Source of the DNA: Gammaproteobacteria bacterium HGW-Gammaproteobacteria-11
GTDB lineage: Bacteria; Pseudomonadota; Gammaproteobacteria; Pseudomonadales; Pseudomonadaceae
DNA: 64,000 nt
Direction of reading: 5' to 3'
Assembly (NCBI GenBank): GCA_002840055.1
Contig: PGZJ01000003.1
Location: 186,001 to 250,000 of the forward strand
Shown: positions 1-64,000 of the stretch, piece after piece
How the letters are laid out: every line of letters starts with the position of its first letter
Numbering within the stretch: the stretch's first letter is position 1
Made by a program: the position numbers and the translations under genes
The notes under the pieces: generated by a model
Database searches by the model: none
Told to the model about the DNA's origin: nothing
What the model saw: only the letters and a program-made list of their open reading frames with translations

Positions 1-652
1 CTGCAAAGCCGCTGTAACCCAGGTTGAGCAGATGCGAGCTCATCTCGAACTCGCCGACCGGTGAGTCCTCACCGAAGATGCGGTTGACCTTGTCGATATA
101 GGCATAGCTGATCTGGGTATCGGCCAGACTGGTATTGACCAGACTGAAGGCATCGTAGGTTTGTTCGTTCTGACGCCAGCCGACATTGCCGATGAAGCGC
201 GCATTGTCATAGATGATGCGCTGGCGACCGAGCTTGAACAGCGTATTCGACAGCCCTGCATAACTCAGAAAAGCCTGATTGACCTCGGTGCCGCGCGGAT
301 CGGCAACCACCGAGTAATCGGTTTCAGCCGATGGGGTCTGGGTCGCATTGTTGTAACGCACCGAACCCAGAACAGTCACATCATCCATTTCCACAAAGGC
401 GCCGAATCCGTGAAAGCTGTCAGTGGCGTAGTTGATGCGGGTACGCAATGTCGAGGCATTGGCATTGCGCAGCGGGTTATCCTGATCCACGTGTTCGTAG
501 CGATAGCGCAGATCCACCCCGGCCTTGCCGTTGCTCAGTGCCTCCATCAAGGATGTGCTCTCGGCCTGGGCCGCAGCAGACAGCATGGCCAGCGCCATTG
601 TCGACAGCCCGATCAGCGCCTGGCGCTGCCCTCCGAAATTGCCTGTATTCAT
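1..652 (-). CDS. Outer-membrane porin, alginate-export-like family (3' end outside window)
   Basis: An open frame runs leftward off the window edge from an ATG at 652, giving the first 217 residues. The N-terminus is a clear signal peptide (MNTGNFGGQR..., cleavage near AQAES, residues 27-31). It is followed by beta-barrel-like sequence with the motif DLRYRYEHVDQ and the block ASTLRTRINYATDSFHGFGA, which I recognise from the Pseudomonas alginate-export/porin family. GGGGGAG lies just upstream as ribosome binding site. Substrate cannot be read from the sequence; many family members are substrate-specific porins rather than alginate exporters. The gene has a sigma-54 promoter and a terminator-like hairpin in its leader (entries at 685-904), so conditional expression is likely. 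Confidence 0.75.
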   Translation of the reverse strand, partial: MNTGNFGGQRQALIGLSTMALAMLSAAAQAESTSLMEALSNGKAGVDLRYRYEHVDQDNPLRNANASTLRTRINYATDSFHGFGAFVEMDDVTVLGSVRYNNATQTPSAETDYSVVADPRGTEVNQAFLSYAGLSNTLFKLGRQRIIYDNARFIGNVGWRQNEQTYDAFSLVNTSLADTQISYAYIDKVNRIFGEDSPVGEFEMSSHLLNLGYSGFA

Positions 653-684
653 GCTCAAACTCCCCCTGGATAAAAAACGCGCAC

Positions 685-736
685 AAAAAAAGGCGTCCCC
701 GTTATCAATCCTTGGATTGATTCGGTGGACGCCTTT
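685..736 (-). terminator. Leader hairpin with T-run in front of the porin gene
   Basis: Read leftward, AAAGGCGTCC (736-727) pairs perfectly with GGACGCCTTT (698-689), and inside it ATCAATCC pairs with GGATTGAT around a two-base loop, the two stems being separated by a symmetrical 5-base internal loop. A run of seven T follows on the minus strand. This is an intrinsic terminator shape, yet it sits between the sigma-54 promoter and the porin start codon. It therefore either attenuates the porin or ends a short RNA of roughly 110 nt. Confidence 0.7.
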
Positions 737-807
737 GCCCGTACTCGATGTAGTGTGGTGGAGCGATTACTGCCCGTATTGCCCGGCCTGCTCCCGCAAG
801 GATAAAA

Positions 808-823
808 AGCAAAGCCCGTGCCA
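808..823 (-). promoter_or_regulatory. Sigma-54 (-24/-12) promoter for the porin
   Basis: The minus strand reads TGGCACGGGCTTTGCT, matching every fixed position of the sigma-54 consensus TGGCACGnnnnTTGCW. The start point would fall near 797, giving a leader of about 145 nt that contains the hairpin at 685-736. Sigma-54 promoters need an ATP-driven activator bound upstream; a candidate site is at 889-904. Confidence 0.8.
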
Positions 824-831
824 CAAATGCC

Positions 832-853
832 AATTAACTGTTAATTAACTGTT
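832..853. repeat. Perfect 11-bp tandem duplication, A/T-rich
   Basis: AATTAACTGTT occurs twice without a gap. It lies about 35-55 bp upstream of the inferred sigma-54 start, between promoter and activator palindrome, where a DNA-bending site (often IHF) is usual. It matches the IHF consensus only partly. Confidence 0.5.
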
Positions 854-888
854 TCTAAAAGAGATCAGCCACATGGATGTGCCTTGAC

Positions 889-904
889 TGCACCAGGGGG
901 TGCA
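889..904. promoter_or_regulatory. Candidate enhancer-type palindrome for the sigma-54 promoter
   Basis: TGCACC-AGGG-GGTGCA is a perfect inverted repeat about 92-107 bp upstream of the inferred start, a typical distance for a bacterial enhancer. The half-sites equal those of the NtrC consensus (GCACC-N5-GGTGC) but the spacer is 4 instead of 5, so NtrC is a candidate and not an assignment. No other signal is apparent between here and glpD at 1047. Confidence 0.5.
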
Positions 905-1046
905 TCCGATCTGTGCATAAAGCAGCTGCGCGCACTTGAACAGGTCAACAATCACAAGCAACAAAGTTGCATGTGACTGACACAGTTCCGACAAGCCCGG
1001 CGGTGTACTATGGTCAAGCTCAAGGCCGTCAACGAGGATCCGCCGC

Positions 1047-2597
1047 ATGACCGACACCCCAGCCAAGCTGCTCCAAGGCGGCCAGCCCGATTACGACCTT
1101 GTGGTCATTGGCGGCGGGGTCAATGGCTGCGGCATCGCCATGGATGCGGCGGGCCGCGGTCTCAAGATACTGCTGTTGGAAATGAACGATCTGGGTTCGG
1201 CAACCTCTTCAAGCAGCAGCAAACTGATCCATGGCGGCCTGCGCTATCTGGAGTTCTACGAGTTCAGACTGGTACGTGAAGCCCTCAAGGAGCGGGAAAC
1301 CCTACTGAGCAATGCGCCACATATCATCTGGCCGTTGCGCTTTCGCTTGCCACACCGCCCGCATCTGCGTCCGGCCTGGATGATTCGCATCGGCCTGTTT
1401 CTGTATGACCATCTGGCCAGGCGCAAACGCCTGGCCGGCTCACACGGCATTCGCTTTGCCGCGCAAGGGCCGTTGGTCGAGGGCATCCACCGGGGTTTCG
1501 AGTACGCCGACGGTTGGGTTGATGATGCCCGGCTGGTCGTGCTCTGTGCCATGGCCGCAGCCCAACGCGGAGCCATTATTCAGCCCCGTTGTCAGGTCAT
1601 TGCTGCGGCCCGCGAAGGTAATCTGTGGCGGGTTCATTACCGTGACAACAACACGGGCAAACAACATTCGGTGATCAGCCGCACCCTGGTCAATGCCGCC
1701 GGCCCCTGGGTCAGCCAGGTGTTGCAGGGCCCGCTGGCCCAGACCAATCCCGAGCGCATCCGCATGGTCAAGGGCAGCCATCTGGTGGTGCCACGCCTTT
1801 ATACTGGTGAAGAAGCCTATATCCTGCAGAACGACGATGGCCGTATTGTCTTTGTCATCCCCTACGAGAATGACTTCTCTCTGATTGGCACCACCGACGT
1901 CGACTATCATGGCGACCCCTCTGCGGTGGTCATTTCCGATGAAGAGATCGACTATCTGTTAAGCGTGGTCAATCAGCACTTCCGTCAGCCGTTGTCCCGC
2001 GACGCCATTGTCTGGGACTTTGCCGGTGTGCGCCCGCTGATGGATGAAGCCGCGCAGTCAGCCCAGAAGGCCTCGCGTGACTACCGCTTCGTGATTGATG
2101 CACCCGTCGGGCAGGCCGCCCTGCTCTCGGTGTTTGGCGGCAAGATCACCACCTACCGCAAACTGGCCGAAGCCGCCATGAACAGCCTCTGTCGGCAGGC
2201 TGACCTGGACGGCCAGGCCTGGACCGCGTCAGCCAGGTTACCGGGGGGCAACTTTGATACGCCAACCGCGTTGCTGAACGAGCTGCAGCAGCGTTATCCC
2301 TGGTTGGACAGCGCATTGGCACAACGCTATGTGAGGACCTACGGCACCTTATGCATTGGCTTTCTCGGCCAGAGTTGGCAGATCGAGGACCTGGGCGAGC
2401 ACCTTGGTGCCGGGCTGTATGCCTGCGAGGTGACCTACCTGGTCCAGCATGAATGGGCCCAGACCAGTGAGGATATTCTCTGGCGGCGCACCAAGCTCGG
2501 CCTGCACCAGGCGCAGATCAACCTGCAGGCACTGCAGCGTCTTATCACTCAACTGCGCACGCGGGGCACACAAGTTACCGCCGACAATGGGGTATAA
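1047..2597 (+). CDS. glpD: Aerobic glycerol-3-phosphate dehydrogenase
   Basis: This FAD enzyme of the inner membrane oxidises sn-glycerol-3-phosphate to dihydroxyacetone phosphate and passes electrons to quinone. The 516-residue protein has the dinucleotide fold VVIGGGVNGCG at about residues 19-29, then the family-typical stretch SSSSSKLIHGGLRYLE near residue 55 and a C-terminal accessory domain, matching the usual length of about 500-515. It stands alone here: no glpF, glpK or glpR is present, although in many pseudomonads these lie beside it. The ATG at 1047 follows a modest GAGG element. A promoter for prfC overlaps its stop codon. Confidence 0.93.
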   Translation: MTDTPAKLLQGGQPDYDLVVIGGGVNGCGIAMDAAGRGLKILLLEMNDLGSATSSSSSKLIHGGLRYLEFYEFRLVREALKERETLLSNAPHIIWPLRFRLPHRPHLRPAWMIRIGLFLYDHLARRKRLAGSHGIRFAAQGPLVEGIHRGFEYADGWVDDARLVVLCAMAAAQRGAIIQPRCQVIAAAREGNLWRVHYRDNNTGKQHSVISRTLVNAAGPWVSQVLQGPLAQTNPERIRMVKGSHLVVPRLYTGEEAYILQNDDGRIVFVIPYENDFSLIGTTDVDYHGDPSAVVISDEEIDYLLSVVNQHFRQPLSRDAIVWDFAGVRPLMDEAAQSAQKASRDYRFVIDAPVGQAALLSVFGGKITTYRKLAEAAMNSLCRQADLDGQAWTASARLPGGNFDTPTALLNELQQRYPWLDSALAQRYVRTYGTLCIGFLGQSWQIEDLGEHLGAGLYACEVTYLVQHEWAQTSEDILWRRTKLGLHQAQINLQALQRLITQLRTRGTQVTADNGV

Positions 2598-2598
2598 T
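2593..2598 (+). promoter_or_regulatory. Candidate -10 element for prfC
   Basis: A perfect TATAAT overlaps the glpD stop codon, 43 bp before the prfC start. No good -35 hexamer is seen 16-18 bp upstream, so this rests on the -10 match and the position. Confidence 0.4.
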
Positions 2599-2641
2599 GC
2601 GCGGCTGAATCCGCCACCCCTGTCAGACTACAAGGTTTTCC

Positions 2642-4225
2642 ATGAGCATCGCCGCCGCCGAAGTCGCCAAACGCCGTACCTTTGCCATCATCTCGCACCC
2701 GGATGCCGGTAAAACCACCATCACCGAACGCCTGCTGCTGATGGGTCAGGCGATCAACGTGGCGGGCACGGTCAAGGCACGCAAATCCGACCGGCATGCT
2801 ACCTCGGACTGGATGGCCATGGAAAAGCAGCGCGGCATCTCGGTCAGCACCTCGGTGATGCAGTTTCCCTACCGCGACTGCATGATCAACCTGCTCGACA
2901 CCCCCGGCCACGAAGACTTCTCTGAAGACACCTACCGTACTCTGACGGCCGTGGATTCAGCGCTCATGGTACTGGATGGCGGCAAGGGCGTAGAGCCCCG
3001 CACCATTGCTCTGATGGATGTCTGCCGGTTGCGCGACACGCCGATTGTCAGCTTCATCAACAAGCTTGACCGTGATATCCGCGACCCGATCGAACTGCTG
3101 GATGAAATCGAGGCGGTACTGAATATCAAGGCCGCCCCGGTAACCTGGCCGATTGGCTGCTACCGGGACTTCAAGGGCGTGTATCACCTGGAAGGCGACT
3201 ACATCATTGTCTACCAGGCCGGACACGGCCATGAGCGTACCGAACAACGCATCATCAAACACCTCGATTCGGATGAGGCCCGCGCCCATCTGGATGATCT
3301 GTACGACGGTTTTGTCGAGCAACTCGAGCTGGTGCAGGGTGCTTGTCACGTCTTCGAGCGCGAGGCCTTTCTCAAGGGCGAAATGACCCCGGTGTTCTTC
3401 GGCACGGCACTGGGCAACTTCGGTGTCGATCAGGTACTGGACGCCGTAGTCGATTGGGCGCCCAAGCCGTTGCCACGTCCGGCCCATGAGCGTGAAGTTC
3501 TGCCGAGCGAGCCGAGCTTCAGTGGTTTTGTGTTCAAGATCCAGGCGAACATGGACCCCAAGCACCGCGACCGCATTGCCTTCATGCGTATCTGCTCCGG
3601 CCACTATGAAAAGGGCATGAAACTCTTCCATGTCAGAACCGGCAAGGAATTGCGCATTGCCGATGCCCTGACCTTCTTTGCCGCCGAGCGCGAGCACCTG
3701 GAAGAAGCCTGGGCCGGTGACATCATCGGTTTGCACAACCATGGCACCATACAGATTGGCGATACCTTTACCGAGGGCGAAAAGATCGGCTTTACCGGTA
3801 TCCCGCACTTTGCCCCCGAACTGTTTCGCCGCGTACGCCTGAAGGATCCGCTGAAATCCAAGCAATTGCGCCAGGGCTTGCAGGAACTGGCCGAGGAAGG
3901 CGCCACCCAGGTGTTCTTTCCGCAACGCAGCAACGACATCATCCTCGGCGCTGTCGGCGTGCTGCAGTTCGATGTGGTTGCCAGTCGCCTCAAGGAAGAA
4001 TACAAGGTCGAGTGCATGTACGAGCCGGTCAACGTCTGGTCAGCGCGCTGGATTGAGTCGAGTGACAAGAAAAAACTCGAGGAATTCAGCAACAAGGCCA
4101 TGGAGAACCTGGCCGTTGATGGTGGCGGACACCTGACTTACCTGGCACCCACCCGGGTCAACCTGAATCTGACCGAAGAGCGCTGGCCGGAAATCAAGTT
4201 CCGCGCCACCCGGGAACACCACTGA
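2642..4225 (+). CDS. prfC: Peptide chain release factor 3
   Basis: RF3 is a translational GTPase that recycles RF1 and RF2 from the ribosome after peptide release. The 527-residue protein carries G1 SHPDAGKTT (residues 18-26), G3 DTPGHEDF and G4 NKLD, followed by the EF-Tu-like domain 2 and the RF3 C-terminal domain; length equals the family norm. It begins 44 bp after glpD on the same strand but probably has its own promoter. Two hairpins follow it, one overlapping its stop codon and one with a T-run at 4382-4405. Confidence 0.95.
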
Positions 4226-4242
4226 GCCGCTTTGCGGCTCAG
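4222..4242 (+). terminator. Hairpin overlapping the prfC stop codon
   Basis: CTGAGCCGC-TTT-GCGGCTCAG is a perfect 9-bp stem that includes the stop codon. There is no T-run, so it may stabilise the mRNA end rather than stop transcription. Confidence 0.45.
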
Positions 4243-4250
4243 CTGCCTAA

Positions 4251-4280
4251 AGCTGCAAGCTGCAAGCTGCAAGCTGCAAG
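4251..4280. repeat. Tandem 7-bp repeat AGCTGCA, about 4.3 copies
   Basis: The unit AGCTGCA is repeated in perfect register downstream of prfC. It differs by one base from the AGCTGGA unit of the long array at 22222-22327, which also follows a gene end. Confidence 0.85.
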
Positions 4281-4381
4281 AAAGCCTTCGCTCATGAGTC
4301 TCTGTGCGCCAGTCTGATGGCCTGAATGACTTTCTGTGTCGGATTCAGGATTCATGACTGTTCATTAGCGCCAGCAACGCT

Positions 4382-4405
4382 AGACTGAAAAGATTCAGTC
4401 TTTTT
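4382..4405 (+). terminator. Rho-independent terminator before the DUF1631 gene
   Basis: AGACTGAA-AAGA-TTCAGTCT is followed directly by five T on the plus strand. It ends 22 bp before the next start codon, so the downstream gene would need read-through or a promoter very close to its start. Confidence 0.65.
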
Positions 4406-4427
4406 GGCATGAAGCCAAGGTGTAGCT

Positions 4428-7400
4428 GTGGACAAAAGACTTTTCTCGCGCCAGCGCATTGCCATCAAGGCGATTATCCGCTTTGCCAATGGGCCGGCGC
4501 ACAACTGCCTGATCCGCGAATTCAGCCATGATGGCCTGCTGATCAGCCTCGACCAGCCCGCCGAGCAACCCTCTAGCCTCAAGATTGACCAACCGGCGCT
4601 GATCGACTTCAGCCTGAAAAACCAGCCCGTCACCCTGCGCGTCAACCTGGCCCACATCACCGGTGCCGGTTTGGGTTTGCGCCTGAGCGAACACAACCCT
4701 GCCGATCTGTCCCTGCTGCAGCAGGCCGCCCAACAGCAGCAGAACGAGGCGATTGACAGTCTGTTGCGCGCCACCCCCCAACTGACACTCAACCTCGAGC
4801 AACGACGTCAACTTATCCAGTCCACCAATCGACTAATGCGCAGCTACCTGGACAACCGCTTCGAAGCCTTTTTTCAGGCCATCGATCGATCCCTGTTCGA
4901 GGCAGCCGAACAACAGCGCACCCATACTGATCAGCAGCGCTATCTGGATTTGCAGATTCAGCTGCGTGCCCTCGGTCAACGCCTCACGCAACAGACAGTC
5001 AACAGCCTCTGTCGTCAGGCCAGTGAGATTGCCGAGGGTCGGCTCCCGGCCTCCGCCGCGCAGGAAGCACAGCCTGAGCAGGGCCATGCTGCAGCACAGA
5101 ACAGCCTGTCGCTGGTTGCCAAGGACGCCTTCGAAAACTGGCTGGTGGTGCGCATGGTCATCTCCCGCGCGGAGCAGCGCCTGCAGGAGCCCTTGCTGGC
5201 ATTGCAGGTGCGTATCGAGGCGGCCTTTGCCATGCCCGATCAGACGCGAATCTGGAACCCCTACTCCCCGGCAGCCATTGCCCTGAGCTTTGCCGACGCC
5301 ATCGACAGCCTGGCCATGACGCTGGAGCAACGCAAGCAACTGTTCCAGCTATTCCACGATGTGCTGATGCAATCACTGGACAAGGTCTATGCGCCGCTTA
5401 ATCAGCTTTTCATGGATGCCGGCGTGCTGGCTGATATTGATATCTCGGCGTATCTGGCCACGCAGCGCCTGGCCGCTCAAGGGGCTGTCGACGTCAGTCC
5501 CGAGCCGACCCGTTGCGCTGCCGGCCCAGTGCCGGCACAAGCCCAGCTCAAGGAAACCGGCACAGTCAGCCAAAGCGCCTTTTCAACTGCTTCCAGGCTC
5601 CTCTCCGTAGAGCGTCAATTGCGCCGCAGACCCGGACATGCAGCCACTGTGTCGGCCATGGTCAGCATGCCGCCGGAACAGCTACAGACCACCCTGCAAC
5701 AACTGCAACAGGCAGTACTGCAGGGCAGGACCCAGCTCGAGTCTCCGGGCGCTCTACGACAATTCCTGCAATCCTCAGTAGCGCCGGGCCAGCGCCTCGG
5801 CAGTCAGGAGCAGGACTCGGTCGAGATGGTCGAGAGCCTGTTCGAGCATATCGTGCACAACGGGCAGATACTCGAGGATCTGCGCAGCGAACTGCGCAAG
5901 CTGGAAATACCGCTACTCAAGGTCATGCTCAAGGATCCAGAGTTGTTCTCGGCAGAGCACCATCCTGCACGCCAGGCTATCAACCAGATCGCCCGTCTGG
6001 CCGATCAACGCAGTATCAGCGTGGATGACAATCGCCAGGTAGTGATCGAGGCGATACGCACACTGCTGGCCGACGAAAGCGACAACAACGAGGCCTTCGG
6101 CAAAATACTCAGTGGCCTGGATGAGCGCGTACAACGAGAGCAACAGCTGTTCGAACGCAACCTGAGGCGGGTTACCGAAGCCTGCGAAGGCCAGCAACGG
6201 ATCAACCAGGCCAACGCCCTGATCGAGCAGGAGCTGACCGCCCTGCTGGCCAACCATGCTCTGGCCGAGCCCATCCTGGAACTGATCGACAACGGCTGGA
6301 AGGAGCTGATGCGGTTAAGCTATATCCGTGAAGGCGTCGGCAGTCTGGCCTGGGAAATGCCGTTGGTGGTACTGGATCAACTGATTGTGCGCACGGTTCC
6401 GGGCCAGTGGGACGAAAAGCGGCTGCGCTTCAGCGCGAAAAAACTGATGAACCTGATCAGCAAGGGACTGTCGAAAATCCCGGACTCAACTGCTCGCCAC
6501 AAGGACGTCATCAGTGACCTGGACAATCTGCTCCGCGACCCGGAAAACAGCGAAGTCAAAACCCGTCATTTCATCCCTGCCAACGCGCCGGCAGGCAAAC
6601 CGGATGCCACCACTGAAGCCGATCCGCTAGTGGACAAGGATCAGCAGCGCTGGCGCAAACGCGCCCGGCAACTGCAGCCTGGCCAGTGGCTGGAGCGCCA
6701 CAGTCAGGGCAAGGACAGCCGACTCTATTATCTGGCCTGGACCGACCCGGATGGCGGGCTTATGGTGTTTTGCAATCACCGCGGCAGCAAAGCCGAAGAA
6801 ATGCCACTGGAACTGGTGGCCGAGCTGCTGCGAAACGGCGGCCTGACCCTGCTCAAGGATGCCGACAGCCCGGCACTGGAACAGGGGCTCGACTCACTGG
6901 TACAGACCGTCTATGACAAGCTGGCCATCGAAGCTGCCATGGATCCCCTGACCGGACTCAAGACCCGCCGTGAATTCATACGCGCCCTGGGCGATGCTGT
7001 TTCCCGCGCGCGGGATGGCGAGGCACGTTTCGCTTTGCTGTTCATGGACGTCATGCAGTTCAAACTGGTCAATAACACCTGCGGTTATGAAGCCGGGGAC
7101 CAGTTATTGCAAAGCATTGCCACGACCATCCGCGATACCATCGGCAATACCCCGGTGGCCGGGCGCGTGGGCGTTGATCAGTTCGCCATGATCCTGCCCG
7201 TGGACAGCCAGAATGAGGGTTTCAGGTTGGCTGTGGCGCTCAAATCGGCGATCGAGCTGAGGCGTTTTGTCAGCGCTGAGCACAGTTTTGCGATTGCCTG
7301 CGCCATGTCGATGATCGCCATCGACAAGCACAGCCCTGAACCCATGGAGCTGCTGCGCTCAATCGAAACCGTCACCGAGATGAGCAAGAAATCCGGTCAC

Positions 7401-8231
7401 CGCGACATCCAGATCATCAAACCCGGCGATACCCGTTTTCGCGAACGCGATGAAGTCATTTCCTGGGTCACCCGCATTACCCGCGCACTGGATGAAAACC
7501 GTCTGAAAGTACGCTGCCAGAAAATCGCCCCGATTGCCGATGCCAGCGCCGCCAACACCCACTATGAAATTCTGCTTACTGTGGTTGATGAGCACGGTGA
7601 GCACCTGGCGCCGGCCGACTTTATCAAGGCCGCCGAAGAGTTCAATCGCATGGGCGCGGTAGACCGCTGGGTAATTGAAACCGTGCTGCGCTGGATGGAC
7701 GCCAACCCCGAGCAACTCGCCGGTTTCGGCGGCTTTTCCGTCAATCTCTCCGGCTGCTCGCTGAATGACGAGTCCTTTCTGGATTTTCTCTTTGAATTAC
7801 TGGTCAGTTACAACGTACCCAGAGACAAACTGATCTTTGAAATTACCGAAACCGCCGCCATCGACAACCTGGCCGACGCCGCCGATTTCATTAATGAAAT
7901 GAAGGAAATCGGCTGCCGCTTTTCACTCGACGACTTTGGCTCCGGGCAATCCTCCTACGCCTACCTGAAACGCCTTCCAGTGGATTTCATCAAGATCGAC
8001 GGGGCCTTTATTCGCAACATTGCCGAGGACACTTTCGATTTTGCCCTGGTCAAGTCAATCACCGAGATGGGCCACTTTCTAGGCAAGAAGATCATCGCCG
8101 AGTACGTCTCAAGCGTCGAGATTCTGGAGATCGTCAGCCAGCTCGGGGTGGATTACGCCCAGGGTTTTCACGTTGGCAAACCCATGTTGCTTGAGCAACT
8201 ATTGACCAGCGACATACCGCTGGAAATCTGA
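4428..8231 (+). CDS. Large PilZ-like / DUF1631 / GGDEF / EAL cyclic-di-GMP protein
   Basis: This 1267-residue cytoplasmic protein has no membrane segment. An N-terminal PilZ-like domain (residues 1-100, with RQR and EFSHDG in place of the usual [DN]xSxxG) is followed by a long helical DUF1631 region (about 110-740). A diguanylate-cyclase fold starts at DPLTGL (about 837), but its GGDEF signature is degenerate (GVDQF, near 912), so cyclase activity is doubtful. The EAL fold (about 1045-1255) has EIL for EAL but keeps the metal-binding FEITE, DDFG and FIKID motifs, so phosphodiesterase activity or c-di-GMP sensing is possible. Start is a GTG after AAGG. TatD begins 3 bp after its stop. Confidence 0.8.
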   Translation: MDKRLFSRQRIAIKAIIRFANGPAHNCLIREFSHDGLLISLDQPAEQPSSLKIDQPALIDFSLKNQPVTLRVNLAHITGAGLGLRLSEHNPADLSLLQQAAQQQQNEAIDSLLRATPQLTLNLEQRRQLIQSTNRLMRSYLDNRFEAFFQAIDRSLFEAAEQQRTHTDQQRYLDLQIQLRALGQRLTQQTVNSLCRQASEIAEGRLPASAAQEAQPEQGHAAAQNSLSLVAKDAFENWLVVRMVISRAEQRLQEPLLALQVRIEAAFAMPDQTRIWNPYSPAAIALSFADAIDSLAMTLEQRKQLFQLFHDVLMQSLDKVYAPLNQLFMDAGVLADIDISAYLATQRLAAQGAVDVSPEPTRCAAGPVPAQAQLKETGTVSQSAFSTASRLLSVERQLRRRPGHAATVSAMVSMPPEQLQTTLQQLQQAVLQGRTQLESPGALRQFLQSSVAPGQRLGSQEQDSVEMVESLFEHIVHNGQILEDLRSELRKLEIPLLKVMLKDPELFSAEHHPARQAINQIARLADQRSISVDDNRQVVIEAIRTLLADESDNNEAFGKILSGLDERVQREQQLFERNLRRVTEACEGQQRINQANALIEQELTALLANHALAEPILELIDNGWKELMRLSYIREGVGSLAWEMPLVVLDQLIVRTVPGQWDEKRLRFSAKKLMNLISKGLSKIPDSTARHKDVISDLDNLLRDPENSEVKTRHFIPANAPAGKPDATTEADPLVDKDQQRWRKRARQLQPGQWLERHSQGKDSRLYYLAWTDPDGGLMVFCNHRGSKAEEMPLELVAELLRNGGLTLLKDADSPALEQGLDSLVQTVYDKLAIEAAMDPLTGLKTRREFIRALGDAVSRARDGEARFALLFMDVMQFKLVNNTCGYEAGDQLLQSIATTIRDTIGNTPVAGRVGVDQFAMILPVDSQNEGFRLAVALKSAIELRRFVSAEHSFAIACAMSMIAIDKHSPEPMELLRSIETVTEMSKKSGHRDIQIIKPGDTRFRERDEVISWVTRITRALDENRLKVRCQKIAPIADASAANTHYEILLTVVDEHGEHLAPADFIKAAEEFNRMGAVDRWVIETVLRWMDANPEQLAGFGGFSVNLSGCSLNDESFLDFLFELLVSYNVPRDKLIFEITETAAIDNLADAADFINEMKEIGCRFSLDDFGSGQSSYAYLKRLPVDFIKIDGAFIRNIAEDTFDFALVKSITEMGHFLGKKIIAEYVSSVEILEIVSQLGVDYAQGFHVGKPMLLEQLLTSDIPLEI

Positions 8232-8234
8232 GCC

Positions 8235-9047
8235 ATGTCCAACCCCGCACCGCGCTATATCGATACCCATACGCATCTGGATTTTCCTGACTTTGATGCC
8301 GACCGCCACCAGGTATTGGCCGACTGCCGTGCCCAGGGCGTTGCCCGGCTGGTTGTGCTGGGGGTGCTGCGGGACAATTGGTCTCGGATCTGGCAACTGT
8401 GCAGCAGCCATCCCCAGCTGTATGCCGCCTTCGGTCTACATCCGGTGTTCAGCCATCAGCACCAACCCGGCGATCTGGTTGCACTGCGCGACTGGTTAGC
8501 CGCGTGCATCAGCCACCCGCAGTGTTGCGCCGTCGGTGAGACCGGGTTGGATTACTATGTGACGGACGCCGACCGCGACCATCAACAGACGCTGTTCGAG
8601 GCACAATTGCAGCTGGCTCGGGACTTCAACCTGCCCGTGCTGGTGCATGTCCGTCGCGCCCATGCGGTCACCATTGCCACCCTGAAGCGCTATCGACTGC
8701 CGCGGGCCGGGATTATCCATGCCTTTGCCGGCAGCCCGGAGGAAGCCAGAGAATACTATCGTCTGGGTTTCAAGCTCGGCCTTGGTGGCGCGGCAACCTG
8801 GCCGCAGGCACTGCGTCTGCGGCGCACGCTGGCCGCGCTGCCGCTGGACAGCCTGGTACTGGAAACCGACTCGCCTGATATGGCACCGGCCTTTCTGGCC
8901 GGGCAACGCAACAGCCCGACCGCCCTGGCACAAATCTGCCACGAATTGGCCCAACTGCGTAACGAAAGCCCAACACAGCTGGCCAACGCCTGCTTGCAGA
9001 ACAGTTGCGAATTGTTTGGCTGGGCACCCGGTGATGTTAAGGTCTGA
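8235..9047 (+). CDS. TatD-family metal-dependent hydrolase (DNase)
   Basis: The protein is a 270-residue amidohydrolase-fold phosphodiesterase. The metal-binding pattern is complete: DTHTHLD near residue 10, the Glu of AVGETGLDYY near 97, HVRRAH near 138, IHAFAGSPEE near 160 and LETDSPDM near 214. TatD proteins cleave DNA exonucleolytically and some act in oxidative damage repair; paralogues are hard to tell apart by sequence, so no symbol is given. It starts 3 bp after the preceding gene and is probably co-transcribed with it. Confidence 0.88.
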   Translation: MSNPAPRYIDTHTHLDFPDFDADRHQVLADCRAQGVARLVVLGVLRDNWSRIWQLCSSHPQLYAAFGLHPVFSHQHQPGDLVALRDWLAACISHPQCCAVGETGLDYYVTDADRDHQQTLFEAQLQLARDFNLPVLVHVRRAHAVTIATLKRYRLPRAGIIHAFAGSPEEAREYYRLGFKLGLGGAATWPQALRLRRTLAALPLDSLVLETDSPDMAPAFLAGQRNSPTALAQICHELAQLRNESPTQLANACLQNSCELFGWAPGDVKV

Positions 9048-9088
9048 TACAGTCCTGATCATTGAAAGTCATTTGTCTGGAGCACCCC

Positions 9089-9550
9089 ATGCCACTTGGC
9101 ATCGCCCTGTTTGTTTTCTGGCTGGTCATGCTGCTGCGCTTTCCGCGGGTCATGTTGCCCTTTAGCGGCATCCTTCTGGCACTGATACTGTTGCTGGCAG
9201 CAGCGGTTGGCTTGCAGCAATGGTTCAATAGCCGCCTGGTCGACCAACTGGAATTCAGCGTCCTGTACCAACCCGAGCAATGCCCCTTTGGCAAACCGCT
9301 TCAGATCAGCATTGCCAATCGTACTGAACGCACTGCCAGGACCGTCAGTTGGCAGCTGCTGGCCAACCAGCCAGGCCAGAGCGCCAACCTGCTGGACGTC
9401 AGTGTCCGTAGCGATGAGTATCAGACTGACCGGACAATCCAGGCCGGCGAAAGCTGGCAGGGCTGTTTTGCCGTACCGTCCCTGCGGCGCGGCTATCGCG
9501 CCGCGGAGCTGCGCTTCAGTGCCGACAGGATTCAGGCTGAATTCCAATAA
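9089..9550 (+). CDS. Small membrane-anchored protein of unknown function
   Basis: The start is placed at the ATG 9089, preceded by GGAG at 6 bp, rather than an upstream TTG. The 153-residue product has two adjacent hydrophobic segments (about residues 4-18 and 23-43, the second rich in Leu and Ala), then a soluble beta-rich domain. It resembles short conserved Pseudomonas membrane proteins sometimes labelled as multidrug-transporter-like, a label I would not rely on. It lies 41 bp downstream of the TatD gene and 30 bp before an SDR gene, suggesting one transcript. Confidence 0.65.
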   Translation: MPLGIALFVFWLVMLLRFPRVMLPFSGILLALILLLAAAVGLQQWFNSRLVDQLEFSVLYQPEQCPFGKPLQISIANRTERTARTVSWQLLANQPGQSANLLDVSVRSDEYQTDRTIQAGESWQGCFAVPSLRRGYRAAELRFSADRIQAEFQ

Positions 9551-9580
9551 GAACCCACCACTTTGCATAAGGCCGACACC

Positions 9581-10405
9581 ATGACCTCACCTGTTGCTTT
9601 GATCACCGGCTGCTCCAGCGGCATTGGCCAGGCGCTTGCCAACCGCTGTCTCGACGAGGGCTATCAGGTCTGGGCCACCGCGCGCAACCCGGACAGCCTG
9701 GCGGCGCTGGTTGCCCGCGGAGCGGTCGCGGTGACCCTGGATGTCAACGATGCCCAGCAGGTTGCAGCCTGCGCAGAGCGCCTGCAAAGCGAAGCCGGTC
9801 GCCTTGACCTGCTGGTCAACAATGCCGGTTATGGCGCCATGGGGCCCGTGCTGGACGCGGATCGCGACACCCTGCTCAAGCAGTTCGACACCAATGTCTT
9901 TGCGCCCATCCAACTGGTTCGCGCCTGCGCCGATCTGCTGCGCGCCAGCAAGGGCCTGATCGTCAATATCGGCAGCGTTTCGGGTGTCACCACTACGCCT
10001 TTTTCAGGTGTCTACTGTGCCTCCAAGGCGGCCCTGCATGCCCTGTCAGAAGCCCTGCGGATGGAATTGACGCCCTTTGAGATTGGTGTCCTGACCGTGC
10101 AGCCCGGTGCCATTGCTTCGGACTTTGGCAACAACGCCAGCGCCGCCATCACCCTGGCCGAGGCATCCTGGTTCAAGCCCTGGGAAAAGGCCGTACAGGC
10201 CCGAGCCAAAGCCTCGCAAAAAGCCAGCTCGACCTCGTCTGCGGATTTCGCCGAGGAACTGATGGGCTATATCAAGAATCCGCTGCGCCCGGAAACCGCA
10301 CTGATTGGTACCAGCGCCCGCAGCATGGTGCGCATGAAGCGCTGGTTGCCAACCTCCATTCTCGAGGCACAACTGCGCAAACGCTTTGGTCTGGACAAGG
10401 ACTGA
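9581..10405 (+). CDS. Short-chain dehydrogenase/reductase
   Basis: The protein is a 274-residue classical SDR. The cofactor motif GCSSGIG sits at residues 9-15, NNAG at about 85, a catalytic Ser in NIGSVSG and the YxxxK pair in YCASK near 150. An R in the loop after beta-2 (ARNPDS) would favour NADP(H). The substrate cannot be inferred. The ATG at 9581 is chosen because AAGG stands 8 bp before it. The C-terminal tail (basic, RKRFGLDKD) is family-typical. It converges with the amino acid dehydrogenase at 10419. Confidence 0.85.
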   Translation: MTSPVALITGCSSGIGQALANRCLDEGYQVWATARNPDSLAALVARGAVAVTLDVNDAQQVAACAERLQSEAGRLDLLVNNAGYGAMGPVLDADRDTLLKQFDTNVFAPIQLVRACADLLRASKGLIVNIGSVSGVTTTPFSGVYCASKAALHALSEALRMELTPFEIGVLTVQPGAIASDFGNNASAAITLAEASWFKPWEKAVQARAKASQKASSTSSADFAEELMGYIKNPLRPETALIGTSARSMVRMKRWLPTSILEAQLRKRFGLDKD

Positions 10406-10418
10406 AACGGACCAGCGA

Positions 10419-11444
10419 TCAGCCGTCGGGGTAAAGAATAGCCTCGGCGCGCCGGTCCGCCACCTCGGCTGGCGAGCGGCCCTCGGCCAGGCTCTGGGCA
10501 AACAGCTGATCCAGCTGCGAGCCGATCTGCCGAACCCGCGCGGCAATGGTACCCGGGCTGTCGCCCCTGTGGGTCAAGGCCACATGCAGCAGGCCACCGG
10601 CGTTGATCACGTAATCGGGGCTGTAGAGAATGCCGCGACTATCGAGCAAATCAGCTGACTCGGCATCCGCCAACTGATTGTTGGCGGCACCGGCGATGGC
10701 GGCACAACGCAGTTGATTGATGCTGCCCATATTCAGAATGCCGCCAAGTCCGCAGGGCACAAATATATCGCAGGGCGATTCATACACGGCATCAGCAGCC
10801 ACCGGACTGACCCCCAGCTCATCAATCGCCAGGCGTACCTTGCCGGCATCCAGATCGGTAACCTGAAGCTCCGCGCCCTCGGTAACCAGCAACTGGGCCA
10901 GGGCATAGCCAACATTACCCAAGCCCTGCAGCACGATACGCACGCCATTCAGGTCATCGCCGCCGAGCCTGGCCCGGGCAGCCGCCTTGATGCCCGCCAG
11001 CACCCCGAGTGCCGTGTGCGGTGACGGATCGCCCGCCTGTGTGGTACTGGTCACATGCCCGGTCTGCTGGGCGATGCAGTCCATGTCCTCATTTCCTGTG
11101 CCGCTGTCCATGGCGGTAATGTAGCTACCACGCAGGGATTCGATGCAGCGGCCAAAAGCTTCGAACAGGGCCGCCCGGTCTGGTACATGGGCGGGACGGA
11201 TAATCACCGCCTTGCCGCCGCCATGTTCAAGCCCGGCCAGCGCTGCCTTGTAACTCATGCCACGGGCCAGACGCAGAGCATCATTGAAGGCCTCCTGCTG
11301 GCTGGCATAGGGCATGTAACGACAGCCTCCCAGGGCGGGGCCGAGCCGACTGCTGTGGATCGCAATGATCGCCTCCAGACCGCTGACCCTGTCGGTGAAC
11401 AGATGGACAGACTCGGTCCTGTCGCTACGCATTTCTGCAAACAT
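10419..11444 (-). CDS. Glu/Leu/Phe/Val-type amino acid dehydrogenase (leucine dehydrogenase-like)
   Basis: The product would deaminate a branched-chain or aromatic amino acid to its 2-oxoacid with NAD+. The conserved block GPALGGCRYM is followed by GMSYKAALAGLEHGGGKAVI, which holds the substrate-binding and catalytic lysines, and by a Rossmann motif (VLQGLGNVGYALA). Length (341 residues from the ATG at 11444) fits leucine/phenylalanine dehydrogenases of about 340-360. A GTG at 11453 is possible but overlaps the likely ribosome site GGGGTG. An inverted repeat GAAGACT/AGTCTTC at 11471-11494 lies just upstream. There is no bkd operon nearby. Confidence 0.85.
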   Translation of the reverse strand: MFAEMRSDRTESVHLFTDRVSGLEAIIAIHSSRLGPALGGCRYMPYASQQEAFNDALRLARGMSYKAALAGLEHGGGKAVIIRPAHVPDRAALFEAFGRCIESLRGSYITAMDSGTGNEDMDCIAQQTGHVTSTTQAGDPSPHTALGVLAGIKAAARARLGGDDLNGVRIVLQGLGNVGYALAQLLVTEGAELQVTDLDAGKVRLAIDELGVSPVAADAVYESPCDIFVPCGLGGILNMGSINQLRCAAIAGAANNQLADAESADLLDSRGILYSPDYVINAGGLLHVALTHRGDSPGTIAARVRQIGSQLDQLFAQSLAEGRSPAEVADRRAEAILYPDG

Positions 11445-11533
11445 GCTGATCACCCCACTGGAGAACCGCTGAAGACTATCGGAACACAGTCTTCACCCTA
11501 GTTGCTTAAGGGCAAAAACCCAAACTTTGACCA

Positions 11534-12088
11534 TCAACGTCTGACCGGGCGCTTCTGCAACTTGCGCTGCAAGGTCCTGCGGTGCATGCCCAGCGCCCGC
11601 GCTGTGGCAGAAATATTCCCCTCATGCTCGGCCAGAATGCGCTGAATATGTTCCCACTGCAAACGGTCAACCGACATCGGATGCTCGGGCACCAGGGTTT
11701 CGGGATCGGCCTGATCGGACAGCAACGCCGTCAACACATCATCGGCATCCGCCGGTTTGCACAGGTAGTTGCAGGCACCGCGCTTGATGGCTTCGACCGC
11801 GGTGGTGATACTCGAGTAACCGGTAAGAATAACCACCCGCAGCTCCGGATACAGCTCCAGCAAGCGCGGCAACAGCACCAGGCCGGAGTCACCCTCCATC
11901 TTCAGGTCCAACACTGCGTAGTCGGGCTGCTCCTCACGGGCCAGTTGCATGGCCTCCTCGGCATCACCTGCGGTATTTACCCGTAAGCCTCGACGTGACA
12001 GCGCCCGGGCCATGACCCGGGTAAAGGTCGGATCATCGTCCACCAGCAGCAGCAAAGGCTGCTCCTCCAACTCGCTTGACTCATTCAT
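11534..12088 (-). CDS. roxR: Redox response regulator RoxR (PrrA/RegA/ActR family)
   Basis: This 184-residue response regulator has a receiver domain (acidic LVDDDPTF, phospho-Asp in VLDLKMEGDSG, Thr in ILTGYSS, Lys in CKPADADD) and, after a short linker, a Fis-type helix-turn-helix (ISATARALGMHRRTLQRKLQ). That short receiver-plus-Fis layout is the RegA/PrrA/RoxR form. It controls respiratory and carbon genes in response to redox state. Its start overlaps the roxS stop by 8 bp (ATGAATGA), with AGGAG upstream, so the two are translationally coupled. Confidence 0.92.
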   Translation of the reverse strand: MNESSELEEQPLLLLVDDDPTFTRVMARALSRRGLRVNTAGDAEEAMQLAREEQPDYAVLDLKMEGDSGLVLLPRLLELYPELRVVILTGYSSITTAVEAIKRGACNYLCKPADADDVLTALLSDQADPETLVPEHPMSVDRLQWEHIQRILAEHEGNISATARALGMHRRTLQRKLQKRPVRR

Positions 12089-13355
12089 CTGCTTTCTCCT
12101 GGGTAATGGGCAGGATCACTTCACTCAGCGTACCCCCGCCCTCCTGATTGTATAGGCGCACACTACCGCCGGTGCGCTCAACGGCGGCCTGACTGAGAAA
12201 CAGCCCCAGGCCAAAACCCTTCTTGCCCTTGGTGGTTACAAAGGCGGTGCCCAGTTGTTCGGCCACATGCAGCGGCACGCCGGGGCCGTAGTCGCGTATT
12301 TTCAGGATCAGACGCCGACTATCCCAGCTGAGACTGATCTCGATCCCCTCCAGACAGGCATCAGCGGCGTTGTTCAGCAGATTCAGTACTGCCTGCCCCA
12401 GTTCCGGACTGGACTGCAGGCAGGGCACCGGGCCCGAGGGCAGCGGCATCCACTGCCAGGAGGCTTCGGGCCGCATCAGTTGCCAGCGGGTCAGCAGCCC
12501 CTTCAGCCAGACATCGGCCACTTCGGGTCGGCTGGGCTGCAGACGGCTTTGCTCGGCGCTGCGAACCATGTGCTGCAGGCTGTCCTTGCACAGCTTGACC
12601 TGCTCCTGCAACAGGGCCAGATCCTCCTGCAACTGCGGATCAGGGTAGTCGCTGCGCAAGTCCTTGAGCAGTACACTCATGGTCGAGAGTGGCGTAGACA
12701 GCTCATGCGCGGCGCCGGCAGCCACACTGGCGATACCCAATAGCTGGGTGTCACGCATGCTTTGTTCGCGTCGCTCTGCCAGGCGCTCGGCATGCTGGCG
12801 CAGCGCAGCCGCCATGCGTACCACGAACAGACTGATCAAGCCGGCACTCATGGCCAGGTTGAGCCACATGCCGATAGTATGCAGATTGATCGAACCGCGA
12901 CTGACCGGCAGGACAAAGGCGTTCAGCGGCTCGTACCAAAGCAGCAGCACGCTGTAGGCTGCCACCGCAAAGCCACCGAGCACAGCAGTGTAAAACCACG
13001 GCAGGGTCGCCGCCGCTATGGTCAGTGGCACCAGATAATAGGACACGAAAGGGTTGGTCGGACCGCCCGAGTAGTACAGCAGGATGCTGTGAATCAGCAT
13101 GTCGAAACATAGCTGCAAGCCATATTCGAAATCGGTCACTGGCCAGCGCCGTGACAGGCGTAGCAGCGTCACTATGCTAGCCAGCGCAGATAGGCCCAGG
13201 GTCAGCAGAAGGGGTGCCCAGGGCAAGGGGAACCAGCCGCTGACATAGGCGCCCATGACCGACAGGCTTTGCGCCAGCAAGACCAGCAAGCGAATCAGAA
13301 TCAACCGCCAGAGGTTCTGCCGGGTAGGCGACAGGGCAAGGGTCTTGGGGCTCAT
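12081..13355 (-). CDS. roxS: Redox sensor histidine kinase RoxS (PrrB/RegB family)
   Basis: This membrane kinase has about six hydrophobic segments in the first half, including the quinone-sensing box GGPTNPFVS. It then has the H-box GAAHELSTPLSTM with the phosphorylated His, and the N, G1 and G2 boxes of the ATPase domain. The Cys of EQVKLCKDSLQHM aligns with the redox-active cysteine described in RegB, and both redox elements are intact. The start is set at the ATG 13355 (424 residues); an ATG at 13433 is also open but has no ribosome site, and a -10-like TATACT on the minus strand lies between the two. Confidence 0.9.
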   Translation of the reverse strand: MSPKTLALSPTRQNLWRLILIRLLVLLAQSLSVMGAYVSGWFPLPWAPLLLTLGLSALASIVTLLRLSRRWPVTDFEYGLQLCFDMLIHSILLYYSGGPTNPFVSYYLVPLTIAAATLPWFYTAVLGGFAVAAYSVLLLWYEPLNAFVLPVSRGSINLHTIGMWLNLAMSAGLISLFVVRMAAALRQHAERLAERREQSMRDTQLLGIASVAAGAAHELSTPLSTMSVLLKDLRSDYPDPQLQEDLALLQEQVKLCKDSLQHMVRSAEQSRLQPSRPEVADVWLKGLLTRWQLMRPEASWQWMPLPSGPVPCLQSSPELGQAVLNLLNNAADACLEGIEISLSWDSRRLILKIRDYGPGVPLHVAEQLGTAFVTTKGKKGFGLGLFLSQAAVERTGGSVRLYNQEGGGTLSEVILPITQEKADE

Positions 13356-13531
13356 GAGAAACCGATTCGACACAGATTGGCGCTCCAGTATAGGCTCGGT
13401 ATTGAACAACACAGCTGTGTCACAGCGTCGCATAATTGCGTGCGCCGGACCATCCGCGCGATGTATCAGGATGCTCGGGAATTATTTGCCTTGCGCCACT
13501 GTCAAAGCCGCATCCCTACAGGAGTTCTACT

Positions 13532-14236
13532 ATGCGCCCATCACTGTTATCCGCCCTGCTGACCGGCAGTCTACTGCTTGGCAGCATTGGCAGCCTGTAC
13601 GCTGCCGAACAAACCTACAACCAGGTCGCCCTGCGTGCCGAAGTGCAACGCGCTGTCAATCATGATCTACTGCGCGTGCGCCTGTATGCCGAGGATCAGG
13701 ATGATGATGCGGCAGAACTGGCCAACCGCATTACCACGCGGCTCAATGCGGCACTGGCAGTTGCCCGCGGCCACGAGGGCGTTCGCGTATCCAGCGGCAG
13801 CCGCAACAGTCATCCGGTCTATGACGACAAGGGCCAGAGCATTACCGCCTGGCGCGAACGCGGTGAAATCATCCTGGAAAGCAATGATTTTGCCACGCTC
13901 TCCAACCTGACCGGCGAACTGCTTGGCCAACTGAGCCTGAACGACATGCAGTTCAGCCTGTCAGCGGCCAGCCGCCGTACCACTGAGGATGAACTGATCC
14001 GAGAAGCCATCGAGGCCTTCAAGGCACGGGCCGATATTGCCAGCCAAAGCCTCGGTGGCAACGGTTACAAGATCGTCAGCCTGAACCTCAATAGCCAGTT
14101 CATGCCACCACCCATGCTACGCCAGCGCATGTCGACCATGTCGGCGGATATGGAAATGGCTACACCTTCAGTTGAAGGCGGCCAGGCCGATGTCAGCGTC
14201 AGCGCCGACGGCATCATCGAAGTATTGATGCCCTGA
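13532..14236 (+). CDS. Periplasmic SIMPL-domain (DUF541) protein
   Basis: The ATG at 13532 follows AGGAG by 7 bp and opens a signal peptide (MRPSLLSALLTG..., cleavage after YAAEQ around residue 26). The mature part fits the SIMPL/DUF541 fold: an N-terminal strand with YNQVALRAEVQRAV, a long duplicated alpha-beta body with RTTEDELIREAIEAFKARAD, and a C-terminal VSVSADGIIEVLMP. Length is 234 residues. Family function is unclear; some members form oligomeric periplasmic assemblies. It is divergent from roxS, so it might belong to that regulon, which is inference from position only. Confidence 0.75.
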   Translation: MRPSLLSALLTGSLLLGSIGSLYAAEQTYNQVALRAEVQRAVNHDLLRVRLYAEDQDDDAAELANRITTRLNAALAVARGHEGVRVSSGSRNSHPVYDDKGQSITAWRERGEIILESNDFATLSNLTGELLGQLSLNDMQFSLSAASRRTTEDELIREAIEAFKARADIASQSLGGNGYKIVSLNLNSQFMPPPMLRQRMSTMSADMEMATPSVEGGQADVSVSADGIIEVLMP

Positions 14237-14244
14237 CAGCCGGC

Positions 14245-14460
14245 TCAGGGCCGCATGAACGCGTAATCAGCATCCTCGTCGAGGTTTTCGGCGAGGAACT
14301 GCAGTTCGTGGGCAATATCCACCTGGGTACGCTCACGCCGATAAACGGCAATAATTTCGCTGATCATGGCACGTGCCAGAGCCTGGTCAGTGAAGCCCTC
14401 GGCCTCGGCGCGGGCGATATTTTCCTGCATCAAGGCTGCCGCCAATTTATATACAGACAT
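14245..14460 (-). CDS. Small conserved hypothetical protein (71 residues)
   Basis: The ATG at 14460 is preceded by GGGAG. The product starts MSVYKLAAALMQENIARAEA and is a mostly helical, acidic protein without cysteines, signal or membrane segment, ending in AENLDEDADYAFMRP. I recognise no named domain. It ends 8 bp from the stop of the SIMPL gene on the other strand and lies 63 bp downstream of the ECF-type membrane gene. Confidence 0.6.
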   Translation of the reverse strand: MSVYKLAAALMQENIARAEAEGFTDQALARAMISEIIAVYRRERTQVDIAHELQFLAENLDEDADYAFMRP

Positions 14461-14523
14461 CTTCCGTCTCCCATTCCAAAGCCCAATTGAAACATAACAA
14501 CCCGAACGCGACATTGATCTGGC

Positions 14524-15210
14524 TCAGGATCTGTCATCCGGACCAAAGGGCTCCTGCAAATAACGGTCGCTGTCAAAGGTATCGAGCCAATCCGGATAAA
14601 AAACCACCAGGCCGGTAATCACCGTACCGTTGATAAAGGCTTCGGGAAAAGCCACCAATAACAGGTAACCAAACACCTCCAGCAATGAGTCCGGCGCCGC
14701 CATCTGACCCGACCAGGCCAGCAAGCCCATCCCCGCCAGCACGGTGACCACCGCTGCCAAAGCTGCCGAGGCGAAGCCACTGACAAAGATGTAGGCAAAC
14801 AGGTTGCTGGGTCGCAGCCGCTCCAGCGCCTGACTGACCAGCAGTGTCACCATTACCGGTAGCAGCACGCGCAACAGGCCGTTGATACCAAAGGCCTCCG
14901 GCTCATCCAACCCCAATACCAGCAGAGCCAGCTGCGCCAGGGTGCCGGCGAGAATTGCCAGGTGCCAGTTAAGTAGCAGGGTCACCGCAGTCAGACCGAT
15001 AAAGTGAAAGGTCAGGCCGCTATCAAAGTCCCGACGCACCAGCCACAGGACAAAGAGTACAAAGACACTGCCATAAAACAGATGTTGACGCCGGCTGTCC
15101 GCCAGCAATTCGATCCAGGGCACACGCATGGCTGCCCAGAGCAACACCCCGGCGTATAGCAACAAGCCCAGCACCATCTGGGTCGTGGTCAGCAGGCTGA
15201 CAGCAAGCAT
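14524..15210 (-). CDS. CbiM/ECF-type membrane protein (energy-coupling factor permease-like)
   Basis: This 228-residue polytopic protein has six or so hydrophobic segments and the PEAFINGTVITGLVVFYP element typical of the CbiM-like (PF01891) family. In characterised ECF systems this subunit binds Ni or Co substrates, but the metal-binding N-terminal Met-His of true CbiM is absent here and no cbiO/cbiQ partner is nearby. Transport specificity therefore cannot be given. The ATG at 15210 is chosen for GGAG 7 bp upstream; an open upstream extension has no signal. Confidence 0.65.
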   Translation of the reverse strand: MLAVSLLTTTQMVLGLLLYAGVLLWAAMRVPWIELLADSRRQHLFYGSVFVLFVLWLVRRDFDSGLTFHFIGLTAVTLLLNWHLAILAGTLAQLALLVLGLDEPEAFGINGLLRVLLPVMVTLLVSQALERLRPSNLFAYIFVSGFASAALAAVVTVLAGMGLLAWSGQMAAPDSLLEVFGYLLLVAFPEAFINGTVITGLVVFYPDWLDTFDSDRYLQEPFGPDDRS

Positions 15211-15392
15211 GGAAGAACTCCGTTGGCTGAAGGCCTGATCATAACAATCCGTCAGCGCCTTCACACGGTGGGATGGCACAGTGTTACAGCCTGAATTGAT
15301 GCAATCCACGTCAGTCAGGTCTAGAATGCCTGAAAGTCAGCTCAAGTTGACGCAGCGTCGCCTTGCACCAGCTCAAAATAAAAGGTCAGCAC

Positions 15393-15569
15393 ATGCCTAG
15401 CCGCCTGTACCCTGAAGACCAGAAAAAGGTCGATGAGTATCTCAACCTGCCCGCCCAGAAAGTGGATCGCAAGCCTTTCAACATCTGGCTCCTGCTGGGC
15501 ATTATCTTCGGCGCCGTGGTCGGTATGGGCCTGCTTGCGCGCATGCTCGCGGGCCTGGTACTGGGATAA
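15393..15569 (+). CDS. Small membrane protein, DUF3094-like
   Basis: This 58-residue protein begins MPSRLYPEDQKKVDEYL and ends in one membrane helix (WLLLGIIFGAVVGMGLLARM). I recognise it as the short DUF3094 type found in Pseudomonas. The ATG at 15393, after AAAGG, is preferred to an in-frame ATG 30 bp upstream. It lies 57 bp before ndh on the same strand and may be co-expressed. Function is unknown. Confidence 0.6.
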   Translation: MPSRLYPEDQKKVDEYLNLPAQKVDRKPFNIWLLLGIIFGAVVGMGLLARMLAGLVLG

Positions 15570-15626
15570 CGCCGCAAGGACTGCGTCAGCGCTGATCACC
15601 GCTTCATTTATCAGTGAGTTTCAGCC

Positions 15627-16949
15627 ATGACGCAAAACACAAGCGATACTGCCCTGCCCCGTATCCTGATCGTCGGTGGAGGTGCCGGCGGTCTGGAATT
15701 GGCCACCCGCCTGGGCCGCCGCCTGGGCAAGCGCAAGCGCGCACGCATCACCCTGGTCGATGCCAACATGACCCATATCTGGAAGCCGCTGCTGCATGAA
15801 GTGGCCGCCGGCTCCCTGAACTCCACCGAAGACGAACTGAACTACGTTGCCCAGGCCAAATGGAACCACTTCCACTTTCAGCTTGGCGCCATGCGGGGTC
15901 TGGACCGTGAGCGCCGACTGATCAAGCTGGGCGCCATACTCGATGATCTGGGCCAGGAGTTGATACCCGAGCGCGAGCTTGGTTATGACTATCTGGTGCT
16001 GGCAGTAGGCAGCACCACCAACGATTTCAATACGCCCGGTGCGGCTGAGCACTGTCTGTTTCTGGATACCCGCGCCCAGGCCGAGCGTTTTCACCGCCTG
16101 CTGCTGAATCAGTATATGAAAGCCCAGGCCCGTGGCGAACAGAGCGTCAGTGAGCGCATCAATGTCGCCATCATCGGTGCCGGCGCAACCGGTGTTGAGC
16201 TGGCAGCCGAACTGCACCATGCCGCACGCCTGCTGCAAGCCTATGGACTGGATCGCATCAGACCTGAAGACCTGCATATCAATCTGATTGAAGCCAGTCC
16301 AAGGGTGCTGCCCGCCCTGCCTGAGCGCATCAGTACACCGGTTACCGAGACCCTGAAAAGCCTGGGCGTGTATCTTCATACCGGCGCGGCAGTCAAGGAA
16401 GTGACCGCTGAGCATCTGCTGTTGGCCAATGGCGAGTGCATCCCCGCCTCGCTCAAGGTCTGGGCCGCGGGTATAAGGGCACCAGCCTTTCTGACCGAGC
16501 TGGGCCTGGAAACCAACCGCATCAATCAATTGGCGGTCTACAGCACCCTGCAAAGCACGCTGGACAAACGCATCTTCGCCTTTGGTGACTGTGCCGCCTG
16601 CCCGGCCGGCGAAGCCGGCACCTTTGTGCCGCCGCGCGCACAAGCGGCCCACCAGCAAGCCAGCCTGCTGGCCAAAAATCTCGGTCGGGTGCTTGAGGGC
16701 AAGGACTTGCTGACGTATCAGTACAGGGATTACGGCTCACTGATTTCCCTCGCCAGCTTTAGCGCCGTAGGGAATCTGATGGGCAACCTGACCGGCAGCG
16801 TGATGCTCGAAGGCAAGCTGGCCAGACTCTTCTATATCTCGCTGTATCGCATGCACCAGATGGCCTTGTACGGCGTTCCACGCACCCTGCTGTTGATGCT
16901 CAGCGACCGTATCGGCCGCAGCACAGAACCGCGTCTGAAGCTGCACTAA
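15627..16949 (+). CDS. ndh: Type II NADH dehydrogenase
   Basis: This non-proton-pumping NADH:quinone oxidoreductase sits peripherally on the inner membrane. The 440-residue flavoprotein has the FAD motif RILIVGGGAGGLELA at about residue 12, the NADH motif VAIIGAGATGVELAAEL near residue 181 and the FAD-ribose motif IFAFGDCAACP near residue 314. A C-terminal hydrophobic/amphipathic region (YRMHQMALYGVPRTLLLML) suits membrane attachment. Length and motif order are those of NDH-2. A strong hairpin follows at 16965-17007. Confidence 0.92.
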   Translation: MTQNTSDTALPRILIVGGGAGGLELATRLGRRLGKRKRARITLVDANMTHIWKPLLHEVAAGSLNSTEDELNYVAQAKWNHFHFQLGAMRGLDRERRLIKLGAILDDLGQELIPERELGYDYLVLAVGSTTNDFNTPGAAEHCLFLDTRAQAERFHRLLLNQYMKAQARGEQSVSERINVAIIGAGATGVELAAELHHAARLLQAYGLDRIRPEDLHINLIEASPRVLPALPERISTPVTETLKSLGVYLHTGAAVKEVTAEHLLLANGECIPASLKVWAAGIRAPAFLTELGLETNRINQLAVYSTLQSTLDKRIFAFGDCAACPAGEAGTFVPPRAQAAHQQASLLAKNLGRVLEGKDLLTYQYRDYGSLISLASFSAVGNLMGNLTGSVMLEGKLARLFYISLYRMHQMALYGVPRTLLLMLSDRIGRSTEPRLKLH

Positions 16950-16964
16950 GGGGGCATTACAAAT

Positions 16965-17007
16965 GCCTCGCCGGATCAGCACAAAGCAGTGCCTGACCCG
17001 GCGAGGC
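16965..17007 (+). terminator. Long hairpin after ndh
   Basis: GCCTCGCCGG pairs with CCGGCGAGGC, extended by TCAG/CTGA after a one-base mismatch, around a loop of about 14. There is no T-run, so termination strength is uncertain. Between it and the tRNA at 17140 I see no further feature. Confidence 0.5.
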
Positions 17008-17139
17008 TGAGCGTTCGGGTAAGCGTCAGAAATGCATACGGACAAGCAGAAATACTTCTCGGAAGAAGCTGGATGAATCCGGGTTTGGGCTTGGGTCTTG
17101 CGAGGGCATCAACCGAACGGTTTGACGCTGATAGATGAG

Positions 17140-17215
17140 TGGTGGGTCGTGTAGGATTCGAACCTACGACCAATTGGTTAAAAGCCAACTGCTCTACCAA
17201 CTGAGCTAACGACCC
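17140..17215 (-). tRNA. tRNA-Lys (anticodon TTT)
   Basis: A 76-nt cloverleaf with GGGTCGT/ACGACCC acceptor stem, TTAGCTCAGTTGGTAGAGCA D-arm, anticodon loop CTTTTAA, T-arm GGTTCGAATCC and encoded CCA. It is last of three tRNAs on one minus-strand transcript. Confidence 0.96.
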
Positions 17216-17235
17216 GGTGCTCAACGTACAGAAAA

Positions 17236-17312
17236 TGGTCGGGGTAGAGGGATTCGAACTCTCGACATCCTGCTCCCAAAGCAGGCGCGCTACCAGGCTG
17301 CGCTATACCCCG
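17236..17312 (-). tRNA. tRNA-Pro (anticodon TGG)
   Basis: A 77-nt cloverleaf with CGGGGTA acceptor strand, anticodon stem CCTGC/GCAGG around loop TTTGGGA, T-loop TTCGAAT and encoded CCA. It is the middle gene of the tRNA operon. Confidence 0.96.
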
Positions 17313-17324
17313 ATTTTCTTGAAT

Positions 17325-17400
17325 TGGCTCCGCGACCAGGACTCGAACCTGGGACCCAATGATTAACAGTCATTTGCTCTACCAACTGAGCTATCGCGGA
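17325..17400 (-). tRNA. tRNA-Asn (anticodon GTT)
   Basis: A 76-nt cloverleaf with TCCGCGA acceptor strand, anticodon stem AATGA/TCATT around loop CTGTTAA, T-arm GGTTCGAGTCC and encoded CCA. It is the first gene of the tRNA operon. Confidence 0.96.
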
Positions 17401-17460
17401 ATTACTTCAACACTTGAAGAGGCGGTAACAGCTGTTACATAACCCCTGCCAAGGCGCGCC

Positions 17461-17488
17461 ATTTTACCGGCCAGCGCCAGCCTGTCAA
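17461..17488 (-). promoter_or_regulatory. Sigma-70 promoter of the tRNA operon
   Basis: The minus strand reads TTGACA, 16 bp, TAAAAT, about 60 bp ahead of tRNA-Asn. The bases after the -10 are GGCGCGCC, a GC-rich discriminator of the kind that makes stable-RNA promoters sensitive to ppGpp. Confidence 0.75.
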
Positions 17489-17599
17489 CCCCAAAATGCA
17501 CAGTCAATCGTGGCATTCTCGTAACCGACCGCGAAATAACCTCAGACGACTGTGCAGCACGGCTTTTTGGGGCAAAAAACAAGACGGCATCAGGCCATA

Positions 17600-17625
17600 A
17601 AAACAAAACCCGCCATCAGGCGGGT
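17600..17625 (-). terminator. Rho-independent terminator of pckA
   Basis: On the minus strand ACCCGCC-TGAT-GGCGGGT is followed by TTTGTTTTT, starting 24 bp after the pckA stop codon. Confidence 0.8.
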
Positions 17626-17648
17626 CCGTTTTCAGTGCCGGGATCAGC

Positions 17649-19193
17649 TTAGAGCTGTGGTCCTGCCTTGACGATTTCCTCTGCTACTTCGAACTTCTTG
17701 AAGTTCTCGACAAAGAGTTTGGCCAGGGCCTTGGCGGCTTCATCATACTCGGCCTGTTCGGACCAGGTATTACGCGGATTCAGCAGCACGGTTTCGACAC
17801 CCGGAACCGCCTTGGGCACGTCCAGATTGATCACTGGCAGGTGTTCGGTTTCGGTATCGATCAGCGCACCGGACTGGATCGCTGCAATGATGCCGCGGGT
17901 AGTCGGGATGCTGAAGCGATTACCCTTGCCGTAGGGACCGCCGGTCCAACCGGTGTTGACCAGGTACACCTTGCTTCCAAAGGCATTGATGCGCTTGATC
18001 AGCAGCTCGGCATACTCGCCAGCAGGACGCGGGAAGAAGGGCGCGCCAAAGCAGGTGGAGAAGGTCGATTTGATGCCGCCGCCCGAACCCATCTCGGTCG
18101 AACCGACCAGCGCGGTGTAACCGGACAGGAAGTGATACGCCGCCTGGTGATTGTTGAGGATGGAGACGGGCGGCAACACACCGGTCAGGTCACAGGTCAG
18201 GAAGATGATGGCGTTCGGCTCACCGGCACGGTTGGCTTCAACGCGCTTCTCGACATGCGCCAGCGGATAAGCCACACGGGTGTTCTGGGTCAGGCTGACG
18301 TCGGTGTAATCGGCTGTGCGGGTTTCCGCATCAATCACCACGTTTTCAATGATGGAGCCGAACTTGATGGCATTCCAGATCACCGGCTCATTCTTCTGCG
18401 ACAGGTCGATGCACTTGGCGTAGCAGCCGCCTTCGATGTTGAACACCGAGCCCGTGGCCCAGCCGTGCTCGTCATCACCAATCAGGTTACGCGCCGGATC
18501 GGCAGACAGGGTGGTCTTGCCAGTACCGGACAGACCAAAGAACAGAGTGGTGTCGCCCTCATCACCGACGTTGGCGGCACAGTGCATGGGCAGCACGTCC
18601 TTGGCCGGCAGCAGGAAGTTCTGCACCGAGAACATGGCTTTCTTCATTTCCCCGGCATACTGCATGCCGGCCAGCAGCACCTTGCGCTGGGCAAAGTTGA
18701 TAATCACACAGCCGTCGCTGTTGGTGCCGTCGCGCTCGGGCTCACAGACAAAGTGCGGGGCATTGATGATCTGCCAGCGCTCCTTGTTGGCCGGATTGAA
18801 CTGCTCGGGATTGATGAACAGGGTACGGCCAAAGAGGTTGTGCCAGGCTGTTTCGGTGCTCATCACCACAGGCAGGTAATGGGCCGGATCGGCACCCACA
18901 TGCACATGCGAAACAAAGCTGGTACGTTCCGCCAGATAACCGGCAACACGCTGCCACAGGGCGTCGAACTTGTCCGCCGGGAAGGGCCGATTGATCGGAC
19001 CCCAGGCAATGGCGTCACGGGTCGTGGGCTCCTCAACAATGAAGCGATCCATCGGCGAACGGCCAGTGCGGGCGCCGGTATTGACTACCAGCGCGCCGGT
19101 ATCGGCCAACTGACCTTCGTTGCGCTGAATGGCCAGCTCGATCAGTTGAGCAACGCTCAGATCAGTATGTACGGTGTGGATACTTTGCGTCAT
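17649..19193 (-). CDS. pckA: Phosphoenolpyruvate carboxykinase (ATP)
   Basis: The enzyme makes PEP from oxaloacetate and ATP and feeds gluconeogenesis. The 514-residue protein shows the kinase-1a P-loop [11 protein letters not shown], the metal motif [10 protein letters not shown] and the oxaloacetate-binding region [14 protein letters not shown] near residue 40, all intact. Length is normal (about 510-540). The ATG at 19193 is used; an in-frame TTG immediately before it is unlikely. GAGGA precedes the start. It has its own terminator and stands as a single-gene unit. Confidence 0.95.
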
Positions 19194-19396
19194 CAAACGT
19201 CATCCTCTTCGGCTGTGGCCGAAATCTCCATTAAGACCGATAGGACGGCCTCAGCTTTATATGTAAACGCTTGGGAAGCGTGCAGGCGCAGCATTATGCC
19301 AAAAAAAAGACAAGCGCGCTAAACCTCTTCCGCGCAACTTTTGCATGATGCTGATAGGTACCGGCTATAATCGCTAGAATGCCCGTTTTAGAGGCA

Positions 19397-20278
19397 TCAA
19401 TGCATTTTTTTCGCCTGTTCCTTGAGATTGCTGAACAGCTCATCCAGCTCATTTTCGCCATAGCGATAGCGGGTATTGCAGAATTGGCAGTCTATCTCTA
19501 TCTCACCACCGCGCTCCTGCAACAGACTGAGGGCATCCTCATGACCCAGGCTGACCAGCGCATTGGCTGAACGCTCAGCCGAACAGCTGCATTCAAAGCA
19601 GACTGTGCGCGGCTCAAACAGCCGTACCTCCTCCTCATGGAACAGCCGGAACAGCAGGGTCTGGTTATCCAGTGACAGCAGCTCTTCGGCGCTCAGGGTG
19701 TTGGCCAGAATACTCAGGTGTTCCCAGGTCGCGGCACGCTGCTCCGGATCCTTCTGACGGTCGGCGGGCAAGGCCTGCAACAGGAACCCGCGGGCACGCC
19801 GGCCATCGGCCTGCAGGCGAAACAGCGTTGGCAATTGTTCGGAGGTATCAAAGTAGGCTGTCAGGGCCGCCGCCAGGCTCTCGCCTTCGAGGGCCACAAT
19901 ACCTTGATAGCGCTGGCCATTATCCGGATCAATGGTCATGGCCATGACCGCCTCGGGCATCAGTTCCGCCAGGGTATTGCCCTGCAGATCATCGGCATGC
20001 CGGGCTATGGCACGGACCCGCTGATCACTGGAGCATTCGACCATCAACAGTGACACCGGCCCCGGGGAGCGCGCCTGCAACACCAGCAGGCCGTCAAATT
20101 TCAGGGTCGTCGACAGCAGCACCGCCGCCGCCAGCATCTCGCCAAGCAAGGCCTGCACCGGCTCCGGGTAGTCGTGCTTGGCCAGCACCTCACGGTAGCT
20201 CTGGTCGAGCGAGACCAGCTCGCCACGCACATCGGCGTGTTCAAACAAAAAGCGCTGGGAGGAATCTTCAACTGACAT
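19397..20278 (-). CDS. hslO: Redox-regulated chaperone Hsp33
   Basis: This cytoplasmic holdase is switched on by oxidation and heat. The 293-residue protein ends in the zinc/redox switch: CFECSC (containing CxC) and, 31 residues later, CQFC (CxxC), all four cysteines present. The N-terminal domain (RFLFEHADVRGELVSL) is typical. It lies 40 bp downstream of hslR on the same strand, the usual hslR-hslO pairing, so both are probably induced together by heat and oxidative stress. Confidence 0.95.
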   Translation of the reverse strand: MSVEDSSQRFLFEHADVRGELVSLDQSYREVLAKHDYPEPVQALLGEMLAAAVLLSTTLKFDGLLVLQARSPGPVSLLMVECSSDQRVRAIARHADDLQGNTLAELMPEAVMAMTIDPDNGQRYQGIVALEGESLAAALTAYFDTSEQLPTLFRLQADGRRARGFLLQALPADRQKDPEQRAATWEHLSILANTLSAEELLSLDNQTLLFRLFHEEEVRLFEPRTVCFECSCSAERSANALVSLGHEDALSLLQERGGEIEIDCQFCNTRYRYGENELDELFSNLKEQAKKMH

Positions 20279-20318
20279 GCGGACAACCCTGGGACTATAA
20301 AGAAGGCGATTATACCCC

Positions 20319-20726
20319 TCAGTCGTCAGCCGAGGTATTACGCTCGTCGCGAAAACGGAATATCTGCCGGCGCTGCTTCTTGCTCGGCCGGTGCTCGCTG
20401 ATCAGGCCGCTGGCCCCCAGTGCCTTGCGCTGCAGAGCCTTGGCTTCGCGCTGGGCCACACTATCAGGGGTTTCTTCATAGAGCAGTTGAGCGTCACTGG
20501 CGCCCCGGCGCTGATCGACCAGCGACTTCACCACCACGGTGCGCAGATCATAGCCCTGACGAATCTGGTACTGATCGCCCAGCCGCGGCTCCTTGCCGGG
20601 CTTGCAGCGCTCACCCTGACATTGCACCTTGCCGCCTTCGATTGCCGCCTTGGCCAGGGCTCGGGTCTTGAAAAAGCGCGCAGCCCAGAGCCATTTGTCC
20701 AACCGTACCTTGCCATCTTCCGCCAT
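20319..20726 (-). CDS. hslR: Ribosome-associated heat-shock protein Hsp15
   Basis: This is an S4-domain RNA-binding protein that rescues stalled 50S subunits carrying peptidyl-tRNA. The S4 motif is at the N-terminus (VRLDKWLWAARFFKTRALA), followed by a basic C-terminal tail (RPSKKQRRQIFRFRDERN). Length is 135 residues from the ATG at 20726, close to the usual 133; an in-frame GTG upstream falls inside the likely ribosome site GAGGAG. It is the first gene of the hslR-hslO pair. Confidence 0.92.
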   Translation of the reverse strand: MAEDGKVRLDKWLWAARFFKTRALAKAAIEGGKVQCQGERCKPGKEPRLGDQYQIRQGYDLRTVVVKSLVDQRRGASDAQLLYEETPDSVAQREAKALQRKALGASGLISEHRPSKKQRRQIFRFRDERNTSADD

Positions 20727-20829
20727 AGGGTCTGTACTCCTCACCTTAGGGGCAGTGTATCAGGCTTGTGGCCTTGCGTGACTTGGCCCATGATGCGCCC
20801 CATTCGCGTTGCAACAGGACAGGCTACCG

Positions 20830-21300
20830 ATGAAAACCTTTGACCACCTCAACGTGATTGGTTTGCGCGAGTGGATCGGCCTGCCTGATTTGGGTATCGA
20901 CTTGATCATGGCCAAGGTCGACACTGGCGCCAAAACCTCTGCGCTGCATGCCAGTGACATCGAAACCTTTGAACGGGCCGGTGAAACCTGGGTCAGATTC
21001 AACGCCCATATCGGTAGCCAGAAGAAACAGCGCAAGCAGCCCTGTGAGGCACGCCTGGTGGAGTTCAAGCGAATCAAGAGCTCCAATGGCCAGTTACAGG
21101 AACGACATGTAATTTGTACGCCCATGGTACTGGGTGACCGATCATGGCTGGTCTACTTTACCCTGACCTGCCGTAAGGCCATGCGCTACCGGGTGTTGCT
21201 CGGTTGCACGGCGATGCTTGAAGGCCAACTGGTCATTAATCCCGGCGTCCGCTTTGTGCAGGACAAGCCACAAACTGCTTTATTGCTCAATGATGCCTGA
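20830..21300 (+). CDS. rimB: Retropepsin-like ATP-dependent zinc protease family protein RimB
   Basis: This 156-residue protein carries the aspartic-protease-like motif [12 protein letters not shown] at residues 29-40. It belongs to the family (DUF785/RimB) encoded beside rimK in pseudomonads, where RimB helps modulate RimK-dependent glutamylation of ribosomal protein S6. It begins at an ATG preceded by AGG and is separated from rimK by only 10 bp, so the two form an operon. The companion phosphodiesterase gene rimA of some pseudomonads is not present here. Confidence 0.85.
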
Positions 21301-21310
21301 AGGAACACCC

Positions 21311-22216
21311 ATGAAAATCGCGGTACTGTCGCGCAATCCCAAGCTCTATTCCACCCGTCGCCTGGTTGAAGCCGGCGAAGAGCGCGGCCATGAAGTGCGG
21401 GTGATTGATACCCTGCGTGCCTATATGAACATCACCAGCCACAAGCCGTCGATTCACTACCGTGGCGAAGAGCTGACCGGTTTTGATGCCGTGATCCCGC
21501 GGATTGGCGCCTCCATTACCTTTTACGGTGCGGCGGTGTTACGGCAGTTCGAGATGATGGGTGTGTTTCCGCTGAACGAATCCGTCGCCATTACCCGCTC
21601 GCGAGACAAGCTGAGATCACTGCAACTGCTGGCGCGCAAGGGTGTCGGCCTGCCGGTGACCGGTTTTGCCCACTCGCCCGACGACATCCCAGACCTGATC
21701 AGCATGGTTGGCGGTGCGCCGCTGGTGATCAAGCTGCTTGAGGGCACACAGGGCATTGGTGTGGTGATGTGCGAAACCGAGCAGGCCGCCGAGTCGGTTC
21801 TCGAAGCCTTCATGGGGCTTAAAGCCAACATCATGGTGCAGGAATACATCAAGGAAGCTGGCGGCGCAGACATCCGTTGCCTGGTGGTTGGCGACAAGGT
21901 GATCGCCGCCATGAAGCGTCAGGCCAAGCCCGGCGAGTTCCGCTCCAACCTGCATCGCGGCGGCAGCGCCAGCCTGATCAAGATCACCCCTGAAGAACGC
22001 ATGACCGCAGTGCGCGCCGCCAAGGTCATGGGCCTGAACGTGGCCGGCGTGGATATCCTGCGCTCGAATCACGGCCCGGTGGTCATGGAGGTCAACTCCT
22101 CTCCCGGACTCGAAGGCATCGAATCAACCACCGCCAAGGATGTTGCCGGCTTGATCATCGATTACATCGAAAAGAACGCCAAGCCAAACCAGACGCGAAC
22201 CAAAGGTAAGGGCTGA
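21311..22216 (+). CDS. rimK: Ribosomal protein S6 glutamate ligase
   Basis: This ATP-grasp ligase adds glutamates to the C-terminus of ribosomal protein S6. It has 301 residues, equal to E. coli RimK (300). Conserved features include the N-terminal [18 protein letters not shown], the ATP-grasp lysine region [18 protein letters not shown], the [18 protein letters not shown] segment and the metal-binding [15 protein letters not shown]. The start at 21311 follows AGGA. A long heptamer array begins 5 bp after its stop. Confidence 0.94.
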
Positions 22217-22221
22217 CTTTT

Positions 22222-22327
22222 AGCTGGAAGCTGGAAGCTGGAAGCTGGAAGCTGGAAGCTGGAAGCTGGAAGCTGGAAGCTGGAAGCTGGAAGCTGGAAG
22301 CTGGAAGCTGGAAGCTGGAAGCTGGAA
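22222..22327. repeat. Tandem array of 7-bp unit AGCTGGA, about 15 copies
   Basis: The heptamer AGCTGGA is repeated in exact register for 106 bp directly after the rimK stop codon. No variation between copies is visible, suggesting recent expansion or active slippage. Copies in the opposite orientation lie at 22403-22418. Confidence 0.95.
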
Positions 22328-22402
22328 CAGGATGGTTTTTACGCCATTGCCGTCAAGTAATTACTCCAAAAAAACAACAAGACAATTAGCCCTACGGAGT
22401 AC

Positions 22403-22418
22403 TTCCAGCTTCCAGCTT
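22403..22418. repeat. Inverted copies of the AGCTGGA heptamer
   Basis: TTCCAGCTTCCAGCTT is the reverse complement of just over two heptamer units and touches the stop codon of the HAD gene on the minus strand. With the array at 22222 it could form a long stem between two convergent genes. The intervening 75 bp are A/T-rich with no gene. Confidence 0.85.
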
Positions 22419-23084
22419 TCAGCCTTCCGTCAGCCCTTCAACCAGCTCGACATAATCCCCCACCGCCGCAAACTCCTCGGTATCCTTGGGCGCACCCCGG
22501 CTATCCGGTTGCTTGACCGCCAGCAAATGGGCAACGCCGTAGCTGCGTGCACTGCGCAGGATGGGCAGGCTGTCGTCGATAAACAGGGTGCGTTCGGGGT
22601 CAAAGGGGATCTCGGCCTGTAGCGCATGCCAGAACGCCTCGGCCTCCTTCGGGTAGCCATAATCATGGGAACTGACCAGGCGCTGAAACCAGGTCATCAG
22701 CTCGACCCGCTCCATTTTCAGCGACAGTGAATCACGGTGGGCGTTGGTGATCAGTACCACCTGCTTGCCAGCCCGCTGCAGCGCCTGCAGAAACAGGTCA
22801 GCATCGGGGCGCAGGCTGATCAAATGGGCAATCTCGCGCTTGAGCTCGACAATCGGCAGCCCCAGCTCGCGGGTCCAGAAATCCAGACAATACCAATCCA
22901 GCTGCCCTTGCTTGGCACGCATCAGCGGATAGACCTCGGCCTTGGCCCAGGCCAGGGACTGACCATGGTGATCGGCATAGCGCTGGGGCAGGTATTCAAG
23001 CCAGAAGTGATTGTCAAAATGCAGGTCCAGCAGGGTGCCGTCCATATCCAGCAGCACGGTGTCGATGGCAGTCCAGTTGAGCAT
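22419..23084 (-). CDS. yrfG: HAD-family GMP/IMP nucleotidase
   Basis: This haloacid-dehalogenase phosphatase has motif I LLDMDGTLLD (residues 11-20), motif II VLITNAH, a Lys in GYPKEAEAF and motif IV FIDDSLPIL. The 221-residue length and the sequence around DNHFWLEYLPQRYA fit YrfG, which dephosphorylates purine mononucleotides. The start is the ATG at 23084; a TTG two codons upstream is the alternative and neither has a good ribosome site. It is divergent from nudE, a common arrangement. Confidence 0.85.
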   Translation of the reverse strand: MLNWTAIDTVLLDMDGTLLDLHFDNHFWLEYLPQRYADHHGQSLAWAKAEVYPLMRAKQGQLDWYCLDFWTRELGLPIVELKREIAHLISLRPDADLFLQALQRAGKQVVLITNAHRDSLSLKMERVELMTWFQRLVSSHDYGYPKEAEAFWHALQAEIPFDPERTLFIDDSLPILRSARSYGVAHLLAVKQPDSRGAPKDTEEFAAVGDYVELVEGLTEG

Positions 23085-23155
23085 GGGCAATGTGGGCTTT
23101 GGTGGAATGTGCCGCTATGATACCCAAGCCATCGCCCAATCACCACGGAGTACCC

Positions 23156-23722
23156 ATGCCGCAAAAGCCCGAGATCCTCGAGGCACGCATTGTTGCCAAG
23201 AGCCGCCTGTTTACCGTGGAAGAAGTGCAGCTGCGCTTCAGCAATGGCATCGAACGTACCTACGAACGCCTGGTCAACAAGGGGCAGGGCTATGGCGCAG
23301 TGATGGTCGTGGCATTGCGCGATGCACGCACGGCGGTACTGATTGAAGAGTATTGCGGCGGCATGGACAACTACCAGCTATCCCTCCCCAAGGGTCTGGT
23401 AGAACCCGGTGAAGATGTACTGGATGCCGCCAACCGTGAACTCATGGAAGAAGCCGGTTTCGGTGCACAACGACTGGAATACATCACCCATCTGTCGCTG
23501 TCGCCGGGCTACATGAGCCAGCAAATCGCCGTGGTGCTGGCACGCGACCTGTATGAAAAACGCCTGCCGGGTGACGAACCGGAACCCATCCGCGTCGACA
23601 GTGTCGATTTGTATGCACTGGGTGAGCTGGCCAAACAGGACAACTTTACCGAGGGCCGTGCCCTGGCCGCGCTGTATCTGATCCGCGACCTGCTTGAGCA
23701 ACGCGGTGAACTGCAGCGCTGA
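23156..23722 (+). CDS. nudE: ADP compounds hydrolase NudE
   Basis: This Nudix hydrolase acts on ADP-ribose, Ap3A, NADH and related compounds. The Nudix box [20 protein letters not shown] starts near residue 80 and continues AGF, matching Gx5Ex7REUxEExGU. Length is 188 residues. CGGAG lies 7 bp before the ATG at 23156. It is divergent from yrfG, with 71 bp between, and is followed on the same strand by msrA after 97 bp. Confidence 0.92.
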
Positions 23723-23819
23723 GCCGCATGACATACCCGGCAACACAGACCGGTATCAGGCGCATGGACAGTCACTGACCAGACGGACCACACTGATCAC
23801 TATTTACCGGAGTCCAAGC

Positions 23820-24467
23820 ATGTTCCTTCGCCGCGTTCCAGAAAACAAACTGCGCCTGCCAAGCCCGGAAGAAGCCCTTCCCGGCCGCAACGAGCCGATG
23901 GCTACCAGCAGCACCCATGCCGTACTCGGGACGCCTATCAAGCCGCCCTTCCCGGACGGCATGCAGCAGATCATTTTTGGCCTGGGTTGCTTCTGGGGCG
24001 CCGAGCGGCTGTTCTGGCAATTACCCGGCGTGTACAGCACCGCCGTGGGCTACTGCGCCGGTTTGACGCCGAACCCCACTTACGAAGAAGTCTGTTCCGG
24101 CATGACCGGTCACAATGAAGTTGTGCTGGTGGTATTCGACCCGGACAAGATCAGTCTGCAGCGCCTGCTGAAAACCTTCTGGGAAGCCCATGATCCAACC
24201 CAGGGCATGCGCCAGGGCAACGATATGGGTACGCAATACCGCTCAGGCATCTACGTCAGCGATATGGCCCAGCGCGCCAGCGTCGAGGCCAGCAAGGCAG
24301 ACTATGCCGATCGCTTGCAGGAAGCCGGGCTGGGCGCCATCACCACCGAGATCACACCAGCCCCGACCTTTTACTATGCCGAGGCCTATCACCAGCAGTA
24401 TCTGCACAAAAATCCCAATGGCTATTGTGGCCTTGCCGGAACCGGCATTTGCCTGCCGGGTAGTTGA
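23820..24467 (+). CDS. msrA: Peptide methionine sulfoxide reductase A
   Basis: The enzyme repairs the S-epimer of methionine sulfoxide. The 215-residue form has an N-terminal extension before the catalytic [13 protein letters not shown] (Cys near residue 58), then [25 protein letters not shown] and the resolving cysteines in [15 protein letters not shown] at the C-terminus. That two-cysteine tail is typical of the longer proteobacterial enzyme. The ATG at 23820 follows CGGAG. The stop codon directly abuts the stop of the convergent HDOD gene. Confidence 0.94.
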
Positions 24468-25946
24468 TCAGCGTTTGCTCAACGCCTGCAGGCAATCACC
24501 GGTCAATGTGGCAAAGCGCTTGAAGGCACTGAACTGCGACTCGGTCAGCGCCCGACCTGACAGGCGCATATCCGCGTAAAGCACGCCAATCTGCCGTTGG
24601 CCAGCCAACACCGGCGCGATGAAGAACATGCCCTGTCCGAGCCAAGCGGTAATGGCTGGCGTCACCAGATCCTGCAAACTGGCTGCCGCTGGCGAACCTA
24701 TCCAGATGGCTTCGTGGTTGCTCAGGGCAAAGCTGAAGATGTGCTGTTCACCATCGACACAGGGCAGATTGAAGTCCTGCGGCCAACTCTGGGTGCCCTT
24801 GCCGGCCACCCGCCGCGCCCGAAACCGTGTCTGGTTGTCTGCCAGCACAGCCAGCATCACCCGCTCCAGGCCAGCGCCCAAATGCAGGCCGTTGATCACA
24901 CCATTCAGCGTATTCTCGATATTGATCGGACTTTTGACCATCAGCGACATGTTCTGCAGTGACAACTTGAGCATGTCCAGATTGGGCTGAAGCAGTGCAT
25001 CCTGAACCGCCGCACGTGCCGACTGGGCCGGCACGGCGTCCATCTGCAGCAACTCGGAGAGGTCGAGCGGCAAGTCGTCGGTGCGCGGAATCCAGGCCCG
25101 CAGATCCGCATTGGCGCAGGAGCCAGCCACATTGACCGCCTCATCGGCACTGGCAAGCATCTGCTGCATAGCCTCTTCAACCGTTGTACCGGTCAATTCA
25201 GCCACCGGCTTGAGCAGGGCCTGCACCTCGGCCGAGGCCCAGCCCTGGTAGGCGGCTTCGGCAATCTCGGCACCCAATGTCACGGCACGTGCTGCGGGGC
25301 CTTTGGCCGTGCGACTAGCCTGGATCAACTGGCCGATCTCGCCCATGTTCCAGGTTTTCAGCAGCCCCAGGGTCAACTGATCAAAGCCGGTGCCAAGCAT
25401 ACGCCGCACGGTTTTATCCTGATCTACTCCCGGCACCGAGAGCGCATCGGCAAGCATCTCGGCCTGTTCCCCGCCATTGCTCCAGAACGCCATTTCGCCC
25501 AGATTGCGCAACAGGGTAGCAATGAAGATTTCTTCCTTTTCCGGCAGCGCTATGTAGTCGGCCAGGTTACGGGCCTGCATCGCACCGTGGAAAGAGCGAG
25601 CCAGCAGCGACTGCAACTGCTGACGCGGCGCATCCCGCAGCAAGCCATCCAGCAGGCTGACCGACAGGCCGATCATGCGTACCTGATCGAAGCCAATCAC
25701 CACCACGGCACGGGAGATGGTCTTGACTATTTCCCTTCCGGGATTGCAGTACACGCTGTTACTGACCCGTAGCACTTTGGAGGTCAGGGAGGCATCGCGC
25801 AGCAGCACCTCGGCCAGTTGCTTTATCGAGGCTGTTTCTGATTGCGACAGGCGCAGCAGATCATGCACTACCACAGCCATGGCGGGCAGTTCAGCCTTGT
25901 TAAGTTGTGCCATCCATTGCTGCAGACCGTGGATTTTGTCGCTCAC
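24468..25946 (-). CDS. HDOD-domain signalling protein
   Basis: The 492-residue protein starts with a HDOD domain (about residues 12-210; ISRAVVVIGFDQVRMIGLSV), a catalytically dead relative of HD phosphohydrolases used in signalling. The C-terminal third (about 320-492) has a GAF-like pattern (VMLAVLADNQTRFRARRVAG, then FIAPVLAGQRQIGVLYADM). No receiver or output domain is attached. Start is a GTG after GGGAA. Family members influence motility, stress or c-di-GMP processes, but nothing here fixes the role. Confidence 0.8.
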   Translation of the reverse strand: MSDKIHGLQQWMAQLNKAELPAMAVVVHDLLRLSQSETASIKQLAEVLLRDASLTSKVLRVSNSVYCNPGREIVKTISRAVVVIGFDQVRMIGLSVSLLDGLLRDAPRQQLQSLLARSFHGAMQARNLADYIALPEKEEIFIATLLRNLGEMAFWSNGGEQAEMLADALSVPGVDQDKTVRRMLGTGFDQLTLGLLKTWNMGEIGQLIQASRTAKGPAARAVTLGAEIAEAAYQGWASAEVQALLKPVAELTGTTVEEAMQQMLASADEAVNVAGSCANADLRAWIPRTDDLPLDLSELLQMDAVPAQSARAAVQDALLQPNLDMLKLSLQNMSLMVKSPINIENTLNGVINGLHLGAGLERVMLAVLADNQTRFRARRVAGKGTQSWPQDFNLPCVDGEQHIFSFALSNHEAIWIGSPAAASLQDLVTPAITAWLGQGMFFIAPVLAGQRQIGVLYADMRLSGRALTESQFSAFKRFATLTGDCLQALSKR

Positions 25947-26016
25947 AGTGTTTCCCAGAAAACCAGTCGCTTAATATCAATATAGCATCATTGAACCCAT
26001 GCACCGCAGCAACACC

Positions 26017-27177
26017 TCAGGCGCGTGTTTCAATCAGCCGAACCCAGTTTTCCAACAACCGCAGCTGCGCTGCAGCCAGCTTGATACACACCAGCAAGGG
26101 GACGGCCAACAGGACGCCGACAACACCCCACAGCCAACCCCAGATAAGCAACCAGAGCATGATAACCAGCGGATTCAAACGCATGTTCCGACCCAACACC
26201 AGGGGGGTCACAAACTGCGCTTCAAGCATATTGATGGAGAAATAAACCAAAGCAGGAACAAAGGCAAAGGCCACCGTGCCGTACTGCACCAAACCTGCCA
26301 GGCAGAGGATTACCGTACCGATCAGGGGGCCAACATAGGGGGCAAAGTTCAGCATGCCAACCATGACGCCCCACAGCAGCGCATCCTGTACCCCGAGCAT
26401 CCAGAGTGCCGCCGCCGTTGTCAGGCCGAGACAGGTATTGATGAGGCTGACGGTCAAAATATAGCGCGAGAGCTCGATCTGGATAGTGCGCACCAACAGA
26501 ATACTGCGCTGCTTGTCCTGTACCTGCGGAAAGATATCGATAAAGGCGGCAAACAACCGCGGACCGAAAATCAGCAGAAACAGGATCATGATCAGCGCCG
26601 TCAACAACTGGGCAATCATCACCGGGGCGGCGCTGAGTGCCGACAGCGCCGCTTCCAACCCACCCTGTACAAGACGGTCGCTGACTGCATTACTGCTGGA
26701 GGCCGGCTCGGATTCTGGTAATGGTGCGTCTGGTTCATCAGCGCCAAAGAGGCCAAAGAACCCTCTGCTCCTGGGTTCGGCACGAATGGGTTCGGGCACC
26801 ATGATAGTGTCCGGACGCAGGGTATCGGTCAGGTCGCTGACCTGCCGGGACAACTGATGCGACAACTCCGGAATTTTCTGGGCCCAGCGCTGGGCAGGCT
26901 CTGCCAGTTGATAGGACAGCACGCCAAAGGGCACGCAGATCAAACTCAGTATGAGAATGGCCGACAGACTGCGGGGCACGTAAAGCCGCTTCAACACGGC
27001 CACCAGCGGGCTCAACAGCAGGGCAAAGAGCAGCGCCACTACCAAGGGCATAAGCAGGGTTTTGGCGAAGTACAGGGTATACAGCAAGGCCAGACCAAGC
27101 ATGCATTGCAAGAGTCTGACCAGCACCGGCTTGTGTCCGGGATTCACAGGCTGATGGGCATCAGCAGAGGATGACAT
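26017..27177 (-). CDS. AI-2E / PerM-family membrane permease
   Basis: The protein has about eight membrane segments, in the family layout of two or three N-terminal helices, a soluble linker with charged segments (about residues 95-180) and a C-terminal block ending in WLLIWGWLWGVVGVLLAVPLL. Members have been linked to autoinducer-2 export or to Na+/H+ exchange; which applies is not visible. Three nearby ATGs are possible; 27177 has AAGGA at 7 bp. The linker carries a proline- and serine-rich patch (PDAPLPESEPASSSNAV). Confidence 0.8.
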   Translation of the reverse strand: MSSSADAHQPVNPGHKPVLVRLLQCMLGLALLYTLYFAKTLLMPLVVALLFALLLSPLVAVLKRLYVPRSLSAILILSLICVPFGVLSYQLAEPAQRWAQKIPELSHQLSRQVSDLTDTLRPDTIMVPEPIRAEPRSRGFFGLFGADEPDAPLPESEPASSSNAVSDRLVQGGLEAALSALSAAPVMIAQLLTALIMILFLLIFGPRLFAAFIDIFPQVQDKQRSILLVRTIQIELSRYILTVSLINTCLGLTTAAALWMLGVQDALLWGVMVGMLNFAPYVGPLIGTVILCLAGLVQYGTVAFAFVPALVYFSINMLEAQFVTPLVLGRNMRLNPLVIMLWLLIWGWLWGVVGVLLAVPLLVCIKLAAAQLRLLENWVRLIETRA

Positions 27178-27215
27178 CATTGAGTCCTTGCGCATAAGAG
27201 AGGATCAGATACGTA

Positions 27216-27488
27216 CTATTGTTGGGCACCAGCCCGTAATCCCCGCAACAGCGCAGGCCAGAGCTGGAATCCGGTCATCAGTAACGCCCTGCCGCGCTGC
27301 AAGGGCAACAACATGACCAGGCGTTGCAGCAAAACCCCGGAGAGAAAGCCGCCGCCGATTCGCCAGACAGCGGGCAAGCGACCAACCCAGTCAAGCCGCT
27401 CGGCCAGTCGCAACTGAAGCACGCGCCGCTGGGCAGCCAGGTGCAGGTCGGTTGCCTGAATCTCACTGATCAGCTTTCTGCGCCCCAT
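27216..27488 (-). CDS. YqjK-like small protein
   Basis: This 90-residue basic protein (MGRRKLISEIQATDLHLAAQ...) has one weak hydrophobic stretch. It is the last gene of a three-gene set after DUF883 (YqjD-like) and holin-like (YqjE-like) genes, matching the yqjD-yqjE-yqjK order of enterobacteria. It starts inside the preceding gene (26-bp overlap) with GGAGGGG 7 bp upstream, implying coupled translation. The assignment rests mainly on context and size. Confidence 0.65.
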   Translation of the reverse strand: MGRRKLISEIQATDLHLAAQRRVLQLRLAERLDWVGRLPAVWRIGGGFLSGVLLQRLVMLLPLQRGRALLMTGFQLWPALLRGLRAGAQQ

Positions 27489-27894
27489 GACGTATCCCCT
27501 CCATAAAGGATTGCCACTGACGACGGCTGGCAGGCAAGGCAAAACTGCGCCGGTAGCCTCTGATCATACGCAGTAAAGCCGCCAGCATCAGCAGTTGCAC
27601 CGCGATAAAAGCGGCAATTCCGACAGCAACCGATTGGCTGAGATCAAACGCCAGCCAGGCCAGTAAAACCGAGAAACCACACCAGGCAAGAAAAACCAGC
27701 GGCAGAAGCGCCAGGCTCACCAGCAGCAGGCGTCGCGCATCACCCAATGCCAAGCGCAATTCAAGCTGCAACAGCCGTGAAAAGCCCTGGCCGGTGGCTT
27801 GCAATTGCTGCAAGAGTGCCGTCCAGGCTTGCAGCGAATCGGGGCTAACCGATGCATCAACACTGGGCTTTTCAGGCTCAGCAGCATCATTCAT
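27463..27894 (-). CDS. Holin-like membrane protein, YqjE-like
   Basis: The 143-residue protein has an acidic N-terminus (MNDAAEPEKPSVDAS), an amphipathic helix (LLQLELRLALGDARRLLLV) and two strongly hydrophobic helices (about residues 55-75 and 80-102), the pattern of the 'phage holin family' YqjE group. Despite the name, nothing phage-related is nearby. It lies 5 bp downstream of the DUF883 gene and overlaps the next gene, so the three form one operon. Confidence 0.75.
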   Translation of the reverse strand: MNDAAEPEKPSVDASVSPDSLQAWTALLQQLQATGQGFSRLLQLELRLALGDARRLLLVSLALLPLVFLAWCGFSVLLAWLAFDLSQSVAVGIAAFIAVQLLMLAALLRMIRGYRRSFALPASRRQWQSFMEGIRHGAQKADQ

Positions 27895-27899
27895 AGGCG

Positions 27900-28193
27900 T
27901 TACTTCCTGGAAAACAACTGGGAAATCAAAAAGCCTGCAAGAAAGGCCAGCCCCATGGTTGCCAGCGGTTTTTCCTGCATGAAACGGCCCGCTTCATGGC
28001 TAAGGTCTTCAGCCTTGGCCTTGCCCTTGAGCAGTTGATCCAGCGCATCCTGCTTCAGGTCCAGTCCGGCAGCCTCTGCCGCCAGCTTGAAATGTGATTT
28101 GGCTTCAACCAGATTGTTATAGGCGGCTACGACAGCTTCTTTCCCAGCATCGATTTCCTGCTGCTTGCCTGGTACATCTTTACTTGCTGACAT
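27900..28193 (-). CDS. DUF883 membrane-anchored protein, YqjD/ElaB-like
   Basis: This 97-residue protein has a helical, charged N-terminal part and a C-terminal membrane anchor (PLATMGLAFLAGFLISQLF). The layout is that of YqjD/ElaB, which tether ribosomes to the inner membrane in stationary phase in E. coli. AAGGAGA precedes the ATG at 28193. It is the first gene of the three-gene operon, divergent from the dehydrogenase-like gene at 28452. Confidence 0.82.
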   Translation of the reverse strand: MSASKDVPGKQQEIDAGKEAVVAAYNNLVEAKSHFKLAAEAAGLDLKQDALDQLLKGKAKAEDLSHEAGRFMQEKPLATMGLAFLAGFLISQLFSRK

Positions 28194-28367
28194 GATGGTT
28201 CTCCTTCCCGTGAGTGAGGTGATCCATGGAGGCTGGGCGTGCGACTGAATACCAGACGCCCATATGAACACATACCACTGCATTATGTTGGCCTATTCGC
28301 CTGAACGAAACAGGCTCAGCACCATTGTTTTCAGCATTCAGCTTGTCATTCTAGCTTATTACCTCCA

Positions 28368-28417
28368 CAGCATAGCTGACCCCGGGATCGGACCTTGGTT
28401 CGATCTCGTCTATGCTG
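28368..28417. repeat. Nested inverted repeat in a divergent promoter region
   Basis: CAGCATAG (28368-28375) pairs with CTATGCTG (28410-28417), and between them GATCG (28385-28389) pairs with CGATC (28401-28405). It lies 34 bp before the start of the gene at 28452 and could be an operator or an mRNA-leader hairpin. Confidence 0.55.
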
Positions 28418-28451
28418 AGGGCACAATCACCAGCAGAGGAGCTCCCCGAAA

Positions 28452-29630
28452 ATGGGCAATGAAACAGAATTCGACATCATCGTATATGGCGCAAGCGGCT
28501 TTACCGGGCGCCTGGTCGCGGAGTATCTGAGTCAGGAGTATGCCGGGGACAGCTCCCTGCGCTGGGCCATGGCCGGGCGCAGCGCCGAGAAGCTGGCGCA
28601 AGTGCGCGATGAGATCGGCGCACCCGCCGATATCCCCCTGGTGGTTGCCGACACCAGCGACCCGGCCAGCATCGAGGCCATGGTCAAGCGCACCCGTGTC
28701 GTTCTGACCACCGTGGGTCCTTATCAGTTGTATGGCGGCGTGGTGGTGGCGGCCTGTGCCAAGCACGGCACCGACTATGTCGATCTGTGCGGCGAGCCGG
28801 CCTGGATGCGCCAGATGATCGATGCACACGCTGAAACAGCCAAGCAATCCGGCGCGCGCATCGTGTTCTCCTGCGGCTTTGACTCGATTCCCTTCGACCT
28901 CGGGGTATTCTTCCTGCAGCAGGAGGCCCTGCGCCAGACCGGCAAGCCCATCCAGCGCATCAAGGGCCGGGTTCGCAAGATGAAGGGCACCTTCTCCGGT
29001 GGCACCGCAGCCAGCCTCAAGGCCAGCATGGCGGCGGCCAAGGCCGACCCAGGCATACTGCAGCTGATGACCAACCACTTTGCCCTGACACCCGGTTTCA
29101 GTGGCGCCGAGCAACCGCCTGCGAACGTCCCCGAATATGACGAGTCGCTGGGCAGTTGGGCGGCCCCCTTCATCATGGCGGCCATCAATACGCGCAATAT
29201 CCACCGCTCCAACCTGCTGCTCAAGCACCAGTACGGCAGCGATTTTGTCTATGACGAAATGCTCCTGACCGGCCCCGGCGATCAGGGCAAGGCAATCGCC
29301 GATGCCGTCGCAGGCGACCGCAGCCTGTCCAGCGACAAGGCGCCAAAACCAGGTGAAGGCCCGAGCAAGGAAGAACGCGAAAACGGTTTCTACGATGTGC
29401 TGTTTATCGGCACCGCCGCCAACGGCAAGACCCTGATGGCCAGTGTGTCCGGTCAAAAGGATCCCGGTTACGGATCAACCTCGCGGATGATTGCCGAGAG
29501 TGCTATCTGCCTGGTGCGCGATGCAACCAGCACCCCGGGGGGCATCTGGACCACCGCACCGGCGATGGGCGAAGCCTTGATCAAGCGGCTGGTGGCGCAT
29601 GCCGGTTTGCAGTTCAAACTGGAAAGCTAA
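28452..29630 (+). CDS. Saccharopine-dehydrogenase-like (SCCPDH / trans-enoyl reductase) family oxidoreductase
   Basis: The 392-residue protein begins with a Rossmann motif (DIIVYGASGFTGRLVAEYL) and the family segments LTTVGPYQLYGG, TDYVDLCGEPAWMRQMID and FSCGFDSIPFDLG. Relatives include eukaryotic SCCPDH and mycobacterial trans-acting enoyl reductases; the true substrate is unknown, and lysine biosynthesis is not implied. AGGAG lies 11 bp before the ATG, slightly far. A strong hairpin follows. Confidence 0.8.
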   Translation: MGNETEFDIIVYGASGFTGRLVAEYLSQEYAGDSSLRWAMAGRSAEKLAQVRDEIGAPADIPLVVADTSDPASIEAMVKRTRVVLTTVGPYQLYGGVVVAACAKHGTDYVDLCGEPAWMRQMIDAHAETAKQSGARIVFSCGFDSIPFDLGVFFLQQEALRQTGKPIQRIKGRVRKMKGTFSGGTAASLKASMAAAKADPGILQLMTNHFALTPGFSGAEQPPANVPEYDESLGSWAAPFIMAAINTRNIHRSNLLLKHQYGSDFVYDEMLLTGPGDQGKAIADAVAGDRSLSSDKAPKPGEGPSKEERENGFYDVLFIGTAANGKTLMASVSGQKDPGYGSTSRMIAESAICLVRDATSTPGGIWTTAPAMGEALIKRLVAHAGLQFKLES

Positions 29631-29656
29631 GCGCCCCCGTTACACCACTCTGTACC

Positions 29657-29681
29657 GCGTTGCCGCTGACCCCGGCAACGC
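29657..29681 (+). terminator. Hairpin between convergent genes
   Basis: GCGTTGCCG-CTGACCC-CGGCAACGC is a perfect 9-bp stem followed by TTTC on the plus strand, 26 bp after the SCCPDH-like gene and 2 bp from the rlmJ stop. Confidence 0.6.
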
Positions 29682-29683
29682 TT

Positions 29684-30526
29684 TCAGGGTTCGCCGACAA
29701 GCCAGTCCATACGCCAATCCCCGGCACCTGACTGGGCCAGTTGATCAGCCAGCCAGGGCAGCACCTGGTCCAGCTCCTCCCAGAGCGGCCAGGGTGGGTT
29801 GACCAGCATCAGCCCCGACCCATTCAAGCCCATGGCATTATCCGCTGGCCGCACATTCAACTCGACACGCAGCACCTTGGGTAGCTCAGCCGTACTGACT
29901 TGCCGGTAGAAGTCACGCAGCAGGCGCTGATCCTTGATCGGGTACCAGAGGGCAATAACGGTCTGGCGCATGCGCTGGATGGCCAGTTGCATGGCCTTGA
30001 CCGAGCGACTCAGGTCATCGGTTTTCTCGAAGGGCGGATCCAGCAACCACAGAGCGCGCTTCTCCACTACCGGCAGAAAGGCCTTTGGCAGCTCGTAGCC
30101 ATCACGCTGATGCACGGCCACCTGCGGGTTATAGGCAAAATTCTGCCGTAACAACTCGGCATCCTCAGGGTGCAATTCACTGAGAATCATGCGGTCCTGC
30201 TCACGCAGCAGGTCTGCCATCAACTGCGGCGAACCGGGGTAGTAGCGCAGTTGGCCGTCAGGATTATGCTGCGCCACGGCATCGCGCAACGCCGCGATCA
30301 TGGGCGGCAGATCGCTGCGTGACCAGAGCCGGGCTATGCCATCCAGGTACTCGCCGGTCTTGCCCGCCGCCTCAGCCGCCAGATCGTAAAGCCCGGTCCC
30401 CGCATGACTGTCGAGGTAGCAGTAGGGCGCGTCCTTGCGCTGCAGCAACTGCGCCATGCGCAGCAGGATGGCGTGTTTGAGCATGTCGGCGTGGTTGCCG
30501 GCGTGATAGCTGTGTCGGTAATTCAT
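29684..30526 (-). CDS. rlmJ: 23S rRNA (adenine-2030-N6)-methyltransferase
   Basis: This SAM-dependent enzyme methylates A2030 of 23S rRNA. The 280-residue length equals E. coli RlmJ. The N-terminus MNYRHSYHAGNHADMLKHA is diagnostic, with YLDSHAGTGLYDL as SAM motif I and the catalytic motif IV DPPF (LWLLDPPFEK, a Y-to-F variant of DPPY). The ATG at 30526 is preferred to an in-frame upstream start because homologues begin exactly at MNYRHS. Confidence 0.93.
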   Translation of the reverse strand: MNYRHSYHAGNHADMLKHAILLRMAQLLQRKDAPYCYLDSHAGTGLYDLAAEAAGKTGEYLDGIARLWSRSDLPPMIAALRDAVAQHNPDGQLRYYPGSPQLMADLLREQDRMILSELHPEDAELLRQNFAYNPQVAVHQRDGYELPKAFLPVVEKRALWLLDPPFEKTDDLSRSVKAMQLAIQRMRQTVIALWYPIKDQRLLRDFYRQVSTAELPKVLRVELNVRPADNAMGLNGSGLMLVNPPWPLWEELDQVLPWLADQLAQSGAGDWRMDWLVGEP

Positions 30527-30564
30527 GATGGGGTCCGCAAACAAGGCCGGGGCATTCTAGCAGT

Positions 30565-32364
30565 TCAGACCTGCTGACTGCTTGGGGTAACCCGCAAAAC
30601 CTCTTCGATGGTGGTCAAGCCAGCGGCAACCTTTTGCGCACCGGACAGCCGCAGACTGTGCATGCCCATCTTGTAGGCCTGACGACGCAAGGCATTGAGA
30701 TCGATATCGGCTTGCACCAGGGGTTTCAGCCCGTCCTCCAGCAGCATCAGCTCGTACACCCCGGCACGCCCGCGGTAGCCGGTATCCCGGCACTCGGGAC
30801 AGCCCACTGGCCTGTGTGCCTGGGTCGGCAATGGCGCATTCCAGGGCTTGGTCAGCTCCACCCAGGCCTCGGCATCGACCTCAGCCGGGGCCTTGCAATG
30901 CGGGCACAGGGTCCGCACCAGGCGCTGGGCCATGACTCCAAGGACGGTGGCCTTTATCAGGTAGGCCGGCACGCCCAGTTCAATCAGGCGGCTGACTGAA
31001 CTGGGCGCATCGTTGGTATGCAGGGTCGAAAGCACCAGGTGCCCGGTCAAAGCCGCCTGTATGGCCATTTCCGCCGTTTCCAGATCGCGGATTTCGCCGA
31101 CCATGATGATATCCGGGTCCTGACGCATCAGGGCGCGGACGCCCCCGGCAAAATCCAGATCGATATTGTGCTGCACCTGCATCTGATTGAAGCTGTCCTC
31201 AACCATTTCAATCGGATCTTCAATGGTGCAGACGTTCACTTCCGAGGTCGCCAGCTGCTTGAGCGTGGTGTACAGGGTGGTGGTCTTGCCTGATCCGGTC
31301 GGGCCAGTGACCAGCACAATACCATTGGGCTGATGCACCATGGCCTGCCAGCGGCGTTGATCCTCGGTGGAAAAGCCCAGTTGGTCGAAACTGCGCAGCA
31401 GGACATCCGGGTCGAAAATCCGCATCACCATCTTTTCGCCGAAGGCGGTCGGCAGGGTCGACAGGCGCAGTTCGATTTCATTGCCCTTGGGTGATTTGGT
31501 CTTGATCCGACCATCCTGAGGCTTGCGCTTTTCCGCCACGTTCATGCGCCCGAGGGTTTTCAAGCGGCTGATCACGGCAATCGCGACCTGCAGCGGGAAC
31601 TGATAGACGGTATGCAACACCCCATCGATACGCAGACGCACTGTGCCAGCCTCACGACGGGGCTCAAGGTGAATATCACTGGCGCGCTGCTCAAAGGCAT
31701 ACTGAAACAGCCAGTCAACGATATTCACCACATGGGCATCATTGGCATCCGGCTCCTGACTCTGGCTGCCCAGGTTAAGCAACTGTTCGAAATTGCCGAT
31801 CGCCGTGTTGCGCTGATCACTGGCATTGGCGCCGGAGACCGACCTTGCCAGGCGGTAAAACTCTATCGAATAGCGTTGCAGGTCGGCCGGATTGGCTACG
31901 ACCCGGCGAATCTCGCGCTTGAGTACGTGGACCAGATTGGCTTCCCAACTGCTGACAAAGGGTTGCGCGCTGGCAATGACGACCTCGCGCTCATTGACTT
32001 CAACGGCGAGAATCCGGTGGCGCTGGGCAAAGGCAAAGGACATCAACGGGGTGACCGCGGCAACATTGATCTTCAGCGGATCAATACGGTAGTAGGGCTG
32101 CCCTGCCTCGGCCGCCAGCCAGCGGCTAAGACCCTCGATCTCCAGCTTGCGGCCCGGGCGACTGAGGTCGTCGGGGGCCTGGCCGGCGATGAATTCCAGA
32201 GGATGCAGCTTCAAGGTGTCGGCACTGGCCGAGCGCCTGAGAGTACTTATCTGCTCGGCACTGTCCAGACTCAGCATCGACTGCTCGACCAGTGCATTCA
32301 GCACATCGGCCAATTCAATCAAACGGTCAGCGCCTGGGCTGGCCAGATCGGATAATCGCTTCAT
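30565..32364 (-). CDS. GspE/PilB-family secretion ATPase (orphan)
   Basis: The 599-residue protein has an N-terminal MshEN-like domain (about 1-180) and a full AAA-type motor: Walker A GPTGSGKTTTLYTTL, Asp box/Walker B IIMVGEIRDLETAEMA, His box LSTLHTNDAPSSVSRL, and a zinc-binding CPHC...CPEC pair. Such ATPases drive type II secretion or pilus extension, but no pilin, secretin or inner-membrane platform gene is present here, so the partner is elsewhere or lost. It lies 40 bp downstream of the CYTH-CHAD gene on the same strand. Confidence 0.85.
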   Translation of the reverse strand: MKRLSDLASPGADRLIELADVLNALVEQSMLSLDSAEQISTLRRSASADTLKLHPLEFIAGQAPDDLSRPGRKLEIEGLSRWLAAEAGQPYYRIDPLKINVAAVTPLMSFAFAQRHRILAVEVNEREVVIASAQPFVSSWEANLVHVLKREIRRVVANPADLQRYSIEFYRLARSVSGANASDQRNTAIGNFEQLLNLGSQSQEPDANDAHVVNIVDWLFQYAFEQRASDIHLEPRREAGTVRLRIDGVLHTVYQFPLQVAIAVISRLKTLGRMNVAEKRKPQDGRIKTKSPKGNEIELRLSTLPTAFGEKMVMRIFDPDVLLRSFDQLGFSTEDQRRWQAMVHQPNGIVLVTGPTGSGKTTTLYTTLKQLATSEVNVCTIEDPIEMVEDSFNQMQVQHNIDLDFAGGVRALMRQDPDIIMVGEIRDLETAEMAIQAALTGHLVLSTLHTNDAPSSVSRLIELGVPAYLIKATVLGVMAQRLVRTLCPHCKAPAEVDAEAWVELTKPWNAPLPTQAHRPVGCPECRDTGYRGRAGVYELMLLEDGLKPLVQADIDLNALRRQAYKMGMHSLRLSGAQKVAAGLTTIEEVLRVTPSSQQV

Positions 32365-32404
32365 ACTCGCTCGCTTAGCCTTGTGTTCATCTCTGATGCC
32401 GAGA

Positions 32405-33808
32405 TCAGCCGTTCAGTTCACGCCAGGCGTTCAATTTACGCAGGCGTTGACCCTGTTTGCGCAGCGCATCCAGTAACAGCGGCCGCTGCTCGGCCTCAAT
32501 CAGCGGGTACTGTTCAAGCAGCGCCTGCAGCTTGTTAAGCTCGCCAAATAGACGATCCGGCTCGGATGCATCGAGAAAGCCACGAAAGCCCGATAGCAGA
32601 AAATGCAGACGAGCCAGTCTGGGTTGCTGATCCATCCATTCGCTTATGGCACCGTCACCTTCATTGTGATGCGGTACGCGCAGCTCCTGTATTTCCTTGG
32701 CTACCGCGGCCAAAAGCCATTTTGCCAGCGGCAGAGCACCAATTCGCTCGCCCTTGGGTGGGCGGTTGCGGGTCCAGCCGCGCTGTCTGAGCCAGAGCGC
32801 CAGACCAATGAACAACTGTCCCCAGGCCGGATCCGCAAGCTGCTGTTCAAACAAGGCGGGAGCCTGTTCACGGGCCGCGCGACCGACCTCATCGTCGGCC
32901 CACCCGGCCAGCACCAAAGGCCGGAACTGCTGCAACAGGCGATCAAGCGCCGGCACAAAATCCTGTACCGACGAGCGCGGCAGGGCCAGATCATAGACCG
33001 CAAAGGAGGCCCGCAGGCTGCTCAGGGTCTGGGTCAGCTCACGGAACAAGCGCCACTGACCGGCATGCCGGTACTGCTCGGCCAGACGCTGGCTGTAGCC
33101 GAGCAACTGCCAGCCGGCACCGGCAATCACGTCATCGACACAGCTGTCGAGCTGCCAATCAGGGTTGGACGGGCGCAGGTTATAGTTGGCCGAATCGAAC
33201 AGACGGTATCCGCGTTCGGCCTTGCTGATATCACAGGGCATCAGCGGCAGATCGGCGGCTAGCGCCAGCGCCAGCTCAAGCAATGCCTCGGCTGGCCCCT
33301 GGCGCACCTCCAGCTCAAGTTCACAGATCACTTCCTGCTGCTCACCTGCAAGCACCTGTCCGTGGTCAAGGGCCGCCTCCACTTCAACCAACTGGTCATC
33401 GCGCTGCCAGCGCAGAAGCGTCTTGCAACGCTGAAAATCGGTGGTAAACAACGGCTGCAACAGCCCCTTGTCCAGATCAGCCAGCGCCGCCGGCCAACAG
33501 CCATCGTCAAGCAGACGGGTATCCAGTTGCTCGGTGTCCAGATACCAGTCCCATTCATTACGCTCGGATAAGCCGGCCACGCTCTGTCCACGGCTTTTCA
33601 AAGTCTGGATCAGTTGATCCCCGTCACGCCTGAGGCGCAGGGCTACTCGGGCGGCCGCCAGATCCCGGTTTGGCGTATCGAAATACTGGTTGGTCAAGGT
33701 ACCCGTCTGCCATCCATCTTGACTGCGCGCGAGCAACAAGGGGTGCTGACGCAGGGCATCAAGGGTGGCGGGACTGATACGTAACTTGATTTCGGTTTCT
33801 GTGACCAT
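32405..33808 (-). CDS. CYTH-CHAD domain protein (inorganic triphosphatase-like)
   Basis: The N-terminal CYTH domain (about residues 1-200) starts with the ExExK signature in VTETEIKLRI and continues with basic strands (LRLRRDGDQLIQTLKSRG), as in YgiF-type inorganic triphosphatases. The C-terminal CHAD domain (about 220-460) is helical and rich in Arg and His and is thought to bind polyphosphate. The ATG at 33808 (467 residues) has GAG upstream; a GTG two codons earlier is possible. It is divergent from the phosphate transporter operon, a plausible functional link. Confidence 0.88.
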   Translation of the reverse strand: MVTETEIKLRISPATLDALRQHPLLLARSQDGWQTGTLTNQYFDTPNRDLAAARVALRLRRDGDQLIQTLKSRGQSVAGLSERNEWDWYLDTEQLDTRLLDDGCWPAALADLDKGLLQPLFTTDFQRCKTLLRWQRDDQLVEVEAALDHGQVLAGEQQEVICELELEVRQGPAEALLELALALAADLPLMPCDISKAERGYRLFDSANYNLRPSNPDWQLDSCVDDVIAGAGWQLLGYSQRLAEQYRHAGQWRLFRELTQTLSSLRASFAVYDLALPRSSVQDFVPALDRLLQQFRPLVLAGWADDEVGRAAREQAPALFEQQLADPAWGQLFIGLALWLRQRGWTRNRPPKGERIGALPLAKWLLAAVAKEIQELRVPHHNEGDGAISEWMDQQPRLARLHFLLSGFRGFLDASEPDRLFGELNKLQALLEQYPLIEAEQRPLLLDALRKQGQRLRKLNAWRELNG

Positions 33809-33898
33809 GAACACTCTCGAACTGACGTGATGCAGGCCCGCTGAGCGCCTGCAATACCTAATTTAATGACCAAAGGATGACGCTTTTCTTACTGTTAG

Positions 33899-33927
33899 AT
33901 GACGCAAGGCAACTCAACACCTATAAT
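33899..33927 (+). promoter_or_regulatory. Candidate sigma-70 promoter of the DUF47-pitA operon
   Basis: ATGACG, 17 bp, TATAAT ends 29 bp before the DUF47 start. The -10 is perfect and the -35 keeps the TGAC core. No Pho box is apparent. Confidence 0.55.
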
Positions 33928-33956
33928 CCGCGACTTGAACCACTCTCGGAGGCGTC

Positions 33957-34634
33957 ATGCCAAGCAATCCCTTTCTCAATCTGTTCGGTCGCTCGCCGAT
34001 TGGGCCCATGCAGCAGCATATTGGCAAGGCCCATGAATGTGCAGCACAACTGGTGCCCTTTATCGACGCGGTTACCGCCAATGACTGGGTTGAAGCCGAA
34101 CGCATTCAATTGCAGATTTCCCAGCTTGAACGCGATGCTGACAAGCTGAAAAAAGATGTGCGCGTGCACCTGCCAAAAAGCCTGTTTCTGCCTGTGCCAC
34201 GCTCTGATCTGCTGGAACTGCTCAGTGTACAGGACAAAGTGGCCAACCGTGCCAAGGATATCGCCGGCCTGATGCTGGGTCGCCAGATGGCCATTCCCGA
34301 GCCGATTCAGCCGGCCTTCAAGGCCTTTGTGCAGCGCTCGGTCGATGCCGCAGCACAGGCCCTCAAGGCCATGAACGAGCTGGATGAGCTACTGGAAACC
34401 AGCTTTGCCGGCCGTGAAGTCACCCTGGTGGAAAACCTGATCGAAGAGCTCGACCGCATCGAACACGATACCGACACGCTGCAGGTCAAACTGCGGGCCG
34501 ACCTGTTCAAGCTCGAGTCCGAGTTGCCAGCGGTCAACGTGATGTTCCTGTACCAGATCATCGAGTGGGTCGGCGATGTTGCCGACCGCGCCCAGCGCGT
34601 TGGCAATCGCCTGGAACAACTGATGGCCCGCTAG
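33957..34634 (+). CDS. PhoU-like DUF47 (TIGR00153) phosphate-transport accessory protein
   Basis: The 225-residue all-helical protein begins MPSNPFLNLFGRSPIGPMQQ and has the repeated acidic/basic helices of the PhoU-like DUF47 family (ERDADKLKKDVRVHLPKSLF; ELDRIEHDTDTLQVKLR). Members are almost always encoded just before a Pit transporter, as here (40 bp upstream of pitA), and are thought to modulate it. CGGAGG lies before the ATG. Confidence 0.88.
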   Translation: MPSNPFLNLFGRSPIGPMQQHIGKAHECAAQLVPFIDAVTANDWVEAERIQLQISQLERDADKLKKDVRVHLPKSLFLPVPRSDLLELLSVQDKVANRAKDIAGLMLGRQMAIPEPIQPAFKAFVQRSVDAAAQALKAMNELDELLETSFAGREVTLVENLIEELDRIEHDTDTLQVKLRADLFKLESELPAVNVMFLYQIIEWVGDVADRAQRVGNRLEQLMAR

Positions 34635-34674
34635 TGGTCAGCCCTGACATACACCTGTAAAGAGTATTGATGAC

Positions 34675-35934
34675 ATGACCCTGATTGCAGAATACGGCAC
34701 CATCCTGCTGATCCTGGCCTGCCTGTTCGGTTTCTTCATGGCCTGGGGTATCGGCGCCAACGACGTGGCCAACGCCATGGGTACCTCTGTCGGTTCACGC
34801 GCCCTGACCATCAAGCAGGCGATCATCATCGCCATCGTCTTCGAGTTCCTCGGTGCCTATCTGGCCGGTGGCTCGGTCACCCAGACCATTCGCAGCGGCA
34901 TTCTCGATTCAAGCATGATCAGTCCGGAGCAGATGGTCTTCGGCATGATGGCCTCGCTGCTGGCCGCGGGCACCTGGCTGCTGATCGCCTCCATGAAGGG
35001 CTGGCCGGTCTCCACCACCCACTCGATCATTGGCGCAGTGATTGGCTTCGGCGCCGTTGGCGTGTCGATGGAAGCGGTACATTGGGCCGGCGTTGTTCCC
35101 ATCGTATCGAGCTGGGTCATCTCGCCCGTGCTATCGGGTATAGTCGCCTTCATGATCTTTGTCAGCGTACAGAAGCTGATCCTGGATACCGAAGATCCAT
35201 TCCGAAACGCCAAGCGTTATGTACCTTTCTACATGTTTGCCGTCGGCTTTATGGTCACCCTGATGACAGTGACCAAGGGCCTCAAGCATGTCGGGCTGGA
35301 TCTGAACCCCTGGCAAGCCCTGGGTCTCGCTATCCTGGTAGGCCTGCTGGTAACAGCGCTGGGTGTGGTCCTGCTGAGCCGCGTCAAGCAGGACCCGGAG
35401 GCGGACAAGGGCTTTCACTTTGCCAGCGTGGAAAAAGTCTTTGCGGTATTGATGATTTTCACCGCCTGCTCCATGGCCTTTGCCCATGGTTCCAACGATG
35501 TGGCCAACGCCGTGGGTCCGCTGGCCGCCATTGTTGGCGTCATCCAGTCCGGCGGCGAAATTGCCTCACGCTCGATTGTCCCGAGCTGGGTTCTGCTGAT
35601 TGGCGGTATCGGCATTGTGGTTGGTCTGGCCACCTATGGTTACCGCGTGATTGCCACCATCGGCCGGCATATCACCGAACTGACCCCCAGCCGCGGTTTT
35701 GCTGCCGAGCTGGCCACCGCCACCACTGTGGTCTGCGCGTCGGGCATTGGCTTGCCGATTTCCACCACCCATACCCTGGTGGGCGCGGTGCTCGGCGTGG
35801 GTATGGCGCGCGGTATCGCCGCCCTGAACCTGCGCGTAATCGGCACCATTTTCAGTTCCTGGATCATTACCCTGCCAGCCGGTGCCGGCCTCTCAATTGT
35901 GTTTTTCTTTATCCTGACCGGCATTTTCGGCTGA
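34675..35934 (+). CDS. pitA: Low-affinity inorganic phosphate transporter
   Basis: This 419-residue member of the PiT family moves metal-phosphate with protons across the inner membrane. The duplicated signature is clear: GIGANDVANAMGTSVGSRAL near residue 24 and HGSNDVANAVGPLAAI near 270, with about ten hydrophobic segments. It is second in an operon with the DUF47 gene. Length is shorter than E. coli PitA (499) but normal for the pseudomonad form. Confidence 0.9.
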   Translation: MTLIAEYGTILLILACLFGFFMAWGIGANDVANAMGTSVGSRALTIKQAIIIAIVFEFLGAYLAGGSVTQTIRSGILDSSMISPEQMVFGMMASLLAAGTWLLIASMKGWPVSTTHSIIGAVIGFGAVGVSMEAVHWAGVVPIVSSWVISPVLSGIVAFMIFVSVQKLILDTEDPFRNAKRYVPFYMFAVGFMVTLMTVTKGLKHVGLDLNPWQALGLAILVGLLVTALGVVLLSRVKQDPEADKGFHFASVEKVFAVLMIFTACSMAFAHGSNDVANAVGPLAAIVGVIQSGGEIASRSIVPSWVLLIGGIGIVVGLATYGYRVIATIGRHITELTPSRGFAAELATATTVVCASGIGLPISTTHTLVGAVLGVGMARGIAALNLRVIGTIFSSWIITLPAGAGLSIVFFFILTGIFG

Positions 35935-35997
35935 CGCTGACTGCCTCGCAGCGTAAGCTGGAAAACACATTCCAGCTTACGTCGTCAGGAGCCTGCC

Positions 35998-37143
35998 ATG
36001 GCCACCTCCACTCTCAGGGCACAGTTTGATGCCCTGCTGCAGATACCCTCCATCAGCTGCACCCAGGCGGACATAGATCAGTCCAATATGGGTGTTATCG
36101 AGCTGCTGGCTGGCTGGTTTGACGCTCTGGGCTTTGATTGTCGCATCCAGCCGATTCCCGGCGAACCCGGCAAAGCCAACCTGATTGCCAGTCTCGGTAC
36201 CGGCCCCGGCGGTCTGGTGCTGGCCGGGCATACTGATACCGTCCCCTGCAATCCCGATCGCTGGCAGCACAACCCCTTTGCACTGACTGAAGCCAACGGC
36301 CGCTGGTACGGCCTCGGCAGTTGCGACATGAAAGGTTTTTTTGCACTGATTATCGAGGCGCTGAAAAGCCACCTGGAGCAACCCTTCAAGCAGCCGTTGA
36401 TTATCCTCGCCACGGCTGACGAAGAAAGCTCGATGAGCGGTGCCCGGGCACTGGTCGCCAGTGATCTGCTGCAGGCCCGGCACGCGGTGATTGGTGAGCC
36501 AACCGGCCTGAAACCGGTACGGGTGCACAAGGGCATCATGATGGAGCGGATCGATATCGTCGGCCAGGCCGGACACTCCTCCAATCCGGCCCTCGGCAAG
36601 AACGCCATGGAAGCCATGCACGCGGTGATTGGCGATCTGATGACCCTGCGGGCCGGCTGGCAAAAACGCTGGCAGAACCCGCTGTTCGGCGTGCCGGTAC
36701 CCACACTCAACTTCGGCTGCATTCACGGCGGCGACAACCCCAACCGGATCTGCGCCAAGTGTGCGCTGGAATTTGATATCCGCCCGCTGCCGGGCATGGA
36801 CCCGGATGCCCTGCGGGCCGATATCAACCAAGCGCTGCAGCAGATTGCCGGCGAACGTCAGTTGGAGATCACCTATAAGCCGCTGTTTCCCGGTGTGCCG
36901 CCCCTGGATACCCCCGCTGATGCCGAGATTGTGCGGATCTGCGAAGAACTGACCGGCTACCGGGCCGAGAGCGTGGCCTTTGCCACCGAAGGCCCCTATC
37001 TGAACCAGATCGGCATGCAAACCCTGATTCTCGGCCCCGGCGACATTGATCAGGCGCACCAACCGGATGAGTATCTGGCCATGGACCGGATCGACCCGAT
37101 GATCAAGATCCTGCAGAGCCTGATCGCCCGCTTTTGCCTGTGA
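35998..37143 (+). CDS. argE: Acetylornithine deacetylase
   Basis: This M20-family zinc enzyme makes ornithine in arginine synthesis. The 381-residue protein shows the metal ligands and catalytic residues in LVLAGHTDTVP, GSCDMKGFFAL, ATADEESSMSGA and GEPTGLKPVRVHKG, with the dimerisation (lid) domain between. AGGAG stands 7 bp before the ATG. argA is 1.6 kb away with amn in between. Pseudomonads also have the recycling argJ route, so argE may be partly redundant; the M20 subgroup is inferred from overall similarity. Confidence 0.88.
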   Translation: MATSTLRAQFDALLQIPSISCTQADIDQSNMGVIELLAGWFDALGFDCRIQPIPGEPGKANLIASLGTGPGGLVLAGHTDTVPCNPDRWQHNPFALTEANGRWYGLGSCDMKGFFALIIEALKSHLEQPFKQPLIILATADEESSMSGARALVASDLLQARHAVIGEPTGLKPVRVHKGIMMERIDIVGQAGHSSNPALGKNAMEAMHAVIGDLMTLRAGWQKRWQNPLFGVPVPTLNFGCIHGGDNPNRICAKCALEFDIRPLPGMDPDALRADINQALQQIAGERQLEITYKPLFPGVPPLDTPADAEIVRICEELTGYRAESVAFATEGPYLNQIGMQTLILGPGDIDQAHQPDEYLAMDRIDPMIKILQSLIARFCL

Positions 37144-37160
37144 ACCAGGAACTGCCCTGA

Positions 37161-38630
37161 CTAACGGAAGGGCGGCTCGTCAAAGCTGCGCAATTTCCGC
37201 GAGTGCAGACTGTCACGCTGACTGCGCAGCAATTCCAAGGCGGCAATGCCGATATGCAAATGCTGGGTTACCGCTTTCTCATAAAAGACCCCGGCGGCAC
37301 CAGGCAGCTTGATCTCACTGTGCAGCGGCTTGTCCGATACACACAGCAGCGTACCATAGGGGACCCGTAGACGGTAACCCTGTGCGGCAATGGTGCCGCT
37401 TTCCATGTCCACGGCAATGGCCCGCGCCTGATTGATCAAGGGCCGCTCCTGCGCCCAACGCAGCTCCCAGTTGCGGTCGTCGTAGGTCAGCACGGTACCG
37501 GTGCGCAATCGCCGTTTGAGTGCATCACCGCGCTCACCGGTTACCTGCGCCGCCGCCTCCTGCAACGCCATCTGTACTTCAGCCAGGGCTGGCAGGGGAA
37601 TATTCGGTGGCAATACCCGATCCAGAATCCCGTCGCGGCGCATATAGGCGTGGGCCAGGACATAGTCGCCTATGGTTTGCGATTGCCGCAGGCCACCGCA
37701 GTGGCCGATCATCAGCCAGCAGTGCGGGCGTAATACTGCCAGGTGGTCGGTAATGTTCTTGGCATTCGACGGACCCACACCAATGTTCACCAGGGTTATG
37801 CCCTGCCCCTCTTCGGCCTGCAGGTGGTAAGCCGGCATCTGGTAGCGGTGCCAGACCACCTGCTCGAGTATCGCCTGCATCTCGCCTTCGGACAGCCCAC
37901 GCTCGATCACCACATTGCCCGGCAGGACCATGCGCTGAAAACGGGTGTCCGCCTGCAGCATGTCCAGCCCGTGACGAATGAACTGATCAACATAGCGATG
38001 GTAGTTGGTCAGCAGAATCCAGGGTTGCACATGACGCCAGTCGCAGCCTGTGTAGTGCACCAGCCGCCGCAGGGAGAAATCCGTGCGCGCCGCATCGAAC
38101 AGCGCCAGCGGTAGCATATCCAGCGTGTCCCAGTCGTTCAGGCCATCGGCTGTGGCATCGGTCACCGATGACAGGTCGGTACTGGGGAACACCCGCGCCA
38201 GTTCGCTGGCAGTCACCCCGGCACTGGCCAGCTCAACATGCTCGACCACATAGGGATAGGGAATGGCCTGCTCGCTCAACCCGATCTCGACCCTGACGGT
38301 GAACTCACTCATCAGCGGTCGCAGCTGCTCCAGCAGGTAATTGCGAAAGGCACCGGGGTGGGTCACCGTGATGCCATAGGTACCGGGCAACTGGACTTTG
38401 GCGTAGGCCCTGACACTGGTAGGCACATCGCCGGGGCACTCATAGGTCAGGCGCAGCGCGGGGTAACAGAAGGCCTTCAGCTGAGCCGCATCGGGGCGAC
38501 GACGGTTCTGTAGATAAGCCGTCAGCGCCTGGGCCAAGGCCGATGACGCCTGCCCATACAGCGCTGCCAAAACCTCAACGGCCTGCTCTGCTGTCGTGAC
38601 CTGCTGATACCCGCCTGATGGCTCTGCCAT
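37161..38630 (-). CDS. amn: AMP nucleosidase
   Basis: The enzyme hydrolyses AMP to adenine and ribose-5-phosphate. The 489-residue product has the long N-terminal Amn-specific domain and a C-terminal nucleoside-phosphorylase-type domain with VNIGVGPSNAKNITDHLAVL, the phosphate/ribose-binding PHCWLMIGHCGGLR and the AVDMESGTIAAQGY motif. Length matches the family (about 480-500). It converges with argE (17 bp between stops) and is divergent from argA. Confidence 0.92.
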   Translation of the reverse strand: MAEPSGGYQQVTTAEQAVEVLAALYGQASSALAQALTAYLQNRRRPDAAQLKAFCYPALRLTYECPGDVPTSVRAYAKVQLPGTYGITVTHPGAFRNYLLEQLRPLMSEFTVRVEIGLSEQAIPYPYVVEHVELASAGVTASELARVFPSTDLSSVTDATADGLNDWDTLDMLPLALFDAARTDFSLRRLVHYTGCDWRHVQPWILLTNYHRYVDQFIRHGLDMLQADTRFQRMVLPGNVVIERGLSEGEMQAILEQVVWHRYQMPAYHLQAEEGQGITLVNIGVGPSNAKNITDHLAVLRPHCWLMIGHCGGLRQSQTIGDYVLAHAYMRRDGILDRVLPPNIPLPALAEVQMALQEAAAQVTGERGDALKRRLRTGTVLTYDDRNWELRWAQERPLINQARAIAVDMESGTIAAQGYRLRVPYGTLLCVSDKPLHSEIKLPGAAGVFYEKAVTQHLHIGIAALELLRSQRDSLHSRKLRSFDEPPFR

Positions 38631-38707
38631 GCGTTTTCTCCCTGATTATCGATGGCTATATCTTGCCTGTTTTTTGCGTTCCAGGTACAGGCAAGCACAA
38701 TCACCAC

Positions 38708-38737
38708 TTGAAGCGGATCAGACAAAGTCCCTACACT
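38708..38737 (+). promoter_or_regulatory. Candidate sigma-70 promoter of argA
   Basis: TTGAAG, 18 bp, TACACT lies about 25 bp before the argA start, implying a leader of some 17 nt. No Shine-Dalgarno is visible, so argA may have a near-leaderless mRNA. Confidence 0.45.
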
Positions 38738-38761
38738 GCGGTTTTGCACGGATTGCCCAGC

Positions 38762-40057
38762 ATGTCTGATTACGTCAACTGGTTTCGCCACTCGACGCCC
38801 TATATCAACACCCACCGCGACTGCACCTTTGTTGTGCTGTTGCCGGGTGAAGCCTTGGCGCACCCGAATTTCAGCAACATAGTGCACGACATCATGCTGC
38901 TCAACAGCCTGGGCGTGCGGCTGGTTCTGGTGCACGGCTCGCGGCCTCAGATCGAGGAGCGCTTGAGCGCGCGCGGCATCAGTTCGCGCTACCATCAGGA
39001 TTTGCGCATTACCGACAGTGATACCCTTGCCTGCGTGATGGATGCGGTCGGCAGCCTGCGGATCGCCATAGAAGCGCAACTCTGTATGGCGCCCTCCGCC
39101 TCCGGACAGGGTTCGCGCCTGCGCGTGGTCAGTGGCAACTTTGTCACAGCCAAACCCATAGGCGTGCTTGAAGGTGTCGACTTCCATCATACCGGCGAAG
39201 TCCGGCGGATTGATCGCAAGGCCATCAGTCGGCACCTGGACGAGCAGTCCATCGTGCTGCTGTCGTCCATGGGCTACTCGCCTACCGGTGAAGTCTTCAA
39301 CCTGGCCTGTGAAGATGTGGCCACCAGCGCCGCTGCCGCGCTGGAAGCCGACAAGCTGATCCTGTTTGGCCCGGATGCCGGCATCTTCGACAGCCGTGGC
39401 CAACTGCTGCGCGAACTCAAGCCAACCAAGGCCGTGGCACTGCGCGAAAGCCTCGGCAACAGCCTGCCAGGCTCGTTGCTGACCGCCGCCTGCAAGGCCT
39501 GCGACAAGGGTGTGCGGCGCAGCCATATAGTCAGCTTCAGTGATGACGGTGCGCTGCTGACCGAGCTCTTTACCCGCGACGGCGGCGGTACCCTGGTGAC
39601 TCAGGAAGCCTTCGAGCTGATCCGCACCGCGACCATTGAAGATGTCGGTGGCCTGCTGGAACTGCTCAGACCCTTGGAGGAAGCCGGTATTCTGGTGCGC
39701 CGCTCACGCGAGGTACTGGAAACCGAAATCGGCCAGTTCACCCTGATCGAGCGCGACGGCCGGATCATCGGCTGTGCCGCCCTCTACCCGCTGGAAGAGT
39801 CCAGCTCGGCGGAACTGGCCTGCGTAGCCATCGACCCGGATTACCGGCATGGCGGCCGCGGCGATCAACTGCTCGAACATATCGAAGCAGAGGCCCGCGC
39901 GCTGAAACTCGACACCCTGTTCGTGCTGACTACCCGCACCGCGCACTGGTTTCGGGAGCGCGGCTTTGTGCCCAGCTCGGTCGAACGCCTGCCGGCCAAG
40001 CGGGCTTCGCTGTACAACTACCAGCGTAACTCCAAGGTGTTTGAAAAAGCCCTTTGA
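38762..40057 (+). CDS. argA: N-acetylglutamate synthase
   Basis: This catalyses the first step of arginine synthesis. The 431-residue protein is the classical bacterial form, with an amino-acid-kinase-like domain (about residues 1-285; VLVHGSRPQIEERL, needed for arginine feedback) and a GNAT acetyltransferase domain (about 290-431; IDPDYRHGGRGDQLLEHIE as acetyl-CoA loop). It begins MSDYVNWFRHSTPYINTHRD, exactly as in Pseudomonas homologues of about 432 residues, which fixes the start despite a poor ribosome site. Confidence 0.94.
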   Translation: MSDYVNWFRHSTPYINTHRDCTFVVLLPGEALAHPNFSNIVHDIMLLNSLGVRLVLVHGSRPQIEERLSARGISSRYHQDLRITDSDTLACVMDAVGSLRIAIEAQLCMAPSASGQGSRLRVVSGNFVTAKPIGVLEGVDFHHTGEVRRIDRKAISRHLDEQSIVLLSSMGYSPTGEVFNLACEDVATSAAAALEADKLILFGPDAGIFDSRGQLLRELKPTKAVALRESLGNSLPGSLLTAACKACDKGVRRSHIVSFSDDGALLTELFTRDGGGTLVTQEAFELIRTATIEDVGGLLELLRPLEEAGILVRRSREVLETEIGQFTLIERDGRIIGCAALYPLEESSSAELACVAIDPDYRHGGRGDQLLEHIEAEARALKLDTLFVLTTRTAHWFRERGFVPSSVERLPAKRASLYNYQRNSKVFEKAL

Positions 40058-40063
40058 TCCCCG

Positions 40064-40094
40064 GCATACGTCCAAGCTGAGCTTGGGCGTATGC
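40064..40094 (+). terminator. Hairpin after argA
   Basis: A 14-bp stem (GCATACGTCCAAGC with GCTTGGGCGTATGC, one G-T wobble) around a TGA loop lies 6 bp after the argA stop. Neither strand has a T-run after it, so it may protect the mRNA rather than terminate. Confidence 0.55.
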
Positions 40095-40223
40095 AAATCA
40101 AACAGGTTGCACCCGCATGCGGGTCACTCATCTGAAAGTGATCTTTGGACACAGTATGCCCGGTGACGATCAGCCTGTTTTAATGTAGATTCCGCTTTCC
40201 AATAGCCACCCTTTACGGACCCC

Positions 40224-41249
40224 ATGACTCTCCTGATAGCCTTTGCTGTCCTTTCCATTCTGGTTTCTTTCATCTGTTCCATCCTTGAAGCCGCCCTGCT
40301 CTCCCTGACCCCCAGTTACATTGCCCATCAGAAGCAGGACAAGCCCAAGCTCTACGAACGCCTCAAGCAGCTGAAGGACAATGTCGATCAGCCGCTTGCT
40401 GCCATCCTGACACTCAATACCGTGGCCCATACCGTGGGTGCCACCGGCGTCGGTGCGCAGGTCACCATCGTGTTTGGCGATGGCTACCTGGGCATTGCCT
40501 CCGCCATTATGACCCTGCTGATTCTGGTCCTTTCCGAGATCCTGCCGAAGACCATTGGCGCGCGTTACTGGCGAGCCATAGCGCCCTTCCTGCCGTCTTT
40601 ACTAGGCGCCATGATTCTGATGCTCAAGCCCTTCATCATGCTGTCGGACGTGGTCATGCGTCTGTTTGGCGGCAAACCACCCGAGCATGATATTCGCCAG
40701 GAAATCAAGGCGCTGGCTTTGCTCGGTCGGGAACTGGACAAGCTGGATGATGATGAGCAGCGGGTCATCAGCAATATTCTCGACCTGCACGACATCAAGG
40801 TCCGGGACATCATGACGCCGCGCATTGTCTGCGACTCTGCCCTCCCGGATGAACCCATTGCCGACCTCAAGCTGCGCATTCGCGAGAGCCAGTTCTCGCG
40901 CTACCCGGTGGTGGCTGAAGACGAGTCGCCACTGGGTGTGGTCTTCCGCTATGACGCCTTGATGGCTGAAGATGAAAGCCAGCCGGTCTCCAGCATCATG
41001 AAACCGGTCAAGGTCACGCTGGAGACCACCAACGCGGAAAACCTGATGAGCCAACTGATGCAGGAGCGTCAGCACATGAGCCTGATATACGACGAATTCG
41101 GTGGCTGGCAGGGTCTGGTTACCCTGGAAGATATTGTCGAGGCCATTATCGGCAAACCGATCATGGATGAGACCGACGACATCCCCAACATGCGCCGCTT
41201 TGCTCGACGCCGCTGGGAGCACCGTCTGAAAGATACCAAGGCGATCTAG
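40224..41249 (+). CDS. CNNM/CorC-type membrane protein with CBS pair
   Basis: The 341-residue protein has an N-terminal DUF21/CNNM transmembrane domain (about residues 1-180, four hydrophobic segments; LSEILPKTIGARYWR) and a tandem CBS domain (about 190-330; IKVRDIMTPRIVC, YDEFGGWQGLVTLEDIVEA). The C-terminal CorC/HlyC domain of longer relatives is missing. Family members are linked to magnesium or cobalt efflux. It is a single-gene unit at the edge of the sulfur island. Confidence 0.82.
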   Translation: MTLLIAFAVLSILVSFICSILEAALLSLTPSYIAHQKQDKPKLYERLKQLKDNVDQPLAAILTLNTVAHTVGATGVGAQVTIVFGDGYLGIASAIMTLLILVLSEILPKTIGARYWRAIAPFLPSLLGAMILMLKPFIMLSDVVMRLFGGKPPEHDIRQEIKALALLGRELDKLDDDEQRVISNILDLHDIKVRDIMTPRIVCDSALPDEPIADLKLRIRESQFSRYPVVAEDESPLGVVFRYDALMAEDESQPVSSIMKPVKVTLETTNAENLMSQLMQERQHMSLIYDEFGGWQGLVTLEDIVEAIIGKPIMDETDDIPNMRRFARRRWEHRLKDTKAI

Positions 41250-41362
41250 CATGAGGGCCGAGCGGTCCGCGCCCGGCCTGATATCGAGCAACACGACTTT
41301 TCAATATGTCCCTTCAGTCAGCCGGCTGGCCAAGGAACAATCACAACGTCATATATCCATAT

Positions 41363-41393
41363 TGAATAGATAAATTCATTTTTATTCTTTTTA
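41363..41393. promoter_or_regulatory. Candidate sulfur-regulon element upstream of the OprD-type porin
   Basis: TGAAT-N6-ATTCA (41363-41378) is followed by TTTATTCTTTTTA (41381-41393), inside an A/T-rich block about 115 bp before the porin start. The 13-mer recurs exactly at 49168 and with one extra C at 42883. CysB or a related LysR protein is a plausible binder, by inference. Confidence 0.45.
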
Positions 41394-41507
41394 ATTTGTT
41401 CATGTGTCGATTATGTTACAACCGTCAAACAGATTGACGCGTCTGCTGCTACTCGACCACGAAGCGCTCCATTCAGACGGTACGCCAACATAAACCGGAG
41501 CCACAAC

Positions 41508-42818
41508 ATGAACAAAACCCATCTCGCCAGTGCCGTGCTGGTCAGCATTCTGGCCAGCACAGCATCCAGCCTGGTGCAGGCCAACCAAGGATTTATCGAA
41601 GGAAGCAAAGCCAACCTTGGACTGCGCAACTTCTATTTCAACCAGGACAACCGCAGCGGTTCAGCCGCACCCAGAGCCGAGGAATGGGGCCAGGGCTTTG
41701 TGCTGGACTTTCAGTCAGGCTACAGCACAGGCCCGGTGGGGCTGGGCTTCGACGCGCTTGGGCAAGCCGGCATTCGCCTGGATTCAGGCGGACGTACCGA
41801 CAAGGCCGGGCGCAGCCGCAGCCCTGGCGCGCTCTTTCCCCTTGATGATGACAACAGCGCTGTCAGCAGCTTTGGTCGGTTCGATCTAACAGCCAAGGCC
41901 CGCATTGCCAATACTGAATTACGTATTGGTACTCTGCGGCCACGTCTGCCGATCCTGGTCCAAAACGACGGCCGCCTTCTTCCGCAGACTTTCCGTGGCG
42001 GTCATCTGACCTCCAGCGATATCAGCGGCCTGACCCTGCATCTGGGTGAAATTCGTGAGGCCAGCGGGCGCGCATCTTCTGACTATGAGGATTTGCGGAT
42101 TGCCGGCGGCACTGAACGCGTTGATCAATTCCGCTTTGCCGGTGGCGATTACAAGCTGACAGATAACCTGACCACCAGCTACTACTTTGCCGAACTGGAA
42201 GACTACTACCGTCAGCACTATCTCGGCGCCGTCCATACCACAAGCCTTGGCAATGGCAAGCTCAGTACTGATCTGCGTTATTTCGACAGCAACGCGCATG
42301 GTGCCAATAAGCGTCAGGAAGCCGGTTTTGGCGCCAGTGGATTCCAGAATGATGGCAAGGTCGATAACACTGCTGCCAGTGCGCTCTTTACCTTCAGCCA
42401 AAGCGGCCATGCGTTCGGCTTGGGTTATCAGCACCTAAGTGGCAGCAGCAACTTCCCCTTCGTCAATAACGGCGACGGTGCCACTGCTTACCTGATTACC
42501 GACTCGCAAATCGGCAAGTTCCAGCGCGCCGGCGAGCGCACCTGGCTTGCCCGCTACGGTTATGACTTTGCCAATGCAGGTGTACCGGGCCTGCGCGCCA
42601 ATCTGACGTACCTGCGTGGTGACAATGTGGATGCCGCCGTCTCAGGCAAGGATTCAGAGTGGGAACGTGATGTCCGTGTGGATTACACCATCCAGGACGG
42701 GCCTTTGAAAAATCTTGGTTTCTCCTTGCGCAGCGCGGCATTGCGCAGCAGCGTAGCTAACCAGCGGGATATAGATCAGACCCGCTTTATCATCAGCTAT
42801 AACGTCGTTTTGCTGTAA
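41508..42818 (+). CDS. OprD-family outer-membrane porin
   Basis: The 436-residue precursor has a signal peptide (residues 1-26, cleavage around VQANQ) and starts the barrel with GFIEGSKANLGLRNFYFNQD, the characteristic OprD/OprE opening. The C-terminus ends in an alternating strand (RFIISYNVVLL). OprD porins admit specific small anions or amino acids; with sulfonate transport genes downstream, entry of organosulfur anions is a fair inference. A strong terminator follows. The A/T-rich upstream block suggests sulfur control shared with lsfA. Confidence 0.88.
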   Translation: MNKTHLASAVLVSILASTASSLVQANQGFIEGSKANLGLRNFYFNQDNRSGSAAPRAEEWGQGFVLDFQSGYSTGPVGLGFDALGQAGIRLDSGGRTDKAGRSRSPGALFPLDDDNSAVSSFGRFDLTAKARIANTELRIGTLRPRLPILVQNDGRLLPQTFRGGHLTSSDISGLTLHLGEIREASGRASSDYEDLRIAGGTERVDQFRFAGGDYKLTDNLTTSYYFAELEDYYRQHYLGAVHTTSLGNGKLSTDLRYFDSNAHGANKRQEAGFGASGFQNDGKVDNTAASALFTFSQSGHAFGLGYQHLSGSSNFPFVNNGDGATAYLITDSQIGKFQRAGERTWLARYGYDFANAGVPGLRANLTYLRGDNVDAAVSGKDSEWERDVRVDYTIQDGPLKNLGFSLRSAALRSSVANQRDIDQTRFIISYNVVLL

Positions 42819-42851
42819 ATGAGTTAACAGAAACGCTTTCATCAGTACTTT

Positions 42852-42885
42852 GCCCGCTGACTCAACAGGTTCGCGGGCTCTTTTT
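42852..42885 (+). terminator. Terminator of the OprD-type porin
   Basis: GCCCGC (42852) pairs with GCGGGC (42873) and is followed by TCTTTTTATT on the plus strand, 33 bp after the stop codon. Confidence 0.7.
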
Positions 42886-42896
42886 ATTCCTTTTTA
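42883..42896. promoter_or_regulatory. Second copy of the TTTATTC element
   Basis: TTTATTCCTTTTTA lies about 92 bp before the hydrolase start; a related TATATTCCTTATTAA follows 18 bp later. The terminator T-run merges into this element, so its conservation could be partly a by-product. Confidence 0.4.
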
Positions 42897-42987
42897 TATA
42901 TAAGCAAAGAATTTTATATTCCTTATTAATTAGATAGCGCGGCTATACAATAGCTCCATCAATTCAGCATTCCCTCAAGGGGACATC

Positions 42988-43569
42988 ATGAACAACCAAC
43001 TGACACGCTATCTGATCGTTCCCGGCTGGCAGGGTTCCGGTGCAGACCATTGGCAGAGTTACTGGGAGCAGCTACTACCCAACACACAAAGAGTCGAACA
43101 GGATGATTGGCTGTATCCTGACCGCCAGAACTGGACTGCCCGGCTGGACCAATACATCAAATCAAGCAGCGCACCCGTTGTGCTCATAGGTCATAGCCTG
43201 GGCTGCGTCACAATAGCTTGCTGGGCGAACCAAGCGAGTCCGTCTTCTCGCAAGCAGGTCAGGGGCGCGTTGCTGGTTGCTCCCGCAGACGTCGAACGGC
43301 CGAACTGCCCGGGCGCGTTACGAGGATTTGCGCCAATACCGCTGACAGCTCTGCCCTTCCCCAGTCTACTGGTAGGCTCAGACAATGACCGTGCTGCCAG
43401 CGCTGATCGGGCCATCGCAATGGGCCAGGCCTGGGGCAGTGAGATGGTGCTGCTGAGCGGCTGTGGGCATATCAATGCCGCGGCAGGGTTTCATCATTGG
43501 GAGGCCGGGTTTGCCTATCTTTACCGGCTACAGGGCACGATTGAACAGAGTGCGAGAAAGCACGGATAA
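42988..43569 (+). CDS. RBBP9/YdeN-type serine hydrolase
   Basis: The 193-residue alpha/beta-hydrolase begins YLIVPGWQGSGADHWQSYW, carries the nucleophile elbow GHSLGC near residue 69, and has the Asp in LLVGSDNDRAASA and the His in GCGHINAAAG, so the triad is complete. RBBP9/YdeN proteins are small esterases of poorly known substrate. It starts an operon with the truncated activator-like gene 12 bp downstream. Release of sulfur from an ester is possible but not shown. Confidence 0.8.
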   Translation: MNNQLTRYLIVPGWQGSGADHWQSYWEQLLPNTQRVEQDDWLYPDRQNWTARLDQYIKSSSAPVVLIGHSLGCVTIACWANQASPSSRKQVRGALLVAPADVERPNCPGALRGFAPIPLTALPFPSLLVGSDNDRAASADRAIAMGQAWGSEMVLLSGCGHINAAAGFHHWEAGFAYLYRLQGTIEQSARKHG

Positions 43570-43581
43570 TCAGGACACAGT

Positions 43582-44406
43582 ATGAACACGCCCTACACAC
43601 CACCCAGCGCGCTACTGAGCTTTGCTGATGCCGATCGCAGCCCCCTGAGCATCCGTGCCAAAGCGCTGGTATTCGTCGATCCACGATCGAAAAAACTGCA
43701 TGACGAACTGGAGTATCTGGCTAAAACCAGTCTTGCGATTCTGGTAGGCGGTGAAACCGGATCGGGCAAGGAGCTGCTGGCCAGGCAGATTCATCGGACT
43801 AGTCAGAGACCCGGCCTATTCGTGGCTGTCAATTGTGGCGCGCTGCTCAATGGTCAAGCCGAAGCAGAACTCTTTGGCTACGCACCCAATAAACCTTTGA
43901 GCAGTCCGGCAGGGCGCACCGGCTGGTATGGCTCAGCCAATGGCGGTACGCTTTACCTAGATGAGATTGGCGATCTGCCATTGAGTTTGCAAGACAAGCT
44001 GCTGACCGCTCTTCAGACCCATGAGATACACCGGGTAGGTGCCAAGACAGCTACGCCAGTCGATGTCAGATTGGTGGCCGCCACCAGTATCAATCTGGAA
44101 AGAGCAGTGCGCGCAGGCAACTTCAATGCGCATTTGTATGAATACATCAATGAAGGCTTTCTCGAACTGCCGCCGCTGCGGCAACGGCCAGCAGACATTC
44201 TACCTTTGGCTGAATACTTTCTTGCCATGTACGCACAACGCCTGAGTCTGAATGTACCCCGCTTTAGTGATGAAGCTCAGCAGAGACTGGAGCACCACCG
44301 CTGGACGGGCAATACCCGCGAGCTGGAAAACGTTATCCACTTTGCATTACTTGTCTGCCGTAATGGCGTAATCGAACCGGAAGATCTGAATCTTCCTGCA
44401 GCCTGA
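43582..44406 (+). CDS. Truncated, degenerate sigma-54 activator-like AAA+ protein
   Basis: The 274-residue protein is a sigma-54 activator AAA+ domain with neither receiver domain nor C-terminal Fis helix-turn-helix; it ends just after the AAA+ lid. Walker A GETGSGKE (57-64), Walker B LYLDE (124-128) and sensor II WTGNTREL are intact. The sigma-54-contacting loop is NKPLSS (103-108) where GAFTGA belongs, and the two arginine-finger positions of the FREDLYYRL motif are N182 and Y188 (FNAHLYEYI). It should bind nucleotide but not drive open-complex formation in the usual way. It is coupled to a hydrolase in the sulfur island; SfnR is the nearest functional relative I can suggest, so no symbol is given. 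Confidence 0.85.
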   Translation: MNTPYTPPSALLSFADADRSPLSIRAKALVFVDPRSKKLHDELEYLAKTSLAILVGGETGSGKELLARQIHRTSQRPGLFVAVNCGALLNGQAEAELFGYAPNKPLSSPAGRTGWYGSANGGTLYLDEIGDLPLSLQDKLLTALQTHEIHRVGAKTATPVDVRLVAATSINLERAVRAGNFNAHLYEYINEGFLELPPLRQRPADILPLAEYFLAMYAQRLSLNVPRFSDEAQQRLEHHRWTGNTRELENVIHFALLVCRNGVIEPEDLNLPAA

Positions 44407-44434
44407 CTCCAGCCCACCGGGCTGGAGTCAGCAC

Positions 44435-45622
44435 TCACATCCACCCTATAGCACGCTTGATCTTCAAACCAAAGAGCACCCCAGCCAAGCAAAAAAAGCC
44501 GAATACCCAGCCTGACGCCGCACCGGCCATGATGCCTGACAGCAGCGTACCCACGGTACAGCCCAGCGCCAGCATGCCGCCAAAACCCATCAGCACACCG
44601 CCTGCCAGGTTGCGCCAAATCTGCTCCAGAGAGGGTCGCTTGGGCTGAAAGTCGCCAGCAACCAGCGCTGAGGCCCAGGCCGCCAGTACCAGTCCAATAA
44701 CAAACACACCATTGTTCGACAGCAGTGCCTGCTTGACTGCCGTTGCACAGCCGGAAAAGCCATCCAGGCCGTAAAGACGACTGGGCAGCCAGCCTGCTGC
44801 GTCCGCAGCAGTGCGTGACAGACTACCCAACTCCGCAGTCACTCCCAAGGGTGCCACACGTAGGTAACTGACTACCGCCAATGCGCCAATCAGCACACCG
44901 CCAACATAGGGTGGCCATCGTCGGCGCCAGATCGCTTGGCCAGGCGTAGTTTGAGGATCTGGCTCTGCGGGCCGAGCATGGTGCAGCAAACCCCAGGCCA
45001 GTGCCGCCAACAAAGCCAGCTGCAGGAGCAGTGACCCGCCGTAACCCAGATAAGCGGGCAACCAGATACTTGGTGCGTCCTGAACCGCGTACAGATACAG
45101 AGTGTTCCAACTGAGAAACCCGATGATGAACCCCAGCAGCACACCCACGAGCGCAAAAGGCGAAGCCAAAGCACCTTCTCCAAGTCGATACAAATGGGCG
45201 CTGATGCAGGAACCAGAGAGGGCCATACCCATACCGAATATCGTCGCACCAAAAGCCAGTATCGAACTGACCGGCCCGACATGCGCATCCGGTGGCAAAC
45301 GACCACTGAAAGCATCAGGCACAAAATTGCCGAACACGGCATGATAGCCCAGCGTGCCAACCGCCAAAGCTGCCAGCAAACCGAGCAGGCCACGCGCATC
45401 CCGGCGCTCGACAAAATCACGAGTGATGCAGAAAAAACAGAAGCGTGAGCGTTGCAGCAACACACCAAAGGCAGCACCTGCCAGTAAAGAAAAGCTCAGT
45501 GTCCGGCCAACAGGCGTTGGCGTGGACAGCACCCAGGCCCAGAGCCACAGCCCGGCGGTAATCAGCAGGGCCAGCCCCAGGGCTGGAACGGAAGGTCGAT
45601 CAGCCATGACCTTGTCAATCAT
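44435..45622 (-). CDS. YeeE/YedE-family sulfur-compound transporter (TsuA-like)
   Basis: The 395-residue polytopic protein of the YeeE/YedE family (about ten helices) has the conserved membrane cysteines in RSRFCFFC, LSGSCISAHLYRLGEGAL and LALGCTVGTLLSG, which in the thiosulfate importer TsuA pass the substrate along. It probably imports thiosulfate or a related sulfane-sulfur compound. The ATG at 45622 follows AAGGGGG; an upstream open extension runs through the terminator of the rhodanese gene and is rejected. It is probably read from its own promoter. Confidence 0.8.
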   Translation of the reverse strand: MIDKVMADRPSVPALGLALLITAGLWLWAWVLSTPTPVGRTLSFSLLAGAAFGVLLQRSRFCFFCITRDFVERRDARGLLGLLAALAVGTLGYHAVFGNFVPDAFSGRLPPDAHVGPVSSILAFGATIFGMGMALSGSCISAHLYRLGEGALASPFALVGVLLGFIIGFLSWNTLYLYAVQDAPSIWLPAYLGYGGSLLLQLALLAALAWGLLHHARPAEPDPQTTPGQAIWRRRWPPYVGGVLIGALAVVSYLRVAPLGVTAELGSLSRTAADAAGWLPSRLYGLDGFSGCATAVKQALLSNNGVFVIGLVLAAWASALVAGDFQPKRPSLEQIWRNLAGGVLMGFGGMLALGCTVGTLLSGIMAGAASGWVFGFFCLAGVLFGLKIKRAIGWM

Positions 45623-45663
45623 CGAAACCCCCTTGAGACGAGAACGCGCAGAAGCAGCTAAAT

Positions 45664-45686
45664 AAAAACCCCGGCCTGAGCCGGGG
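45664..45686 (-). terminator. Terminator of the rhodanese gene
   Basis: On the minus strand GCCGGGG's partner stem CCCCGGC-TCAG-GCCGGGG is followed by TTTTT, 27 bp after the rhodanese stop and 41 bp before the YeeE/YedE start. Confidence 0.8.
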
Positions 45687-45712
45687 CTGATATTGCTGCC
45701 GGTCATGGCGAA

Positions 45713-46642
45713 TTACTTGCCACCCCAGACAGTGCCCGCGACGTTCACTACGGGTACACCTACTGCATTGCCGTACTCGGTCCAGGAGCCATCATAGTTA
45801 CGCACGTCGTAACCGAGAATCTTGCTCAATGCGAACCAGGTGTGACTGGAGCGTTCGCCAATCCGGCAATAGGTAATGATCGGCTCGCTGCCATCGATAC
45901 CTACTGCGGCGTAGACCTCTCTCAACTCCTCAGCCGACTTGAAGGTACCGTCAGCCGCAACAGCCTGCCCCCATGGCACATTCACCGCACCGGGAATGTG
46001 GCCAGCCCGAACCGCCAGCTCCTGAACGCCTTCGGGCGCAAAAATCCGGCCGTTGAACTCGTCTGGCGAACGGATATCAACCAGTCGGGCATTACCACGG
46101 CCCTCAGCAACAGCAACCACGTCAACAAAACGTGCTCGCAAATCCTCATTACGTCCTGCCAGGCTAATATCACCCTGCGAATAGGTTGTTGCCCGGTTGC
46201 TCAGACCTCGATTCTCGGCTTCCCACTTAGCCCGCCCGCCGTCCAGCAGCTTGACGTTCTGAACGCCATAGACATCAAAAATCCAGGCACCCCAGGCGGC
46301 AAACCAGTTGTTGGTATCGCCGTACAGAATAGTGGTGGTATCAGAGGAAATACCGGCCCCACGCAACAGCGCCTGAAAATTCTCCTGTGACGCGATATCA
46401 CGCTTGACCGGATCAACCAGATCCGTGTGCCAGACAAAGTTGACTGCGCCGGGTATATGTCCGCGCTCGAACTGGCCCGGGTTGACGCTCACTTCAACAA
46501 TTCTGATTGAAGGATTGTTCAGGTTATTTTCCAGCCATTCGGTACTGACCAATACATCGCTGGCAGCGGCCAGCGCAGCGCTAGTCGGCAACAGGGCGCT
46601 TACAGCCAACAGACCGGCGCCGATGAAGGTTTTGAAATTCAT
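45713..46642 (-). CDS. Periplasmic two-domain rhodanese (sulfurtransferase)
   Basis: The 309-residue precursor has a signal peptide (residues 1-26, ...LAAASDV) and two rhodanese domains. The second holds the active-site loop CRIGERS after ITY, a variant of the CRxGx[RT] loop; the first has no catalytic cysteine, the usual arrangement for thiosulfate or mercaptopyruvate sulfurtransferases. AGGAG lies before the ATG. Located in the periplasm and next to a YeeE/YedE transporter, it may prepare or accept sulfane sulfur. An A/T-rich 101-bp promoter region precedes it. Confidence 0.88.
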   Translation of the reverse strand: MNFKTFIGAGLLAVSALLPTSAALAAASDVLVSTEWLENNLNNPSIRIVEVSVNPGQFERGHIPGAVNFVWHTDLVDPVKRDIASQENFQALLRGAGISSDTTTILYGDTNNWFAAWGAWIFDVYGVQNVKLLDGGRAKWEAENRGLSNRATTYSQGDISLAGRNEDLRARFVDVVAVAEGRGNARLVDIRSPDEFNGRIFAPEGVQELAVRAGHIPGAVNVPWGQAVAADGTFKSAEELREVYAAVGIDGSEPIITYCRIGERSSHTWFALSKILGYDVRNYDGSWTEYGNAVGVPVVNVAGTVWGGK

Positions 46643-46743
46643 GTCGATACTCCTGTGGAATGCTTTAAATAGATTAGTTCTGCAATAAAACGAAATTAGA
46701 TTCTTTACTCATATTCATATAACGCGTTGCTCTCTCCCTTTGG

Positions 46744-47976
46744 TTAGCTGTACACCGATGCCACTGGGGGCTCCCCACTCAGCAGCCAATGGCCAATATC
46801 CTTGACCTTGTAGTCCAACGGATCATGTAGCGTGTGCACGCGCACGTTGCGCCAGAATCGGTCGAAGCCATAACTGGCAGACGTGGCGCGAGCGCCCATG
46901 GCCTCGAAAATCTGTGCCGTAATCGCCAGCGCTGCCCGCGCGGAAACCACCTTGGCCTGAGCAATCGCCAGTGCTACCTCGCCACGTTGCGCCGCAGTTA
47001 CTGCCGGGTTTTCCCAGGCCTTCTGCAATAACTGAGCAGCCTCGTCAGCCAGCAGTTGGGCAGACCTGAAGCGCAGCCAGAGGTCGCCATAACGTTGCTG
47101 CATAAAAGGATCGTCAGTGGCCTTGCTCACCCCCGAAGCGGGCCAGGCACGCGTTTGCTCTCGGGTATAGTCGAGCGCAGCGCTAAGCGCGCCTTGGGCA
47201 TTGCCCAGATAGATCTGCACCAGAATCAACTGTGACAGACAGGTACGCAGGGTGCCGCGGGGCGCGCCCGGTCCCGCCTCAAGCAGATCGCGGCTGTCGA
47301 CAAAAACCGATTCGAAATGCACCGTGCCGCTGTCAGTCTGGCGCTGACCGAAGCCGTCCCAGTCTTCCTTGACCAGCAGGCCATCGCGCCTGCCCGGCAC
47401 CAACGCAAAGACCCGATCATCCGCGCGCGCACTACGCGGCGCACTGACAACCAGCGCATCGGCACCGAGCGCCCCTGAGCAGAACGACTTGCTGCCATTG
47501 AGCTCGTAATGCTCATCCTTTCTGACCAGTTGCAGACCCGTGTCCCGGCCATTGGTGGCGTTGCCCCAGAACCAGCTTTCTTCGATGGTACGGCCGAGCC
47601 AATAGCGCTGTTGCCAGGCGTCGCCAAACAACAGAATGGTGCCGACCTGCAGATGGTGAAAAGCAAACAGGTGAGCCAGCGAACTGTCCACCGCAGCCAG
47701 ATAGCGGGTTATGGCATAAATAGCTGGCCATGGCGTCTCACGCCCACCGAACTGCCTTGGTACCGACAATCCAAGTAGACCGCTGCTGCGGATCAGTTCC
47801 TTTTCCGCCAATGCACTGCCACCTTCACGATCGCGCTGCACGGCTGACGCGGCTAGTTGCCGGGCCAGCAACAGAACTGCCGGATTCAGATCAGCAAAAT
47901 CCACCGAAAATACCCGGGAATCAAGGACGCTGGACACGTCCTCTGGGTACTGGCTGGCAACGGACAAATCGGCCAT
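46744..47976 (-). CDS. SfnB/DszC-type acyl-CoA-dehydrogenase-fold flavoprotein
   Basis: The 410-residue protein with acyl-CoA dehydrogenase fold belongs to the FMNH2-using monooxygenase branch (DszC, SfnB) rather than beta-oxidation: it lacks the catalytic Glu context of dehydrogenases, and its neighbours are sulfur genes. Helical N-terminus, central beta domain (ESWFWGNATNGRDTGLQL; YELNGSKSFCSGALGADALV) and C-terminal bundle (ARATSASYGFDRFWRNVRVH) are complete. It starts 1 bp after the stop of a sulfonate-binding-protein gene, so the two are coupled. The substrate is probably an organosulfur compound. Confidence 0.82.
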   Translation of the reverse strand: MADLSVASQYPEDVSSVLDSRVFSVDFADLNPAVLLLARQLAASAVQRDREGGSALAEKELIRSSGLLGLSVPRQFGGRETPWPAIYAITRYLAAVDSSLAHLFAFHHLQVGTILLFGDAWQQRYWLGRTIEESWFWGNATNGRDTGLQLVRKDEHYELNGSKSFCSGALGADALVVSAPRSARADDRVFALVPGRRDGLLVKEDWDGFGQRQTDSGTVHFESVFVDSRDLLEAGPGAPRGTLRTCLSQLILVQIYLGNAQGALSAALDYTREQTRAWPASGVSKATDDPFMQQRYGDLWLRFRSAQLLADEAAQLLQKAWENPAVTAAQRGEVALAIAQAKVVSARAALAITAQIFEAMGARATSASYGFDRFWRNVRVHTLHDPLDYKVKDIGHWLLSGEPPVASVYS

Positions 47977-47977
47977 T

Positions 47978-48952
47978 TCAGTTCTCCGGAGCCCAGATAT
48001 TGACGTCGGTTGCGTTGACCGTCACCGGAAGTAAACCTTCCTGGTGAAAGGTGTCGGCAATTTTCTGCTGCTCGGCCAAGCTCTCGGGCTGAACCAGTCT
48101 GACCTCATAACTGCGCCGCTGGTTAGCCGCCTCCACCGTGGCGACATCCAATCCGCCCCACAACGGCCCCAAGATAGTGGCGGCCTCTCTGGGGTTGGCA
48201 CGCAGCCATTCACCACTTTTTTGCAGCTCGTTGAAAAGGGTTGCCAGAATTGCCGGGTTGGCCTCGGCATAGCTGTCGGTACTCAGGTAGTAACGCTGGT
48301 AATCGGCAAGTCCTTCGCCGTCCGCCAGGGTCCGCGTCTCGAGCTGTCGCTGAACGCTGGTCAGGAAGGGTTCCCAGGTTACCCAGGCATCCACATTGCC
48401 ATTCTCGAAGGCGGCACGACCATCCGCTGGTGTCAGGTAGGAAGGACGAATATCCGCAAAGCTCAGGCCAGCCTGCTTCAAGGCCTGAATCAACAGGTAA
48501 TGACTACCGGCTGCCTTGGTTACAGCAACCCGTTTACCCTTGAGATCGGCAACACTTTGGATGGCGGAACTCGATGGTACAACGATGGCCTGCGCTGAAG
48601 GCGATGGGGCCTCCTGCGCCACATAGGTCAGCCTGGCACCGGCAGCCTGGGCAAATACCGGCACGGTATCGGCCACATCCGCGGAGAAATCGACATTACC
48701 CACGTTAAGCGCTTCAAGCAGCGGCAAGCCACTGGGAAATTCATGCCAGGTAACGCTTACGCCTTGCTGGGCTAACACCGACTCAAGTGTGCCCTGAGTT
48801 TTCAGCAGGGTGATCAAGGTAGATGATTTCTGGTAACCAATGCGCAGCGTGCTATCGGCAAGCACGGAAGCGCTAAAGGTGGCAGCCGCAACAGCCAACA
48901 GCGAAACACCGATGGAGCGGCCAATCAGCCGTCTCAGGGAAGGTCTTTTCAT
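47978..48952 (-). CDS. SsuA-type sulfonate-binding periplasmic protein (orphan)
   Basis: The 324-residue precursor has a basic signal peptide (MKRPSLRRLIGRSIG..., cleavage near VLADS) and the SsuA-type motifs STLRIGYQKSSTL, EFPSGLPLLEALNVGNVDF and YLTPADGRAAFENGNVDAWV. It is a paralogue of SsuA at 54848: same length and the same motif order, with clear changes in the ligand-proximal region (SADVADTVPV against GTTGETPPV). No permease or ATPase is next to it, so it would use one of the two ABC transporters downstream. It is coupled to the SfnB-like gene. Confidence 0.86.
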   Translation of the reverse strand: MKRPSLRRLIGRSIGVSLLAVAAATFSASVLADSTLRIGYQKSSTLITLLKTQGTLESVLAQQGVSVTWHEFPSGLPLLEALNVGNVDFSADVADTVPVFAQAAGARLTYVAQEAPSPSAQAIVVPSSSAIQSVADLKGKRVAVTKAAGSHYLLIQALKQAGLSFADIRPSYLTPADGRAAFENGNVDAWVTWEPFLTSVQRQLETRTLADGEGLADYQRYYLSTDSYAEANPAILATLFNELQKSGEWLRANPREAATILGPLWGGLDVATVEAANQRRSYEVRLVQPESLAEQQKIADTFHQEGLLPVTVNATDVNIWAPEN

Positions 48953-49150
48953 GACAGGGTCTCTGTACAGGATTGTATGGAACCGTCTCTGCACAGAGCC
49001 GGATCGGAGTAAAGGCAGCCACACTGCCAAGGATCCGGTCGTCCGGTACAACAAAGCTAAACGATCTAAAAAATAAAATATAAATACTTTTTTGATATTA
49101 GCTTATGGCTTTGTTTTCTGAAATCACGTCCTGTTACTTATTCTAAAAAC

Positions 49151-49180
49151 AAATAAGCAAATTCTTATTTATTCTTTTTA
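49151..49180. promoter_or_regulatory. Candidate sulfur-regulon element upstream of lsfA
   Basis: AAATAAG-N6-CTTATTT (49151-49170) overlaps TTTATTCTTTTTA (49168-49180), identical to the 13-mer at 41381. It lies 66 bp before lsfA, in an A/T-rich divergent region also serving the binding-protein gene at 48952. Confidence 0.5.
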
Positions 49181-49245
49181 GTCGATTTCACAGCAGCGCA
49201 TAGTAAGCGTCAATCCTAAACACGCATGACTTCAGGAGCAAAACC

Positions 49246-49884
49246 ATGACCATTCGACTCGGCGACATCGCCCCCGACTTTCAACAGGACTCCAGCGAGG
49301 GCCGCATCCAATTTCATGAATGGCTGGGCGACAGTTGGGGCGTGCTGTTCTCGCACCCCGCCGACTTCACCCCAGTCTGCACGACCGAGCTCGGCTTCAC
49401 TGCCAAACTGAAAGAGGAGTTCTCCGCGCGCGGGGTAAAAGCTATCGCGTTATCGGTGGACCCTGTGGACTCACACATAAAGTGGATCGACGACATCAAC
49501 GAAACACAGAACACCCGTGTCAACTTTCCGATCATTGCCGATCACGATCGCAAGGTCTCAGACCTGTACGACCTGATCCACCCCAAGGCCAACGACACCC
49601 TGACCGTACGCTCGCTGTTTGTGATCGACCCGAACAAGAAGGTGCGACTGACCATCACCTATCCCGCCAGTACCGGACGCAACTTCCACGAGATTCTGCG
49701 AGTAATCGATTCGTTGCAACTGACCGACAACTACAAGGTCGCCACCCCGGCCAATTGGCAGCATGGAGACGAGGTCGTCATTGTGCCTTCGCTGAAGGAT
49801 GAAGATGAAATCAAACAACGTTTTCCCAAGGGATACCGAGCTGTCAGGCCTTATCTGCGCCTGACGCCGCAACCCAACAGGTAA
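49246..49884 (+). CDS. lsfA: 1-Cys peroxiredoxin induced by sulfate starvation
   Basis: The 212-residue Prx6-type peroxidase has the peroxidatic Cys45 in DFTPVCTTEL and the Prx6 C-terminal domain (YPASTGRNFHEILRVIDSLQ). LsfA is known in Pseudomonas as a sulfate-starvation-induced peroxidase and stands upstream of the ssu region, as here. It protects against peroxides, useful while reduced flavins are used for sulfonate cleavage. A 13-mer shared with other sulfur units lies upstream; a UUCG hairpin follows. Confidence 0.94.
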   Translation: MTIRLGDIAPDFQQDSSEGRIQFHEWLGDSWGVLFSHPADFTPVCTTELGFTAKLKEEFSARGVKAIALSVDPVDSHIKWIDDINETQNTRVNFPIIADHDRKVSDLYDLIHPKANDTLTVRSLFVIDPNKKVRLTITYPASTGRNFHEILRVIDSLQLTDNYKVATPANWQHGDEVVIVPSLKDEDEIKQRFPKGYRAVRPYLRLTPQPNR

Positions 49885-49945
49885 GTGAATCAGTTTTCGG
49901 CAGGCTTTAAGGCCGCCGGACTGATACCAGCAAGCAAAACAGAAC

Positions 49946-49963
49946 ATCCGGCTTCGGCCGGAT
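49946..49963 (+). terminator. UUCG-tetraloop hairpin after lsfA
   Basis: ATCCGGC-TTCG-GCCGGAT is a perfect 7-bp stem with the very stable TTCG loop, 61 bp after the stop. Lacking a T-run, it may act as processing or pause site before the transporter operon. Confidence 0.5.
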
Positions 49964-50030
49964 ACCTGACTTGACCGCCAACGGAAAAGAAGGAATCGCC
50001 ATGCATCAATAACCTATTAAGGAGCACTAC

Positions 50031-51026
50031 ATGAAAGCACCCGTCTGGCGCAAACACCTTGCCGCCCTTTTACTGACCCTGCCCACCGCAGCTCTGGCCA
50101 GTGAACCCGATGAAGTCCGTCTGGATTATGCCTACTACGCCCCCACCAGCCTGATTCTGAAAGATCAAGGCATTCTGGAACGGCGTCTGGCTGATAGAAA
50201 TATCAGCGTACGCTGGGTACAAAGCCTGGGTAGCAACAGAGCCCTGGAGTACCTGAACTCCAACAGCATTGACTTTGGCTCAACCGCTGGGCTGGCTTCA
50301 GTACTGAGCAGAGCCAACGGTAGCCCGGTCAAAGTCATCTATGTCGCCAGCCGTCCCGAGTGGACCGCCCTGGTAGTACCACAGGGGTCACCGATCCAGA
50401 ATGTGGCTGATCTGAGGGGCAAAAAAATCGCAGCAACCAAGGGAACCGATCCCTATCTGTTTTTACTGCGCACACTGAACGAAGCCGGGCTGGACAAGGA
50501 TGATGTAGAGATCATTCACCTGCAGCATCCGGATGGCCGAGTAGCACTGGAGCAGGGCCGCGTGGACGCCTGGGCCGGGCTGGATCCCCATATGGCTGCC
50601 AGTGAGATACAGGCCGGTTCTCGCCTGCTGTCACGTAATCTGGACTTCAACAGCTATGGAGTACTGAATGTCAGTGATACCTTTGCCCGCGAGCAACCAG
50701 AACTGATCAAAGAGGTCATCGCTGCCTACGAGGAAGCTCGCCAATGGGCATTGGCCCACCCGGAGGACACCGCTGCGCTCCTTGCAAAAGAGGCTGGATT
50801 ACCACTGGAAGTGGCCCGCTTGCAACTTTCACGTACCGACTTCAGCAATCCACTGCCTGGCGCAGAACATGTTGCTGCGCTCAAGGCAGCTGCCAGCATT
50901 CTGGTGGAAGAAGAGCTGGTGCGCCGGGGTACTGACGTGGCTGCAGCCGTTGATCAGTTGATCAGCCCGCAGTTGGCAGCTGAGGTGATTGGCACAGGCC
51001 ACCTGGCCAAGGCGAGCGGAGAGTAA
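50031..51026 (+). CDS. ABC transporter periplasmic binding protein for sulfonate/sulfate-ester type substrate
   Basis: The 331-residue precursor has a signal peptide (about residues 1-23, ...AALASEP) and the NMT1/SsuA-like fold with SIDFGSTAGLASVL, VIYVASRPEWTALVVPQGS and VADLRGKKIAATKGTDPYLFL. It lacks the GYQK motif of SsuA and so is a different subgroup. It is followed at 4 bp by its permease and then the ATPase, the same order as in the P. aeruginosa region between lsfA and ssu. Sulfate esters (AtsR-like) are one possibility. Confidence 0.85.
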   Translation: MKAPVWRKHLAALLLTLPTAALASEPDEVRLDYAYYAPTSLILKDQGILERRLADRNISVRWVQSLGSNRALEYLNSNSIDFGSTAGLASVLSRANGSPVKVIYVASRPEWTALVVPQGSPIQNVADLRGKKIAATKGTDPYLFLLRTLNEAGLDKDDVEIIHLQHPDGRVALEQGRVDAWAGLDPHMAASEIQAGSRLLSRNLDFNSYGVLNVSDTFAREQPELIKEVIAAYEEARQWALAHPEDTAALLAKEAGLPLEVARLQLSRTDFSNPLPGAEHVAALKAAASILVEEELVRRGTDVAAAVDQLISPQLAAEVIGTGHLAKASGE

Positions 51027-51030
51027 GGCA

Positions 51031-51858
51031 ATGACCACCCAGACTCACACTTTGAGCCGCATCACCGACAGACTGCCGAGTCTGATCCGGCCATGGCAAC
51101 TCAACTGGCGCGGCTGGGTGGTGCCTTTGGTGCTGCTGTTTGCCCTGGAGATCATTGTTCGCTTTGGCTGGCTTCCCGCCCACCAGATGCCTGCACCCAG
51201 CAGCATAGCTATCACGCTCTACGACTTGGCGCACGGCAACCTCTGGTCCCACACCCTGGCCAGCCTGGCCAGGGTTGGTAGTGGCTTTGCTATTGGTGCG
51301 GGGCTGGCTATCTTCATCGGTACCTGGGTGGGGCTGAGCCAGCGAGCCGAGGCGTACCTGGAACCGACGTTTCAGGGCCTGCGGGCCATCCCCAGCCTGG
51401 CTTGGGTACCGCTCCTGCTGCTTTGGCTTGGCATTGATGAGACGCCCAAGATCACCTTGATTGCACTCGGCGCCTTTTTTCCGGTGTACCTGTCTTTGGT
51501 TGCCGGGATCCGCAATATTGACCGCAAACTGATCGAGGTGGGCAAGCTCTACCGCCTGCCACCCTTCGAACTGATACGCCGCATTCTGTTGCCTGCGGCG
51601 CTGCCTAATCTGTTTACCGGCCTGCGCGGTGCTTTGAGCCTAGCCTGGATGTTTCTGGTCGCAGCCGAATTGATAGCCGCAACGAAAGGGCTTGGCTATC
51701 TATTGACCGATGGGCGGGAAACCTCACGCCCGGATATCGTTATCGCCGCCATTCTGGTGCTGGCGGTACTCGGCAAGCTGTCTGACAGCATTCTCAAACG
51801 TCTCGAAGATCGGGCACTGCGCTGGCGTGACAACTTTCACGGAGAGGACGCAACATGA
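51031..51858 (+). CDS. ABC transporter permease, SsuC-like
   Basis: The 275-residue inner-membrane protein has six hydrophobic segments and the EAA loop that docks the ATPase (EVGKLYRLPPFELIRRILLP). The N-terminal 35 residues are soluble (MTTQTHTLSRITDRLPSLIR). AAGG precedes the ATG at 51031. Its last 4 bp overlap the ATPase gene (ATGA), giving coupled translation. Confidence 0.88.
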   Translation: MTTQTHTLSRITDRLPSLIRPWQLNWRGWVVPLVLLFALEIIVRFGWLPAHQMPAPSSIAITLYDLAHGNLWSHTLASLARVGSGFAIGAGLAIFIGTWVGLSQRAEAYLEPTFQGLRAIPSLAWVPLLLLWLGIDETPKITLIALGAFFPVYLSLVAGIRNIDRKLIEVGKLYRLPPFELIRRILLPAALPNLFTGLRGALSLAWMFLVAAELIAATKGLGYLLTDGRETSRPDIVIAAILVLAVLGKLSDSILKRLEDRALRWRDNFHGEDAT

Positions 51859-52589
51859 GCGCGCTGCTGAAACTCATCGACATTCACAAGGCCTACGCCG
51901 GGCTGCAGATTCTCGACAAGGTTAACTTGTCCCTGGCGCCCGGAGAAATCATCAGCCTGATTGGTCCCAGCGGCTGCGGCAAGAGCACCTTGTTGCGGAT
52001 CGCCGCTGGGCTGGATGAACAGTTTACGGGTCAACTTGAGCGCAACCCCCTGCTCGACTTTGGCCGCAGTAGCGGCATCGGTGTGGTGTTCCAGGAACCG
52101 CGCCTGCTACCGTGGCTGGACGTCGCCGACAATATCGCCTTTGCCGACGGCTGGAAGGCTGACCAGGTCTGGGTGGAACAACTGCTCAAGGATGTGGGTT
52201 TGCAAGGGCGTGGTGATGCCCTGCCGAAGGAACTGTCAGGCGGGATGGCACAACGTGCCGCGATAGCCCGTGGTCTGTACGGCAAGCCTCAGGTGCTGCT
52301 GCTCGACGAGCCCTTCAGTGCGGTAGACGCCTTTACGCGCATGAAGCTGCAGGACCTGGTGGCGAAGCTGGCGGTGCACTACGACATCAGCATTCTTCTG
52401 GTTACCCATGATCTGGACGAGGCGTTCTACCTCAGTGACCGTGTAGTTGTCCTCGGCGGTGGGCAGCCCAGCCGTATCACCCAAGAGTTTCACGTACCAC
52501 TGACCCGACCCCGCGACCGACGTTCTGCCGAACTGGCCTATCTGCGGGGTGAGGCACTGACTGCGCTATACCAGGATCACGCACTCTGA
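51855..52589 (+). CDS. ABC transporter ATPase, SsuB-like
   Basis: The 244-residue ATPase has Walker A GPSGCGKST, Q-loop VVFQEPRLLPW, the signature LSGGMAQRAAIARGL, Walker B VLLLDEPFSAVD and switch His in LVTHDLDEAFYLSD; all are intact. It completes the transporter begun at 50031. A stem-loop shared with the convergent chrA gene follows. Confidence 0.92.
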   Translation: MSALLKLIDIHKAYAGLQILDKVNLSLAPGEIISLIGPSGCGKSTLLRIAAGLDEQFTGQLERNPLLDFGRSSGIGVVFQEPRLLPWLDVADNIAFADGWKADQVWVEQLLKDVGLQGRGDALPKELSGGMAQRAAIARGLYGKPQVLLLDEPFSAVDAFTRMKLQDLVAKLAVHYDISILLVTHDLDEAFYLSDRVVVLGGGQPSRITQEFHVPLTRPRDRRSAELAYLRGEALTALYQDHAL

Positions 52590-52606
52590 CCCTTCTTTGC
52601 TAAAAC

Positions 52607-52636
52607 GCCCGCCAACGACCAACGGCCATGGCGGGC
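52607..52636. terminator. Stem-loop between convergent ATPase and chrA genes
   Basis: GCCCGCCA (52607-52614) pairs with TGGCGGGC (52629-52636). On the minus strand it is followed by GTTTTAG, so it mainly suits chrA termination. Confidence 0.55.
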
Positions 52637-52648
52637 ATGCAAGCGTTC

Positions 52649-54010
52649 TTAGATCAACCACTGCGCCAACAAGCCAGCCAAAGCACAAAGCCCCAGCGTC
52701 TTCATCACCGACAATTTCAAACCAAACAGCAGCACCGCAGCACCGAGGGCAATGACAGCCGAAGGCCAGTCCAGCGCAGCATCAAAGCCTTCTGGCCAGA
52801 GCACGTGATAGCCAAAAAACAACGCCAGATTGAGGATCACGCCCACCACTGCGGCAGTAATCCCGGTCAGCGGCGCAGTAAAGCCCAGTTGGCCGTGGGT
52901 GGACTCCACCAGCGGGCCACCGCCGAGGATAAACAGGAAAGACGGCAGGAAGGTGAACCAGGTGACCAGCGTGGCCGCTACTGCGCCAGCCAGAAACGCC
53001 TGTTCCGGGCCAAACACTTCCAATACATAGCCGCCAACAAAGGCCACGAAAGCCACCACCATGATCAGCGGACCCGGCGTGGTTTCGCCCAGTGCCAGAC
53101 CATCAATCATGTGCGCCGGGGTTACCCAGCCATAACCACTGACGGCACCCTGGTAGACATAGGGCAAAACCGCGTAGGCACCACCAAAGGTGAGCAAGGC
53201 AGCTTTGGTAAAAAACCAGGCCATTTGCGTTAGCGTGCCGTCCCAGCCAAATAGCCCATATAGCGCCAGCATGGGCACCAGCCACAGCACTGCCCCGACT
53301 ACCACCAGGCGCGTCAACCGGGGCCAGGCAAAGCGCGCATGTTCCGGCGTTGGCGTATCGTCATCAATAACGGCTGCGCCATAGGATTTTTCCGTCGCCG
53401 CATGGCCGCCACCGGGCTGAAAGTACTGTGGCGCGTAGCGTCCACCCAGATAACCGGCCAAAGCGGCGCACAGCACAATCAGCGGGAAAGGCAAACGGAA
53501 TACAAAAATGCCGATAAAGGCGGCTGCCGCGATAGCCCACAACCAGGGGTTCTTCAGCGTTCTACTGCCGATGCGCCAGGCCGCCTGGAACACGATGGCC
53601 GTCACCGCGGGCTTGATGCCGTAGAAAATACCCGCCACCAGCGGCACATCGCCGTACGCGATATAGATCCAGGCCAGGGCAACCAGGATGAACAACGACG
53701 GCAAGACAAACAACACGCCAGCAACAATCCCGCCCCAGGTGCGGTGCAACAGCCAGCCGATATAAATGGCCAGCTGCTGCGCCTCAGGGCCTGGCAGCAA
53801 CATGCAGTAGTTCAGCGCATGCAGAAAACGCCGCTCGGAAATCCAGCGACGTTTCTCGACCAGTTCCTGATGCATGATCGCAATCTGCCCGGCCGGGCCA
53901 CCAAAGCTGATCAATCCCAGCTTCAGCCAGAACAGAAACGCCTGGTAAAAGGGCACGGGTGGCATCAGAGCGCCCTCTTCAACCTCGGCCAAACCCGGTT
54001 TGTCGTTCAT
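52649..54010 (-). CDS. chrA: Chromate efflux transporter, long-chain CHR family
   Basis: The 453-residue protein has two homologous CHR halves: GLISFGGPAGQIAIMHQELV then LNYCMLLPGPEAQQLAIYIG in the first, and ALLTFGGAYAVLPYV then LALGETTPGPLIMVVAFVAF in the second. It exports chromate, a toxic sulfate analogue that enters by sulfate uptake systems. The ATG at 54010 follows AAGGAA. It interrupts the stretch between the first ABC transporter and ssuE, on the opposite strand, and shares the ssuE upstream region. Confidence 0.9.
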   Translation of the reverse strand: MNDKPGLAEVEEGALMPPVPFYQAFLFWLKLGLISFGGPAGQIAIMHQELVEKRRWISERRFLHALNYCMLLPGPEAQQLAIYIGWLLHRTWGGIVAGVLFVLPSLFILVALAWIYIAYGDVPLVAGIFYGIKPAVTAIVFQAAWRIGSRTLKNPWLWAIAAAAFIGIFVFRLPFPLIVLCAALAGYLGGRYAPQYFQPGGGHAATEKSYGAAVIDDDTPTPEHARFAWPRLTRLVVVGAVLWLVPMLALYGLFGWDGTLTQMAWFFTKAALLTFGGAYAVLPYVYQGAVSGYGWVTPAHMIDGLALGETTPGPLIMVVAFVAFVGGYVLEVFGPEQAFLAGAVAATLVTWFTFLPSFLFILGGGPLVESTHGQLGFTAPLTGITAAVVGVILNLALFFGYHVLWPEGFDAALDWPSAVIALGAAVLLFGLKLSVMKTLGLCALAGLLAQWLI

Positions 54011-54068
54011 CAAGCTGTTCCTTGAATAGTGGATAGGCCAAGTAAATCACATTCCCCTATATGCTTTC

Positions 54069-54088
54069 TAAGAATATTAAAATTCTTA
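54069..54088. promoter_or_regulatory. Palindrome in the chrA-ssuE divergent region
   Basis: TAAGAAT-ATTAAA-ATTCTTA is a perfect 7-bp inverted repeat of the T-N11-A type bound by LysR regulators, 91 bp before ssuE and 59 bp from chrA. GGAATAAGAAT lies close by. CysB is a candidate. Confidence 0.5.
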
Positions 54089-54178
54089 AATGTGATTTAG
54101 AGGAATAAGAATACTTTGCTAGCTTAGCGCAACTGGCAGCAGATCGCTGCTCCCACTCATTGCTACAAGGAAGACCCC

Positions 54179-54763
54179 ATGCTGGTTGTGTCCATCGCGG
54201 GCAGTCCCAATCTGAAATCCCGCTCCGGGATTCTGCTGGATTATGCCCGCGGCAAATTACAGAAACAGGGCGTGGAGGTGGCACAGTTTCATATTCGCCA
54301 TTTCAATGCCGAGGATCTGCTCTATGCACGCTTTGACAGCCCACAGGTAGTGGAGCTGGCGGAGCAGGTAAACCGCGCCGACGGCCTGCTGATTGCCACG
54401 CCGGTATACAAGGCCTCGTTTTCCGGCGCCCTCAAGGTGCTGCTGGATCTGCTGCCAGAACGGGCTCTGGCGCACAAGGTGGTACTGCCTATCGCCACCG
54501 GTGGCAGCCACGCCCATATGCTGGCAGTGGATTACGCACTCAAGCCGGTATTGGGCGCGCTCAAGGCCCAGGAAATGCTGCAAGGCGTATTCGCCGAGGA
54601 CAGCCAGATTCAGTACGGCGAACCGGCGGTGCTCGAGGCGAATCTTAAAGCGCGACTGGATGAAGCCGTGGAGCACTTTGTCAGCGCCCTGGCACGCAGA
54701 CCCGCGCCGATAGATCCAAAAACCCTTAACGATCGCTTGATCAACGCTCGCTGGAGCATCTGA
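54179..54763 (+). CDS. ssuE: NADPH-dependent FMN reductase of alkanesulfonate cleavage
   Basis: The 194-residue flavodoxin-like reductase supplies FMNH2 to SsuD. It starts [21 protein letters not shown] with the flavin phosphate loop (SPNLKSRS), and has the [24 protein letters not shown] segment typical of SsuE. AAGGAAG lies before the ATG. It opens the ssuEADCBF operon. A second FMN reductase (msuE) is encoded at 61375, closer to a different oxygenase. Confidence 0.93.
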
Positions 54764-54847
54764 ACCCGCCCTTTAGGGCAATAACCCGCCTTACTCTCCC
54801 GCCAACGGGTCAGCAGGTTTCCAACACTCAAAGCAAAGGAAGAGACC

Positions 54848-55813
54848 ATGAGCTCAACTACTTTGCGCCGGGGATTGGCAGCCGTTCTGGCCGCCACAAT
54901 TTCCCTAGGCGCTATTACCCACGCCGCTGCCGACACCCTGCGTATCGGTTATCAGAAATATGGCACCCTGGTGCTGCTGCGCGCCGACGGCGGACTTGAT
55001 CGTCGCCTCGCCGAGCGCGGTATCGAGGTTCGCTGGACCGAGTTTCCCGCTGGTCCGCAACTGCTAGAAGGCCTGAATGTCGGCTCGGTCGACTTCGGCA
55101 CTACCGGTGAAACCCCGCCGGTGTTCGCCCAGGCTGCCGGTGCTGACCTGCTTTACGTCGCCCACGAGCCACCCGCGCCGCTGAGCGAGGCGATTCTGGT
55201 GCCCAAGGATTCTCCACTGCAAAGCGTTGCCGATCTGAGGGGCAAGAAAGTCGCCTTCAACAAAGGCTCCAACGTTCACTATCTGCTGGTACGCGCACTG
55301 GAAGAAGCCGGACTGAGCATTACTGATGTAACGCCGATCTACCTGGCTCCGGCTGACGCCCGAGCCGCGTTCGAACGTGGCAGCGTAGATGCCTGGGTTA
55401 TCTGGGACCCCTTCCAGGCCGCCGCCGAACAGCAGCTTGAGGCCCGTGAACTGGCTAACGGTACAGGCCTGGTCAATAACCATCAATTTTATCTCTCGAC
55501 CCGCGATTACGCTGACAACAACCCTGAAGTGATACAGATACTGGTGGAAGAAATTTCCCGCATCGGTGACTGGACATTGGCCAATGCAGATGCGGCCGCC
55601 GAGCAGGTTGCGCCTTTGCTCGGGCTCAGCCATGAGATCACCAAGACCGCGCTCGAGCGCCAAGGCTATGGCACGCGCCTGATTTCACCCGAGGTAGTGG
55701 AAGCACAGCAAAAAATTGCTGACACCTTCTTTGAACTGAATTTGATCCCGAAAGAACTGACCATCAGTGAAGTGATCTGGACAGCACCTGCCAACCTGGC
55801 CACAGCACCCTGA
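54848..55813 (+). CDS. ssuA: Aliphatic sulfonate-binding periplasmic protein
   Basis: The 321-residue precursor has a signal peptide (residues 1-28, ...HAAADTL) and the motifs RIGYQKYGTLVLLRADGG, EFPAGPQLLEGLNVGSVDFG and YLAPADARAAFERGSVDAWV. It delivers sulfonates to SsuBC. AGGAAG precedes the ATG. An intercistronic hairpin follows at 55829, which may raise SsuA levels relative to downstream genes. Confidence 0.94.
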   Translation: MSSTTLRRGLAAVLAATISLGAITHAAADTLRIGYQKYGTLVLLRADGGLDRRLAERGIEVRWTEFPAGPQLLEGLNVGSVDFGTTGETPPVFAQAAGADLLYVAHEPPAPLSEAILVPKDSPLQSVADLRGKKVAFNKGSNVHYLLVRALEEAGLSITDVTPIYLAPADARAAFERGSVDAWVIWDPFQAAAEQQLEARELANGTGLVNNHQFYLSTRDYADNNPEVIQILVEEISRIGDWTLANADAAAEQVAPLLGLSHEITKTALERQGYGTRLISPEVVEAQQKIADTFFELNLIPKELTISEVIWTAPANLATAP

Positions 55814-55828
55814 TTTTTTGGAACACAC

Positions 55829-55850
55829 ACCTGCCCAGCCTTGGGCAGGT
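55829..55850 (+). other. Intercistronic hairpin between ssuA and ssuD
   Basis: ACCTGCCCA-GCCT-TGGGCAGGT is a perfect 9-bp stem 15 bp after the ssuA stop, without a T-run. Such stems after binding-protein genes often block 3' exonucleases and favour the upstream product. Confidence 0.55.
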
Positions 55851-55885
55851 CACCCCCTTGCATGACACATGAAGGAGACCACTCC

Positions 55886-57052
55886 ATGTCACTAAAAGAA
55901 AACGCGTCGCTGAACATTTTCTGGTTCCTGCCCACCCATGGCGATGGGCGTTACCTGGGTACGTCGTTCGGCGCCCGCGCAGTCGACCACAGCTACCTGC
56001 AACAGATCGCCCAGGCCGCTGACAAGCTTGGCTTTGGCGGCGTACTGATCCCGACCGGACGCTCCTGCGAAGACTCGTGGCTGGTGGCTGCATCACTGAT
56101 CCCAGTTACCCAGCGGCTGAAGTTTCTGGTCGCGCTACGCCCCGGGATCATTTCCCCGACCGTGGCTGCACGCCAGGCCTCAACCCTTGATCGTCTCTCC
56201 AATGGCAGGGCGCTGTTCAATCTGGTTACCGGTGGTGACCCGGACGAGCTGGCTGGCGACGGCCTGAACCTCACCCACGAAGAGCGTTACGAAGCCTCGG
56301 TCGAGTTCACCCGAATCTGGCGCCGCGTACTGGAAGGCGAGAACGTCGATTACGACGGCAAACACATTCAGGTCAAGGGTGCGAAGCTCTTGTATCCACC
56401 TGTGCAACAGCCGCGTCCGCCGCTGTACTTCGGTGGCTCATCGGAAGCCGCCCAGGATCTGGCCGCAGAGCAGGTCGAGATGTACCTGACTTGGGGTGAG
56501 CCGCCGGAGGCAGTACGCGAGAAAATCGAACAGGTCCGCGAGAAGGCCGCCAAGCTCGGCCGCACGGTGCGCTTTGGTATCCGCCTGCATGTGATCGTAC
56601 GGGAAACCAACGAAGAGGCCTGGCAGGCAGCGGACAAACTGATTGCCCATGTGGATGAGGACACGATTGCCAGGGCCCAAGCCTCCCTCGCCCGTTTCGA
56701 CTCGGTCGGTCAGCAGCGTATGGCGGCCCTGCACGGTGGCAGCAAGGACAACCTTGAAGTCAGTCCGAACCTCTGGGCCGGCGTCGGTCTGGTAAGGGGT
56801 GGTGCAGGTACCGCACTGGTCGGTGATGGCCCCACAGTAGCCGCGCGGGTACAGGAGTATGCCGACCTGGGCATCGACACCTTTATCTTCTCCGGGTATC
56901 CGCATCTGGAAGAGTCCTACCGCGTCGCCGAGCTGCTGTTTCCACATCTGAATATTGCCCTGCCCGAACAACCGGCGGGCGCCCAGTACGTCAGCCCCTT
57001 CGGTGAAATGGTCGCTAATGACATTCTGCCCAAAGCTGCGGCACAGAGCTGA
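55886..57052 (+). CDS. ssuD: FMNH2-dependent alkanesulfonate monooxygenase
   Basis: This luciferase-fold enzyme splits alkanesulfonates into aldehyde and sulfite using FMNH2 from SsuE. The 388-residue protein begins [20 protein letters not shown] and has [27 protein letters not shown]-like strand [20 protein letters not shown] and the mobile-loop region [16 protein letters not shown]. Length is close to E. coli SsuD (381). AAGGAG lies before the ATG at 55886. Confidence 0.95.
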
Positions 57053-57059
57053 GGGACGA

Positions 57060-57848
57060 ATGATGAGCAAACAGACCCAATGGCTCGAACGCCTGGCACC
57101 CTTCGTGCTGCCGGTACTGCTGCTGAGCATCTGGCAACTGTCGGTCAGCACTGGCTGGTTATCCAGCCGCATTCTGCCAGCACCCAGCGCAGTGGTAGCT
57201 GCTGGCTGGGGCTTACTGTCCAGTGGCGAGATCTGGCAACACCTGGCGATCAGCAGCTGGCGGGCCGTAACCGGACTAGCGATCGGGGGTGGCCTCGGCT
57301 TGGTCCTGGGCTTCATCTCGGGGCTCTCACGCTGGGGCGAACGCTTTCTCGACAGCTCGGTGCAGATGATCCGCAACATCCCCCATCTGGCGCTGATTCC
57401 ACTGGTGATACTGTGGTTCGGTATCGATGAGTCGGCAAAAATATTTCTGGTCGCATTGGGTAGCCTGTTCCCGATCTACCTGAACACCTATCACGGCATC
57501 CGCAACGTTGACCGTGGCCTGGTGGAGATGTCGCGCAGCTATGGTCTGTCCGGCTTTGCCCTGTTCTGGCAGGTCATCCTCCCCGGTGCCCTGCCCTCGA
57601 TCCTGGTCGGCCTGCGCTTTGCCCTGGGCTTCATGTGGCTAACGCTGATCGTCGCCGAGACCATTTCCGCCAGCTCCGGTATTGGCTACCTGGCAATGAA
57701 CGCACGCGAGTTTCTGCAAACCGATGTCGTTGTTCTGGCCATTGTGCTCTATGCCCTGCTGGGCAAACTGGCCGACAGTGGCGCACGGCTGCTTGAACGT
57801 ATCTGGCTGCGCTGGCATCCGGCTTACCAAAAGGAGGGTCGAGCATGA
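57060..57848 (+). CDS. ssuC: Aliphatic sulfonate ABC permease
   Basis: The 262-residue membrane protein has six hydrophobic segments and the ATPase-docking EAA loop ([20 protein letters not shown]). It starts at one of two adjacent ATGs after GAGGG, 7 bp past the ssuD stop, and overlaps ssuB by 4 bp (ATGA). It forms the sulfonate importer with SsuA and SsuB. Confidence 0.93.
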
Positions 57849-58651
57849 CCGCCCAGCACCCCCCCCGCCTGAAAAACGGTATACCGCTGACCGTTCGTGG
57901 CCTGAGCAAGTCCTTCGGTGAACTGCAGGTACTGAAGAATGTCGACCTGCAAGTACCGGCCGGCCAGTTCATTGCCGTGGTCGGTCGCAGCGGTTGCGGC
58001 AAGAGCACCCTGCTGCGCCTGCTGGCCGGTCTGGACCAAGCCAGCGGCGGTGAACTGCTGGCCGGAAACGGCACCCTGGCAGACAACCGCGCGGATACCC
58101 GGCTGATGTTTCAGGACTCGCGCCTGCTGCCCTGGAAAAAGGTCATTGCCAACGTCGGCCTCGGACTCAAGGGTGACTGGCGCCCCAAGGCGCTGGAAGC
58201 ACTGGAAGCCGTGGGCCTCTCGGACAAGGCAGACAAGTGGCCCGCCACGCTGTCCGGCGGGCAGAAGCAACGTGTCGCCCTGGCCCGCGCGCTGATTCAC
58301 CAACCTCGCCTGCTCCTGCTGGATGAGCCGCTCGGCGCCCTGGATGCGCTGACGCGAATTGAAATGCAGCACCTGATCGAAAGCCTCTGGCAGAAACACG
58401 GTTTCACCGTCCTCCTGGTAACCCATGACGTCAGTGAGGCGGTGGCTGTGGCCGATCGGGTCATCCTTATCGAGGAAGGCGAAATCGGCCTGGACCTGAA
58501 GATCGATGTACCCCGGCCTCGTGCCCATGGCTCGTTCCAGCTCGGGCAACTTGAAGCCCAGGTGCTGGACCGGGTACTGGCCAAACCGGCACTGCCGGAC
58601 AAACCGGAAAAAGTCTCACCTCTACCCACGCAACTGCGCTGGGCCAATTGA
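57845..58651 (+). CDS. ssuB: Aliphatic sulfonate ABC ATPase
   Basis: The 268-residue ATPase has Walker [12 protein letters not shown]-loop [14 protein letters not shown], signature [15 protein letters not shown], Walker [16 protein letters not shown] and switch His in [14 protein letters not shown]-terminal extension ([20 protein letters not shown]) is common in SsuB. It overlaps ssuC and is followed 38 bp later by ssuF. Confidence 0.95.
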
Positions 58652-58689
58652 TTCAAGCTCGTTAACCGAAAACCAGAAGGAAGTGCATC

Positions 58690-58905
58690 ATGACCATTAA
58701 AGCGATCAACGTACGCAATCAGTTCAAAGGCCACATCAAGGAAGTCATTCGCGGCGACGTCCTCTCGGAAATCGACGTCCAGACCGCCGCCGGTATCGTC
58801 ACGTCAGTCATCACCACCCGCTCGGTCGACGAACTCGACCTGAAGGTCGGCTCTGAAGTCATTGCCTTTGTGAAATCCACCGAGGTGTCTATCGCCAAGC
58901 TGTAA
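58690..58905 (+). CDS. ssuF: TOBE-domain molybdopterin-binding-like protein SsuF
   Basis: The 71-residue protein is a single TOBE/Mop domain (MTIKAINVRNQFKGHIKEVI; VTSVITTRSVDELDLKVGSE). SsuF is needed for sulfonate use in Pseudomonas putida although its exact role is unsettled; Mop domains bind oxyanions such as molybdate. AGAAGGAA lies before the ATG. It is the last gene of the ssu operon and an insertion-sequence remnant begins 24 bp later. Confidence 0.93.
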   Translation: MTIKAINVRNQFKGHIKEVIRGDVLSEIDVQTAAGIVTSVITTRSVDELDLKVGSEVIAFVKSTEVSIAKL

Positions 58906-58915
58906 AGCCTGTCAG

Positions 58916-58950
58916 GCCAGTGCAGCGGGTTAGTTCAGCGTCGCACTGGC
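58916..58950. repeat. Inverted repeat at the ssuF / IS-remnant junction
   Basis: GCCAGTGC (58916-58923) pairs with GCACTGGC (58943-58950). It straddles the end of the truncated transposase frame, so it may be the old ssuF terminator into which the remnant is joined, or part of the breakpoint. Confidence 0.5.
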
Positions 58951-59433
58951 TTCCCTCACCATGTGAGTAAGCGCTTTCTGCATGTGCTGGATACGGGCGG
59001 CAGAGTAATCCAAATGCCGTTCCCTCAAGCGTAGGTAGCTACGTAAAGCAGCGATCTCACGATCCGGATGAAAACTTGCACGGAGCAAGCCGCAGGCATG
59101 CAGGCGCTGAATCCATTGCGCGTCATTAACGTCGGTCTTGCAACCAGGAACGGCTCGAGCATCGCGGGCGTTGGCCAATACGACGTGCAAACCGGGGCTT
59201 TCCAGAATCTCGTAGACGGGAATCCAGTACACCCCCGTGGACTCCATTGCTACGGTAGTAACCCCGATTGAACCTTGCACTCGAGTTCAGCTGTGAACGC
59301 TCTAAACGTTCGCACAGGTTGCTCAGCAAGGTCGGCTGGGACCGCCACGACATGGAAGCGAGACCCGATCTATGCCGGCTGCGTGGTCGTTGATGACCGG
59401 TAAACCGTTACGTACTGAGTTGAGCTTCTTCAT
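58930..59433 (-). pseudogene. Decayed IS110-family transposase fragment
   Basis: Reading left from an ATG at 59433 (MKKLNSVRNGLPVINDHAAG) the frame fits the N-terminus of an IS110-type DEDD transposase. It is broken after GID by a probable 2-base loss, continues in another frame as GSRFHVVAVPADLAEQPV, and shifts again near 59275 before the long intact part VTTVAMESTGVYWIPVYEIL ... KTDVNDAQWIQRLHACGLL. The frame stops soon after MQKALTHM in sequence unlike the family, so the C-terminal half is missing. No terminal repeats are expected in this family; the element is dead. Confidence 0.85.
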
Positions 59434-59740
59434 GAGAATCCTCCAGCAAAGAAGTACTGGACGGGGACTCGGATCAGATCACATTCCTAAACGGGGTCGC
59501 CAAAAGACGCTACCAATAACGGGTCCGCAGCTTCCCCTGGATAATGTTTTTGACGGGGACTAAGCCTCCAAAGAGCTAACGATCACTGTCCAGCAAAAGA
59601 GATCTAGCTGGGACTCACCAGAGCGGAAGTGTTTCTAATCTAGTGGGCCGCGGAGCGCCGGGGAGGCGGTTTTTTAGAATCAACGCAGCAGGGCCAACCC
59701 ACATCCTGCCGCAGCCAATTTCCTGATCTTCTCCGCCTGA
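59434..59740. other. Non-coding stretch, probably remains of the IS upstream end
   Basis: No gene is supported. The direct repeat GACGGGGACT occurs at 59460 and 59552, and the sequence directly before the broken transposase start is likely the old IS leader. Near 59650 a GC-rich tract (CCGC...GGCGG) runs into TTTTTT on the plus strand, a weak terminator-like shape. The rightmost 60 bp border the flavoprotein gene's stop. Confidence 0.5.
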
Positions 59741-60985
59741 TTACCCGTGCTTAGAGCCACCGCCAATCTGCCAGACATAGGGCGGTTCGGTGCCGTTGAT
59801 TTCCCAGTCGCCGATGATCCGTTCCTTGTAGATCAGCGGGTTGTGGGAGGCAGCGGTGCGGGCGTTGCGCCAGTGGCGGTCGAGGGCTTTGCTGGTGCTG
59901 GTGGCCGAGGCGCTAAGGGCGTTGAAAAGGTCGCTGGTTGCGCGCAGCACTAAGTCGGCGATTACCACCTGGCCTTGGGCGGACTCCAGTTCGGCGGCGA
60001 TATTGGCGTTCCGTTCGGCTTCGGCGTTTTGGCCGAAGTGGCTTTCGTACGCCAGTTGCGAGGCCGCAGCCGCTCGCAGTGCGGTGGCTTCGGCGGCGTA
60101 GACCTGGGCCGAGGCCTTGCCGACCACTTGCTGCACCTGGGCATCCTGGCTGACCTGGCTGGCGTTGCCTGTGCTGAAGATGCGAGTGCGCTTGCGCACT
60201 TCGTCGCTGAAGTCGCGCAGGGCGGCGCGGCCCGAGCCCGCCAGTACGGCCAACAACACCAGTTGGTAGAAGGCTGTCTGGTATTTGAAGCGGGTAGCGA
60301 AGTCGAGCAAGTTGTCGTCCTCGACCACAGCGTTGACAAACACCGAGGTGCCGCTGCCGGTGGTGCGCTGGCCAAAGCCGTCCCAGTCGTCGCTTTGCTG
60401 GATGCCCGGTTGGTGCACACGCACGGCAGCAATCACGTCGCTGCCGCTGTCATCACGCTGGGCATAGAGGTCGATCCAGTCGGCGAAGATGCTCCCCGTG
60501 CTGTAGTACTTGGTGCCGTTAACCACCCACTGGTCGCCTAGGCGCGAAACGCGAGTACCGACTTGGCCGATCTTGACGCTGCCGACTTCGGTCCAGGCAT
60601 TGCCCACCAGCTCGCCGTCGACAAAGCGCTTGAACCAGGTGTCCTGCGGGGCACTGGCGTGAGCGTTGAGGCGGTCTTCGACAAAGGCGAAGTGGCCGCG
60701 CAGGGCTTGCGTCACGTTGGAGTCGGCTTCGGCCAGTTCGATCAACAGTTGCAGCAGCTGCGGCAGCGACGCGCCGGCGCCACCGAATTGCACGGGTACG
60801 CGCACGGCGCCAAAGCCGGCTTCCTTCAGCCATTTAATCGGTTCAAAGGGCAGGCTTCGGGTTTGTTCGCGCTCCAGCGCGCCGGCGGCGATGCGCGCAA
60901 AGATCGAGCGAAAGCGTTCGGCCAGTGCTTGGTAGTCAGTGCCGGTGGCAAGCGCGTTTGGTAGATGCTGTTGCTGTGCGGTCAT
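59741..60985 (-). CDS. SfnB/DszC-type flavoprotein monooxygenase, second copy
   Basis: The 414-residue acyl-CoA-dehydrogenase-fold protein is of the DszC/SfnB oxygenase kind: N-terminal helices (FGAVRVPVQFGGAGASLPQL), beta domain (GQWVV-like RLGDQWVVNGTKYYSTGSIF; DDWDGFGQRTTGSGTSVF) and C-terminal bundle (STSKALDRHWRNARTAASHN). AAGGAG precedes the ATG. It is only distantly similar to the protein at 46744, so this is not a recent duplicate. It is divergent from msuE-sfnG and has its own sigma-54 promoter, pointing to joint control with dimethylsulfone use. Confidence 0.85.
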   Translation of the reverse strand: MTAQQQHLPNALATGTDYQALAERFRSIFARIAAGALEREQTRSLPFEPIKWLKEAGFGAVRVPVQFGGAGASLPQLLQLLIELAEADSNVTQALRGHFAFVEDRLNAHASAPQDTWFKRFVDGELVGNAWTEVGSVKIGQVGTRVSRLGDQWVVNGTKYYSTGSIFADWIDLYAQRDDSGSDVIAAVRVHQPGIQQSDDWDGFGQRTTGSGTSVFVNAVVEDDNLLDFATRFKYQTAFYQLVLLAVLAGSGRAALRDFSDEVRKRTRIFSTGNASQVSQDAQVQQVVGKASAQVYAAEATALRAAAASQLAYESHFGQNAEAERNANIAAELESAQGQVVIADLVLRATSDLFNALSASATSTSKALDRHWRNARTAASHNPLIYKERIIGDWEINGTEPPYVWQIGGGSKHG

Positions 60986-61050
60986 GGTATGGCTCCTTCA
61001 GTTAGCAGTAAGACGAGCAGACACTTTGGGCTGCTGTTGATTGCTAATAC

Positions 61051-61066
61051 TGCAAAGGCCGTGCCT
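61051..61066 (-). promoter_or_regulatory. Sigma-54 promoter for the SfnB-like gene
   Basis: The minus strand reads AGGCACGGCCTTTGCA, matching TGGCACGnnnnTTGCW at all fixed positions except the first. The start would be near 61040, about 55 bp before the ATG. Confidence 0.7.
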
Positions 61067-61140
61067 GGCGCTGTAAGCCACGATAAATAGAGGCTGCAGC
61101 GATTTTCGTGTGCTTTGCGGCTGTCGCTAGTCGGGCAACT

Positions 61141-61233
61141 TGTTGAAGCACTGACTGCTCAGCAACAGCGCGCTGCTGCGCGCCAAAGTCCGCCCTCTAG
61201 CGCAGCTGTTGGCCGTGCAACAGTTGATCAACA
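61141..61233. promoter_or_regulatory. Candidate shared activator-binding region between two sigma-54 promoters
   Basis: The 389-bp gene-free gap 60986-61374 holds two outward-facing sigma-54 promoters and, between them, repeated TGTTG/CAACA words: 61141 with 61163, 61207 with 61218, and CAACA again at 61229. The perfect palindrome GTTGATCAAC lies at 61223-61232. These sit 75-195 bp upstream of each start, a suitable distance for an SfnR-type activator. Confidence 0.45.
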
Positions 61234-61307
61234 GTCTGTCCGCTGCGGGGCATCGCGCTGCGCCGTATAAATCTGATAACTGTATGAATTATATAGGAAA
61301 TTAAGTT

Positions 61308-61323
61308 TGGCACGGTTACTGCT
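61308..61323 (+). promoter_or_regulatory. Sigma-54 promoter of msuE-sfnG
   Basis: TGGCACGGTTACTGCT matches the -24/-12 consensus with one change (C for the first T of TTGC). The start would be near 61335, 40 bp before msuE. Confidence 0.72.
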
Positions 61324-61374
61324 TAGTCCCTTGTGCAGATGCCACGGTGGCCTCTGCCGTGATGAGGACGGGCA

Positions 61375-61938
61375 ATGAGCAAGAATCTGAAATTGGTCGC
61401 AGTATCCGGCAGCGTGCAGCAGCCCTCACGCACCTTGGTGCTGCTCAAGGCGCTGGTCGCCGGCTTGGCGCAGCACCTGCCAATCGAGCTGTACCTGATT
61501 AAGTTGTCAGAGGTCGGTCCGCAGTTAGCCGGCGCGTTGCAACGTGCTGATTTGCCCGCTGCGGTAGAGGCCGATTTGCAGGCAATTGAATCCGCCGACC
61601 TGCTGATTGCCGCCAGCCCCGTGTACCGGGCCTCGTACACCGGCCTGTTCAAGCACCTGTTCGACTTCGTGCATCACGAAGCCTTACAAAACGTGCCGGT
61701 GTTGCTAGCCGCCACCGGTGGCTCAGACCGCCATGCGCTGATCATCGATCACCAACTGCGGCCGTTGTTTGGCTTCTTCCAGGCCCTCAGCCTGCCGATT
61801 GGCGTATACGCCGGCGAAGCGGATTTCGCCGATTACCAGATTGCCAGCCCGCTGCTACTCGAACGTATCGAACGGGCAGTTGAGACGGCGGTACTGAGCC
61901 TCAATCCGGATTTTCAACGGGATGTCAGCGCTGCCTGA
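61375..61938 (+). CDS. msuE: NADH-dependent FMN reductase MsuE
   Basis: The 187-residue flavodoxin-like FMN reductase has KLVAVSGSVQQPSRTLVLL (flavin phosphate loop), LLIAASPVYRASYTGLFKHL and LLAATGGSDRHALIIDHQLR. Size and motifs fit MsuE, which makes FMNH2 for methanesulfonate and dimethylsulfone monooxygenases in Pseudomonas. GAGGA lies 7 bp before the ATG. It is co-transcribed with sfnG 47 bp downstream from a sigma-54 promoter. It is distinct from SsuE at 54179. Confidence 0.92.
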   Translation: MSKNLKLVAVSGSVQQPSRTLVLLKALVAGLAQHLPIELYLIKLSEVGPQLAGALQRADLPAAVEADLQAIESADLLIAASPVYRASYTGLFKHLFDFVHHEALQNVPVLLAATGGSDRHALIIDHQLRPLFGFFQALSLPIGVYAGEADFADYQIASPLLLERIERAVETAVLSLNPDFQRDVSAA

Positions 61939-61985
61939 CGTGTCCGATTAACCCCCAACTTCAATGAGTGACTGGAGTACATGCA

Positions 61986-63098
61986 ATGAGTCAGGACAAC
62001 ATTAAATTTGCTTACTGGGTACCTAACGTCAGCGGCGGCCTAGTCGTCAGCAAAATCGAACAGCGCACTAGCTGGGACATCGACTATAACCGCAAGCTGG
62101 CGCAGATCGCCGAAAAGGCGGGCTTCGAGTACGCCCTCTCGCAGATCCGTTTTACCGCCGGCTATGGCGCCGAGAACCAGCATGAATCGGTCACCATCAG
62201 TCATGCGCTGCTGGCCGCTACCGAGAAGCTCAAGGTTATCGCCGCCATTCTGCCCGGCCCATGGAGCCCGGTGCTCGCGGCCAAACAACTGGCCACCATC
62301 GACCAGTTCACCAACGGCCGTGTCGCGGTGAACATCGTTTCGGGCTGGTTCAAGGGCGAGTTCCGCGCCATCGGCGAGCCTTGGTACGACCATGACGAGC
62401 GCTATCGCCGCTCCGAGGAATTCATTCGCGCCCTCAAAGGCATCTGGACCCAGGACAACTTCAGTTTCCACGGCGATTTCTACCGCTTCCATGATTACAG
62501 CCTCAAGCCCAAGCCCCTGCAACAACCGCATCCGGAAATTTTCCAGGGTGGCAGCTCGCGCGCCGCACGGGACATGGCCTCGCGCGTATCCGACTGGTAC
62601 TTCACCAACGGCAACACAGTGGAAGGCATCAAGGCCCAGGTCGACGATATTCGCGCCAAGGCGGCCCTCAATGGCCATTCGGTGAAGATCGGCGTGAACG
62701 CCTTCATCATCGCCCGTGAAACCGAGGCCGAAGCCCGTGCCGTGCTGGCGGAAATCATTGACAAGGCTGACCCCGAAGCCGTCAACGGTTTCGGCAGTGA
62801 AGTGAAAAATGCCGGTGCGGCCAGCCCTGAAGGCGAAGGCAACTGGGCCAAATCCACCTTTGAAGATCTGGTGCAGTACAACGATGGCTTCAAAACCAAC
62901 CTGATTGGCACCCCCGAGCAGATTGCCGAGCGCATTGTGGCACTCAAGGCCATTGGCGTTGATCTGGTACTGGGCGGGTTCCTGCACTTCCAGGAAGAAG
63001 TCGAGTACTTCGGCCGCAAGGTACTGCCCCTGGTGCGAGAACTGGAGCAGCGCAACAGCCACAGAACGGCCAAAGCCGACGCCGCAGCCGTGGTCTAA
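61986..63098 (+). CDS. sfnG: FMNH2-dependent dimethylsulfone monooxygenase
   Basis: This luciferase-fold enzyme oxidises dimethylsulfone to methanesulfinate. The 370-residue protein begins MSQDNIKFAYWVPNVSGGLV, with FAYWVPNVSGGLVVSKI and the SfnG-type RFTAGYGAENQHESVTISHA and VNIVSGWFKGEFRAIGEPW. The ATG at 61986 has GGAG 8 bp upstream; an in-frame GTG six codons earlier is less likely. It pairs with MsuE, its flavin donor. No msuD/msuC follows; the sulfinate would need other enzymes, possibly SsuD. Confidence 0.93.
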   Translation: MSQDNIKFAYWVPNVSGGLVVSKIEQRTSWDIDYNRKLAQIAEKAGFEYALSQIRFTAGYGAENQHESVTISHALLAATEKLKVIAAILPGPWSPVLAAKQLATIDQFTNGRVAVNIVSGWFKGEFRAIGEPWYDHDERYRRSEEFIRALKGIWTQDNFSFHGDFYRFHDYSLKPKPLQQPHPEIFQGGSSRAARDMASRVSDWYFTNGNTVEGIKAQVDDIRAKAALNGHSVKIGVNAFIIARETEAEARAVLAEIIDKADPEAVNGFGSEVKNAGAASPEGEGNWAKSTFEDLVQYNDGFKTNLIGTPEQIAERIVALKAIGVDLVLGGFLHFQEEVEYFGRKVLPLVRELEQRNSHRTAKADAAAVV

Positions 63099-63111
63099 GC
63101 CGGGAGCCCCT

Positions 63112-64000
63112 ATGCCGAACCTCAATCCTCAACCTGAAGCCAACCCAGGCAGCCTACCGGACTGGTTGCACCTGCAGGCCCTGCGCCAACCAGCCAGCAT
63201 CGCCCTGCGCCACAAGCGCCTGGGGATCTGGCAGGTACGCACCTGGCGGCAGGTGGCCGATGAGGTTCGCAGCCTGGCCAAAACCCTGCACCAGCGTGGC
63301 TTTGGCCAGGGCAACAGTCTGCTGATCATCAGCCGGCCACGCCCCGAGTCCCTGCTCGCCGCCCTGGCGGCGCAATGGCTGGGAGGCGTGGCCGTGCTCC
63401 TTGATCCGCTGGAGGATGCCGAACCGCAGGTCAGCTTACTGGCTGACCTACAGGCCGAATTCGTGTTTGCCGAAGGCCTGCAGGAAATTCAGCGCCTGCA
63501 GGCTGCGGCGCTGCAACCCAGGCTATTGATCTATGCCGATGGCCGGGGCCTGCTGAGCAGCCCGGCACTTCCTGAGGCCCACGCCTATGCCGCGTTGATC
63601 AAGCCAGCGGTCGATCTGCTGCTGCGCCCCCAGGCGCGCCCAGAGCGCACGGCGTTTGCCTTTTATCGACTCGGCGCAGAACAGGGTCTGGAGCAGCAAC
63701 GCATCAGCCATGCCGAACTGCTGCAAGCAGGCCGGCACTTGGTGAAAACCGAACACCTTGGCCGCCAGGAAGAAGCCCTGGCGGCCAGAGCCTTTGCCAC
63801 TGGCGGGCAAGCCCGTTACTTGCTCGCCCCCTGGCTGATCGCGGGCTTTCGCCTGAACTTCCCGGAAAACCTGGCCACCCGCGACCAGGATCGTCGCGAA
63901 CTGGGCCCCACCCTGGTGGCCGGTACGCGGGAAACCTTCAGCCGCCTGCATATGCAGATTCTGCAGCGCCTACCTGAGCCGGGCAGCCGCTCGCGGCGCT
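63112..64000 (+). CDS. AMP-binding (acyl-CoA synthetase-like) protein, divergent; 3' end outside window
   Basis: The frame is open from an ATG at 63112 (GGGAG upstream) to the window edge, 296 codons. The N-terminal part fits acyl-CoA synthetases (LPDWLHLQALRQPASIALRH; LRHKRLGIWQVRTWRQVADE; LLIISRPRPESLLAALAAQW). The glycine-rich phosphate loop expected before the ISHAEL segment is unrecognisable (AFYRLGAEQGLEQQ in place of a YTSGTTGxPKG-type motif), so adenylation activity is doubtful. Only 13 bp separate it from sfnG, so it is probably in the sigma-54 operon. No acid substrate is evident in sulfur metabolism; the role is unknown. Confidence 0.7.
   Translation, partial: MPNLNPQPEANPGSLPDWLHLQALRQPASIALRHKRLGIWQVRTWRQVADEVRSLAKTLHQRGFGQGNSLLIISRPRPESLLAALAAQWLGGVAVLLDPLEDAEPQVSLLADLQAEFVFAEGLQEIQRLQAAALQPRLLIYADGRGLLSSPALPEAHAYAALIKPAVDLLLRPQARPERTAFAFYRLGAEQGLEQQRISHAELLQAGRHLVKTEHLGRQEEALAARAFATGGQARYLLAPWLIAGFRLNFPENLATRDQDRRELGPTLVAGTRETFSRLHMQILQRLPEPGSRSRR

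Follow-up and report, generated by a model that had tools for sequence, protein, structure and literature searches.

A Pseudomonadaceae clade of sigma-54 activator relatives that has kept the nucleotide pocket and lost GAFTGA, the arginine fingers and the DNA-binding domain

TyrR, DhaR, HupR and VpsR are DNA-binding regulators, and VpsR is a GAFTGA-defective relative of the sigma-54 enhancer-binding proteins (bEBPs). FleT of Rhodobacter sphaeroides is described as the sole bEBP without both the N-terminal and the DNA-binding domains (PMC7175178), and works as a hetero-oligomer with FleQ (PMC9542535, PMC7175178, PMC7277832). Hetero-oligomers of interacting paralogous bEBPs are also formed by HrpR-HrpS and the VnfA paralogues, the partners being described as activators (PMC9542535). 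SfnR, a short activator, has a sulfur role known from the literature.

Here we describe protein T, encoded in a 64,000-nucleotide stretch (the window) of a Pseudomonadaceae genome. T shares with FleT the lack of both outer domains, and in addition has no loop-1 and finger residues, the comparison with FleT being one of domain composition. Like TyrR, DhaR and HupR (PMC3162934), it combines an AAA+ domain of the bEBP type with a sigma-54 contact loop that is defective; unlike these three and VpsR, it has no DNA-binding domain and shows a broader loss of the hydrolysis relay. Unlike the partners in the HrpR-HrpS and VnfA systems, T looks unable to activate. It resembles the SfnR-type activators of the same genome (L002, L003, L004) in having an AAA+ core without a long N-terminal sensor domain, but it lacks their GAFTGA, arginine fingers, sensor-I Asn and C-terminal domain and belongs to a separate clade. 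No study of this clade was found in the literature on SfnR, bEBPs and Pseudomonas sulfur genes, and the clade is apparently uncharacterised in the literature searched, although the defective-GAFTGA supplement of PMC3162934 could include it.

Domain composition and conserved residues of T

The T gene (43582..44406, + strand, as are all features of T and the hydrolase below) encodes a sigma-54 activator-derived AAA+ protein of 274 aa that consists of the AAA+ core and lid only, with neither an N-terminal nor a DNA-binding domain, the core-only composition of FleT. The core matches the sigma-54 AAA+ domain PF00158 with 153 bits (cut-off 20.2) and the lid matches PF25601 with 73 bits (cut-off 27). 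Fold comparison also places T with the bEBP AAA+ domain, VpsR being among the structural matches. The HTH model of Pfam lacks the power to settle the state of the C-terminal domain (two of three SfnR-type proteins scored under its cut-off, and it was unlisted for the third), so length and alignment were used instead. The stretch between the landmark in the last helix of the lid and the stop has 21 residues in the T of the window, a median of 54 in the clade, and at least 101 in 42 full-length relatives (a maximum tail length of 268 was left out, as it is too long to be real and probably comes from rows without the landmark motif). In many T proteins of other genera (L094-L124) the lid is followed by a further 30-45 residues or so, a tail which is absent from the T of the window and aligns weakly with the stretch preceding the lost HTH.

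Residues were counted in 77 T sequences and 51 full-length relatives, one full-length row (L052) having been dropped beforehand. The 77 sequences are not a random draw, as the best-scoring and weakest-scoring matches and one genus were picked; 24 of them come from one P. aeruginosa-like genus (g8), which weighs on the counts. The nucleotide pocket is retained. Walker A (residues 56-64, 43747..43773) has K63 and E64 in all 77 sequences, Walker B (TLYLDE, residues 123-128, 43948..43965) has its Glu in 77 and its Asp in 76, and the sensor-II Arg246 (44317..44319) is present in 77/77. The elements that would pass the nucleotide state on to sigma-54 are replaced. Loop 1 is the hexapeptide NKPLSS (residues 103-108, 43888..43905) in place of GAFTGA, a motif found in 0/77 T sequences versus 47/51 full-length relatives, the other four of which carry variants of one or two residues. 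Arginine finger 1, occupied by N182 (44125..44127), is Arg in none of the T sequences and in 51/51 relatives; finger 2, occupied by Y188 (44143..44145; Tyr in 75/77), is Arg in 1/77 and 51/51, respectively, so that both fingers are missing in 76/77. The sensor-I Asn is replaced by S169 (44086..44088), Ser in 77/77 T sequences, versus Asn in 50/51 relatives, and G117 (43930..43932) is Gly in 77/77 where the relatives have Glu in 51/51. By counting, residue 117 corresponds to E97 of PspF. The switch Asn is retained in 27/77. Four T sequences have the loops GAYSGS (twice), GAYSGA and GSYSGS, made up of substitutions that, according to PMC3162934, are singly tolerated in some working bEBPs.

The selective loss of GAFTGA, both arginine fingers and the Fis domain, with Walker A, Walker B and sensor II kept, which the preliminary description had reported for the single protein, was thus found to hold clade-wide in 77 members. 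Full-length GAFTGA-bearing homologues, the finding that it had named as contradicting its claim, were looked for and made up 0/77 clade members. Moreover, 105 sites are near-invariant across the 77 sequences, and the new residues G117, Y125, S169 and Y188 are themselves nearly invariant, a fixation that drift would not give.

Distribution, origin and selection

Matches to T at E <= 1e-84 were found in 263 of 398 Pseudomonadaceae genomes, and all 77 matches examined by sequence are T; full-length relatives reach 4e-82 at best, and T copies of lower score may miss this cut-off. In the genus of the window, a close copy (E <= 1e-85) is present in 4/37 genomes. An order-level draw of 244 genomes gave nine genomes with a match at 1e-80, all of them in Pseudomonadaceae and none outside the family, and a class-level draw of 274 genomes gave at 1e-78 the T of the window only. 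In a contig scan P. neustonica provided the sole T among the best 80 matches, which is no evidence of rarity, as the patterns came from the window sequence alone and only those best 80 were considered. T is dispensable, as 135/398 genomes have no match and one genome of the window's genus has a fragment alone: a truncated T (L206, 10449-10739; residues 3-99 only) lies there behind the hydrolase and looks like a loss.

A tree was built by a quick method from 28 T, 29 SfnR-type and 10 other activator sequences. In it, a branch of SH-aLRT 100 separates T from the rest, T itself being on a long branch. It stands outside the SfnR-type group as a separate clade, adjoining full-length SfnR-like proteins that include two paralogues from the window's genome (joint support 84); 23 of the 64 inner branches of this tree are open, and one SfnR-type row with a very long branch is misplaced in the outgroup. 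The window's genome encodes three full-length SfnR-like proteins (L002, L003, L004), with which the AAA+ core of T is 48-52% identical.

Taking a match at E <= 1e-105 as a close SfnR orthologue, 163 of the 398 genomes have both T and SfnR, 100 have T only, 13 SfnR only and 122 neither. T is commoner with SfnR (163/176 SfnR-bearing versus 100/222 SfnR-less genomes; Fisher p 1e-25, uncorrected for relatedness). When SfnR was used as the query in 18 T-bearing genomes, picked since the T-query search had shown no second match in them, no SfnR-type short activator was among the matches listed in 17, the exception being G059. The proposal that T dampens an SfnR-type activator therefore found no support as a general role, since a close SfnR orthologue is missing from 100 of the 263 genomes that carry T; it may still apply where the two occur together.

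Selection was estimated by the Nei-Gojobori method in pairs with dS 0.1-0.5; these pairs are not independent and codon bias is not modelled. The median dN/dS of T was 0.22 (418 pairs); the hydrolase gave 0.14 (59 pairs) and SfnR-type proteins 0.04 (28 pairs). Pooled pN/pS in T was 0.38 for the whole protein. Loop 1 (0.48) and the finger region (0.41) were only slightly higher, and Walker A (0.17), sensor II (0.08) and Walker B (0.07) were much lower. T is thus under purifying selection that is weaker than in SfnR and strongest at the nucleotide pocket; with a dN/dS more than five times the SfnR-type value, the constraint is moderate. The relaxed selection of a decaying gene, which had been named as a further contradicting result, was not seen in the 418 close pairs.

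The adjacent hydrolase and the sulfur-gene surroundings

Upstream of T by 12 bp lies a gene for an RBBP9-like serine hydrolase (42988..43569), matching PF06821 with 209 bits (cut-off 22) and having a likely triad Ser70/Asp134/His161, assigned by motif. The hydrolase is upstream on the same strand in 54/77 T loci, with 16-299 bp between the aligned ends; the triad Ser is present in 54/54 of these hydrolases, and 53 of them also show the Asp and the His, the remaining case being a gap. All 23 loci without an adjacent hydrolase belong to g8, where adjacency holds in 1/24 loci, and all 24 g8 genomes have a hydrolase match somewhere. Among the 398 genomes, 262 have T and hydrolase, one has T alone (G250, 73% complete), 90 have the hydrolase alone and 45 neither, that is, a hydrolase match in 262/263 T-bearing versus 90/135 T-less genomes. 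In the genus of the window T occurs in 4/9 hydrolase-bearing and 0/28 hydrolase-less genomes (Fisher p 0.0019, the genomes being related). The link of the losses to the RBBP9-like gene, which the preliminary description had suggested checking, is strong, with adjacency in 54/77 loci and co-occurrence in 262/263 genomes, but is broken in g8 (1/24).

In seven of eight g8 loci inspected (L191-L196, L198), T lies away from the hydrolase and beside a gene for a MetQ-like lipoprotein, and the genes beyond the latter have the lengths of cioA and cioB. In seven T-less genomes (L199-L204, L208) the hydrolase is near sbp-cysTWA in six (not L201) and near oscA in five; the hydrolase can thus outlive T at the locus.

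In the window the hydrolase-T pair lies between a gene for an OprD-family porin (41508..42818, +) and an island of sulfonate genes, and the OprD-hydrolase-T order is the same in the three other T-bearing members of the genus. The island (44435-63098) is a dense sulfur-scavenging one, with genes for a Sulf_transp (YeeE/TsuA-like) transporter, a rhodanese, an SfnB/DszC-like oxidoreductase, an SsuA-like protein and an LsfA-type 1-Cys peroxiredoxin, and with further SsuA-, SsuB-, SsuC-, SsuD-, SsuE/MsuE-, SfnB- and SfnG-like genes, named by reading.

Neighbourhoods of 20 kb around T were compared in the window and in 20 genomes picked to cover different genera. Neighbour labels were checked by NCBIfam for ten cluster representatives (the OscA representative scored 140 bits against a cut-off of 85); the remaining labels derive from genes of the window, some of them named by reading. 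Of the 21 neighbourhoods, 19 contained one or more sulfate, taurine, sulfonate or MetQ-type genes (L153 and L160 had none), and 13 contained sbp-type genes; these lists, and those for g8 below, are lower bounds, since the gene caller overlooks genes, including the window's own hydrolase. In the eight g8 loci a MetQ-like gene lies at most two genes from T in 8/8, and taurine-type genes are nearby in 5/8. Their gene order is presumably that of PA3931-PA3938, with PA3931 the apparent neighbour and PA3932 the apparent T copy. PA3931 and PA3932 are reported to fall along with sulfur genes upon deletion of PA2504 (PMC8466066).

The preliminary description had also proposed two sigma-54 promoters of the island, at 61051 and 61308, as natural targets of T; both look like sigma-54 promoters, but nothing ties them to T. 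Each sigma-54-like site has one mismatch, one (61052..61066, -) being before an SfnB-like gene (59741-60985, -) and the other (61308..61322, +) before an MsuE-like gene (61375), both genes named by reading. A scan for such sites allowing up to two mismatches found 103 versus 110 expected from shuffles, i.e., no excess; the only suggestive point is the position of the two one-mismatch sites, which share a divergent gap.

Proposed role and alternatives

We hold with moderate confidence, from sequence features, that T is an ATP-gated regulatory subunit that works through protein contacts and would be unable to remodel sigma-54. It would have arisen from the SfnR group of bEBPs by neofunctionalisation. 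In the bEBP model, a relay links the ATP of the neighbour with the contact to sigma-54 (PMC7175178). Having lost loop 1, both fingers, the sensor-I Asn and the equivalent of E97, T would be without this relay, and the intact Walker A, Walker B and sensor II predict ATP binding without firing. As T would run neither the hydrolysis relay nor the loop-1 power stroke, it should not activate a sigma-54 promoter alone, and, without a DNA-binding domain, it would have to act via protein, probably in the sulfur-limitation response. The likeliest contact would be the AAA+ ring of another bEBP, in which a fingerless T could stall or redirect the relay, a contact for which the FleQ-FleT hetero-oligomer is a precedent, the hydrolase being a second candidate; no fusion of T with another protein was seen, although there was no systematic search for one. 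In the suggestion that T remained functional as a nucleotide-binding modulator, the part that stands is the conserved pocket under purifying selection, and the part that does not is SfnR dampening as a general role. T persists without SfnR and the hydrolase link breaks in g8, so neither is a proven partner.

In another reading T and the adjacent hydrolase act together, with T either regulating the hydrolase in an ATP-dependent manner or serving beside it as a subunit of a single sulfur-scavenging function. Adjacency in 54/77 loci, a hydrolase in 262/263 T-bearing versus 90/135 T-less genomes, the genus comparison (4/9 versus 0/28) and the triad Ser kept in 54/54 are all in its favour; however, adjacency holds in 1/24 g8 loci, 90 genomes have the hydrolase without T, the relatedness of the genomes makes these tests non-independent, and neighbouring genes inherited together account for part of the association. 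We consider this unlikely, a strict partnership in particular being weakened by the P. aeruginosa-like genus. That T acts specifically on SfnR-type activators, as their dominant-negative partner, appears quite doubtful: its nearest relatives in the tree are SfnR-type, it occurs in 163/176 SfnR-bearing genomes and the window's genome encodes three full-length SfnR-like proteins, but 100/263 T-bearing genomes have no close SfnR and 17 of the 18 picked genomes no SfnR-type short activator among the matches listed, and SfnR as the sole partner is weakened by such SfnR-less genomes. Regulation of a sigma-70 or other non-sigma-54 process, as by TyrR or VpsR, seems similarly improbable. GAFTGA-defective TyrR, DhaR and HupR are known (PMC3162934), and VpsR is among the structural matches, but T has no DNA-binding domain. 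Relatives of the TyrR and VpsR type keep one.

A functionless, decaying gene would agree with a dN/dS above the SfnR-type value and with the truncated copy in L206. The fixed replacements, the 105 near-invariant sites and the dN/dS of 0.22 argue against decay, as do the matches in 263/398 genomes; we regard this explanation as very improbable, and chance loss or a pseudogene was rejected on the near-invariant sites and dN/dS. Weak sigma-54 activation from solution, without DNA binding, is still harder to credit: bEBPs without a DNA-binding domain exist (PMC7175178), and 4/77 loops carry singly tolerated substitutions, but both fingers are gone in 76/77 and the T of the window has NKPLSS.

The preferred reading, an ATP-gated regulatory subunit, admits a broader form that we put forward tentatively, as one of low probability: T would represent a family of pseudo-activators, fingerless ATP-binding subunits that enter the rings of several bEBPs in pseudomonads, with the output set by sulfur and nucleotide status. 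If so, T would act on sigma-54 transcription in general, as a brake or selector that has escaped notice in model strains. It would extend to bEBPs the principle that catalytically silent relatives regulate active ones, would offer a natural substitution set separating ATP binding from remodelling, and may supply a layer of control that has been missing between CysB, SfnR and the genes for sulfur scavenging. T, present in about two thirds of the Pseudomonadaceae sampled, is annotated as a transcriptional regulator (PA3932 and PP5166, if these are the copies), yet it seems capable neither of activating sigma-54 promoters nor of binding DNA. From gene order, PP5166 is presumably the T orthologue; it is listed as 'Fis family transcriptional regulator' in a transposon-insertion table.
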